Both the position numbers and the translations under genes were made by a program. The notes beneath the pieces were generated by a model. It made no database searches. It was given only the letters and a program-made list of their open reading frames with translations, and was not told the DNA's origin. Of a stretch of DNA of 41,814 bases, positions 1 to 41,814 are shown in pieces. The DNA is from Actinomycetota bacterium (GTDB taxonomy: Bacteria > Actinomycetota > Actinomycetes > Mycobacteriales > SCTD01), in NCBI GenBank assembly GCA_019348355.1, contig JAHWJP010000008.1:1-41814 (forward strand), in the 5' to 3' direction. Numbering within the stretch: the first letter of the stretch is position 1; the number at the start of each line of letters is the position of its first letter.

Positions 1-522
1 GACCAGATATCGCTCGTCGGCCTCGAAGACGAAGTGATCGCACCCGCCCCGGTGCACTCACCAGGGAACCTCCACGGCCGGGCTTAGCCGGCAGCCCGAC
101 AGCGCGTCGCTGCGGGAGAAGCCCGCGCATCTCTGCCCGTTCTGGCCGCAAGCGAGCGCGCGCCGGTGTTGTGCGCTCATCAAGCAAGAGCGCCATCGCG
201 GCAGATGAGGACGTTGCAGACTGCGACCGGTTCCGATGAGGAGGTTCCCGCATTCGCTCGCGCGCTCAACCTCGCTAGCCTCCTGGCGCGGCGGATGTGA
301 ACGGCGCAGAAGCACCCGCTCGATGCGGGCCAGCCAAGCCGTCGATGCGTTGTTTCTGAACCATGCTCAGGCGGGGGGCGAGCTACGCGGAGACGTCGGG
401 TTAGCCCGCGCACCTGCGGCGGAACCTGCTACTGCCCGGAGCGGGCCACGCATGGTCCTGACTCGTTATAGCGTCCCGTTACCAACGGTGGCCGCCAGGG
501 CTTGCGACGGGGGGGTGGTTCT
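1..522. other. Left edge, no confident gene
   Basis: I see no recognisable complete gene here. The first 57 bases can be read on the minus strand from a GTG as MHRGGCDHFVFEADERYLV running off the edge. On the plus strand the first 87 bases read as an open tail ending in a TAG. Both readings look protein-like and neither can be chosen without the flanking sequence. The remainder presumably holds the promoter of the downstream three-gene operon, but I could not pick out convincing -35/-10 elements. Confidence 0.4.
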
Positions 523-1707
523 GTGCCCACTGGATCCGCTCATTCTGCTGCGGGCCAGGCTCTTGGATACTTTCAGCAATGTATGCGCGCTCTTGCTGAG
601 CTCGGCCGTCGGGGGTCAGTTAATCCGTCTGTCGAGATGCGCCTCGAAACACTTGACGACATAGATTTCAGCCAGGGTGGCTCCCCGACCGAGTTACTAC
701 AGACGAAACACCACATTGGTCCGAGCACGCTCACGGTCAACAGTGTCGATCTTTGGCGAACACTCAACGCCTGGATGGATCTCTCTCCGGAGGCACGGCC
801 CGTCCTCAGGCTGGTGACCACGCAGATTGCAGACGGCGACGTGGCCCTTCTCCGTGAAGGGGATGGGCGGGACCCCCTGGCGGCCCTCGAGTCGCTGCTT
901 AGCGCGGCAACCGATTCTGAGAACTCCACCTCAAAGGTTTGGCGTGACCGGTTCCTTGAACTTGAGGACGACGTCCAGATCTCATGCGACCCCTGCCGCT
1001 GGTGGTCTCGATTCCGAACTCGTGCGGGTGTTCCGATACGCGATGACGCCGGGCAAGGAGGCCGCATTCCCTGGTTCAACAAATCGTCGTGGACGATCCT
1101 TGCCCTCCTCAAGGGCTGGTGGGCAGGCATAGCGGTTCGACTGCTCGATAGATCCTTATCTGCCGTTACAGGAAACGACCTGGCGGTGCAAGTCGCTGAC
1201 ATAATCGATCAAATGCGCGCAGATAGTCTTCCTGTCGACCCGGAAGTTCTGCGACGATTCGACGAGTCGATCACGGACGGTTACCAAGACCGTCCATTCG
1301 TCCATCAGCTCGCATGGATTGCGCTGGAGAATGAACGCCTATGGAAGGCGATTCGCGACTACCACCGCGCGTACACCCAGCGGTCATTCTGGCTCCGGTA
1401 TCAACTCGTGGGGGAGCAAGAGTTAGACCGGTTCGCCTTTAAGCTGCACGACGAGTGGGAGCAGGTCTTCGACGAGGAACTCGCCCGCATGGCTGGCGAC
1501 GGCCGCCCAGGTGAAGCCGTCGGTCAGGAGATCCTGAGGCGAGTTGCTCGAGAATGTCGCTCGCGTCTGCGCGAACGATTCGACGAGCCATGGTTCAACC
1601 GCGGCATGCTGCACGCCCTGGCTGACGGGGAGTTGGGACAGCTGGTTGGCTGGCACCCGGAGTTTCAGACCCGCCTAGAAGGGCTATTAGGCGATGTCGC
1701 AATCTGA
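523..1707 (+). CDS. ABC-3C system effector: PD-(D/E)xK nuclease-like N-terminus with ABC-3C C-terminal domain
   Basis: First gene of a three-gene operon. A GTG at 523 fits better than the in-frame TTG at 502, because the protein then opens directly into a helix (AAGQALGYFQQ) typical of nuclease-headed conflict effectors. Residues about 42-62 read ETLDDIDF, then ELLQTKHHI. This is an acidic strand followed by a QxK strand, as in PD-(D/E)xK endonucleases. From about residue 190 the sequence (LLKGWWAGIAVRLLD, then DSLPVD) resembles the C-terminal domain that ties ABC-3C effectors to their ATPase. The gene overlaps the next one by 14 nt, so translation is likely coupled. An oddity is that the segment coded by 994-1066 looks more like the family in the +1 frame, suggesting two compensating frameshifts. 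Nuclease activity is inferred from motifs only. GC is lower than in the core genes. Confidence 0.68.
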   Translation: MPTGSAHSAAGQALGYFQQCMRALAELGRRGSVNPSVEMRLETLDDIDFSQGGSPTELLQTKHHIGPSTLTVNSVDLWRTLNAWMDLSPEARPVLRLVTTQIADGDVALLREGDGRDPLAALESLLSAATDSENSTSKVWRDRFLELEDDVQISCDPCRWWSRFRTRAGVPIRDDAGQGGRIPWFNKSSWTILALLKGWWAGIAVRLLDRSLSAVTGNDLAVQVADIIDQMRADSLPVDPEVLRRFDESITDGYQDRPFVHQLAWIALENERLWKAIRDYHRAYTQRSFWLRYQLVGEQELDRFAFKLHDEWEQVFDEELARMAGDGRPGEAVGQEILRRVARECRSRLRERFDEPWFNRGMLHALADGELGQLVGWHPEFQTRLEGLLGDVAI

Positions 1708-2197
1708 TGGGCCACCCCGGAAACGCCGCCGAGCGCCCGAAGCCATCGCGTTGTTCAACGAGGCATTCACGTCCGAGCTCTTGGTCAACGCTGCCTGGGC
1801 GAAGGAACAGGACAGTGGGACGGGGCTTAGCTGGCCCGCATCCTTTTTGATTCTGCCACTCGTCCTGCACCCGCCTACACGCGAGTCGCTCCCGCGGTCG
1901 CCGAACGTGACACTTGCTGCGTGGGCGCTGCGGCACCCGAGCTATTCGCAGGCCATCGACAGTCGAGTCGCGGCTCTCGCCGACGTGACCAAGCGCGCCA
2001 TCCGATTTGGCATGCGGTTCGAGCGTCTCGAGTTGCGCGGGACCGAAGTGGTCGCTACGGCGCGACCTAGGAGTCCGAACGTGCAGACTTGGCCCGAAGA
2101 TCTCACGGGCGCCACTCGGGCCGCGCGCGTCGCAGGCCGGTGGTTTCGTTCGACCGACGTCTACACCGCGTTCAATCTGCTGGGCATCGGAGGCTAA
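1694..2197 (+). CDS. ABC-3C system middle component
   Basis: A 167-aa protein between the effector and the DUF3732 ATPase. The ATG at 1694 lies inside the end of the effector gene, and the stop abuts the ATPase ATG (TAA then ATG). That arrangement is characteristic of the three-component systems described computationally by the Aravind group. The sequence has the middle-component pattern: an N-terminal helix around LFNEAF, a hydrophobic stretch FLILPLVLHPPTRESLP at about 50-66, a helical region with ADVTKRAIRFG, and a C-terminal GRWF...FNLLGIGG. No catalytic motif is visible. Its proposed job, from family knowledge, is to bridge the ATPase and the effector. Assignment to a numbered middle-component subfamily would need a profile search. 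Confidence 0.72.
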   Translation: MSQSDGPPRKRRRAPEAIALFNEAFTSELLVNAAWAKEQDSGTGLSWPASFLILPLVLHPPTRESLPRSPNVTLAAWALRHPSYSQAIDSRVAALADVTKRAIRFGMRFERLELRGTEVVATARPRSPNVQTWPEDLTGATRAARVAGRWFRSTDVYTAFNLLGIGG

Positions 2198-4159
2198 ATG
2201 CAGATCCTGTCAGTGGGCGTTTATGGGCACCACGGTCGGACGCGGCAAGTCGATTTCGTCGCTGGGAAGCTTAACATTCTGACTGGCAAATCGAAGACTG
2301 GCAAGTCCGCACTTCTGGACATTGTCGAGTTCTGCCTAGGTCGAGACACAGTCACGATTCCAACCGGTGTCATCAGCGACAAAACGGCCTGGTACTCGAC
2401 TCTCGTTGCCTTCGGTGAAGAACGCGTGCTCATCTGTCGACCGAACCCGGAGACGGCCAGTACTAATCGCGGCATGGTCACCATAGGCGGTCGCGACCTC
2501 TTCGCGCCGCCAGATAGTTCGGGTCTAGAAGTGAACGCGGACACTGACGTCGTCAAAGACATCTTGACCGAACGTCTCGGAATTGATCGTTTCACGGTCG
2601 ATGCCGATCAGGGCTCGCTCAGGGACTCCTTCGCCGTGTCCAGCAAGCAGGCGATCTTCTTCAGTTTCCAGAACCAGAATGAGATCGCGAACCGTTCGGT
2701 GCTGTTCCACCGCCAGGTTGAGACCGACATCAAGCCCACGATCAGGGGGGTATTGCCCTACTTCCTCGGTGCAGCAACGCCGGAGCAGTCCGCCATCCAA
2801 CGCCAACTCCTCCAGGCCCGCCGGAGCCTCCGCAGGATTGAGATGGATATCCGTTCGGCGGAAGCTCACTTCAGTCAGCAGAACGACCGGGTGTTCCAAC
2901 TGGTGCGTTCCGCGGTCTCGCTGGGCGTCCTGGACGAGACGGACCAGGTCGTCGGGGACCCGAGCCGGCAGCGCGAAGTCTTGGAACGTGTTGCGGCTTA
3001 TCGGTTGGACTCGGCCGGAGGCGCCACTGGAGATGTCGGGGCGAGGCAGGCGGAACTCCTCGGTGAGGCGACGTCTCTGCGGAGACGGTTGCAGGAACTC
3101 GATGATCAAATCGGCGTCGTTGCCCTTATCGATTCCGAGCAGTCAGATGCCACCTCAGAGCTCGCCATTCAACGGGACCGGCTAACTGCGCTGAACTTGA
3201 TGTTGCCGCGGTCGAAGCAGAATAGCACCGACGTGAGCACGTGCCCTCTTTGCGACCAAGACTTACCGAATCCTGACGAGTCGGTCCAGGCGCTCCAGGT
3301 GCTTCTTGTGGAACTCGATGGAAGGCTCACCAGCTCGCGGAGTTCCTTAGCTCGACGTGAGGCGCTGCTCTCTGAGCTTCGCCGGTCTAGGGATCGCATG
3401 CGAGACGCACTTCGCGAGAACGTTGCCGATCTCGACGCAGCCGCGAATCAAAATCGTGCGCTGGCAGACGGACGCGCGCGCCGGGAGCAGATCGCCTTTC
3501 TTCAAGGCCGTGTCAGCCAGGAACTCGGGGGCGAGGTGCACCTTGTAGGCGGAGTAGGCGATCTTCGCGCTGCAGAACGGCGGATCCGGGGTCAAGTGGC
3601 CAAGTTGGAGGAGTTGTTCGAAGCCGACGATCCGACGGACTCGCTGCGCCGCGCCGTCGACGGTCTGAGCGAGCTAATCACGGACTACGCGCGCGCCCTT
3701 CAACTTGAAGGCTCCGGGTATTCGGCTCGACTCGACCCGATCGAGTTGACCGTGTCGTACCTGCGCCCTGGCGGCCGAGTCACATTGGCGCGCATGGGCA
3801 ACGCTGAGAACTGGGTCGGGTACCACTTAGCTGCACACCTGGCACTTCATCATTGGTTCGTGACGCACGATCGCCCGACGCCCCGGTTCCTCATGCTCGA
3901 CCAGCCGACGCAAGCATTCTTTCCCGAGGAGATAGTTGACGCCGCCGAGGACGAAGACGCGGATTGGTCAGCGGTTCGACGACAATTTGAACTTTTTCGA
4001 GATGTCGTCGCCAGCTTGAACGGCGAACTCCAGGTCATCGTGTGCGATCACGCGAACCTTGCCGACGACTGGTTCCAGGCAGCGATCGTTGACAACTGGC
4101 GGAACGGAGTGGCACTGATTCCGGACGGTTGGCCTACCAAAGACGAGGTCGTGGCTTGA
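2198..4159 (+). CDS. DUF3732 ABC/SMC-like ATPase of the ABC-3C system
   Basis: A 653-aa Rad50/SMC-like ATPase, starting at the ATG just after the middle-component stop with GGAGG a few bases upstream. Visible in order: Walker A GKSKTGKS at residues 30-37; a long charged coiled-coil region at about 200-500; a CPLC zinc-hook motif at 349-352; a divergent signature region (NWVGYHL, about 540) replacing LSGGQ; Walker B FLMLDQPTQ at about 565-573; and a switch-histidine region VIVCDHANL at about 613-621. These features match the DUF3732 family. In the ABC-3C model this ATPase senses invasive nucleic acid or nucleoprotein and licenses the effector encoded at 523-1707. The trigger is unknown. The gene appears intact. 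Confidence 0.85.
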   Translation: MQILSVGVYGHHGRTRQVDFVAGKLNILTGKSKTGKSALLDIVEFCLGRDTVTIPTGVISDKTAWYSTLVAFGEERVLICRPNPETASTNRGMVTIGGRDLFAPPDSSGLEVNADTDVVKDILTERLGIDRFTVDADQGSLRDSFAVSSKQAIFFSFQNQNEIANRSVLFHRQVETDIKPTIRGVLPYFLGAATPEQSAIQRQLLQARRSLRRIEMDIRSAEAHFSQQNDRVFQLVRSAVSLGVLDETDQVVGDPSRQREVLERVAAYRLDSAGGATGDVGARQAELLGEATSLRRRLQELDDQIGVVALIDSEQSDATSELAIQRDRLTALNLMLPRSKQNSTDVSTCPLCDQDLPNPDESVQALQVLLVELDGRLTSSRSSLARREALLSELRRSRDRMRDALRENVADLDAAANQNRALADGRARREQIAFLQGRVSQELGGEVHLVGGVGDLRAAERRIRGQVAKLEELFEADDPTDSLRRAVDGLSELITDYARALQLEGSGYSARLDPIELTVSYLRPGGRVTLARMGNAENWVGYHLAAHLALHHWFVTHDRPTPRFLMLDQPTQAFFPEEIVDAAEDEDADWSAVRRQFELFRDVVASLNGELQVIVCDHANLADDWFQAAIVDNWRNGVALIPDGWPTKDEVVA

Positions 4160-4498
4160 CACACCGAAGGACCTTTCGAGGCGCTGCCGGGTCGGCCGTA
4201 GGACCTGCTGAAACCGCCGTGGCTTCGAAGGATAGGAACGTCCTCGAATACGTCGACGAGCTGTGGCGTGGCGTGGCAGACCCGGAACGTCCACACATCG
4301 GCAGTAGCACGCGACACGCGGCATGAGCGCGCGTTCGCGGTCCGGTCCTAGCTGGACGCCGAATGAGGCCCGGGACGGTAACGACGGTTACCGGGGACGA
4401 GGGCATGCGTGACAGTCAAGGAGGCTTCGTCACGAGGTGCAGCCAGGAATGGCTATCCCGTGGATTGAGCATGACTGGGCCCACGAGACCAGCGTCGC
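4160..4498. other. Intergenic region between ABC-3C operon and 1198-aa gene
   Basis: This stretch of about 340 bases follows the DUF3732 stop. A short plus-strand reading (4156-4326) contains a protein-like run (DRNVLEYVDELWRG), but it has no good ribosome binding site and no family I recognise, so I did not call a gene. I see no strong terminator hairpin. The right end carries the promoter of the next gene. Confidence 0.4.
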
Positions 4499-4514
4499 CA
4501 GGGTAATCTCCCTG
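4499..4514 (+). promoter_or_regulatory. Leaderless -10 box flanked by inverted repeat
   Basis: CAGGG-TAATCT-CCCTG: a TANNNT-type -10 hexamer exactly framed by 5-bp inverted arms, ending one base before the ATG at 4516. No Shine-Dalgarno sequence is present, so transcription probably starts at or next to the ATG. The palindrome over the -10 could be a repressor operator; that part is inference. Confidence 0.5.
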
Positions 4515-4515
4515 C

Positions 4516-7500
4516 ATGTCAGTCCTTGGCCCATTTGACGTGTCCGCGGAACACGTTGCTCGATTGGGCGACAATTTCACGATTTTCATGAATGCGTTAC
4601 TAGAAGCTGAGAAAGCCGCAGCGGAGGCAACGTTTGATTTACAGGTCGACATCCGCCAGACCGTTCCCGACGGCGGAGTGGACGCACTCTCGTTGAGCAG
4701 CACAGGTTCCCTGACCATTCCCACGGGGGACACGGTTTGGCAGTACAAGCGAAGTGATCTCACCCAAAGCAAGGTTAAGGCCGAGTTAAAGAAGGCAAAG
4801 TTTGCCAAGAAGCGCCTCAAGGCAGGCGCCAGCTACCGTCTGGTCCTAGGTGTCCCGATCGGGGGTAAGCAGTTAGTCGCCCGCCGCCTCGGGCTAGAAG
4901 AAGGCCTAGCAACACTGGGCGTGACCTACGATGTGGATTTGCATAAGATTATTGAGGGGAATGAACTGGCGAGATGGGCCAGCACCTTTCCCGCTATTTC
5001 GGTTCTTCTTCAGAGGCTCATACATGGCGCAGGGCCATCCGCCGTCGATTACGACCAGTGGTCATCAAGCAGCACCCATCAAGCACCGTGGGTGACCGTA
5101 AGTTCAAGGGAAAGTACCCGACTTGCCCTTATTGATGCGCTGCAGGATCGAGCGGTAAAGAGCGTTCGTTTAGCGGCTGTCACTGGGGTGGGTGCAACCA
5201 GAGTCGCGTTAGAAGCCGTGCGCGGAAGCGGACTCGAACGCCTTGTGGCCTATGTCCTTAACTCGGACGAGCTGAATACCGACTACCTTGCGAGCCTGTC
5301 GTACGGGAAACGCAAAGCAATCATTGTTGCTGACAATGCAAGTCAGAGCAGACACATGCGACTACTCGAAGCGCTCCCAGTGGACTCGGACATCCGCCTC
5401 CTGACTATCGGGCGCGCCGACGCCTTTGCGGACTTGTCGGGTGGCCCGGTGTTGCCAGTGGAGGCCCTTCCGGAGGACGAGCTTCTTCAAATCCTCGAGT
5501 CAGAAGATCTTTTATGGCCGGAGGCCAGGAGATTCGTGGCTGCCTTCTCTTTTGGAAATTTGTCTTTCGCCAGGCTGATCGCGCAAAGAGTTGCTCATGA
5601 CGACAGCCTGTCCGCAGCAACTGTATTTAGTGAGTCTCTACTGCAGCAGCTGTTCGAAAGTTCACTTCCAGTGGGTGCCGATTTTTTAGGAGCGGCGGCG
5701 CTGGCGCTCTTCACCAGAGTTGGCTTGCGTCAAGAAAAAGCCTTTGAAGCAAGGATCATCGCCGAGGGACTTGGGATTGATCTTGCCTTAATCCAGAGTG
5801 CCGCGAGGACGCTCCGATCGGCGGGTTTTCTGACCGACCGTGGGCGGTTCAGTTTAGTCAGTCCGGAACCAGTCGCTGTTTACCTAGCGGCAAGAGCCTG
5901 GGAAGAGCTTGGCGAGCAGGTCACGCATAGCTTGCTTCCGCTGCTCAAGCCTGACATGGCATACGCGCTATTCGGCAGGCTCGCGAGCCTGGGAACTGTA
6001 GGCAGTTCAAGTATTTACGTACGTGACCTGTTTGCTGATAGTGGCCCATTTGCGTCTCTGTCTTCGCTGTCAGCAGGTACGAACGCAGAAAGTCTTTCCC
6101 AGCTGGCTGTTGCCATGCCGGGAGAGGTGTCGCGGCGCCTGTCCGCACTGATCACCGAGAGTTCGATCGAAGTTTTGAGAGATAACCGACCTGTGCGTCG
6201 GGGGCTCGTTAATAGTTTGCTGAAACTTGCCTGGCGACAGGAGTTCTTTGCCGATTCGGCGGATTCCTTAATGCGACTCGCGGTTGCCGAGAATGAAACC
6301 TACGGAAACAATGCTACAGGCGTTTTCGTGAGCCTGTTCGGCGCAGTTCTGCCAGCCACGAGCGCGTCTCCCGCTCAGAGGCTTGCCTACCTCGGGTCAC
6401 GCGTTGCTTCTGCTGACGTCGCATCACTGACAATTCTCACAGACGCTCTCGGTAATAGTCTGCAAGCGAACGAGTTTGTGATGGTCTCTGGAGAACTGCA
6501 AGGGGGTTCAGTCGCTGCTCGCAGAGGATCCACGTCTACCCTTGAAGAGTTGCACGCATATCGGGCTGGGATTCTTGACATCTTGCTCGCTCTTTCAAGC
6601 TCTTCCCACAATCAGGTCGCCGAAAGGGCACGAACCCTTATTCTGGCTGCTACCCACGGACTGCTCTACGACCCAGACCTCTTGGACGCAGTTGTCGCGC
6701 AAGCGCTAGCAGTGGGCACTGAAGACTTGTTGAACGGGTTACGCCGCGAAGCTGATGAGCTCGGCCGACTTTTCGAAAGGGTCGAGGATCAGGATGATCC
6801 GCGCATATATGGCCTCGACCGGTTGAACATGGTGTTGCCGTCGCCAAACGACGAGCAGGCACTCGATCTTCTCCTGCAGACTGCAAGTTGGGATGCGGAG
6901 GAGACGAATCTGGAACAGAAGCTGCTAGATCTCATTACGCCATCACCGTCGCTGCGAGACGACTTGCTTAATTTGCTGCGAGTCGCAGAGGTCCCTGCTG
7001 CATATTTTGCTGGTCGCGTACTCTGCCGGCTGGACAGTGGTTGGTTTCAGGCAGAGGACGGGCTCGTCGCTCAAGACGTCGCCGTGAGGAATATTCCAGC
7101 CATCGTGGGCGCGCTTTGGTTCATTCATGACACCGCTAGTGCGGACGCCTTCGACCACTTCCTGGCCCAGGATGTCGGGGCTTCTCTTCCGTTGGACACT
7201 CAGATCCAGATTATGGTGCGCGGGCCCATGTCTGACGCGGGACTAGCAAGGTTGCTTGACGCTTCATTAGAACTGAGGCCCGGGATCCTCACACGCCTCA
7301 TATTCGGCTGGCATGGCAGGTTGCCAATTGACAGCCAGGTGTGGCTCCTGAATCGGTGGCTTGTAGGCATCACTGACCAATTTGACTACAGCATGGTGGT
7401 CGACATGGTCAGCATGTGGCTTCATAAGGAAGCCGAAGCGCCGCCGCAACTTATCTTGCCCCTTGACGAGCTCGTTCTAATGCGACGCAGATTCCCAAGT

Positions 7501-8112
7501 GTGGGGCAGGAGGCTTGGGATTGGTCACGGCTCGTCTCGAAGCGGCTGCCAGAACTTGCTCCGAGTGTTATGGATCTCCTCTTCGACTTGATGGTCTCGG
7601 GTGAAATCTATGCGTTTGACGGCAGTCAGGACGGCAAAACACTTCGGGAGTGCGTTGCGGCTGCACCGTCCGCGGCATGGTCGCGATTGGCATTACAGCT
7701 CGAGAGTCCGAAAAGGAGAGCTTTTGTTGGGCTCTCTTTGCGCGGCTGGGCTTTAGATGCCATTCCGGTGAGCGAGATCCTCGATTGGGTAGGCAATTCC
7801 ATCGAGCGTGCTCAGTCTGTCGCGAATCTCGCGCCGGTTGGCGATAAGGAACTTCACCCGCTCGCTAATCATCTGCTCGACAGATTCGGCGACGATCACG
7901 GTGTCCAAGGAAGTCTCTATGGGACGCTGACTACCGGGATTTTCTCGGGCAACGAGTCTGACCGGCTGCTGCGGTTTCAGGAGCAGGTCACGAGTTGGCT
8001 CAGCAGCCCGGATATCACAGCTGGTGCCACGGCTTGGTGTCGCAAGATGATCGAAGTCTTCAAGCGTCAGCGGGAACTAGCCCTTCAGCGGGAAGCCGAG
8101 CGCGACCTGTGA
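4516..8112 (+). CDS. Large putative defence protein: Mrr-like nuclease motif plus degenerate STAND-like NTPase and long helical C-terminus
   Basis: A 1198-aa protein I cannot assign to a named family. Residues about 50-81 carry PDGGVDAL then VWQYKRSD, the D...QxK arrangement of Mrr/PD-(D/E)xK nucleases. Residues about 205-300 look like a STAND/AAA+ core: a P-loop-like turn VTGVGATRVAL (213-222) with alanine where the Walker A lysine belongs, a Walker B-like strand AIIVADNA (268-275), and a sensor-like strand IRLLTIGRAD. A winged-helix-like segment (FLTDRGRFSLVSPEPVA) follows at about 438-455. The remaining 700 or so residues are leucine-rich and probably form helical repeats, the usual place for a target sensor. 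No membrane segment is evident. Lower GC and position next to an ABC-3C operon suggest transfer and an antiviral role. It could instead be a type IV restriction-like enzyme. Confidence 0.6.
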   Translation: MSVLGPFDVSAEHVARLGDNFTIFMNALLEAEKAAAEATFDLQVDIRQTVPDGGVDALSLSSTGSLTIPTGDTVWQYKRSDLTQSKVKAELKKAKFAKKRLKAGASYRLVLGVPIGGKQLVARRLGLEEGLATLGVTYDVDLHKIIEGNELARWASTFPAISVLLQRLIHGAGPSAVDYDQWSSSSTHQAPWVTVSSRESTRLALIDALQDRAVKSVRLAAVTGVGATRVALEAVRGSGLERLVAYVLNSDELNTDYLASLSYGKRKAIIVADNASQSRHMRLLEALPVDSDIRLLTIGRADAFADLSGGPVLPVEALPEDELLQILESEDLLWPEARRFVAAFSFGNLSFARLIAQRVAHDDSLSAATVFSESLLQQLFESSLPVGADFLGAAALALFTRVGLRQEKAFEARIIAEGLGIDLALIQSAARTLRSAGFLTDRGRFSLVSPEPVAVYLAARAWEELGEQVTHSLLPLLKPDMAYALFGRLASLGTVGSSSIYVRDLFADSGPFASLSSLSAGTNAESLSQLAVAMPGEVSRRLSALITESSIEVLRDNRPVRRGLVNSLLKLAWRQEFFADSADSLMRLAVAENETYGNNATGVFVSLFGAVLPATSASPAQRLAYLGSRVASADVASLTILTDALGNSLQANEFVMVSGELQGGSVAARRGSTSTLEELHAYRAGILDILLALSSSSHNQVAERARTLILAATHGLLYDPDLLDAVVAQALAVGTEDLLNGLRREADELGRLFERVEDQDDPRIYGLDRLNMVLPSPNDEQALDLLLQTASWDAEETNLEQKLLDLITPSPSLRDDLLNLLRVAEVPAAYFAGRVLCRLDSGWFQAEDGLVAQDVAVRNIPAIVGALWFIHDTASADAFDHFLAQDVGASLPLDTQIQIMVRGPMSDAGLARLLDASLELRPGILTRLIFGWHGRLPIDSQVWLLNRWLVGITDQFDYSMVVDMVSMWLHKEAEAPPQLILPLDELVLMRRRFPSVGQEAWDWSRLVSKRLPELAPSVMDLLFDLMVSGEIYAFDGSQDGKTLRECVAAAPSAAWSRLALQLESPKRRAFVGLSLRGWALDAIPVSEILDWVGNSIERAQSVANLAPVGDKELHPLANHLLDRFGDDHGVQGSLYGTLTTGIFSGNESDRLLRFQEQVTSWLSSPDITAGATAWCRKMIEVFKRQRELALQREAERDL

Positions 8113-8734
8113 GCTTCGAAACGACAGTCGGCGCCGGCACCGCTGCAATCCGCAACCCCACCTCTTCCACCATTGAGATAGGGCCCCGACGCTGGACTTG
8201 CTTCCGCCGCGGAGCGGCCTAGAGGGTCGTCGTCCTTGGCCCGCCGAGCAGCGAGTTGGCAATCTGGCCGTGGACGAATCCCCGGTCACCGCCAGTCTTG
8301 TAGCAGCTCCGCTGCTCATGGAACTTGGCGCTGCTCGGCACTCGGGCATTCTTCACTGCGATGGCGCGCAGGCAGCGCCCGGCGGACGCGACTAGCAGCA
8401 TCAGGATGCACACGACGTTCACCCGCACGGCCGTCGTGAAGTCGATCGCCGGCCGAGCGCAAAGTCCGCCGGCAGCAGCGCCGTGCCCGCATCCGCTTCT
8501 CGGCATGAGCGGTCGCTTGGCTAGCTGCGGATGTGCCGGCCGTAAGACCGGCTACGGACGCCCCGAGCCAGCCAACGCCGCCCCCATGCGCCAGATCTGA
8601 CGCGGCAGCCCGGTGCATCGGCGGTTCGGATTCTCGAGCCTGCTGCCCGAGGCTGCCGCAGGGCGAGGTTCTCGTACACGAAGGGCGTGTCGCCTCCGAG
8701 ACCCGGCTGGGGCCCGCCGAAGGCGGACGCGGTC
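8113..8734. other. Gap at the island/core junction
   Basis: About 620 bases without a gene I can support. Several overlapping open frames exist on both strands. The most protein-like is minus-strand 8219-8506, which has a hydrophobic stretch but no ribosome binding site. I see no tRNA, integrase, insertion sequence or clear direct repeat. GC rises toward core levels across this gap, so it probably contains the right boundary of the accessory block. Confidence 0.4.
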
Positions 8735-8956
8735 TCAGTCGTTGCCGAAGCTGAACGCCGCCCACGGCCGGGCGATGATGACCTCCTCCTTCACCCCGGG
8801 CGGGACCGAGCCGTCGAGCTGCTTGGGCGTCCACGACTCGGTGCGGACCCACTGGGAGCCGCAGCTGCCGCAGGCGAACAGCGGCTTGTCCTCGTACACC
8901 TCGTCCGTCGGACCCCAGTTGCACTTGTCTTGACAGGGGGAGCTCTTCAGGGTCAC
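8735..8956 (-). CDS. Small Cys-rich (zinc-ribbon-like) protein
   Basis: A short protein of about 73 residues from the GTG at 8956 (76 from the ATG at 8965). The GTG is favoured because AGAGG (minus strand, 8966-8970) then lies 9 bases upstream, whereas it would abut the ATG. The sequence has CQDKC near the N-terminus and CGSCGSQW in the middle, four cysteines that could bind one zinc, followed by a conserved-looking TESWTPKQLDG and an acidic end. I recall similar uncharacterised short proteins in actinobacteria but no function. It is divergent from the acylphosphatase gene. Confidence 0.6.
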   Translation of the reverse strand: MTLKSSPCQDKCNWGPTDEVYEDKPLFACGSCGSQWVRTESWTPKQLDGSVPPGVKEEVIIARPWAAFSFGND

Positions 8957-8990
8957 CGGGGTCATCCTCTCGTCGGAAAGCCATGCTTAC

Positions 8991-8996
8991 TACCCT
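8991..8996 (+). promoter_or_regulatory. -10 box for acyP (leaderless)
   Basis: TACCCT lies 7 bases before the GTG at 9004. The same TANNNT spacing recurs before smc, ftsY and lepB, supporting a leaderless start. Confidence 0.35.
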
Positions 8997-9003
8997 GCGA
9001 GCC

Positions 9004-9306
9004 GTGAGCGCCACTCCGGACCTACAGCCGGACCGGCCGGCCCGTCTGACCGCCCACGTGAGCGGGCGTGTCCAGGGCGTCGGGTTCCGCTGGTGGACCC
9101 GGTCGCGGGCTCTCGAGCTCGGCCTTCGGGGGACTGTCGCCAACCTCGCCGACGGCCGGGTCGAGGTCGTCGCCGAGGGGGAGCGGCCCACCCTGCAGGC
9201 GCTGCTTGACCTGCTGCGCGGACCGAGGGCGCCTGGCCAGGTGGCGAACGTCGCCGAGCGCTGGTCGCAGCCGGACGGCCGATTCGAGGGCTTCGCCGAG
9301 CGCTGA
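9004..9306 (+). CDS. acyP: Acylphosphatase
   Basis: Hydrolyses carboxyl-phosphate bonds of acyl phosphates in the cytosol. The sequence carries the family signature VSGRVQGVGFRWWTRSRA, which includes the phosphate-binding arginine, and the later GTVANLADGRVEVVAEG with the catalytic asparagine. I chose GTG 9004 (100 aa) because the -10-like TACCCT sits 7 bases upstream and the homologous region begins soon after. An in-frame ATG at 8983 would add seven residues and lies at or before that promoter element. acyP commonly lies just upstream of smc in actinobacteria, as here. The rnc and mutM genes often found before it are absent from the window, where the accessory block sits instead. Confidence 0.9.
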   Translation: MSATPDLQPDRPARLTAHVSGRVQGVGFRWWTRSRALELGLRGTVANLADGRVEVVAEGERPTLQALLDLLRGPRAPGQVANVAERWSQPDGRFEGFAER

Positions 9307-9416
9307 CAAGGGGCCCGCGACCTTGACCCGAGAGGGTACGCCTGGCATCCTGGGAACACCGCCCCGCCGGCCATCGCCGAGGGAGCCGCTCACCTCAACG
9401 TGGAGGAATCGCATTC

Positions 9417-9620
9417 ATGGCCAAGGCCCTGTTCGGTCATGTCGGTGCCGGCACCGACCTCCGACTCGCCGAGGAGGTGCGCCGACTGCGACGCCGGGTC
9501 AGTGAGCTGGAGACCGAGCTGACCCGTGTGCGCGAGGCGCACCACGAGCTGGTCGCCTCGGTGACCGTCGCCGACGACATCCGTACGCTGCTGCTGGACG
9601 ACCAGCCGGCCCTCACCTAG
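9417..9620 (+). CDS. Small coiled-coil protein of unknown function
   Basis: A 67-aa protein with a good ribosome binding site (GGAGG about 10 bases before the ATG). After MAKALFGHVG, residues about 20-45 form a charged heptad-like helix (EEVRRLRRRVSELETEL), so a short coiled coil is likely. It ends in DDQPALT. Comparable short proteins sit next to smc in other actinobacteria as far as I recall, but I know of no assigned function. It is followed by a hairpin that probably ends its transcript before smc. Confidence 0.7.
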   Translation: MAKALFGHVGAGTDLRLAEEVRRLRRRVSELETELTRVREAHHELVASVTVADDIRTLLLDDQPALT

Positions 9621-9638
9621 CCGGCTCGCTTCACCTCG

Positions 9639-9669
9639 AGGGCGCCCCCGTACGCAACGGTGGCGCCCT
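9639..9669 (+). terminator. Hairpin between the coiled-coil gene and smc
   Basis: Perfect 8-bp stem AGGGCGCC (9639-9646) / GGCGCCCT (9662-9669) with a 15-nt loop and no U tract, as is common in high-GC terminators. It lies 20 bases after a stop codon. Confidence 0.5.
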
Positions 9670-9705
9670 TCGTGCTGCCGGAGATCGGCACGTCCGGTAC
9701 CCCGC

Positions 9706-9711
9706 TAGCCT
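9706..9711 (+). promoter_or_regulatory. -10 box for smc (leaderless)
   Basis: TAGCCT lies 6 bases before the GTG start of smc. No Shine-Dalgarno sequence intervenes. Confidence 0.4.
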
Positions 9712-9717
9712 CGCGGA

Positions 9718-12700
9718 GTGCACCTCAAGACCCTGACGCTGAAGGGCTTCAAGTCCTTCGCATCCCCGACGACGCTGCGCTTCGAGCAGGGCATCACCTG
9801 CGTGGTCGGCCCCAACGGCTCGGGCAAGAGCAACGTCGTCGACGCGATCGCCTGGGTGCTCGGCGAGCAGGGCGCGAAGGCGCTGCGCGGCGGCAAGATG
9901 GAGGACGTCATCTTCGCCGGCGCGCCCGGCCGCCCGCCGCTCGGCCGGGCCGAGGTCACGCTCACCATTGACAACAGCGACGGCGCGCTGCCGATCGACT
10001 ACACCGAGGTCAGCATCCGCCGGCTGATGTTCGCGGGCGGCGCCAGCGAGTACTCCCTGAACGGCGCCACCTGCCGCCTGGTCGACGTGCAGGAGCTGAT
10101 GAGCGACTCGGGCATCGGCCGCGAGCTGCACGTCGTGGTCGGCCAGGGCCAGCTCGACGCGGTCCTCGCGGCTCGGCCGGAGGACCGGCGGGGCTTCATC
10201 GAGGAGGCGGCCGGCGTCCTGAAGCACCGCAAGCGCAAGGAGCGGGCGCTGCGCAAGCTGGAGTCGACGGGCGCCAACCTGCACCGGCTGACCGACCTGA
10301 CCGCGGAGCTCCGGCGCCAGCTCAAGCCGCTCGGCCGCCAGGCGGAGGTCGCCCGTCGCGCCGCGCAGGTGCAGGCCGACCTGCGCGACGCCCGGCTGCG
10401 CCTGCTGGCAGACGAGCTGCTGCAGCAGCGCTGTGCCCTCGACGCCGAGATCGCGGACGAGACGGCCGTACGCGCGCGGCGCGCCGACGTGGAGCGCGAG
10501 CTCGCCGCGGCGCAGGCTCGCGAGGGGGAGCTCGAGGCGGCCGCGTCGGCTCAGGCGCCGGCGCTGGCTCGGGCGCAGGAGACGTGGTACCGCCTGTCAG
10601 CGCTCGAGGAGCGGCTGCGCGGCACCGCCACCCTGGCTGCCGAGCGGCACCGCCACCTCACCGGTGAGCTGCCCGAACAGCTCGCGACCGGGCGGGACCC
10701 CGAGCAGCTCGAGCTCGAGGCGGCCGGGGTGCGCGAGCAGGAGGCGCAACTCGCCGGCCAGCTCGCCGCCGACGGCGAATCCCTTCGCGACGCCGTCACC
10801 CGGCGCACCGACGCCGAGGCGGCGCTGGCCGCCGAAGAGAAGGCGCTGGTCGCGGCCGTACGCGCCATCGCTGACCGGCGGGAAGGCCTGGCCCGGCTGA
10901 CCGGTCAGGTCGGGGCGCTGCGCTCGCGGGCCGGCGCCGCCGAAGCCGAGCTGGGCCGCCTCGCGACCGCGCTCGCTGAAGCCCACGCCCGCGCGGCCCG
11001 CGCCCAGGCCGACCTGGAGCAGGCGCAGGCCGAGGCCGGCGGGCTCGACGCCGGCGAGCTCGACCTCGACGATCGGCACGGGGCCGCCGCCGCCGCGCTG
11101 GAGCAGGCGCAGCGCCGGCTGGCCGCGGCGCAGACCGGCGAGCGGGAGGCCGAGCGCGAACGGGGGACGTGGGCCGCCCGCCGCGACGCGCTGGCGCTGT
11201 CGCTGACCCGCGAGGGCTCCGGCGCGTTGCTGACGGCCGGGCTGCCCGGCGTGCTCGGCACGGTCGCGACGCTCGTCCGCGTCGAGGCCGGTTTCGAGGC
11301 GGCGCTGGCCGCGGCCCTCGGCGCGGTGGCCGACGCCGTCGCGGTCGCCTCGCCGGGTGACGCCGCCGCGGCGCTGGCGCGGCTCAAGGCCGACGACGCC
11401 GGCCGGGCCGGGCTGCTCGTCGGCGGAGCCGGCTATCGCGACGAACCGCCCTGGCCGGCGCTGCCCGACGGTGCCCACTGGGCGATCGACCTGGTCGCTG
11501 CGCCGCCGGCCCTGCGGCCGCCGCTGGCCCGGGCCCTGCGCCAGGTGGCGGTCGTGACCTCGCTCCAGGACGCGACCGAGCTGCTCGCCCAGCAGCCCGA
11601 TGTGCGTGCCGTGACGGTGGAGGGCGACCTGCTCGGAGCCGACTGGGCGGTCGGCGGGTCCGCGTCGGCGCCGTCGCTGCTGGAGGTGCAGGCGGCGGTC
11701 GACGAGGCCACCGCCGCCCACGACGACGCCCAGCGGCGGCAGGAACGGCTCCGCTTCGAGGTGCAGTCGGCGCGTACCGAGGTGGAGCACGCGACCGGCG
11801 CCGAGCAGGCCGCGCTCGCCGCCCTGCACCGGTCCGACGCCGCCATGGCGGCTTTCGCCGAGCGGCTCGGGCTGCTCGCCTCCGTCGCCCGCGCAGCCGC
11901 CGCCGAGGCCGGCCGGCTCGAGCAGTCCCGGGTACGCGCCGAGCAGGCCCACAACGGCGACCTGTCCGGGCTGGCCGAGCTCGAGCAGCGGCTCGCCGCC
12001 GCGCAGGCCGCGGGCGGTCCGGAGACGGCCGGTGAGCCGTCCACGGACCTGCGCGACCGGCTGCTCGCGGAGACCACCACGGCCCGGGCCGCCGAGGTGG
12101 AGGCGCGGCTGGCGGTGCGTACGGGGGAGGAGCGCGCCCGGGCGCTGGCCGGCCGGGCCGAGGCGCTCGAGCGCGGCGCCCGCGAGCAGCGGGCCGCTCG
12201 CGAGCGGTTGGTCGCTCTGCGGTCCGAGCGGTCGCGGGGCGCTGCCGTCGCCGAGCAGGTCGCCCGCGGCGCCCGGGAGGCGCTTCACCGCATCGCGGTC
12301 TCGCTGGCCGCCGCGGCCGCAGAGCGGGACGGCGCCGCCGCGGCCCGGACGGTCACGGACGGCGAGCTGCTCGCGCTGCGTACCCGCCTGCGCACTGTGT
12401 CAGCCGACCTCGACCGGCTCACCGACGTCGTCCACCGGGAGGAGGTGGCCCGCGCCGAGCAGCGACTGCGGATCGAGGCGCTGCAGGAGCGGGCCGTCGC
12501 CGAGTGGGGGGTGCCGGTCGACCGGCTGCTCGAGGAGTACGGCCCGCAGGTCCCGGTCCCGGTGACCAGCGAGACCGGGGAGGTCGACGCCGAGGCCGAG
12601 CCCACGGCGTACGACCGGGAAGCGCAGGAGAAGCGGGCGGCGACGGCGGAGCGGGCCCTCGCCCTGCTCGGGCGGGTCAACCCGCTGGCCCTCGAGGAGT

Positions 12701-13275
12701 TCGCGGCGCTCGAGGAGCGCTCGGCGTTCCTCACCACCCAGCTCGAGGACCTGCAGCAGACCCGTCGGGACCTGCTCGCCATCGTGCGCGACGTCGACGC
12801 GCGCATCCACGAGGTGTTCTCGGTCGCCTTCGAGGACACGGCCCGCGAGTTCGTGCAGGTGTTCGCGACGCTGTTCCCGGGCGGGGAAGGCTCACTCGTG
12901 CTCACCGAGCCCGACGACCTGCTCGCGACCGGCATCGAGGTGCTGGCCCGCCCGGCCGGCAAGAAAATCTCCCGGCTGTCGCTGCTGTCCGGCGGGGAGC
13001 GGTCGCTGACCGCGCTGGCGTTCCTGGTCGCGCTGTTCCGGGCCCGACCCTCGCCGTTCTACGTGCTGGACGAGGTCGAGGCGGCGCTCGACGACCGCAA
13101 CCTCACCCGGCTGCTGGCCCTGCTCGAAGGCCTGCGCGAGGCCTCCCAGCTCATCGTCATCACCCACCAGAAGCGCATGATGGAGATCGCTGATGCGTTG
13201 TACGGCGTGACCATGCGCGGCGACGGGGTCTCGGCTGTCGTCAGCCAGCGGCTGCGCGAGCCCGAGTCGGCCTGA
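9718..13275 (+). CDS. smc: Chromosome segregation protein SMC
   Basis: A 1185-aa SMC ATPase that, with ScpA and ScpB, organises and segregates the chromosome. Order of parts: N-terminal head with Walker A GPNGSGKSN (31-39) after the typical LTLKGFKSFA opening; a long Ala/Glu/Arg-rich coiled coil; a globular hinge at about 500-650; the returning coiled coil; and a C-terminal head with signature LLSGGERSLTALAF (about 1088) and Walker B YVLDEVEAALDD (about 1113). Length is normal for actinobacterial SMC. The GTG start is the only one giving a full N-terminal strand, and it lies 6 bases after a -10-like TAGCCT. ftsY follows, the usual order in this phylum. Confidence 0.97.
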   Translation: MHLKTLTLKGFKSFASPTTLRFEQGITCVVGPNGSGKSNVVDAIAWVLGEQGAKALRGGKMEDVIFAGAPGRPPLGRAEVTLTIDNSDGALPIDYTEVSIRRLMFAGGASEYSLNGATCRLVDVQELMSDSGIGRELHVVVGQGQLDAVLAARPEDRRGFIEEAAGVLKHRKRKERALRKLESTGANLHRLTDLTAELRRQLKPLGRQAEVARRAAQVQADLRDARLRLLADELLQQRCALDAEIADETAVRARRADVERELAAAQAREGELEAAASAQAPALARAQETWYRLSALEERLRGTATLAAERHRHLTGELPEQLATGRDPEQLELEAAGVREQEAQLAGQLAADGESLRDAVTRRTDAEAALAAEEKALVAAVRAIADRREGLARLTGQVGALRSRAGAAEAELGRLATALAEAHARAARAQADLEQAQAEAGGLDAGELDLDDRHGAAAAALEQAQRRLAAAQTGEREAERERGTWAARRDALALSLTREGSGALLTAGLPGVLGTVATLVRVEAGFEAALAAALGAVADAVAVASPGDAAAALARLKADDAGRAGLLVGGAGYRDEPPWPALPDGAHWAIDLVAAPPALRPPLARALRQVAVVTSLQDATELLAQQPDVRAVTVEGDLLGADWAVGGSASAPSLLEVQAAVDEATAAHDDAQRRQERLRFEVQSARTEVEHATGAEQAALAALHRSDAAMAAFAERLGLLASVARAAAAEAGRLEQSRVRAEQAHNGDLSGLAELEQRLAAAQAAGGPETAGEPSTDLRDRLLAETTTARAAEVEARLAVRTGEERARALAGRAEALERGAREQRAARERLVALRSERSRGAAVAEQVARGAREALHRIAVSLAAAAAERDGAAAARTVTDGELLALRTRLRTVSADLDRLTDVVHREEVARAEQRLRIEALQERAVAEWGVPVDRLLEEYGPQVPVPVTSETGEVDAEAEPTAYDREAQEKRAATAERALALLGRVNPLALEEFAALEERSAFLTTQLEDLQQTRRDLLAIVRDVDARIHEVFSVAFEDTAREFVQVFATLFPGGEGSLVLTEPDDLLATGIEVLARPAGKKISRLSLLSGGERSLTALAFLVALFRARPSPFYVLDEVEAALDDRNLTRLLALLEGLREASQLIVITHQKRMMEIADALYGVTMRGDGVSAVVSQRLREPESA

Positions 13276-13310
13276 GCTCGCTCCGCCCACCTCCGCCCTC
13301 CTCCGGCGCC

Positions 13311-13411
13311 GATCTTCGCCTTGTTGTGACCGACACGCCGACGGGAGCCGCCAGCTGACGAAGATCTTTTGTTGGGTGTGCGGCGGCGAATCGGACTGGG
13401 TGTGCGGCGGC
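13311..13411. repeat. Inverted and direct repeats between smc and ftsY
   Basis: Two structures lie side by side. GATCTTCG (13311-13318) is mirrored by CGAAGATC (13359-13366), a 40-nt-loop inverted repeat. TGGGTGTGCGGCGGC occurs twice in tandem with a 24-bp period (13373-13387 and 13397-13411). The region is otherwise non-coding. It could be a transcript end for smc or a copy of a dispersed intergenic element. Confidence 0.5.
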
Positions 13412-13439
13412 AGCCGGTCGGGATGCGCGCGGGCTGCGG

Positions 13440-13445
13440 TAGACA
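13440..13445 (+). promoter_or_regulatory. -10 box for ftsY (leaderless)
   Basis: TAGACA lies 6 bases before the GTG at 13452. The final A departs from TANNNT, so support comes mainly from the repeated spacing pattern in this window. Confidence 0.3.
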
Positions 13446-13451
13446 CAGCAG

Positions 13452-14657
13452 GTGCTCGATCTGCTCGGCCTCGTGGTCGCCATCCTCGTCCTGACGGTCG
13501 CCGTCGCCGTCGCCCTCGTGAGCGGTCGCGGGACCCGCCCGGTCGCGCCGGGTCCGCCGCGTCCCGAGGTGGACGCCGAACCGGGGCTGGGCGACGACGC
13601 CGCGGTGCCACGGGACACGCCGACCCGGACCGTCGAGGTCGTGGCCCTGCCGGAGGAGGTCGCGGCGCCGACACCGGCCCCGGTCGTGACACCGGCGGTC
13701 GTACCGCTGGACGTGCCCGAACCGACCGCCGGCCGGCTGACAAGGCTGCGCGCACGCTTGTCCCGTTCCCAGACCACCCTCGGGCGGGGGCTTTTCGCCC
13801 TGCTGTCCCGAGACGTCCTCGACGAGGACGCGTGGGAGGAGGTGGAGGACACCCTGCTCGGAGCGGACATGGGCGTCGCTGCGGCCACTGAGCTCGTCAC
13901 CCGCCTGCGCACCCGGGTGCGGGTGGACAGCGTCCGCACGCTCGCCGAGCTGCGCCCGCTGCTGCGCGAGGAGCTGGTCCGCGCAATCGGGACGGACGCC
14001 GACCGGACGCTGAAGACGATGCCGCACGAGGACGGCGGGCCGGCCGTGGTGCTCGTCGTCGGCGTCAACGGCACCGGCAAGACCACGACCTGCGGCAAGC
14101 TCGCCCGGGTCCTCGTGGCGGACGGCCGGTCGGTGGTGCTCGGCGCCGCGGACACCTTCCGTGCCGCCGCGGCCGATCAGCTCCAGACGTGGGGCGACCG
14201 GGTGGGCGCCAGCACCGTGCGGGGCCCGGAGGGGGGCGACCCCGCGAGCGTTGCCTTCGACGCCGTCGCCCGCGGCATGAGGGACGGCGTCGACACGGTG
14301 CTCATCGACACCGCCGGGCGGTTGCACACCAAGACCGGCCTCATGGACGAGCTCGGCAAGGTCAAGCGGGTGATCGAGAAGCACGGCCCCGTCGACGAGA
14401 CCCTGCTCGTGCTCGATGCGACGACCGGCCAGAACGGCGTCGTACAGGCTCGGGTGTTCACCGAGGCGGTGACCATCACCGGCATCGTGCTGACCAAGCT
14501 GGACGGCACCGCCAAGGGCGGCATCGTCATCGCCGTCCAGCGCGAGCTCGGCATCCCGGTCAAGCTCATCGGGCTGGGGGAGGGACCGGACGACCTGGCG
14601 CCGTTCGAGCCCGAGGCGTTCGCCGACGCCCTGCTCGGCGACGAGGCAGCTCTCTGA
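13452..14657 (+). CDS. ftsY: Signal recognition particle receptor FtsY
   Basis: The SRP receptor GTPase, which docks Ffh-ribosome complexes at the membrane. This 401-aa protein opens with a hydrophobic segment ([19 protein letters not shown], residues 3-21), so it is probably membrane-anchored as in other actinobacteria. A Pro/Glu-rich acidic linker of about 75 residues follows, then the N and G domains. The GTPase motifs are [13 protein letters not shown] (about 204-216), [20 protein letters not shown] and [10 protein letters not shown]. The C-terminus ends shortly after the closing helix region [13 protein letters not shown]. The partner gene ffh lies about 9 kb downstream on the same strand. 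Confidence 0.97.
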
Positions 14658-14681
14658 CGGCGAGGCCGCCCGGCCGGAAGA

Positions 14682-14708
14682 ACCCGTGAGCGCCCGGTGA
14701 GCACGGGT
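14682..14708 (+). terminator. Hairpin after ftsY
   Basis: ACCCGTG (14682-14688) pairs with CACGGGT (14702-14708) around a 13-nt loop, 25 bases past the ftsY stop. There is no U tract. It is a plausible terminator for ftsY in a convergent gene arrangement. Confidence 0.45.
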
Positions 14709-14716
14709 CCGCCGGG

Positions 14717-14796
14717 CCCTGCACCGAAAACAGGTCGATCGCACCCTCTCCGGTGCACCCTGCACCGAAACAGGTCATTCGTCCTGTCCACGGTGC
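14717..14796. repeat. Paired hairpin repeats between ftsY and the methyltransferase gene
   Basis: A near-identical unit occurs twice: CCCTGCACCGAAAACAGGTC (14717-14736) and the same without one A (14758-14776). GCACCG and CGGTGC alternate across the region. The second unit folds well: GCACCG (14762-14767) with CGGTGC (14791-14796), enclosing ACAGG (14770-14774) with CCTGT (14783-14787). CGGTGCA-CCC-TGCACCG (14751-14767) is a further perfect palindrome. The structured RNA could act as a bidirectional terminator or be a small repeat element. Confidence 0.55.
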
Positions 14797-14904
14797 GCAC
14801 CTCCACGGGAGACACCCTTCTCCGACGGCCATTGTTCACGGGCACCGCACCCAGCGTGTAGGGGCCGGCGGCCTGGGGGCTGGAACCGGGCGGCGACGGT
14901 GCGC

Positions 14905-15501
14905 TCAGCCGGCCTCTGCCCCGGGCCGCCGGTCCACCGCGACGCACCAGTCGGCGTCGTCGTGCCAGGCAGCGCCGTCCCAGGTGGCGTAGCGGGCGAC
15001 CGGCTCGAGCCCGGCCAGCAGCGTCAACGCGTCGTATTCCGCGAGTGACATGCGGTCGGTGCGCCAGCCGCTGACCAGCCGTCCGCCCGGGCGCAGATGG
15101 GCGGCGGCCCGCCGCACCACCTCGGCCTCGGTGCCCGGGGCGAGGAAGACCATGACGTTGCCGGCCATCAGCACGACCTCGAAGCGCTCGGCGAGGTCCA
15201 GCGTGGCCAGGTCGTCCGGCAGCCAGCGCAGCCCGGGCGCCTCGGCCCGGGCGACCTCCAGCATGGAGCTGTCGCTGTCCACGCCGACGACCTCGTAGCC
15301 GCGGCGGGCCAGCTCCCGGGCCACCCGCCCGGTGCCGCAGCCCGCGTCCAGGACGGGCGCTCCGGTGAACCCGGGTCGGAGCAGCCGGTCCACGAAGGCG
15401 GCCTCGCCGTGGACGTCCGTGCCTGATGCGGCCAGCTCGCGAAACGCCTGCTCGTACGCCGGTCCGCGCGACCCACCCGTCTCGTCCGTCCACCTGTTCA
15501 C
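14905..15501 (-). CDS. Class I SAM-dependent methyltransferase
   Basis: A 198-aa Rossmann-fold methyltransferase. Motif I VLDAGCGTGRVA lies at 50-61, the acidic end of strand 2 is VVGVDSDSSML, motif II is FEVVLMAGNVMVFL, and motif III is LRPGGRLVSGW. The N-terminal EQAFRELAASGTDVHGEAAFVDRLL resembles small-molecule methyltransferases of the methyltransferase-25/11 type. The substrate cannot be told. The start is a GTG at 15501. The gene is divergent from amtB, and the GlnR boxes lie in the shared upstream region, so it might also respond to nitrogen; that is inference. Confidence 0.85.
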   Translation of the reverse strand: MNRWTDETGGSRGPAYEQAFRELAASGTDVHGEAAFVDRLLRPGFTGAPVLDAGCGTGRVARELARRGYEVVGVDSDSSMLEVARAEAPGLRWLPDDLATLDLAERFEVVLMAGNVMVFLAPGTEAEVVRRAAAHLRPGGRLVSGWRTDRMSLAEYDALTLLAGLEPVARYATWDGAAWHDDADWCVAVDRRPGAEAG

Positions 15502-15517
15502 CCCGCCAGTGTGGCGC

Positions 15518-15563
15518 GTAACGCGCCCGAAACAATTTGCGACATCTGTGACCCAGGCGAAAC
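15518..15563 (+). promoter_or_regulatory. Two GlnR operator boxes upstream of amtB
   Basis: GTAAC-n6-GAAAC (15518-15533) and GTGAC-n6-GAAAC (15548-15563) match the actinobacterial GlnR consensus gTnAc-n6-GaAAc, with starts 30 bp apart. A further GAAAC at 15581 has only a weak partner half. GlnR activates amtB under nitrogen limitation in streptomycetes and mycobacteria, and the sites lie about 85-130 bp before the amtB ATG. Confidence 0.85.
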
Positions 15564-15648
15564 ACGTCGAGGACCGACGAGAAACCTGGCCTCGGCACCC
15601 TCGTCACAAGCCCCGCCCCACCCGAGGTGCGGACAACCGAGGAGAAGC

Positions 15649-17722
<2,074 letters not shown>

Positions 17723-17728
17723 GTTTCG

Positions 17729-20041
17729 GTGCCTGAGCTCGACGGGGGGGTGCTGTCCGGGCGGGCAGCACTGCTGGCCGATGTCGGCCTGACCGGACCG
17801 GCGCTGCGCACTGCTCTGGCCGCGCTGTACGACGGCTGGCTGGCCGGGCTGCTCGGGAATCCCGGCCCGGGGGTGGCGCTCGTCGCCGTCGGCGGGTTGG
17901 GCCGGTGCCAGATGGCGCCGGGCAGCGATCTCGACCTGGTGCTGATGCATGCAGGTGTCGATGACATAGGGAAAGTCGCCGACGCGCTGTGGTATCCGAT
18001 CTGGGACACCGGCTTGGACCTCGATCACTCGGTGCGCACCGTCGCCGAGGCGCTGGCCGTGGCCGCGGGCGACCTCAAGGCGGCCCTCGGACTGCTCGAC
18101 ACGCGACACATCGCCGGAGACGCGGGACTGTCCGCCGAGCTGCTCACCCGGACCCGCGCCGCCTGGCGGGCCGGCGCCGCCACCCGGCTCCCCGAGCTGC
18201 GGACGGCGGTGCTGGAGCGGGCAGCGAGCGAGGGGGAGGTGGCCTTCCTGCTCGAGCCCGACCTCAAGAGCGCGCGTGGGGGGCTGCGCGACGTGCACGC
18301 CCTGCAGGCCCTCGCCGCGGCGCAGGTCGCCGACCCGCCGGGCGGCCAGGTGCGGGCCGCGGCGCAGGTGCTGCTCGACGTCCGGGGAGAGCTGCACCGC
18401 AGCACGGCCGGTGCCGGCCGCCGCACGGTGGACCGGTTGCTCCTGCAGGAGCAGGACGCTGTCGCCGCAGCCCTGTCCTACGCCGACGCGGATGCCTTGA
18501 TGGCGGCCGTGTCGGGCGCCGGTCGGGTCATCGCCTACGCGGGCGACACCACGTGGCGGCGGATCTCGCCGGCGCCGCCGCGCCGCCGGCTGTTGGGCCG
18601 CCGAACGGGTCGCACCGGCGCGGCGGGCGAACGGCGGCCGCTGGCCGACGACGTCGTCGCGCAGGGCGGCGAGGTGGTGCTGGCCCGGGACGCCGACCCG
18701 TCGAAGGATCCGGTGCTGGTGCTGCGGGTGGCGCAGGCTGCTGCCTGGGCCGACCTGCCGATCGCTCCGCACACCCTGGCCCGGCTCGTCACCGAGTGCC
18801 CGCCCCTGCCGGTCCCGTGGCCCCGGCCCGCACTGGACGCCTTCGTGGGGCTGCTCGCCGCGGGAGGGCCGGCCGTGCACGTCTTCGAGGCGCTCGACCA
18901 GGCGGGCCTGCTCGTCGGGTTGCTGCCGGAGTGGGCGTCGGTGCGGAGCAAGCCGCAGCGCAACAGCTACCACCGGTTCACCGTGGACCGCCACCTCGTC
19001 GAGGCGGCCGCCGCAGCAGCCGGGTTGACCCGTCGGGTAGCGCGTCCGGACCTGCTGTTGCTCGGTGCGCTGCTGCACGACATCGGCAAGGGCCTGCCCG
19101 GCGACCACACCGTCGTCGGGATGCGGGTGGTGGCCGAGCTGGCGCCCCGGCTCGGTCTGCCGCCGCCGGACGTGGACGTCCTGGTGGCGATGGTCGAACA
19201 CCACCTGCTGCTGCCGGACGTCGCGACGAGGCGGGATCTCGACGACCCGGCGACAGCGCGCGCCGTCGCGGACGCGGTCGGCTCCGGGCAGGTGCTCGAG
19301 TTGCTGCACGCACTGTCCGAAGCCGACGCCGCCGCGACCGGCCCGGCTGCCTGGTCGAGCTGGAAGGCCGGGCTCGTCGACTCCCTCGTGGCGCGGACCG
19401 CCGCGCTGCTCGCGGGCACGCCGCCGCCCGGTCCGGCGCCGCTCGCCGACTGGCAGGAGAGGCTGGTCGCCGGGCGGGTCTTCGCCCTGCAGGCCCAGGA
19501 CGACGAGGTCACCGTGGTCGCCCCCGACCGTCCCGGCCTGCTGGGGCTGTTCACCGGCGTGCTGGCCCTGCACCGCCTCGACGTGCGCTCGGCCTCGCTG
19601 TTTCCGCGCAACGGGACCGCCGTCAACGTCTGCCGGGTCGCACCCCGGTTCGGCCGGCTGCCGGACTGGACCGTCGTCCGCGACGACCTGCGGCGTGCCC
19701 TTGACGGAGAGCTGGACCTCGAGCCGATGCTGGCCGCCCGCGAGGCGGCCTACGCCCCCAGGCTCTTTCTGCCGCCGCTGTCGGCGACGGTGCACCTCGT
19801 CGACGATGCCTCGCAGACCGCGACTGTCCTCGAGGTGCGGGCCGCCGACGCGCTCGGGGTGTTGCACCGGATCACCTGCGCGCTGGCCCGCTGCGGGGTC
19901 GACGTGCGGACCGCACACATCTCGACGCTCGGGGCTGACGTCGTGGACGCCTTCTACCTCGTCGGGCCGGACGGCGGGAAGCTTCACGATCCAGTTCTGC
20001 GGGACGACGTGGAGCGCTCGGTGCTGGCCGCCCTTCGGTGA
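17729..20041 (+). CDS. glnD: PII nucleotidyltransferase GlnD
   Basis: A bifunctional enzyme that nucleotidylates PII at Tyr51 and reverses it according to glutamine level; actinobacterial GlnD uses ATP. This 770-aa protein has the expected order: nucleotidyltransferase domain with GGLGRCQMAPGSDLDLVL (about 54-71); a helical linker; an HD hydrolase domain with LLGALLHDIGKGLPGDHT (about 443-460) and VEHHLLLPD; then two C-terminal ACT domains beginning at VTVVAPDRPGLLGLFTG (about 593) and TVLEVRAADALGVLHRI (about 698). The GTG start lies 6 bases after the second glnB stop, so it belongs to the amtB operon. It ends 3 bases before a convergent gene. Confidence 0.95.
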   Translation: MPELDGGVLSGRAALLADVGLTGPALRTALAALYDGWLAGLLGNPGPGVALVAVGGLGRCQMAPGSDLDLVLMHAGVDDIGKVADALWYPIWDTGLDLDHSVRTVAEALAVAAGDLKAALGLLDTRHIAGDAGLSAELLTRTRAAWRAGAATRLPELRTAVLERAASEGEVAFLLEPDLKSARGGLRDVHALQALAAAQVADPPGGQVRAAAQVLLDVRGELHRSTAGAGRRTVDRLLLQEQDAVAAALSYADADALMAAVSGAGRVIAYAGDTTWRRISPAPPRRRLLGRRTGRTGAAGERRPLADDVVAQGGEVVLARDADPSKDPVLVLRVAQAAAWADLPIAPHTLARLVTECPPLPVPWPRPALDAFVGLLAAGGPAVHVFEALDQAGLLVGLLPEWASVRSKPQRNSYHRFTVDRHLVEAAAAAAGLTRRVARPDLLLLGALLHDIGKGLPGDHTVVGMRVVAELAPRLGLPPPDVDVLVAMVEHHLLLPDVATRRDLDDPATARAVADAVGSGQVLELLHALSEADAAATGPAAWSSWKAGLVDSLVARTAALLAGTPPPGPAPLADWQERLVAGRVFALQAQDDEVTVVAPDRPGLLGLFTGVLALHRLDVRSASLFPRNGTAVNVCRVAPRFGRLPDWTVVRDDLRRALDGELDLEPMLAAREAAYAPRLFLPPLSATVHLVDDASQTATVLEVRAADALGVLHRITCALARCGVDVRTAHISTLGADVVDAFYLVGPDGGKLHDPVLRDDVERSVLAALR

Positions 20042-20044
20042 GCA

Positions 20045-20596
20045 TCACGTCACGCCGCGGCGGTCGGCTGGAGTACGAAACGGTGCGGCCTCCACCGCTG
20101 ACCACGGCCCACCTTCGTACCGCCACAGCGCGAGTCCCTGCGCCGTCACGTCGAAGCGGTGGAAGCCGGCGCTCAGCTGCGCGTGCAGCCGTCGGGCAGC
20201 AGCCGGCTCGACCTTGTTCTGCACCGTCACGTGTGGTGCGAGCCGCTGACGGTCCTGGGCGGTGAGCCACGGCTGCCACTGTGCCGAGAGGCCGGCATGC
20301 AGGTCGCTCACCTCGGCCGCGGCCAGCTCGAAGGCCACCCCGCGGCCGAGCGACCGCACACCGGTCACGGCGAGGGGGAACGGTTCTCGCTCGGCGGCTG
20401 CCCGGATGTCCACGGTCACCTGCTCGAGCCGGTCCCCGGGCAGGGCGTGGAACAGCGTCACATGGGCGGCGAGGTGGTTGCGCTCCGGCGGGAAGTGCTT
20501 GCCGCGCAGGACGTCGAACCACTCCTGCGATGCGGCGTCGAGCATCAGCGTCAGGACCAGCGGCGCCGAGATCTGCAGCACGGGCGCATCGGTCAC
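20045..20596 (-). CDS. 2H phosphoesterase (2'-5' RNA ligase family)
   Basis: A 183-aa protein with the two HxT motifs that define the 2H superfamily: HVTLFH (45-50) and HVTVQNK (122-128), about 75 residues apart as expected. Members act on 2',3'-cyclic or 2'-5' phosphodiester bonds in RNA or nucleotides; this one resembles the bacterial 2'-5' RNA ligase-like (LigT-type) group. The in vivo substrate is unknown. The start is a GTG overlapping the stop of the photolyase-related reading frame (GTGA), so the two were probably co-transcribed before the latter decayed. It converges with glnD. Confidence 0.82.
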   Translation of the reverse strand: MTDAPVLQISAPLVLTLMLDAASQEWFDVLRGKHFPPERNHLAAHVTLFHALPGDRLEQVTVDIRAAAEREPFPLAVTGVRSLGRGVAFELAAAEVSDLHAGLSAQWQPWLTAQDRQRLAPHVTVQNKVEPAAARRLHAQLSAGFHRFDVTAQGLALWRYEGGPWSAVEAAPFRTPADRRGVT

Positions 20597-21857
20597 GGCG
20601 GCTTGTCACCCCGCAATCGCTCCTGCTCGACGGTTGCCTCGAGGTCGCGCAGCCGGGCGAGCCCGGCCAGCGGCTGCCGCATCCGAGAGTTGTCGCGCAG
20701 GGCCTCGGCGTTGCGGTCGAGGAAAGCCCAATAGCCAGCCGTGTAAGGGCAGGCGGTGGGACCGACCCTGACCTTCGGGTCGTACGCGCAATTCCCGCAG
20801 TAGTCGCTCATCCGGTTGAGGTACGCGCCGCCGGCGGCGTACGGCTTGGTGGCCATCAGTCCGCCGTCCGCGTGCTGGCTCATGCCCGTGACGTTGGGCA
20901 GCATCACCCAGTCGTAGCCGTCGACGAACGCCTCGTGGAACCAGGCGGTGAGCTGCGCCGGATCCCAGCCCCGCTGCAGCGCGTAGTTGCCGAGCACCAT
21001 CAGCCGCGGGATGTGGTGCACCCAGCCCGCTCGCGAAGATCGCGCAGGACCGATGACAGGCAGTTCGCGACGACCTCTCCGCCCGCGTCGAGATCGCGAA
21101 ACCACGTCGGCAAATTTCCGCCCGTGAACAGGGCGTTGCCGAAGCGATAGTCGTCGGGGACGTGCCAGTAGATCGACCAGATGTACTCCCGCCAGCCGAT
21201 CACCTGCCGGACGTAGCCCTCGACCGACGACAGCGGGGCTGCCCCGTCGCGGTAGGCGGCTTCAGCGGCGTGCACGCACTCCAACGGGTGCAGCAGCCCG
21301 AGGTTGAGGGCGGGCGACAGCGCGCTGTGCGCCATCCAGGGGTCGGCGCCGAGCATGGCGTCCTCGGTCGGCCCGAAGTGCGGGAACCGGTGCTCGACGA
21401 AGTGGGCGAGTGCCGTCAACGCCTGGGTGCGGGTCGCCGGCGCCCAACGCGGTGCATCTTCCCCGACGAAGCTGACCCGGCCGTCACGTTCCCAGCGATC
21501 CAGGTCGGCACGGACCTCGGCGTCGATGTCGTCCTCGTCCGGGAGCCAGGGCCCGGTCAACCCCAAAATGGTGGTCCGCGGGGGCGGTTCGCGATTGTCG
21601 TGATCGAAGTTCCAGCGCCCGCCGACGGGGTCGGTTCCCTCCATGAGCAGGTCGTGCCGGGTCCGTTGCCAGCGGTAGAAGTCCTCCATCAGCAGCCGCC
21701 GCCGTCCGTCGGCCCAGTCGGCAAAGTCCTCCCGGCTGGCGGCGAAGCCGCGGGGCGGCAGAACCGGCAGACCACGGGCGCGTACGAACCGGTCGGCCGC
21801 CCAGGATGTGGTGCCCGCTTGACCTGGCCCCTGGGGCCAGATGTGGAGTGTGGTCAT
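20593..21857 (-). pseudogene. Truncated and frameshifted photolyase-related protein (DPRP family)
   Basis: Two minus-strand frames together make most of a deoxyribodipyrimidine photolyase-related protein, the FAD and 4Fe-4S cryptochrome-like family. The upstream frame (21857 to about 21030) has EDFYRWQRTRHDLLM, GGRWNFDHDNREPP and GWREYIWSIYW. The downstream frame (about 21030 to 20593) has HHIPRLMVLGNYAL, DWVMLPNVTGMSQHADGG and the Cys-rich YCGNCAYDPKVRVGPTACPY. The reading must drop back one base near 21025-21035, where the nucleotides read CGCGAGCGGGCTGG on the minus strand. About 100 N-terminal residues, the alpha/beta domain of intact homologues, are also missing. A single base error in the sequence would explain the shift but not the lost N-terminus. 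Confidence 0.75.
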
Positions 21858-21883
21858 GACCCGATCCCGGAGGGAGGTGACAC

Positions 21884-22027
21884 ATGACCACCACACAGCC
21901 CGAGGAGACCAAGGACGAGGCATGCGAGTGCGGATGCGCTTGCTGCGCAGCGCCGTCGAGCGACGAGCAGCAGCAGGCTCAGACCGATGAGGCCGCCGCC
22001 GCCTGCAACTGCGGCTGCGGCAAGTGA
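21884..22027 (+). CDS. 47-aa cysteine-rich, metallothionein-like protein
   Basis: A short gene with one of the best ribosome binding sites in the window: GGGAGG followed by 6 bases and an ATG. The protein has eight cysteines in two clusters, CECGCACC at 14-21 and CNCGCGK at 41-47 (the C-terminus), joined by an acidic, glutamine-rich linker without cysteine. There are no aromatic residues. That composition is typical of metallothioneins, which bind soft metals such as zinc, copper or cadmium through thiolate clusters. I do not recognise a specific named family. The gene is divergent from the photolyase-like pseudogene, only 26 bases apart, and ends just before a perfect 15-bp hairpin. A secreted role is unlikely because no signal peptide is present. 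Confidence 0.75.
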   Translation: MTTTQPEETKDEACECGCACCAAPSSDEQQQAQTDEAAAACNCGCGK

Positions 22028-22030
22028 ATC

Positions 22031-22075
22031 GTGCTCGGTGGCCGGCATTCCTCCAAGACTCCGGCCACCGAGCAC
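22031..22075. terminator. Perfect 15-bp hairpin, bidirectional terminator
   Basis: GTGCTCGGTGGCCGG (22031-22045) pairs perfectly with CCGGCCACCGAGCAC (22061-22075) around a 15-nt loop. It starts 3 bases after the metallothionein-like stop and ends 7 bases before the 3' end of the convergent GDSL gene, so it can stop both transcripts. Confidence 0.85.
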
Positions 22076-22082
22076 CTCTTGA

Positions 22083-23696
22083 TCAGGCCTTGAAACGCAG
22101 TGCCTTCCGCACCCAGTCGAGCGTCTGGTCGGCCCAGCCGAGGATGTCCAGTGTCGACCTCAGTAGCTGCGGCGGGTGCCGGACGAGAGTGTCCCGCAAG
22201 AGCAGACGCTCGAAGTCGACGGAGACCGGATCGGTGCGCAGGGCGCCGCTGCCCTGCAGGAACTCCACGCCGGCGAGCCGCATGATGTTGACCATCTCCT
22301 GCGCGATCATCCCGTAGCAGATGGTGGTCGGGTGCACACCGTCGAGCGAGAACAGCCCGCCGGTCGCCCGCCCGCCCTTGCCGTCGCCGGTCAGGAACCG
22401 CGAATCGGGTACGGGGTCCAGCGCGGCCAGCGACGGCGGCAGCGGATAGGGCGTCCACCACGAGGGGCGGGCGTTCGGGTCGTCGATGTAGCGGCGGGAG
22501 GCGAGCCGGTCCAGCAGCCCGGCGATGTCGAGCAGGTACCAGTCGCGGCCTGCTTCGCGGCCCTGCCGCACGTGTCCCTCGATCGCCTCGTTGTAGAGGT
22601 CGATGGCCGCGTCGACCGCTTGTGCCTCTGCGCCGGTGATGTGCTCGTCCTGTGCCGGGTTGAACGCCGACGCCGCGATCCAGGGGCGGCTGTAGTAGGG
22701 GAAGTAGGGCGAACCCGGCGTGGTCTTGCTGCCGAGGCCTCGGGCCACCGGCGCGATGGTCACGTGTGGCACGGTGCACCAGATGACGTGGCGGGCGTTC
22801 ACCGGCTCGACGGCCCGGACCAACTCGGCGTACTCGATCCGGAAGTGCTCGGGCTGCCAGACGGTGTAGGCGTTCTTGGCGGTCAGGTCCTGGAAGTCCT
22901 CGCCGCTCCAGGCGACCTTCAGCCTGGTCACGCTGCCCAGACAGTTGTTGGCGCCGAGGAACACGATGAGCGTCTCGATGCCGGGCTCGCCTGCGGCTGC
23001 GCCCTGCTCGCCGAGTGCCTTCGCCGCGTCGAGCAGGGTCTGCTGGCTGGTCGACGTCGACCAGTGCGGATAGACGTGCAGCGCGGCGCGCTGGACGTGG
23101 TTCTCGACGACCTGGGAGAGCAGATCGTCCTTGGGCGTCGCGACGGCCGCCTCGCAGCCGGCAGCGGTCGAGCTGAGGGCGTCGCGCAGATCCCACCCGT
23201 AGACCGCGAGTGCGTGGTTGTAGGCACGGACGACTGGAGCGACCCGACCCGGACCGCGCTCCCAGTAGTCCTCGACGCCGTCCATCCACGACCGCGCCCG
23301 GAACAGCGCGAGCGGCAGCTCCCACGGGCTCAGGTCGCGGCCGTACCGCTCCTCGAGCTCGCGCAGCAGGAACTCCAGGTTCAGCGGCAGCCCGCCGCCG
23401 GGCCCGCCGTACCGCGGGTAGCGGTAGGAGTCCGACCAGCCCAACTCGTGGGCGATGATCGCCGGGTAGGACAGGTCGGTGGCGAACACGGCCCCGCTCT
23501 GGAAGCCGTGGGTGAGCGAGTCGCCGAGAGCCACCAGTCGGTGCGGCGGGGTGGTCGTGCGTACGGGGCGGTCCACCTCGACGCCGAGCGTCGGGTCGAA
23601 GACCGGCGTCCGGCCCTCGCGGTCCAGCTGCTCGCGCACCTCCTCCGGGAGCCCAGGTGCGAGTCGCGCGTGCGTCCCGTGCGGTGTGTCAGCCAT
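22083..23696 (-). CDS. Large SGNH/GDSL-family hydrolase
   Basis: A 537-aa hydrolase. Block I is ALGDSLTHGF, with catalytic Ser60. YGGPGGGLPLN may supply the oxyanion glycine, FLGANNCLG the conserved asparagine, and SLDGVHPT (about 447-454) the Asp/His pair. GDSL enzymes are esterases or lipases; the substrate here is unknown. At more than 500 residues it is well above the usual 200-350, with a large insertion between blocks II and III. No signal peptide is visible, so it appears cytoplasmic. The ATG at 23696 is preceded by a G-rich AGGGGGG; an upstream in-frame ATG would add seven residues and place the start ahead of that site. It is divergent from ffh. Confidence 0.82.
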   Translation of the reverse strand: MADTPHGTHARLAPGLPEEVREQLDREGRTPVFDPTLGVEVDRPVRTTTPPHRLVALGDSLTHGFQSGAVFATDLSYPAIIAHELGWSDSYRYPRYGGPGGGLPLNLEFLLRELEERYGRDLSPWELPLALFRARSWMDGVEDYWERGPGRVAPVVRAYNHALAVYGWDLRDALSSTAAGCEAAVATPKDDLLSQVVENHVQRAALHVYPHWSTSTSQQTLLDAAKALGEQGAAAGEPGIETLIVFLGANNCLGSVTRLKVAWSGEDFQDLTAKNAYTVWQPEHFRIEYAELVRAVEPVNARHVIWCTVPHVTIAPVARGLGSKTTPGSPYFPYYSRPWIAASAFNPAQDEHITGAEAQAVDAAIDLYNEAIEGHVRQGREAGRDWYLLDIAGLLDRLASRRYIDDPNARPSWWTPYPLPPSLAALDPVPDSRFLTGDGKGGRATGGLFSLDGVHPTTICYGMIAQEMVNIMRLAGVEFLQGSGALRTDPVSVDFERLLLRDTLVRHPPQLLRSTLDILGWADQTLDWVRKALRFKA

Positions 23697-23837
23697 GTCG
23701 CCCCCCTGACGGCGCACCCCCCCGGCCCGCCTGGCACCTGAGCGTCCTCCGATGACGTCGCGCGCGTCAACCTCAGCGCCCTCGGACTAGGCTTCGACAA
23801 CCGCTTCCGACCGCCCACCTCGAAGTACTGGGGCCGC

Positions 23838-25403
23838 ATGTTCGACACGCTGTCCGACCGGCTCGACAAGGTCTTCACCTCCCTGCGGGGCAAGGGCCGA
23901 CTGTCCGACGCCGACATCGACGCCACCGCCCGCGAGATCCGCATCGCCCTGCTCGAGGCCGATGTGGCGCTGCCCGTCGTCAAGGCCTTCATCACCGCCG
24001 TGAAGGAGCGCGCGCGTGGCGTGGAGGTCAGCCAGGCGCTGAACCCGGCCCAGCAGGTCGTCAAGATCGTCAACGAAGAGCTGATCGGGATCCTCGGGGG
24101 CCAGACCCGGCTGATCCGCTACGCCAAGACGGCGCCGACGGTGATCATGCTGGCCGGCCTGCAGGGGGCCGGCAAGACGACGCTCGCCGGCAAGCTCGCC
24201 AAGCACCTCAAGGCCCAGGGCCACGCCCCGCTCCTGGTGGCCTGCGACCTTCAGCGCCCCAACGCCGTCCAGCAGCTGCAGGTGGTCGGTGCCCAGGCGG
24301 GGACCGACGTCTACGCGCCCTATCCGGGCAGCGGGGTCGGCGACCCGGTCGACGCGGCGCGCACGGCCCTCGAGCATGCCCGGCGGATGAACTACGACGT
24401 CGTCGTCGTGGACACCGCGGGCCGGCTCGGGATCGATGCCGAGCTCATGCAGCAGGCCGCCGACATCCGCGACGCCGTCCAGCCCGATGAGGTGCTGTTC
24501 GTGGTCGACGCGATGATCGGCCAGGACGCCGTGGTCACCGCCCAGGCGTTCCAGGACGGTGTCGGCTTCACCGGTGTGGTGCTCACCAAGCTCGACGGTG
24601 ACGCCCGCGGTGGCGCCGCGCTGTCGGTGCGGCACCTGACCGGCCAGCCGATCCTGTTCGCCTCGACCGGTGAGAAGCTCGGCGACTTCGACGTCTTCCA
24701 CCCCGAGCGGATGGCCTCCCGCATCCTCGGCATGGGCGACATGCTCACCCTGATCGAGCAGGCCGAGCGGCACTTCGACGCCGACGAAGCCGAGCGGATG
24801 GCCGGCAAGCTGGCCAGTGGCGAGAGCTTCGACCTCGAGGACTTCCTCGAGCAGATGATGCAGGTCAAGAAGATGGGCTCGCTGACGAGCCTGCTCGGGA
24901 TGCTGCCCGGCATGGGCCAGATGAAGGATGCGCTCGCGCAGATCGACGACAAGGACCTCGACCGCATCGCCGCGATCATCCGCTCGATGACGCCGCAGGA
25001 GCGGCGTACGCCCAAGATCCTCAACGGTTCGCGCCGCTCCCGGATCGCCAAGGGGTCCGGCGTCACGGTGACCGAGGTCAACAACCTCGTCGACCGCTTC
25101 TACGACGCGCAGAAGATGATGAAGCAGATGGGCGGCATGGCCGGGATCCCCGGCCTGCCGGGCATGGGCCGCAAGCAACGGTCGGCCAAGAAGCAGCAGG
25201 GGAAGAAGGGCAAGAAGGGTCCGGGCCGGGCCGGAGGCGGTCCCAGCTCGGCCGGTTCGCCCAAGGTGCCGGCCCAGCCGAAGGCACTGCCTCAGGGGAT
25301 GCCTCAACTGCCGCAAGGCTTCCCCCAACTGCCCCCGGGCTTCCCGCCGGCTCCCGGCGAGGATCTGCCCCCTGACCCGTTCGGACTGCGCCGCCCCCGC
25401 TAG
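23838..25403 (+). CDS. ffh: Signal recognition particle protein Ffh
   Basis: The SRP GTPase, which with 4.5S RNA binds signal sequences on ribosomes. This 521-aa protein has the N domain (MFDTLSDRLDKVF start), then the G domain with GLQGAGKTTLAGKLA (about 107-121), DLQRPNAVQQLQ, DTAGRLGIDAEL and TKLDGDARGGAALS. The Met-rich M domain follows, containing QMMQVKKMGSLTSLLGMLPGM and the RNA-binding GSRRSRIAKGSG. A C-terminal extension of about 70 residues is first lysine-rich (KKQQGKKGKKG) and then built from LPQGFPQLPPGFPPAP-like repeats; such tails occur in actinobacterial Ffh. The receptor FtsY is encoded upstream. Confidence 0.97.
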   Translation: MFDTLSDRLDKVFTSLRGKGRLSDADIDATAREIRIALLEADVALPVVKAFITAVKERARGVEVSQALNPAQQVVKIVNEELIGILGGQTRLIRYAKTAPTVIMLAGLQGAGKTTLAGKLAKHLKAQGHAPLLVACDLQRPNAVQQLQVVGAQAGTDVYAPYPGSGVGDPVDAARTALEHARRMNYDVVVVDTAGRLGIDAELMQQAADIRDAVQPDEVLFVVDAMIGQDAVVTAQAFQDGVGFTGVVLTKLDGDARGGAALSVRHLTGQPILFASTGEKLGDFDVFHPERMASRILGMGDMLTLIEQAERHFDADEAERMAGKLASGESFDLEDFLEQMMQVKKMGSLTSLLGMLPGMGQMKDALAQIDDKDLDRIAAIIRSMTPQERRTPKILNGSRRSRIAKGSGVTVTEVNNLVDRFYDAQKMMKQMGGMAGIPGLPGMGRKQRSAKKQQGKKGKKGPGRAGGGPSSAGSPKVPAQPKALPQGMPQLPQGFPQLPPGFPPAPGEDLPPDPFGLRRPR

Positions 25404-25544
25404 CGTCTGGCAGACTGTCGGGCGAGCTACCGCTGTACGACGGCCCTCTACCCGACGTCGGCGTGTCCGCAGAACGTGTCCGGCCGCGCATCCCCACGCG
25501 CAGCGCCGGGTGCCACCCATCACACGACCGGAGTACCAGCGCCA

Positions 25545-26117
25545 GTGGCAGTCAAGATCAAGCTCATGCGCCTCGGCAAGATGCGCGCGCCCTACTACCG
25601 CATCGTCGTCGCGGACGCCCGCACCAAGCGTGAGGGGCGCGTCATCGAGACGATCGGCAAGTACCACCCCAAGGAGGATCCCTCCTTCATCGAGGTCAAC
25701 GGCGACCGCGCGGCCTACTGGCTCGGCGTCGGCGCGCAGCCGACCGAGCCGGTCGCGGCGATCCTGAAGGTCACCGGCGACTGGCAGAAGTTCCAGGGCC
25801 TGCCGGCCCCGCCGCCCATGCTGGTGGCCGAGCCCAAGGTGGACAAGCGGGTGGTCTTCGAGGCCGCGGCGCGCGAGAGCCTCGGCGGTAGCGGCGACGC
25901 CACGACGCCGAAGAAGAAGGCCGCTCCCAAGACGGTCGCGAGCGACGACACGGCTCCGGCCGGGCACGCAGCCGCGCCGGCCGACGCGACCGCCACGCCA
26001 CCGCCGCCTGCCGCGGAGGTTCCGGCGGCCGGCACCCCGGCTGCGGAGACGCCCCCCGCCGAGACGCCGGCTGCCGTGACAGACGCGCCCGCCGACACCG
26101 CCGCCGAGAAGGTCTAG
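25545..26117 (+). CDS. rpsP: Small-subunit ribosomal protein bS16
   Basis: A 30S ribosomal protein. The start is the GTG at 25545 ([22 protein letters not shown]), with GGAG 11 bases upstream; the longer upstream open frame is leader. Residues 1-75 are the conserved S16 core, including [15 protein letters not shown] and [14 protein letters not shown]. The full 190 aa greatly exceeds the roughly 80-residue minimal protein. After about residue 115 comes a KKKAAPK-type basic patch and then an Ala/Pro/Thr/Glu-rich, certainly disordered tail. Extended S16 tails are known in actinobacteria. The gene heads a cluster with khpA, rimM and trmD. Confidence 0.96.
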
Positions 26118-26120
26118 CCG

Positions 26121-26357
26121 GTGCTCGAGAACGCCCTCGAGCACCTCGTCAAGGGCATCGTCGACAACCCCGACGACGTCGAGGTCGAGCTGGTGACCGG
26201 CCGCCGCGGCCGTACGCTCGAAGTGCGGGTCAACCCCGAGGACCTCGGCAAGGTCATCGGGCGCAACGGCCGCACCGCCAAGGCACTGCGCACCGTCATG
26301 ACCGCGCTGGGCGGGCGGGGCCTGCGGGTGGACGTCGTCGACACCGACGCCGTCTAG
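26121..26357 (+). CDS. khpA: KH-domain RNA-binding protein KhpA
   Basis: A 78-aa single KH domain protein. The GXXG RNA-binding loop is visible in GKVIGRNGRTAKALR (about 52-66), after ALEHLVKGIVDNPDDV, the family's N-terminal helix and strand. KhpA, usually with KhpB, binds RNA and affects cell-envelope and division genes in other bacteria. It starts at a GTG 3 bases after the rpsP stop. The position between rpsP and rimM is conserved widely in Gram-positives. Confidence 0.93.
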   Translation: MLENALEHLVKGIVDNPDDVEVELVTGRRGRTLEVRVNPEDLGKVIGRNGRTAKALRTVMTALGGRGLRVDVVDTDAV

Positions 26358-26367
26358 CGCTCATCTG

Positions 26368-26913
26368 GTGGCCGAGCCGGACCTGCTCGTCGTCGGGCGC
26401 ATCGGCAAGCCGCAGGGGATCAAGGGCGAAGTGACTGTCGAGGTCCGCACCGACGACCCCGACGCCCGCTTCGCCGTCGGCGCCGTCCTGCTCACCGACC
26501 CGCCCGAGCGAGGACCGCTGACCGTCGCCAGCGCCCGGCTCCAGAACGGCCGGCTGATGGTCGGCTTCGAAGGGGTCGCGGACCGCAACGCCGCCGAGCT
26601 GCTGCGCCAGACGCTGCTGCAGGTCGACGCCGCGACGCTGCCGCCGCCCGAGGACGAGGACGAGTTCCACGACCACGTCCTTCGCGGCATGGCCGTCGAC
26701 CTGCTCGGCCACGGGCGGTGGGGGGAGGTCGTCGACGTCCTTCACCTGCCGCACGGCGACGTGCTGGCCCTGCGCCGCCACGACAACGGCGCGGAGGTGC
26801 TCGTGCCGTTCGTTCAGGCGATGGTGCCGCGGGTCGACGTCGCGGCGCGCACGCTCGTCATCGACCCGCCCGAGGGGCTGCTCGAGCTCTCGGACAGCGC
26901 CCCGGAGCAGTAG
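26368..26913 (+). CDS. rimM: Ribosome maturation factor RimM
   Basis: Assists assembly of the 30S head. This 181-aa protein has the N-terminal RimM beta-barrel beginning [20 protein letters not shown], and the C-terminal PRC-type barrel with [28 protein letters not shown] and [13 protein letters not shown], ending in the characteristic [10 protein letters not shown]. It starts at a GTG 10 bases after khpA. Its TAG stop shares a base with the GTG start of trmD, so the two are likely translationally coupled. Confidence 0.96.
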
Positions 26914-27680
26914 TGCTCGTCGACGTCGTCACGATCTTCCCGGACTACCTGGCGCCGCTGTCGGTCTCGCTGCTCGGCAAGGCCCGCGAGCGGGGTCTGC
27001 TCGACGTACGGATCCACGACCTGCGCACCTGGACCAGCGATGTCCACCGCACCGTCGACGACGCGCCGTACGGCGGGGGGCCTGGCATGGTCATGACGCC
27101 GGGACCGTGGGGGGAGGCGCTCGATGCGGTGCTCGCGGCGGGCGGCCCGGCCGAGCAGCCGGTGCTGATCGTGCCGTCACCGAGCGGCCGGCCGTTCAGG
27201 CAGGCGCTCGCCGCCGGGCTCGCCGCCGAGCCGTGGCTGGTCTTCGCCTGCGGGCGCTACGAGGGGATCGACGCGCGGGTGCTGGTCGACGCGGCCGAGC
27301 GGTTCCGGGTGGTGGAGGTGAGCCTCGGCGACTACGTGCTCGCGGGCGGTGAGGTGGCGGTGCTGGTCATCGTCGAGGCGGTCGCCCGGCTGCTGCCCGG
27401 TGTGCTCGGCAACGCCGCCTCGCACCGCGACGACTCCTTCGCGCCCGGCGAGATGGAGGGCCTGCTCGAAGGCCCGGTCTACACCCGCCCGCCGGTGTGG
27501 CGCGGCCTCGAGGTTCCGGCGGTGCTCCAGTCCGGGGACCACGCCCGCATCGCCCGGTGGCGCCGGGAACAGGCCGTCGAGCGTACGGCGGCGCGCCGCC
27601 CCGACCTGCTGGCCGGGCCGACTGACACCGGCAAGCCGGACCAGGTCGCGCCTCGCCCACCGGGCGCTGTGGCAGAGTAG
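26913..27680 (+). CDS. trmD: tRNA (guanine-37-N1)-methyltransferase TrmD
   Basis: Methylates G37 of tRNAs that read CNN codons, preventing +1 frameshifting. This 255-aa SPOUT enzyme starts at the GTG at 26913 ([15 protein letters not shown]); a longer upstream frame lies inside rimM and is not used. It shows [13 protein letters not shown], the knot segments [15 protein letters not shown] and [22 protein letters not shown], and PGVLGN followed by the C-terminal [20 protein letters not shown]. The last 30 or so residues are a variable tail. It overlaps the rimM stop by one base. Confidence 0.96.
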
Positions 27681-27776
27681 AGGGCTGCTGCGCCGTCCTC
27701 GAGGACAGGCGCCAGACCCCACCAGCCCGGCGGCGCGTGCGCGTGCGCCCCGCCGCACGAGGAAGCGACGCACCCG

Positions 27777-28217
27777 ATGCACATCCTGGACGATCTCGAC
27801 GCCGCGCAGCTGCGCAACGACGTCCCTGACTTCCGTCCGGGCGACACGCTCGACGTCGGCGTCCGGGTCGTGGAAGGCAACCGGCGGCGCGTGCAGCACT
27901 TCCAGGGCGTGGTCATCCGCCGGCAGGGCGGCGGCAACCGCGAGACCTTCACCGTCCGCAAGGTGAGCTTCGGCGTCGGGGTCGAGCGCACCTTCCCGGT
28001 GCACACGCCGGTGATCGAGTCGATCAAAGTCGTCACCCACGGCGATGTGCGGCGCGCCAAGCTCTACTACCTGCGCGAGCTGCGCGGCAAGAAGGCCAAG
28101 ATCAAGGAGAAGCGCTTCTCGGTGCCTGCCAAGGTGGCCGCGACGACCGCGCCTGCCAAGCCTGCCGCCACCCCGGCTCCGCCGACCGCCGCACCGTCCG
28201 CTCCCGCCGAGGCCTGA
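27777..28217 (+). CDS. rplS: Large-subunit ribosomal protein bL19
   Basis: A 50S protein at the subunit interface. In this 146-aa product the L19 core spans about 1-115: [55 protein letters not shown] and [19 protein letters not shown] 30-residue Ala/Pro/Thr tail follows, echoing the extension seen on S16. The ATG at 27777 has GAGGAAG upstream. The 96-base gap after trmD includes a GC-rich hairpin-like stretch (near 27730-27755) that may be a leader structure, but I cannot match it to a known riboregulator. Confidence 0.96.
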
Positions 28218-28245
28218 GTCGGCACGATCGGCGGCCCCGCTCCGT

Positions 28246-28251
28246 TAGGGT
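28246..28251 (+). promoter_or_regulatory. -10 box for lepB (leaderless)
   Basis: TAGGGT lies 7 bases before the ATG at 28259, and no Shine-Dalgarno sequence is present. Confidence 0.4.
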
Positions 28252-28258
28252 TCGCGAA

Positions 28259-29185
28259 ATGAGCAGCGACGAGCGCGCCACGGGCACAACGCAGTCTCCG
28301 GCTGCTCCGGGAGCAGCTGGCGGGTCACCGCCGGAGACCGGCTCGGGCAAGCGCGGCAGGCACGGCAAGGGCGAACCGGCCAAGAAGGGCAGCTTCTTCA
28401 AGGAGCTGCCGTTCCTCGTGCTCATCGCCCTCGGCCTCGCGCTGCTGATCAAAGCCTTCCTCCTGCAGGCCTTCTACATCCCGTCGGGCTCGATGGAGGA
28501 GACCCTCGCCATCCGCGACCGGGTGTTCGTCAACAAGCTCGTCTACGACTTCCGCGACATCCACCGCGGCGAGATCGTGGTGTTCAACGGGCTGGACTCC
28601 TTCACCCCCGAGACCCAGATCGCCGAGCCGACGAACGGCGTCCAGCGGGTGCTGCGGGCCGTCACCAGCGCCATCGGCGTCGGGGCGCCGGGGGAGAAGG
28701 ACTTCATCAAGCGGGTCATCGGCGTCCCGGGCGATCGGGTGGCCTGCTGCTCGAACGGCAAGGTCACCGTGCAACCCGAGGGCGCCGAGCGGCCGGTCGA
28801 GCTCGACGAGCCCTACCTGTTCGAGGACAACCAGCTGCCTTTCTGCGCCGCCGGGACGGGCGAGACGAGCTGCCCGACCGGGTCAGAGGGGGTGCTCGTC
28901 CCACCGGGGCGGCTGTGGGTCATGGGTGACCACCGCGGCGCGTCGAGCGACTCCCGCTCCCACATCGACGATCCGAACTCCGGAACGGTCCCGCAGGACA
29001 AGGTGATCGGCCGGGCCTTCGTCATCGTCTGGCCGGTGTCGAACGCCGACATCCTGTCGGTGCCGGAGATCTTCGACGGCAAGCTCGCCGCGCTGCCGGC
29101 GGCCGCGGCGGTCACCACGCCGTACGCCCTCGGTGTGGTCGGCGCCCTGCCGCTCGTGGCGCTGCGGCGTCGTCTTCGCCGCTAG
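28259..29185 (+). CDS. lepB: Signal peptidase I
   Basis: Cleaves signal peptides from exported proteins at the outer face of the membrane. This 308-aa protein has a Gly/Lys-rich cytoplasmic N-terminus and a membrane segment LPFLVLIALGLALLIKAFLL at about 50-69. The serine box IPSGSMEETL (catalytic Ser78) and the lysine box FIKRVIGVPGDRV (Lys151) follow, forming the Ser-Lys dyad. GDHRGASSDSR and GTVPQDKVIGRAF are the later conserved boxes. A C-terminal hydrophobic stretch (YALGVVGALPLVAL) before RRRLRR could be a second membrane helix. Position after rplS is standard in actinobacteria. Confidence 0.96.
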   Translation: MSSDERATGTTQSPAAPGAAGGSPPETGSGKRGRHGKGEPAKKGSFFKELPFLVLIALGLALLIKAFLLQAFYIPSGSMEETLAIRDRVFVNKLVYDFRDIHRGEIVVFNGLDSFTPETQIAEPTNGVQRVLRAVTSAIGVGAPGEKDFIKRVIGVPGDRVACCSNGKVTVQPEGAERPVELDEPYLFEDNQLPFCAAGTGETSCPTGSEGVLVPPGRLWVMGDHRGASSDSRSHIDDPNSGTVPQDKVIGRAFVIVWPVSNADILSVPEIFDGKLAALPAAAAVTTPYALGVVGALPLVALRRRLRR

Positions 29186-29200
29186 CTGCGCCAGGGCTCG

Positions 29201-29206
29201 TACGCT
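29201..29206 (+). promoter_or_regulatory. -10 box before the NUDIX gene
   Basis: TACGCT lies 9 bases before the ATG at 29216. Spacing allows a leaderless or very short-leader transcript. Confidence 0.3.
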
Positions 29207-29215
29207 GGCTCGGCC

Positions 29216-29671
29216 ATGACGATCCCCCTTCAGCGCCGGGCCGCCCGGGTGCTGCTCGTGGACGCCGCCGGGCGGGTGCTGCTGTTCCTGGGCTGCGACC
29301 CTGACGACCGGGTCGCCGGCACCTGGTGGTTCACCCCCGGGGGCGGGCTCGAACCCGGCGAGAGTGCGCGCGAGGGCGCTGTCCGCGAGGTCTGCGAGGA
29401 GACCGCACTGGTCCTTCGCCCCGACGATCTCGGTGACGTGGTGCTCGAACGTGACGCCGCCTTCACCCTCGCGGGCGTCGACTACGCGCAGTCCGAGCAG
29501 TTCTTCCTGGCCCGCATCGATGCGCACGACGTCGACACTGCCGGCTTCTCCGACTTCGAGCGGCGGTTCGTCCTGGACCACCGCTGGTGGACCGTCGAGC
29601 AGCTGCGCTCGACGACCGAGACCGTCTACCCGGAGGGCCTCGCCGAGCTCGTCCGCCGGCTCACGACATGA
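29216..29671 (+). CDS. NUDIX hydrolase
   Basis: A 151-aa NUDIX-fold hydrolase that should cleave a nucleoside diphosphate linked to another group. The NUDIX box spans 43-65 and contains GLEPGES, then REVCEETAL, with the metal-binding glutamates in REVCEE. The usual glycine before the last residue of the box is alanine. An LFLGCDPDDRVAGTWWFTPGGG opening is typical of actinobacterial members of unknown substrate. The stop overlaps the rnhB start by ATGA, so the two are co-translated. Housecleaning of damaged nucleotides is possible but not shown. Confidence 0.9.
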   Translation: MTIPLQRRAARVLLVDAAGRVLLFLGCDPDDRVAGTWWFTPGGGLEPGESAREGAVREVCEETALVLRPDDLGDVVLERDAAFTLAGVDYAQSEQFFLARIDAHDVDTAGFSDFERRFVLDHRWWTVEQLRSTTETVYPEGLAELVRRLTT

Positions 29672-30339
29672 GGGCGCCCCGACCCGTCGTGCGGTCCGAG
29701 AACGGCCTGTGGGCGCTCGAGCGGGTGCTGCAGCGAAGTGGTTTCCCGCACGTCGCCGGCGCCGACGAGGCGGGCCGGGGCGCGTGCGCCGGTCCGCTCG
29801 TGGTCGCCGCCGTGGTCCTGCCGGCGGGCCGGCGGGGTGAGGTCCCCGGGCTCGCCGACTCCAAGCTGCTGACCGCGGCCGCCCGGGAGGCGGCCTACGA
29901 CGAGGTGGTGCGCCGGGCGCTGTGCTGGTCGGTGGTCGTCGTCCCGTCCGCCGAGGTCGACCGCTGCGGCCTGCACGTCATGAACGTCCGGGCGATGCGT
30001 CAGGCGGTCTGTCGGCTGGCGCCCAGCCCGTCGTACGTCCTGACCGACGGTTTCCCGATCGGCGGGATGCCGGCACCGGCGCTCGCGGTCTGGAAGGGCG
30101 ACCGGGTCGCGGCCTGTGTCGCGGCCGCGTCGGTCGTCGCCAAGGTCACCCGCGACCGGCTGATGCGGGAGTTGCACGAGTGCTGGCCGGAGTACGACTT
30201 CGCCCAGCACAAGGGCTACATCACGCCCGAGCACACCGCCGCGCTCGCCGAGCACGGCCCCTGCCCGCAGCACCGCTTCTCCTACGTCAATGTCCGGGCC
30301 TGCATGCGGCAGACTGAGTCGATGCAGGTTCCCGCATGA
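29668..30339 (+). CDS. rnhB: Ribonuclease HII
   Basis: Removes ribonucleotides embedded in DNA and RNA in RNA-DNA hybrids. The ATG at 29668 overlaps the NUDIX stop; the open frame extends further upstream inside that gene but is not used. In the 223-aa product the active-site motif is VAGADEAGRGACAGP (Asp33, Glu34). LADSKLLTAAAREAAY, a TDGFPIGG aspartate and ASVVAKVTRDRLM with HKGYITPEH follow, all family markers. The stop overlaps the DUF2469 start by ATGA. Length is normal. Confidence 0.95.
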   Translation: MRAPRPVVRSENGLWALERVLQRSGFPHVAGADEAGRGACAGPLVVAAVVLPAGRRGEVPGLADSKLLTAAAREAAYDEVVRRALCWSVVVVPSAEVDRCGLHVMNVRAMRQAVCRLAPSPSYVLTDGFPIGGMPAPALAVWKGDRVAACVAAASVVAKVTRDRLMRELHECWPEYDFAQHKGYITPEHTAALAEHGPCPQHRFSYVNVRACMRQTESMQVPA

Positions 30340-30650
30340 GCGCAGAAGAGCTCGAGAAGTACGAGACCGAGATGGAGCTGCAGCTCTACCGGGAGTACCG
30401 CGACATCGTCCGGCAGTTCGACTTCGTCGTGGAGACCGAGCGGCGTTTCTACCTGGCCAACGCCGTGGATGTCCAGCCGCGCACGGCGGAGGGGGAGGTG
30501 TGGTTCGAGCTGACCCTCACCGACGCCTGGGTGTGGGACATGTACCGCCCGGCCCGGTTCGTGAAGTCGGTACGCGTGCTGACGTTCAAGGACGTCAACG
30601 TCGAGAAGCTGGAGAAGCCCGACCTCGAGCTGCCCGAGGGGCGGCCGTAG
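30336..30650 (+). CDS. DUF2469 family protein
   Basis: A 104-aa protein of the actinobacteria-specific DUF2469 family, usually found right after rnhB. It opens with MSAEELEKYETEMELQLYREY, a strongly charged helix, then DIVRQFDFVVETERRFYLAN, EVWFELTLTDAWVWDMYRPARFV and VRVLTFKDVNVEKLEKPDLE. No catalytic motif is visible and the function is not known to me. The start overlaps the rnhB stop by ATGA, which implies coupled translation with RNase HII. Confidence 0.93.
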   Translation: MSAEELEKYETEMELQLYREYRDIVRQFDFVVETERRFYLANAVDVQPRTAEGEVWFELTLTDAWVWDMYRPARFVKSVRVLTFKDVNVEKLEKPDLELPEGRP

Positions 30651-30666
30651 GGCTGGGCTGGGCCGG

Positions 30667-30924
30667 TCAGGGGTGTGGAAAGACCGCCTCGACCCGCGGC
30701 CCCCGTGCAGACCAGAAGATCTTGTAGGGCGGGTGCCCGGCCACCGGCAAGCGCAAGACCACACCGTCAACGGTGGTGATCGCCGTCGACCTTCGTTGCG
30801 CTTGCTCGGGGAACTCCAGGATCAGTGCCACGGCATCCAAAACAGCGTTGTAGAGGTCAGTGTCCGGCCCCGCCTCCAGGGCATCGAGCTGGTCGTCGGC
30901 AACCTGTGAGTAAGCGTCGCTCAC
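30667..30924 (-). CDS. RelE/ParE-like toxin of a type II toxin-antitoxin pair
   Basis: An 85-aa protein with the size and pattern of the RelE/ParE superfamily: two N-terminal helices (ADDQLDALEAG, LYNAVLDAVALILEFP), then strands GVVLRLPVAGHPPYKIFWSA and VEAVFPHP. RelE-type toxins cut mRNA on the ribosome and ParE-type toxins hit gyrase; the sequence does not decide between them. The start is a GTG overlapping the stop of the upstream antitoxin gene (GTGA), the normal antitoxin-first order. The gene converges with the DUF2469 gene and ends 16 bases from its stop. Confidence 0.65.
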   Translation of the reverse strand: MSDAYSQVADDQLDALEAGPDTDLYNAVLDAVALILEFPEQAQRRSTAITTVDGVVLRLPVAGHPPYKIFWSARGPRVEAVFPHP

Positions 30925-31154
30925 TGAGTGCGGCGGGTTCGGCGCGGACGCCGCACGGTGGGCGAGGCCGCAGCGCGGGCCAAGAGCTCGCGGAGTTCGG
31001 GATTGGCGTCGTACTCGTGCTGCGCCTCGGTGACCACCCTTGCGGGCTGCAGGAGCAGGCTGCCGTCAGCGAGCTCCTCGACCACGAAGCGCTGGTTACT
31101 GTGGCCGGGAAGCACGACCCGACTCCGGTCGTCGGTCTCGACGGTGATGCCCAT
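30921..31154 (-). CDS. AbrB-like antitoxin
   Basis: A 77-aa protein from the ATG at 31154, with GGAGG about 8 bases upstream; the longer open frame beyond is not coding. The N-terminal half (ITVETDDRSRVVLPG, then FVVEELADGSLLLQPA) looks like the swapped-hairpin DNA-binding fold of AbrB/SpoVT/MazE-type antitoxins. The C-terminal part (YDANPELRELLARAAAS and a basic RRPRRTRRT tail) would wrap the toxin. The stop overlaps the toxin start. It probably represses its own promoter through the palindrome at 31196-31216. Confidence 0.65.
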   Translation of the reverse strand: MGITVETDDRSRVVLPGHSNQRFVVEELADGSLLLQPARVVTEAQHEYDANPELRELLARAAASPTVRRPRRTRRTQ

Positions 31155-31195
31155 GGTCCCCGCCTCCTGCCTGTTCTTTGGTACTCCACACCGTA

Positions 31196-31216
31196 GCCCA
31201 TTATCCCATTCTGGGC
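31196..31216 (-). promoter_or_regulatory. Likely autoregulatory operator of the toxin-antitoxin pair
   Basis: GCCCA (31196-31200) and TGGGC (31212-31216) form outer arms, CCCA-TTC-TGGG (31205-31215) an inner palindrome, and CCCATT is repeated (31197-31202, 31205-31210). On the minus strand GATAAT (31205-31200) resembles a -10 box inside it. Confidence 0.45.
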
Positions 31217-31256
31217 GAGGCTGAGTGTTGGGCCGGTGATCGGGTAGGAAGGGCGG

Positions 31257-31814
31257 ATGACTGACGCCGCGCAGGACGACGCACCGGCCGGGACCGAGCC
31301 GGGCGCGCCCAGCCAGCCCACCGACACGACCGGGGGCGGTCCGGTCACCCTCGGCGACCGCACCGAGCCCGGTGGCCAGGGCAGTCCGGACACCAACCAG
31401 GCCAAGGCGGAGCCGATCGCGGAAGCAGCCCCGGAGCCGGAGGAGCCCCCTGAGCTCTCGTCGATGAACGTCGGCGCGGGGGACCCGCAGGCGCCGAGCC
31501 ACGACGCTGCTGCTGCGCTCCCGACCGCGCCGTCGTCCCCTGAGCCGACAGTGGGGCTGCCGGGCGGCACGTCGCACAAGGCGCCCGGGCTGCAGGGCAC
31601 GACGCCTGCGGGCGAGGCGGTCGAGAGCGACGTGGCCGCCGGCGCGCGGCGGATGGACCCGCAGCTGGCCGAGCCGTTGGCAGCGGTCTCGGCGGACGGC
31701 GGCAACGAGGGGCAGGGCGACCCCGCCCCGTCACCGGCCGCCGGTGACGGGGCGGCCCCCGGCACCAGCGAGGAGCAGGGCATCGCGCGCGGGAGCCGGC
31801 TGCCGCAGGAGTGA
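31257..31814 (+). CDS. Disordered acidic protein of unknown function
   Basis: A 185-aa frame with a plausible ribosome binding site (AGGAAGGG about 4 bases before the ATG) and core-like GC at third positions. The protein is almost entirely Ala, Pro, Gly, Glu, Asp, Ser and Thr, with no cysteine, no tryptophan and no hydrophobic core, so it must be intrinsically disordered. No signal peptide or membrane segment is visible. I do not recognise it. It is divergent from the toxin-antitoxin genes and followed by a perfect 10-bp hairpin. Because low-complexity GC-rich DNA keeps several frames open, there is some doubt that it is expressed. Confidence 0.5.
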   Translation: MTDAAQDDAPAGTEPGAPSQPTDTTGGGPVTLGDRTEPGGQGSPDTNQAKAEPIAEAAPEPEEPPELSSMNVGAGDPQAPSHDAAAALPTAPSSPEPTVGLPGGTSHKAPGLQGTTPAGEAVESDVAAGARRMDPQLAEPLAAVSADGGNEGQGDPAPSPAAGDGAAPGTSEEQGIARGSRLPQE

Positions 31815-31830
31815 CGGCGGCGGGCCCGCG

Positions 31831-31862
31831 AGCTGTGGACGCTGGAGCGCTTGTCCACAGCT
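31831..31862. terminator. Perfect 10-bp hairpin containing a DnaA-box-like sequence
   Basis: AGCTGTGGAC (31831-31840) pairs with GTCCACAGCT (31853-31862) around a 12-nt loop, 17 bases after the stop at 31814. The right arm includes TTGTCCACA (31851-31859), the preferred actinobacterial DnaA box. Termination is the simpler reading; DnaA binding is possible. Confidence 0.55.
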
Positions 31863-31926
31863 GGCTCGCGACCGCTCGCCCAGGCGCGCCCGGCGGCGGA
31901 GCATCGGTGCCGGAGGTGGTCGACCG

Positions 31927-32301
31927 ATGCGCGACACCGAGACCGCGACGCAGGCGCTGGGGCGCCACGGCGAGGAGCTGGCTGCGCGGCACCTGACTGC
32001 GGCAGGCATGGTGGTGCTGGCCCGCAACTGGCGGTGCGCGCAGGGCGAGCTGGACCTGGTGGCTCGGGACGTGGACGGGACCGTCGTCTTCGTCGAGGTG
32101 AAGACCCGGGCGGGCACCGGGTTCGGTGAGCCGGCGGAGGCGGTGGGGCGGGTCAAGGCCCGCCGGCTGCGGGTCCTGGCCTGCCAGTGGCTGATCGAGA
32201 ACCGGCAGGCCGGGTCGGGCGAGCTGCGCTTCGACGTCGTCGGCATCGTGCGCCGCCGCGGGGAGCAGCCGCGCCTGACGCATCTGCGCGGGGCCTTCTG
32301 A
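31927..32301 (+). CDS. yraN: YraN (UPF0102) family nuclease-fold protein
   Basis: A 124-aa member of UPF0102. The start is taken as the ATG at 31927, which opens directly into the conserved ALGRHGEELAARHLTAAGM. GELDLVARD then VVFVEVKTRAG is the D...ExK arrangement of a PD-(D/E)xK endonuclease fold, and the closing part has VGRVKARRLRVLACQWL and LRFDVVGI. The function is not settled; roles in DNA processing have been suggested because it often lies next to comM and dprA. Here those partners do not follow. The heptose cluster does, 60 bases downstream. Confidence 0.93.
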   Translation: MRDTETATQALGRHGEELAARHLTAAGMVVLARNWRCAQGELDLVARDVDGTVVFVEVKTRAGTGFGEPAEAVGRVKARRLRVLACQWLIENRQAGSGELRFDVVGIVRRRGEQPRLTHLRGAF

Positions 32302-32361
32302 CGGCTCCGACCGTCGGGTGCGGTTCTGTTTCTGTCAGTACAGCCCGGGCAGGGCCGCCGT

Positions 32362-32910
32362 GTGCCCGGCCCCAGGATCACCAGCAGCCCGCCCCGGGCT
32401 GTCCTGTTCGACCGGGACGGCACGCTGGTGCACGACGTCGCCTACAACGGCGAACCCGCCCTGGTCCGGCCGGTCGACGGCGCGGCGCAGGCGCTCGCCT
32501 GGCTGCGCGCGGCCGGGATCCCGACCGCCGTCGTGTCGAACCAGAGCGGCATCGCCCGCGGCCTGCTCACCCGGGCTCAGGTGGACGCCGTCAACGCACG
32601 CGTCGCCGAGCTGCTCGGCCCGCTCGGCCCGGTCTTCGTCTGCGAGCACGGACCGCAGGACGGCTGCGCCTGCCGCAAGCCCGCTCCCGGCATGGTGCTG
32701 CAGGCCGCCGAGGCGCTGGGCGTGCCGCCGCAGGACTGCGTCGTGATCGGTGACATCGGTGCCGACATCGAGGCGGCGCAGGCCGCCGGCGCCCGCTCGG
32801 TGCTCGTCCCGACGCCGCGCACACTCCCGGCGGAGGTGACCGCCGCTCCCCTCGTCGCGAACAACCTCGCGGGCGCGCTTCGGGCGCTGTTCGCCGGGGC
32901 GCCGGAGTGA
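32362..32910 (+). CDS. gmhB: D-glycero-D-manno-heptose-1,7-bisphosphate 7-phosphatase (HAD family)
   Basis: Removes the 7-phosphate from heptose bisphosphate, the step between the kinase and nucleotidyltransferase activities of HldE. This 182-aa HAD protein has motif I LFDRDGTLVHD (Asp17, Asp19), motif II VVSNQSGIARG, the zinc-binding loop CEHGPQDGCACRKP (Cys94, His96, Cys102, Cys104) that marks GmhB and histidinol phosphatases, and motif IV VVIGDIGADIEAA. The GTG start at 32362 is favoured. Cluster neighbours GmhA and HldE support GmhB over a histidine role. Its stop overlaps the next start (GTGA). It is the first gene of the nine-gene glycan cluster. Confidence 0.88.
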   Translation: MPGPRITSSPPRAVLFDRDGTLVHDVAYNGEPALVRPVDGAAQALAWLRAAGIPTAVVSNQSGIARGLLTRAQVDAVNARVAELLGPLGPVFVCEHGPQDGCACRKPAPGMVLQAAEALGVPPQDCVVIGDIGADIEAAQAAGARSVLVPTPRTLPAEVTAAPLVANNLAGALRALFAGAPE

Positions 32911-33944
32911 CGCGGGTTCTGCTCGCGCGGCTCGACAGTGACGGCGACGTGCTGCTCGCGGGGCCCGCCGCCCGGGCCGTCGCCGCCGGGGCCGACGAGG
33001 TGGTGCTGCTCGCCGGCCCCCGGGGCGCCGCTGCCGCGCGCCTGCTGCCGGGCGTCGACGAGGTGCTGGTCTGGTCCTGTCCGTGGATCGAGGCCGACCC
33101 GGTGCCGCTCGACCCGGGCGCGGTCGAGCGGCTGGTGGGTGACCTGCGGGAGCGCCGCCTCGACGCCGCGCTGGTGCTGACCTCGTTCCACCAGAGCCCG
33201 CTGCCGCTGGCCCTCGTGCTGCGCCTGGCCGGGGTGCCCTGGGTCGGGGCGGTCAGCGAGGACTACCCCGGCTCGCTGCTGGACCTGCGCCACCGGCTGC
33301 CCGACACCGGACTGCACGAGGCGGAGCGGATGCGCTCGCTGGCAACCGCCGCCGGCTTCCCGCTGCCGAGCGCCGACGACGGCGGCCTCGCCCTGAGACG
33401 CCCGCTGCCCGACACCCGACACCTCACCGGTGACGAGCCCTACGTGGTTGTGCACCCCGGCGCGTCCGTGCCGGCGCGGGCCCCTTCACCTGCCTGGTTT
33501 CGCCGGCTCGTTCCGGCGCTTCGGCGCTTCGGCGTCCGCGTCATCGTGACCGGCGGACCATCCGAGCGGTCGCTGACCCGCTCGGTGGTCGCCTCATCAG
33601 CCCTCGACCTCGGCGGCCGCACCGACCTGGCCGGCCTCGCCGATGTGCTCGACCGGGCCGAGGCGGTGGTCGTCGGCAACACCGGCCCGGCCCACCTCGC
33701 CGCAGCGGTCGGGACGCCGGTCGTCTCGCTGTTCGCCCCGGTCGTGCCCGCCGAGCGCTGGCGGCCGTTCGGCGTGGAGCACGTCCTGCTCGGCGACCAG
33801 CTCGCCCCGTGCGCGGCCACCCGCGCCCGCGCCTGCCCCGTCCCTGGCCACCCCTGCCTCGACGGGATCGACGTCGGCGAGGTCGTCGACGCGGTGCGCC
33901 GGCTGACCCGCGTACCAGCCCGGAAACTGCAGGTGACCGCATGA
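32907..33944 (+). CDS. Glycosyltransferase family 9 (heptosyltransferase-like), first copy
   Basis: A 345-aa GT-B glycosyltransferase of the ADP-heptose family. The N-terminal domain opens VLLARLDSDGDVLLAGPAAR, and the C-terminal donor-binding domain has YVVVHPGASVPAR, VRVIVTGGPSERSL, and VVVGNTGPAHLAAAVGTPVV followed by LFAPVVPAERW. These are GT9 hallmarks. Acceptor and linkage cannot be deduced. It starts at a GTG overlapping the gmhB stop and ends overlapping the GT4 start, so the three are coupled. A second, more diverged GT9 closes the cluster. Confidence 0.88.
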   Translation: MTRVLLARLDSDGDVLLAGPAARAVAAGADEVVLLAGPRGAAAARLLPGVDEVLVWSCPWIEADPVPLDPGAVERLVGDLRERRLDAALVLTSFHQSPLPLALVLRLAGVPWVGAVSEDYPGSLLDLRHRLPDTGLHEAERMRSLATAAGFPLPSADDGGLALRRPLPDTRHLTGDEPYVVVHPGASVPARAPSPAWFRRLVPALRRFGVRVIVTGGPSERSLTRSVVASSALDLGGRTDLAGLADVLDRAEAVVVGNTGPAHLAAAVGTPVVSLFAPVVPAERWRPFGVEHVLLGDQLAPCAATRARACPVPGHPCLDGIDVGEVVDAVRRLTRVPARKLQVTA

Positions 33945-35179
33945 GGATCGCGATGGTCTCCGAGCACGCGAGCCCGCTCGCCGTGCTCGGCGGCGTCGAC
34001 GCCGGTGGCCAGAACGTGCACGTGGCCGCCCTGGCCGAGGCGATGGGTCGACGGGGCGCGGACGTGGTCGTACACACCCGTCGTGACGGCCCCGACCTGT
34101 CACGTCGGGTCCGCCTCGCGCCGCACGTCACCGTCGACCACGTCCCGGCCGGGCCGGCCAGGCACGTGCCGAAGGACGACCTGCTGCCGATGATGGACGA
34201 CCTCGCGGCCGATCTGCGGCGGCAGTGGCAGACCCACCGACCGGACATCGTGCACGCCCATTTCTGGATGAGCGGCTACGCCGCGATGCAGGCCGCCCAG
34301 CCGCTCGGCATCCCGGTCGCGCTGACCTTCCACGCGCTCGGCGTGGTCAAGAAGCGACACCAAGGCGTACGCGACAGCAGCCCGGTCGCGCGGCTTCCGG
34401 TCGAGGCCGAGCTGGTGCGCACCGCTGACCGGATCGTGGCGACCTGCACCGATGAGATGTTCGAACTGCTGCGGCTCGGCGGGGACCGCCGCCGGATGTC
34501 CGTGGTGCCCTGCGGTGTCGATCTCGGCGCCTTCCATCCCGGCGTGCCGCAGGAGCCGCGGCCGGACGGTCGGCACCGGATCCTCAGCGTGGGCAGGCTG
34601 ATCGAGCGCAAAGGCGTCGGCAACGTCATCGTCGCGCTCGGCCGGCTGCGGGCCGCCGGCGGACCGGACACCGAGCTGATGATCGCCGGGGGCCCGGACT
34701 CCAGCGAGTTGTGCGGGCACCCCGAGGTCACCCGGCTGCGCGAGATCGCCGAGCAGGCCGGGGTCGGTGATCGGGTGTTCTTCCGCGGCCGGGTCGGGCG
34801 CAAGGAGCTCCCGGCCCTGATCCGCTCGGCCGACCTGGTCGTGTGCGTGCCGTGGTACGAGCCGTTCGGGATCGTGCCGCTGGAGGCCATGGCCTGCGGT
34901 GTCCCCGTGGTGGCGGCCGCGGTCGGCGGGATCGTCGACAGCGTCGTCGACGGCCGGACCGGGCTGCACGTGCCGCCCCGCCGCCCCGACCTCATCGCCG
35001 ACGCACTGGCCGCGCTGCTGCCCGACCCGGCACGCCGGCGGGCCCTCGGCGAGGCGGCGGCGCGCCGGGCCCGCACCCGCTACTCCTGGGACCGCGTCGC
35101 CGCGCTCACCTTCTCCGCCTACGACGATCTGCTGCCCCTGCCCTGCGCCCAGCTGCTCACCCAGGAGGTGTTGTCATGA
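33941..35179 (+). CDS. Glycosyltransferase family 4
   Basis: A 412-aa retaining GT-B glycosyltransferase, starting at the ATG that overlaps the previous stop. The N-terminus MRIAMVSEHASPL followed by GGVDAGGQNVHVAALAEAM resembles the sucrose-phosphate-synthase/MshA-like branch. The C-terminal donor site has ILSVGRLIERKGVGNVI, and YEPFGIVPLEAMACGVPVV with the EX7E pair. The donor might be a nucleotide sugar other than heptose. It sits between GT9 and GmhA with stop-start overlaps on both sides, so it belongs to the same glycan pathway. No membrane segment is visible. Confidence 0.88.
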   Translation: MRIAMVSEHASPLAVLGGVDAGGQNVHVAALAEAMGRRGADVVVHTRRDGPDLSRRVRLAPHVTVDHVPAGPARHVPKDDLLPMMDDLAADLRRQWQTHRPDIVHAHFWMSGYAAMQAAQPLGIPVALTFHALGVVKKRHQGVRDSSPVARLPVEAELVRTADRIVATCTDEMFELLRLGGDRRRMSVVPCGVDLGAFHPGVPQEPRPDGRHRILSVGRLIERKGVGNVIVALGRLRAAGGPDTELMIAGGPDSSELCGHPEVTRLREIAEQAGVGDRVFFRGRVGRKELPALIRSADLVVCVPWYEPFGIVPLEAMACGVPVVAAAVGGIVDSVVDGRTGLHVPPRRPDLIADALAALLPDPARRRALGEAAARRARTRYSWDRVAALTFSAYDDLLPLPCAQLLTQEVLS

Positions 35180-35784
35180 CGCCGCTGCTGTCCGGAGCCG
35201 CCCACGTCTCGGCCCTGCTGACCGCCCTGCCGCTGCTCGACGTCGACCGGCTGGACGCGTGGGGCCGGCACCTCGCCGGCGCGCTGGTCGGGGGCAGTCG
35301 GCTGCTGGTGGCCGGCAACGGTGGCAGCGCCGCCCAGGCCCAGCACCTGACCGCCGAGCTGGTCGGGCGTTACCGCGACGACCGGCCGGCGCTGTCGGCG
35401 CTGTCCCTGCACGCCGAGACCTCCTCGCTGACCGCGATCGCCAACGACTACGGCTGGGACCACGCCTTCGCCCGCCAGGTGCAGGCGCACGGCCGCCCCG
35501 GCGACGTCTTCCTCGGGCTGTCCACGAGCGGGCGGAGCGGCAACGTGCTGGCCGCCATGCGGGCGGCCCGTGAGGGCGGCCTGACGGTCTGGGCGTTGAC
35601 CGGCGGCGGACCCAACCCGATGGTGGAGGCTGCAGACGAGTCCGTCACGGTCGTGGCTCCGGCCACCGCCACGGTGCAGGAGGTGCACCAGGTCGCGGTG
35701 CACCTGGTGTGTGCAGCCGTCGACCTGCAGGTCGGAGCTGACCGGTCGAGCAGCGCCGTCCAGCCGCAACGGGTCTCGCCGTGA
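35176..35784 (+). CDS. gmhA: Sedoheptulose-7-phosphate isomerase (SIS domain)
   Basis: Converts sedoheptulose 7-phosphate to D-glycero-D-manno-heptose 7-phosphate, the first committed step of ADP-heptose synthesis. In this 202-aa SIS-domain protein LLVAGNGGSAAQAQHLTAEL holds the phosphate-binding loop and the conserved His. ELVGRYRDDRPALSALSL, TAIANDYGWDHAFARQ and LGLSTSGRSGNVLAAM match GmhA, and EVHQVAVHLVCAAVD supplies the late histidine. The ATG at 35176 overlaps the GT4 stop, and the stop overlaps the hldE GTG. Confidence 0.92.
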   Translation: MTPLLSGAAHVSALLTALPLLDVDRLDAWGRHLAGALVGGSRLLVAGNGGSAAQAQHLTAELVGRYRDDRPALSALSLHAETSSLTAIANDYGWDHAFARQVQAHGRPGDVFLGLSTSGRSGNVLAAMRAAREGGLTVWALTGGGPNPMVEAADESVTVVAPATATVQEVHQVAVHLVCAAVDLQVGADRSSSAVQPQRVSP

Positions 35785-37178
35785 CAGCACGTCCGCTGGT
35801 CGTCGTTGGCGACGCGCTGCTCGACCGCGACCTCACCGGAACCGTCGAGCGGCTCTGCCCTGACGCGCCGGTCCCTGTCGTGGACGAGGCCGTCGACGTC
35901 CCCCGCCCGGGCGGCGCCGGCCTCGCGGCTCTGCTCGCCGCGACCGACGGCCGGCAGGTCGTGCTCGTCACGGCCCTCGCGGTGGACGCACCGGGACGCG
36001 AGCTCGCGACGCTGCTGAGCCGCGCCGGCGTCGAGGTCGTCGACCTTGGCCTGTCCGGTGCGACTCCGGAGAAGGTACGGGTTCGCAGCCAGGGCCGGTC
36101 GTTGCTGCGACTCGACCGCGGCGGGGCACCCGGGAAGGTGGGCTCGATGACCGCCGAGGCGGGTGCGGCTCTGGTCGGTGCCGGCGCCGTGCTGGTCGCC
36201 GACTACGGCCGGGGGGTGTGCTCGGCGCCCGGCCTGCGCGAGGCACTGACTGCCGCGGTGGCGCGGCACACTCCTGTTGTCTGGGACCCGCACCCCCGCG
36301 GCCGGGAGCCGGTGCCCGGGGTCACGCTGGCCACCCCCAACGGCGCCGAGGCAGCGCACTTCGCGCCCGGCCACAGCGGCGCGCTGCTGACCGCCACCAC
36401 CGCCCGCGCCCGGGAACTGCGCGAGCGCTGGCAGGCCACCACCGTCGCCGTCACCCTGTCCGGGCGCGGCGCCCTGCTCGTCGGAGGGAACGGGCCGCCC
36501 TCGGTCCTGCCGGCCCCGTTGGTGCCGTGCCCCGACCCGTGCGGCGCCGGGGACCGCTTCGCCTCCGCGGCCGCCGGGCTGCTCGCAGACGGCGCACTGC
36601 CCTCGGAAGCCGTCGCCGGCGCGGTGGCGGCGGCGAGCGCGTTCGTCGCCGCCGGCGGGGCGGCCGCCGTCCAGGTCGGCGATGGGGCAGCTCCCGCCGA
36701 CGGAGCTGCCGAACAAGCCGATGCGGTAGCACTTCTGGCGAGGGTGCGTGCCGCGGGTGGCACGGTGGTCGCGACCGGTGGCTGCTTCGACCTGCTGCAC
36801 GCCGGGCATGTCGCGGTCCTGTCCCAGGCGCGGGCGCTCGGCGACTGCCTGGTCGTCCTGCTCAACTCCGACGACTCGGTCTGCCGACTGAAAGGCCCGT
36901 CCCGCCCGCTGCAGTCGCAGGACGATCGCGCCGCCGTCCTGCTCGCTCTCGGCTGCGTCGACGCCGTCGTCGTGTTCGACGAGGACACCCCGTCCGAGGC
37001 CCTGGCTCGGCTGCGCCCTGACCTGTGGGCGAAGGGCGGGGACTACGCCCTGACCGACCTGCCGGAGGCTTCGGTGGTCGCCGGCTGGGGCGGCCAGGCG
37101 GTCGTGCTGCCCTACGTCGCCGGCCACTCCACGACCGCCCTGATCACCACTGCCAGGAAGGCCCTGCCCCATGTCTGA
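35781..37178 (+). CDS. hldE: Bifunctional heptose-7-phosphate kinase / heptose-1-phosphate adenylyltransferase
   Basis: Phosphorylates heptose 7-phosphate at C1 and, after GmhB action, adds AMP to give ADP-heptose. This 465-aa fusion has an N-terminal PfkB kinase opening LVVVGDALLDRDLTG and carrying the signature PCGAGDRFASAAAG at about 252-265, where Asp is the catalytic base. A short linker leads to a C-terminal nucleotidyltransferase domain with ATGGCFDLLHAGHVAVL (about 330-346), LNSDDSVCRLKGPSRP and YVAGHSTTALI. HIGH-type histidines are intact. The GTG start overlaps the gmhA stop. Both halves look complete, so full ADP-heptose synthesis is encoded with gmhA and gmhB. Confidence 0.93.
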   Translation: MTARPLVVVGDALLDRDLTGTVERLCPDAPVPVVDEAVDVPRPGGAGLAALLAATDGRQVVLVTALAVDAPGRELATLLSRAGVEVVDLGLSGATPEKVRVRSQGRSLLRLDRGGAPGKVGSMTAEAGAALVGAGAVLVADYGRGVCSAPGLREALTAAVARHTPVVWDPHPRGREPVPGVTLATPNGAEAAHFAPGHSGALLTATTARARELRERWQATTVAVTLSGRGALLVGGNGPPSVLPAPLVPCPDPCGAGDRFASAAAGLLADGALPSEAVAGAVAAASAFVAAGGAAAVQVGDGAAPADGAAEQADAVALLARVRAAGGTVVATGGCFDLLHAGHVAVLSQARALGDCLVVLLNSDDSVCRLKGPSRPLQSQDDRAAVLLALGCVDAVVVFDEDTPSEALARLRPDLWAKGGDYALTDLPEASVVAGWGGQAVVLPYVAGHSTTALITTARKALPHV

Positions 37179-37183
37179 GTCGC

Positions 37184-37894
37184 ATGTCTGAGCCGCTGTC
37201 CGATGACCGTTCGCTCGGGACCGTGCTCGTCACCGGCGCCGCGAGCGGACTGGGTGCGGCGGTCGCCGCCGCCGTCCGCGACGCCGGCGGCCGGCCGATC
37301 GCCTTGGACCGCGTCCCGGTCGAGGGGACGCCGCACGAGGTCGTCGACCTGTCCGACACCCGGGCAGCCGAGGCGGCGACCAGACGCCTCGTCGACCGGG
37401 CGGGGGGCGCTCTGGATGCGGTCGTCACCGCTGCCGGGACAGACCGCTGCGGCGCGCTCGGCGACGTCGACGGCCAGGACTGGGACCGGGTCGTGCTGGT
37501 CAACCTGCTCGGCACGGTCGCGGTCGTGCGGGCCTGCCTGCCGTACCTCCGGCGCAGCGACAACCCGCGCGTCGTCACGGTCGCCAGCACCCTCGGCCAT
37601 CGCGCCGTCGGGGACGCAACCGCCTACTGCGCAAGCAAGTTCGGCGTCGTCGGGTTCACTCGGGCCTTGCAGGCCGAGAGCAAGGGGCAGCTCGGCGTGA
37701 CCTTGCTGACTCCCGGCGGGATGTCGACGGCGTTCTTCGACGACCGCGACGAGCAGTACAAGCCCGGACCGGACGCGAAGCTCAACCGGCCTGAAGACGT
37801 CGCCGCCGCTGTCATTTTCACCCTCCGCCAGCCGCCCGGCTGCGAGATCAAGGAGCTGGTCGTCGCATCCGCCGAGGAAATCAGTTGGCCATGA
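37184..37894 (+). CDS. Short-chain dehydrogenase/reductase
   Basis: A 236-aa classical SDR that should oxidise or reduce a hydroxyl or keto group using NAD(P). TVLVTGAASGLGAAVA (about 13-28) is the nucleotide-binding turn, VTAAGT and the NLLGTVAVVRA asparagine follow, and VASTLGH gives the catalytic serine. YCASKFGVVGF gives Tyr/Lys at about 148/152. It is not an extended-type epimerase, so it is not an HldD homologue. It may modify the sugar made by this cluster. The ATG at 37184 was chosen; the ATG plus TCTGAG string also occurs 13 bases earlier in another frame across the hldE stop. Confidence 0.88.
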   Translation: MSEPLSDDRSLGTVLVTGAASGLGAAVAAAVRDAGGRPIALDRVPVEGTPHEVVDLSDTRAAEAATRRLVDRAGGALDAVVTAAGTDRCGALGDVDGQDWDRVVLVNLLGTVAVVRACLPYLRRSDNPRVVTVASTLGHRAVGDATAYCASKFGVVGFTRALQAESKGQLGVTLLTPGGMSTAFFDDRDEQYKPGPDAKLNRPEDVAAAVIFTLRQPPGCEIKELVVASAEEISWP

Positions 37895-37904
37895 GGCAGC
37901 TGCC

Positions 37905-39557
37905 GTGAAAGTCCTCGGGATCAACGCCGTCTTCCACGACCCGGCGGCCGCGCTCGTCGTCGACGGCGTGACCGTCGCCGCGGTCGAGGAGGAGCGCTTC
38001 ACCCGCCGCAAGCACGGCCACGACAACGTGCCGTTCGCCGCCTGGGAGGTGCCGCAGCAGGCCGCCGCCTGGTGCCTCGCGCAGGCCGGGCTGCGACCCG
38101 AGGACCTCGATGCGGTGAGCTACTCCTACGACCCGGCGCTGTGCGCGCCGGTCGAGGGGATGACCGTCGACCGGCTCGTCGAGGACGCCTGGGAGCCGAT
38201 GCGGACGCTGTACGCGCAGCGCGCCCCGCTGTTCCTGCGCACCGCGCTGCCGGGGCTCGACCCGGGGATCGTCCGCTACGTCCCGCACCATGTGGCGCAC
38301 GCCGCATCGGCCTACCTGGCGGCGCCCTACCCGGACAGCTCGGTGCTGGTGCTCGACGGGCGCGGCGAGACCGCCTCGCACCTCGCCGGGCGCAGCATCG
38401 GCGGCGACCTGGAGATCCTCGCCTCGCAGTCGCTGCCGCACTCGCTCGGGCTGCTCTACGAGGAGGTCACCGAGCACCTGGGATTCCGGCGCAGCAGCGA
38501 CGAGTACAAGGTGATGGCCCTCGCGTCGTACGGCACACCACGGTGGCTGGCGGAGTTCCGGTCGCTCGTGCGCACGACCGGTGACGGTGGCTTCGTCGTC
38601 GAGCCCATCGAGTGGGGTGCGTTCGTCAAGCCGGCACGCGCCGGTTCGCCGGCCGCCGCCATCGACCCGGACCAGGCCGATCTCGCCTCCACCGTGCAGA
38701 TCCGCTTGCAGGAGGTGCTGCTCGAGCTGGCGGCGTGGCTGTACGCCCAGACCGGCGACACGGCCCTGACGATGGCGGGCGGGGTGGCGCTCAACTGCGT
38801 CGCCAACAGCGTCCTGGCTGCGCGCGGGCCGTTCGAAAAGGTGTGGGTGCAGCCGGCGGCCGGCGACTCCGGGACAGCGCTCGGCGGCGCCATGTACGTC
38901 GCGCATTCGCTCGGCGACGCCGTCGCGCCGATGGCGACTGCTGCGCTCGGCCGCTCCTGGAGCGACGATGAGCTCGAGGCGTGGCTGACGACGGCGCAGG
39001 TGCCCTACACCCGCCCAGACGACATCGCCGAGACCGTCGCGGAGTGCCTCGCGGCCAACGGCATCGTCGCGTGGTTCCAGGGGGCCGCGGAGTACGGCCC
39101 GCGGGCGCTGGGTCACCGGTCGCTGCTGGCGCACCCGGGGCATCCGCAGAACCTCGAGCGGATGAACGACGTCAAGGGCCGCGAGCAGTTCCGCCCGGTC
39201 GCGCCGATGGTGCTGGTGGAGCGGGCCCACGAGATCTTCTCCGGGCCGGTCCCCTCGCCGTACATGCTGTTCACGCACGGCGTGCGAGCCGAGTGGCGCG
39301 AGCGGATCCCGGTCGTCACGCACATTGACGGCAGCGCCCGCATCCAGACCGTCGACCGCGCGGACGAGCCGCTCGTCGCCCGGATGCTCGCGGCGTTCGC
39401 CCGGCGCACCGGCATCCCTCTCGTGGTGAACACCTCGCTCAACACCGCCGGCCGGCCGATCGTCGACGACCCGCGCGACGCGCTGGAGTGCTTCGGCTCC
39501 GGGCCGGTAGACCTGCTCGCGCTCGGTCCGTTCGCCGTGCACCGCCAGCGGTCGTGA
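37905..39557 (+). CDS. Carbamoyltransferase (NodU/CmcH/TobZ family)
   Basis: A 550-aa O-carbamoyltransferase, which makes carbamoyl-adenylate from carbamoyl phosphate and ATP and transfers it to a sugar or antibiotic hydroxyl. The N-terminal kinase-like domain opens VLGINAVFHDPAAALVVDG. The iron-binding HHVAHAASAY (His128, His132) and VLVLDGRGE follow, with TMAGGVALNCVANSVL as a nucleotide-binding loop. The YrdC-like or C-terminal part has AAEYGPRALGHRSLL, GREQFRPVAPMVL and VVNTSLNTAGRPIVDDP. In this cluster the likely target is the heptose or its glycan. It starts at a GTG and its stop overlaps the GT2 start. Confidence 0.9.
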   Translation: MKVLGINAVFHDPAAALVVDGVTVAAVEEERFTRRKHGHDNVPFAAWEVPQQAAAWCLAQAGLRPEDLDAVSYSYDPALCAPVEGMTVDRLVEDAWEPMRTLYAQRAPLFLRTALPGLDPGIVRYVPHHVAHAASAYLAAPYPDSSVLVLDGRGETASHLAGRSIGGDLEILASQSLPHSLGLLYEEVTEHLGFRRSSDEYKVMALASYGTPRWLAEFRSLVRTTGDGGFVVEPIEWGAFVKPARAGSPAAAIDPDQADLASTVQIRLQEVLLELAAWLYAQTGDTALTMAGGVALNCVANSVLAARGPFEKVWVQPAAGDSGTALGGAMYVAHSLGDAVAPMATAALGRSWSDDELEAWLTTAQVPYTRPDDIAETVAECLAANGIVAWFQGAAEYGPRALGHRSLLAHPGHPQNLERMNDVKGREQFRPVAPMVLVERAHEIFSGPVPSPYMLFTHGVRAEWRERIPVVTHIDGSARIQTVDRADEPLVARMLAAFARRTGIPLVVNTSLNTAGRPIVDDPRDALECFGSGPVDLLALGPFAVHRQRS

Positions 39558-40516
39558 GCGAGTCGCTGGTCGCCGTGGTGATGCCGACGGTGGGGCGGGC
39601 GTCGCTGGCGCCGGCGCTGGCGCCGCTGGTCGGTCGGCTGCCCGTCGTCGTGGTTGACGACCGGCCGGGAGAGCCTGCCCCGCTGGAGGTTCCCGCGGGG
39701 GTCACTGTCGTCCACGGCGGGGGCCGCGGGCCTGCGGCCGCGCGCAACGCCGGCTGGCGGGCGAGCCGGGCGACCTGGATCGCGTTCCTCGACGATGACG
39801 TGCTCCCACCGCCCAACTGGGTCGAGGCCTTGCATGGCGACCTCGCCCGTTGCGCGGCCGACGTGGGAGGCAGCCAGGGACGGCTGGTCGTCCCGCTCCC
39901 GGCGGGTCGTCGACCGACCGACTGGGAGCGCAGCACCGCCGGGCTCGAGTCCGCGGTGTGGGCGACGGCGGACCTGGCCTACCGGCGGGCGGCCCTTCTG
40001 TCGGTGGGCGGCTTCGACGAGCGGTTCCCGCGCGCCTACCGGGAGGACGCCGACCTCGGCCTGCGGGTGGAGGAGGCCGGCTGGCGGATCGTGCGCGGCG
40101 ACCGGCACGTCCACCACCCCGTACGCCCTGCGCACTGGACTCAGAGCATCCGCAGCCAGCGCGGGAACGCCGACGACGTGCTGATGCGCGCGGTGCACGG
40201 CCGGCGCTGGCGGGCCCGCGCGCACGTACCGCCCGGTCGTCGGCGCTGGCACCTGGCCACCACCGCTGCGCTGGCCGTCGCTGCGGCCGGGGCAGCGCGG
40301 GGTGACAAGCGCACGGCGGTGACGGCCGGGCTCGGATGGCTGGCGCTCACCGCCGATCTGACCGCCCGCCGGGTGGCGCCCGGGCCCCGCACGCCCGCCG
40401 AGGTGGGCACGATGACGGTGACCTCCGTGGCGCTGCCGGTCGCGGCCGTGCGGTGGTGGCTCTCCGGGTGGGTGCGGTTGCCCGCGCTGCTGCGCCAGGG
40501 TGGTCCGGCGCCGTGA
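39554..40516 (+). CDS. Glycosyltransferase family 2
   Basis: A 320-aa GT-A inverting glycosyltransferase. The GTG at 39554, overlapping the carbamoyltransferase stop, is the natural start (VSESLVAVVMPTVGR). RGPAAARNAGWRAS and ATWIAFLDDDVLPPPNW give the nucleotide-sugar site with the DxD-type acidic cluster. GGFDERFPRAYREDADLGLRV contains the ED catalytic-base region. The last 90 or so residues include hydrophobic runs (LATTAALAVAAAGAA, MTVTSVALPVAAVRWWL) that could hold the enzyme at the membrane. Donor and acceptor are unknown. Confidence 0.87.
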   Translation: MSESLVAVVMPTVGRASLAPALAPLVGRLPVVVVDDRPGEPAPLEVPAGVTVVHGGGRGPAAARNAGWRASRATWIAFLDDDVLPPPNWVEALHGDLARCAADVGGSQGRLVVPLPAGRRPTDWERSTAGLESAVWATADLAYRRAALLSVGGFDERFPRAYREDADLGLRVEEAGWRIVRGDRHVHHPVRPAHWTQSIRSQRGNADDVLMRAVHGRRWRARAHVPPGRRRWHLATTAALAVAAAGAARGDKRTAVTAGLGWLALTADLTARRVAPGPRTPAEVGTMTVTSVALPVAAVRWWLSGWVRLPALLRQGGPAP

Positions 40517-41448
40517 GCACCTACCGGATCCTGGTCCTACGGGCGCTGGGGCTCGGCGACCTGCTCACCGCTGTGCCCGCACTTCGAGCGCTGCGCCGGG
40601 CCCACCGTTCGGCCCACATCACCCTTGCCGGCCCCGTCGCGTTGGCCGCGCTGCTTCCTGCGGGACTGGTCGACGAGGTCCGCGACGCGCGGTCACTCGC
40701 ACCGCTGGATGCGGACCTGGCGGGCGCCGACCTCGCGGTCAACCTGCACGGACGCGGCCCGCAGAGCACCACGGTGCTCGACGACATCCGGCCGCACCGC
40801 CTGCTCGCCTTCGGCCGCACCTCGACGTGGCGGGCGGACGAGCACGAGGTGCACCGCTGGTGCCGGCTGCTGAGCGAGTCCGGTTTCCCGGCCGACCCGT
40901 GCCAGCTCGACCTCGACGTACCCGACGACCCGCCGCTGGCTCGCGGCGCGCTCCTGGTCCATCCCGGGGCGGCGCAACTTTCGCGGCGCTGGCCGGTCGA
41001 GCGGTGGGCGCAGGTGGCCCGCCGGCTGCAAGGGTCGGGTCGGGTGCTGGTCACCGGCAGTACGCAGGAGCGCCCGCTCGCCCGGCAGGTCGTGGCTGCC
41101 GCCGGTCTGCCGTCTGCGGCCTGTGTGGCCGGTGCCACCGATGTACGCGGCCTGGCCGCCCTCATCGGGTGTGCCCGGCTGCTGGTGAGCGCCGACACCG
41201 GTGTGGCGCACCTCGCCACGGCGTTGCGGACGCCGTCGGTCGTGCTGTTCGGCCCGACATCGCCGCAGCTGTGGGGGCCGCCGCCAGAGCGGATGCAGCA
41301 CCAGGTGCTGTGGGCCGGCCGGGCTGGCGACAACTTCGCCGGCCGGGTCGACCCAGGTTTGCTCGAGCTGACCGTGGACCAGGTGGTGGACAGCGTGGAC
41401 GCGCTGCTGTCACACCCCGCGAGGATCCCGGAGCCCATGCCCCGATGA
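40513..41448 (+). CDS. Glycosyltransferase family 9 (heptosyltransferase-like), second copy
   Basis: A 311-aa GT9 protein from the GTG overlapping the GT2 stop. It opens ILVLRALGLGDLLTAVPALRAL, the classic heptosyltransferase N-terminus, better preserved than in the first copy. The donor domain shows LLVHPGAAQLSRRWPVERWA, GRVLVTGSTQERPLARQ, and LLVSADTGVAHLATALRTPSV with VLFGPTSPQLWGPP. Transfer of heptose from ADP-heptose is the most likely reaction given the neighbouring synthesis genes. It is the last gene of the coupled cluster. Confidence 0.9.
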   Translation: MSTYRILVLRALGLGDLLTAVPALRALRRAHRSAHITLAGPVALAALLPAGLVDEVRDARSLAPLDADLAGADLAVNLHGRGPQSTTVLDDIRPHRLLAFGRTSTWRADEHEVHRWCRLLSESGFPADPCQLDLDVPDDPPLARGALLVHPGAAQLSRRWPVERWAQVARRLQGSGRVLVTGSTQERPLARQVVAAAGLPSAACVAGATDVRGLAALIGCARLLVSADTGVAHLATALRTPSVVLFGPTSPQLWGPPPERMQHQVLWAGRAGDNFAGRVDPGLLELTVDQVVDSVDALLSHPARIPEPMPR

Positions 41449-41662
41449 GCGCCACCGACTGTCCCGACGATGCGGCCGTCCGCGGCGCCGGCCCTTCCTG
41501 ACGATTCACCTTCCGTGCCGGCCCACCGGATGGCCGGCAACCGGTTGTCGGGGAGCGCCACGCAAGCGAAATCGGACTCTGACACCAGGCCGCTGGTCTG
41601 ACGCCCGGCGGGGATGCTCTGACCGTCGTCGCCGGCTGGTCTCGCCAGCATGGCGGACCGGC

Positions 41663-41814
41663 TCAGCGCGAGGAAGCCGAGGATATCTTTCGGTATCCCA
41701 GGACGGCCGCCGCGACGATGAGGCCGAGGACGATGAGAAAGCCCCAGGCCAGTCCTTCGAGGACACTGCCGACGCCGAAGATGAGCGCTAGGACGATGAG
41801 CACGATGATGAATC
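41663..41814 (-). CDS. Small hydrophobic membrane protein, N-terminus outside the window
   Basis: The last 49 codons of a minus-strand gene that enters from the right edge. They encode two hydrophobic stretches, FIIVLIVLALIFGVGSVLEG and WGFLIVLGLIVAAAVLGY, then a short polar end KISSASSR. Short two-helix proteins of this look (LALIFGxGxVLEGLxW) are common in actinobacteria and have no known function. A GTG within the visible part could also serve as the start. The 214 bases between this gene and the last glycosyltransferase hold nothing I can name. Confidence 0.65.
   Translation of the reverse strand, partial: FIIVLIVLALIFGVGSVLEGLAWGFLIVLGLIVAAAVLGYRKISSASSR

Follow-up and report, generated by a model that had tools for sequence, protein, structure and literature searches.

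We propose that a short cysteine-rich open reading frame (ORF 21884-22027), located in the 41,814-nt stretch of DNA that was analysed (the window), likely encodes a small cytosolic metallothionein-like peptide that sequesters a thiophilic metal and is transcribed from a MerR-family promoter under the control of the sensor P0002. We read the ORF as a probable metal-sponge peptide because it is apparently switched on by a metal-sensing regulator of the same genome. The observations behind this are an ORF with a ribosome binding site and host-like codon usage, an operator with MerR-family geometry and a copy of it at the sensor gene, and the co-occurrence of sensor and peptide in two congeners. 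The coordinates of the features are collected in Table 1.

The peptide, MTTTQPEETKDEACECGCACCAAPSSDEQQQAQTDEAAAACNCGCGK, contains 8 Cys in 47 aa (17%), and His, Phe, Tyr and Trp are all absent. With its CxCxCxCC and CxCxC clusters it has the properties of the metallothionein class, i.e. fewer than 100 aa, a high Cys content, clustered CxC/CC motifs and few or no aromatic residues. Metallothioneins further bind several d10 metal ions as thiolate clusters and are expressed in response to metal; with regard to the latter, the ORF has a metal-sensor-type operator (see below). The first-pass annotation had claimed a 47-aa gene at exactly these coordinates, with eight cysteines in CECGCACC and a terminal CNCGCGK, and we found the frame on the + strand, with 5 + 3 Cys in these two motifs. 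The excellent ribosome binding site that it also claimed was borne out, as the Shine-Dalgarno (SD) sequence is optimal and GGAGGTGA-N3-ATG (21873-21886) is the sole such site on both strands of the 41.8 kb, with 0.01 expected from shuffles. Codon adaptation of the ORF was 0.69, as compared to 0.67-0.80 in the neighbouring genes, and a composition-only synonymous null attained the codon score of the ORF in 0.25% of trials. Since host-like codon usage is rarely reached by the null, the ORF reads as a coding frame and, judged by its SD and codon usage, it is a real gene. An antisense ORF of 73 aa (21854-22075) was rejected as the gene, since its codon score was worse, it overlaps the hairpin described below and it had no Pfam match above cut-off. 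The peptide would be expected to be disordered in the apo form, with a disordered, acidic/Gln-rich linker between the two clusters.

Table 1. Features of the cysteine-rich ORF, its control region, its surroundings and the related sensor genes.
Feature	Position	Strand	Basis or remark
Cys-rich metallothionein-like peptide gene, 47 aa	21884..22027	+	ORF read, composition, codon usage
First thiolate cluster CECGCACC, 5 Cys	21923..21946	+	translation
Second thiolate cluster CNCGCGK, 3 Cys	22004..22024	+	C-terminal module common to the G002 peptide
Shine-Dalgarno GGAGGTGA, 3 nt 5' of ATG	21873..21880	+	window-wide count
−35 element TTGACC, MerR-family-type promoter	21819..21824	+	read directly; identical in 3/3 site copies
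MerR-type operator ACCTGGCCCCTGGGGCCAGAT, 21 bp	21822..21842	+	inner 17 bp (21824-21840) perfect dyad
Candidate −10 TGGAGT, weak, 19-bp spacing typical of MerR-controlled promoters	21844..21849	+	inference; poor match
Perfect 15-bp hairpin, no U-tract, between convergent ORF and SGNH hydrolase gene	22031..22075	.	folding, terminator scan
Broken DPRP-type photolyase, left border of cassette	20593..21857	−	homology searches
glnD-ffh interval	window 20041-23838		variable accessory slot in family
MerR-family sensor gene P0002, 168 aa	L147 1969-2475		other contig of the window's genome
MerR-family sensor gene, frame continuing into 66-aa metallothionein-like peptide	L145 828-1484, G002 contig 56	−	

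Upstream of the ORF, TTGACC is followed by CTGGCCCC-t-GGGGCCAG, and the dyad uses the last C of the −35 element (21819-21840). The dyad centre (21832) is separated by 7 nt from the end of the −35 element (21824), which is the centre position expected in the MerR family, and the operator is oriented towards the ORF. In 21-bp sites of the CueR/CadR type the dyad centre likewise lies 7 bp from the −35 element (PMC5045206), and promoters of the MerR family have an overlong −35/−10 spacer of 19-20 bp, within which lies the dyad bound by the regulator (PMC9909328). The poor −10 at the ORF promoter (TGGAGT, 19 bp) is counted against our reading. Chance matches to the operator at ≤3 mismatches occurred at 0.05 per shuffled window; the real window had 2, the site and its own reverse-strand reading.

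The operator was then searched for in 24 genomes of the family, allowing up to 3 mismatches, which gave four places: the window site, G000:C83, the congener G002 and G019:C54. The sole other copy at ≤1 mismatch was the one in the window's own genome (G000:C83:1932-1953, 21/22 identical), and it ends 15 bp 5' of the ATG of a MerR-family gene (L147), the position of a site for a cognate regulator. The copy in G002 has 3 mismatches and lies 16 bp 5' of the ATG of the orthologous MerR gene; the operator-ATG spacing suggests that the merR transcripts of P0002 and its orthologue are leaderless. The generalised pattern TTGACCTGNCCCNNGGGGCCNG matched exactly, in 9 genomes of the genus, at three sites alone, in front of the ORF, the own merR and the G002 merR. 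The match at G019:C54 lies within an unrelated coding frame and was judged to be due to chance, and the remaining 2-mismatch matches had an incomplete dyad or no TTGACC box. The ORF thus appears to be under a MerR-family metal-sensor promoter whose putative regulator is unlinked in the same genome, and the operator common to the ORF and the metal-sensor gene lends support to the label "metallothionein-like" given to the peptide earlier.

The presumed regulator P0002 matched Pfam MerR_1, MerR and MerR-DNA-bind, and its nearest solved structure is CueR (E 8e-16). Its scores fell below the NCBIfam equivalog cut-offs of all named subfamilies (75.1 of 147.4 bits for CueR, 67 of 168 for ZntR). P0002 and its orthologue in G002 (66-68% identical) have in common CGS[P/L]LCTCPV and a Cys-rich C-terminal tail, which in P0002 is short (CGCGGC). 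The C-x4-C-x-C of the first motif is plausibly the metal loop, and it suggests a thiophilic metal. Metal classes in such sensors are separated by one column, with Ser77 for Cu/Ag and Cys for Zn/Cd/Hg; as P0002, in the structure alignment, has neither Ser nor Cys at the column setting metal valence in CueR/CadR, its metal is not nameable from sequence. The window's genome is a MAG-like draft of 259 contigs, with a completeness of 87.96% and a contamination of 1.31%, and, since ORF and sensor are on different contigs of an incomplete MAG, their proposed link assumes correct binning; it is based on the binning, the 21/22 operator identity and the orthologue in the congener.

In the mechanism we propose, the CueR/ZntR-like P0002 would sit on the 21-bp dyad in the −35/−10 spacer and the promoter would be silent without metal. 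Metal binding by the C-x4-C-x-C loop would distort the DNA and thereby activate the promoter, so that the metal-loaded sensor would switch on the peptide gene as well as its own. Sensor and sponge would rise together, because the operator stands at both genes. The eight thiolates (5 + 3) would then sequester a thiophilic metal, of either the Cu(I)/Ag(I) or the Zn/Cd/Hg/Pb class, and the peptide would buffer the metal and contribute to its detoxification.

A related arrangement is seen in G002, where the sensor frame continues via AGGAGAGGAGGTGAAAAGATG into MTSIEKDEQNTATASGCGCGCATDTAGGEKAATASGCGCGCATDTEAGNKATQPTKDGSCGCGCGN-stop and a further hairpin lies behind the stop codon. The Cys-rich peptide of this species is encoded within the 3' end of the sensor gene, in the same frame, and has its own perfect SD (GGAGGTGA) and ATG, and L145 is possibly a nested or fused sensor-metallothionein gene. 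Its terminus is CGCGCGN-stop, and both peptides end in CGCG[K/N]-stop. It is the sole likely relative of the window peptide, and the likeness of the two is limited to the C-terminal CxCGCG[K/N]-stop, the CGCxC modules and the composition. The DNA alignment of the two peptides scored 64, as compared to a maximum of 61 in shuffles. Sequence searches alone did not connect the window and G002 peptides, because they are short and repetitive, and common descent is plausible. A more tentative idea, which we regard as possible and rather doubtful, is that G002 represents the ancestral state, in which one frame gives a sensor with a metallothionein tail as well as a free peptide from an internal start. 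This would have been split in the window's species, the sensor keeping its CGCGGC tail and the peptide lying, behind an operator copy, at an accessory locus that is not linked to the sensor gene. If true, a sensor that shares its frame with its own metallothionein would constitute an unusual feedback circuit.

The same arrangement bears on what a MerR-controlled peptide would do. Instead of serving as a detoxifying sponge, it could take metal away from the sensor, as a metallochaperone or feedback buffer would, since CGCG motifs like those of the peptide are present in the sensor tails of both species, and sensor and peptide in one frame in G002 suggest thiol-to-thiol exchange. We consider this unlikely, as the scanned surroundings of the ORF are without a partner pump or metalloenzyme gene and the peptide has neither a ferredoxin-like chaperone fold nor a CxxC motif.

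The ORF lies between glnD and ffh. In the relatives L119, L120, L124, L125, L126, L130, L133 and L134, among others, these two genes are separated by only tens to a few hundred bases, while the gap carries differing cargo in the window and a few congeners. As the glnD-ffh gap is near-empty in several relatives and has varied cargo in others, it is an accessory slot. Elsewhere it holds glycosyltransferases (G003, L131) or an RNA ligase and a long secreted-like protein (G008, L132). In the window, the Cys-rich ORF shares the slot with a 2'-5' RNA ligase-like gene, a broken DPRP-type photolyase and a GDSL/SGNH hydrolase gene. The photolyase is without its first ~90 codons, its homology begins at 21809 and its frame changes near 21003-21030. 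No trace of the missing 5' part was found anywhere in the window, and congeners have intact copies, located at other loci. Together with its control region the ORF occupies about 21815-22075 and fits exactly between the truncated photolyase end and the hydrolase. Conservation by synteny is impossible as a test of the ORF, since in relatives glnD and ffh adjoin or the slot cargo differs. The SGNH hydrolase gene was not found in the other 23 genomes of the family; it was rejected as a partner of the ORF, as the loci of its homologues, seen in 5 further genomes of the order, are without a small Cys-rich SD-bearing ORF. A sugar-modification cluster is located at 32362-41448 (HAD hydrolase, GT9 and GT4 glycosyltransferases, PfkB kinase/cytidylyltransferase and carbamoyltransferase).

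In a Pfam scan of the ten larger flanking ORFs we found no metal pump, no peptide-modifying enzyme and no other metal gene; the lack of a neighbouring metal gene counts against our reading. The composition of the peptide resembles that of a RiPP precursor, in which an acidic leader (MTTTQPEETKDEA) would be followed by an enzymatically modified Cys-rich core, and its NCBIfam match to a family of sactipeptide bacteriocins was non-significant (E 0.87). However, with the modification enzyme absent from the scanned ORFs, a photolyase, an RNA ligase, an SGNH hydrolase and housekeeping genes as neighbours, and a metal-sensor-type operator in front of the gene, a RiPP origin is highly unlikely.

Downstream of the ORF, the arms 22031-22045 and 22061-22075 pair perfectly over 15 bp and form a stable hairpin (z = −4.7). 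Of the "perfect terminator" claimed by the first-pass annotation the perfect hairpin stood, whereas the U-tract is missing: the terminator scan found none at the ORF 3' end, and no T run follows the hairpin. Probably, the hairpin is a shared bidirectional transcript end of the two convergent genes. With a strong hairpin behind it, a short ORF rich in Cys could also attenuate a downstream operon in response to cysteine, and leaderless polycysteine ORFs of mycobacteria are known attenuators of this kind. For the present ORF this is scarcely credible, as the same strand is gene-free for 1.8 kb downstream, the next gene is convergent, and the ORF has an SD and hence is not leaderless.

Both sensor and peptide are rare. 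MerR orthologues at E≤1e-25 were found in 2 of the 299 genomes of the order, the window's genome and G002, and a true Cys-rich protein with the terminus C-x-C-G-C-G-[K/N]-stop was confined, among 394 genomes of the order, to the same two. No sequence homologues of the 47-aa peptide were found in 61 relatives, 397 genomes of the phylum, plasmids or phages, and weak HMM matches fell in large GC-rich frames. When 399 genomes of the order were searched with the exact 8-Cys DNA pattern, no second plausible small protein came up, the other matches being long frames or repeats rich in TG. A Cys pattern conserved among relatives, which had been named as a check of the gene, was strictly not seen, the exact pattern being confined to the window's genome, and purifying selection on the peptide is not measurable because these searches gave no close homologue. 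The peptide had no Pfam (E≤1), NCBIfam, PHROG or PDB match and its Cys pattern differs from that of MymT, in agreement with the earlier statement that it is neither SmtA nor MymT; Rfam gave no meaningful match at the locus. A pattern scan of public genomes gave six Cys-rich frames in distant taxa, which are alike in kind, with homology not provable. Unannotated-looking Cys-rich peptides with a terminus of CGCGK or near were seen in a Patescibacteria MAG (L090 7308-7394, MKHDKKKVCDCGCGCDCGCGKGKKCTCGPDCPCGCGK) and a Bryobacteraceae MAG (L086 3306-3395). Bifidobacterium dolichotidis has a long Cys-rich frame with repeated CxCGCx modules, like concatenated metallothionein units (L088 6714-6824), and an Alphaproteobacteria MAG has tandem repeats of CKCGCQEGKECTCGCDKD 5' of a longer, possibly membrane-bound protein (L087 2130-2234).

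The lack of sequence-level homologues, the poor −10 and the location in a scar beside a truncated gene would agree with a chance ORF, the operator being there by coincidence or driving an RNA that is not translated. This is improbable in view of the perfect operator, SD, codon bias and Cys clusters in correct order and orientation, and of the parallel sensor/peptide arrangement in G002. Taken together, a regulator binding site pinpointed a gene despite undetectable homologues, which suggests that orphan metallothioneins can be searched for via metal-sensor operators rather than by protein similarity.

What is known of bacterial metallothioneins comes chiefly from MymT and the SmtA-like proteins, and short ORFs rich in Cys seldom receive an annotation. 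The ORF product does not belong to the SmtA family and probably represents a hitherto undescribed type of metallothionein-like peptide. Like SmtA/BmtA (MT family 14, Pfam Metallothio_Pro, PF02069) it is a Cys-rich candidate sequestration peptide of ~50 aa paired with a metal-sensing repressor or activator, but it is without Pfam match, zinc finger or His ligands, and its predicted control is of MerR type instead of the ArsR/SmtB type. MymT of Mycobacterium tuberculosis is likewise encoded by a tiny, unannotated, Cys-rich actinobacterial ORF, although it has no sequence similarity to the window peptide and its control is of the CsoR/RicR type, not the MerR type. On the regulatory side, P0002 shares with CueR/ZntR/CadR the DNA-binding and dimer regions of MerR, and the operator resembles their sites in its TTGACC and its 21-bp dyad centred 7 bp from the −35 element, whereas P0002 differs from them in scoring below every equivalog cut-off and in its C-x4-C-x-C loop and Cys-rich tail.

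Metallothioneins predicted in silico in actinobacteria, including Frankia MT candidates, are short, Cys-rich proteins as well, but as far as they are described in PMC4531530, citing Schmidt et al. 2010, they contain CXXC with His, and the window peptide has neither. The nearest functional precedent, by analogy, is the CadR-controlled Zrd of Pseudomonas aeruginosa PAO1, a member of the CadR regulon whose induction by Zn/Cd through CadR was demonstrated (PMC12301328), whereas metal induction of the window peptide is predicted. Zrd has two zinc ribbons (CXXC-N10-CXXC), in contrast to the CxCxCxCC + CxCxC of the window peptide, which has no CxxC. In common with Zrd, the window peptide is encoded by a small, Cys-rich, previously unannotated ORF between other genes, with an unlinked dyad for a MerR-family metal sensor and a proposed metallothionein-like role (PMC12301328).
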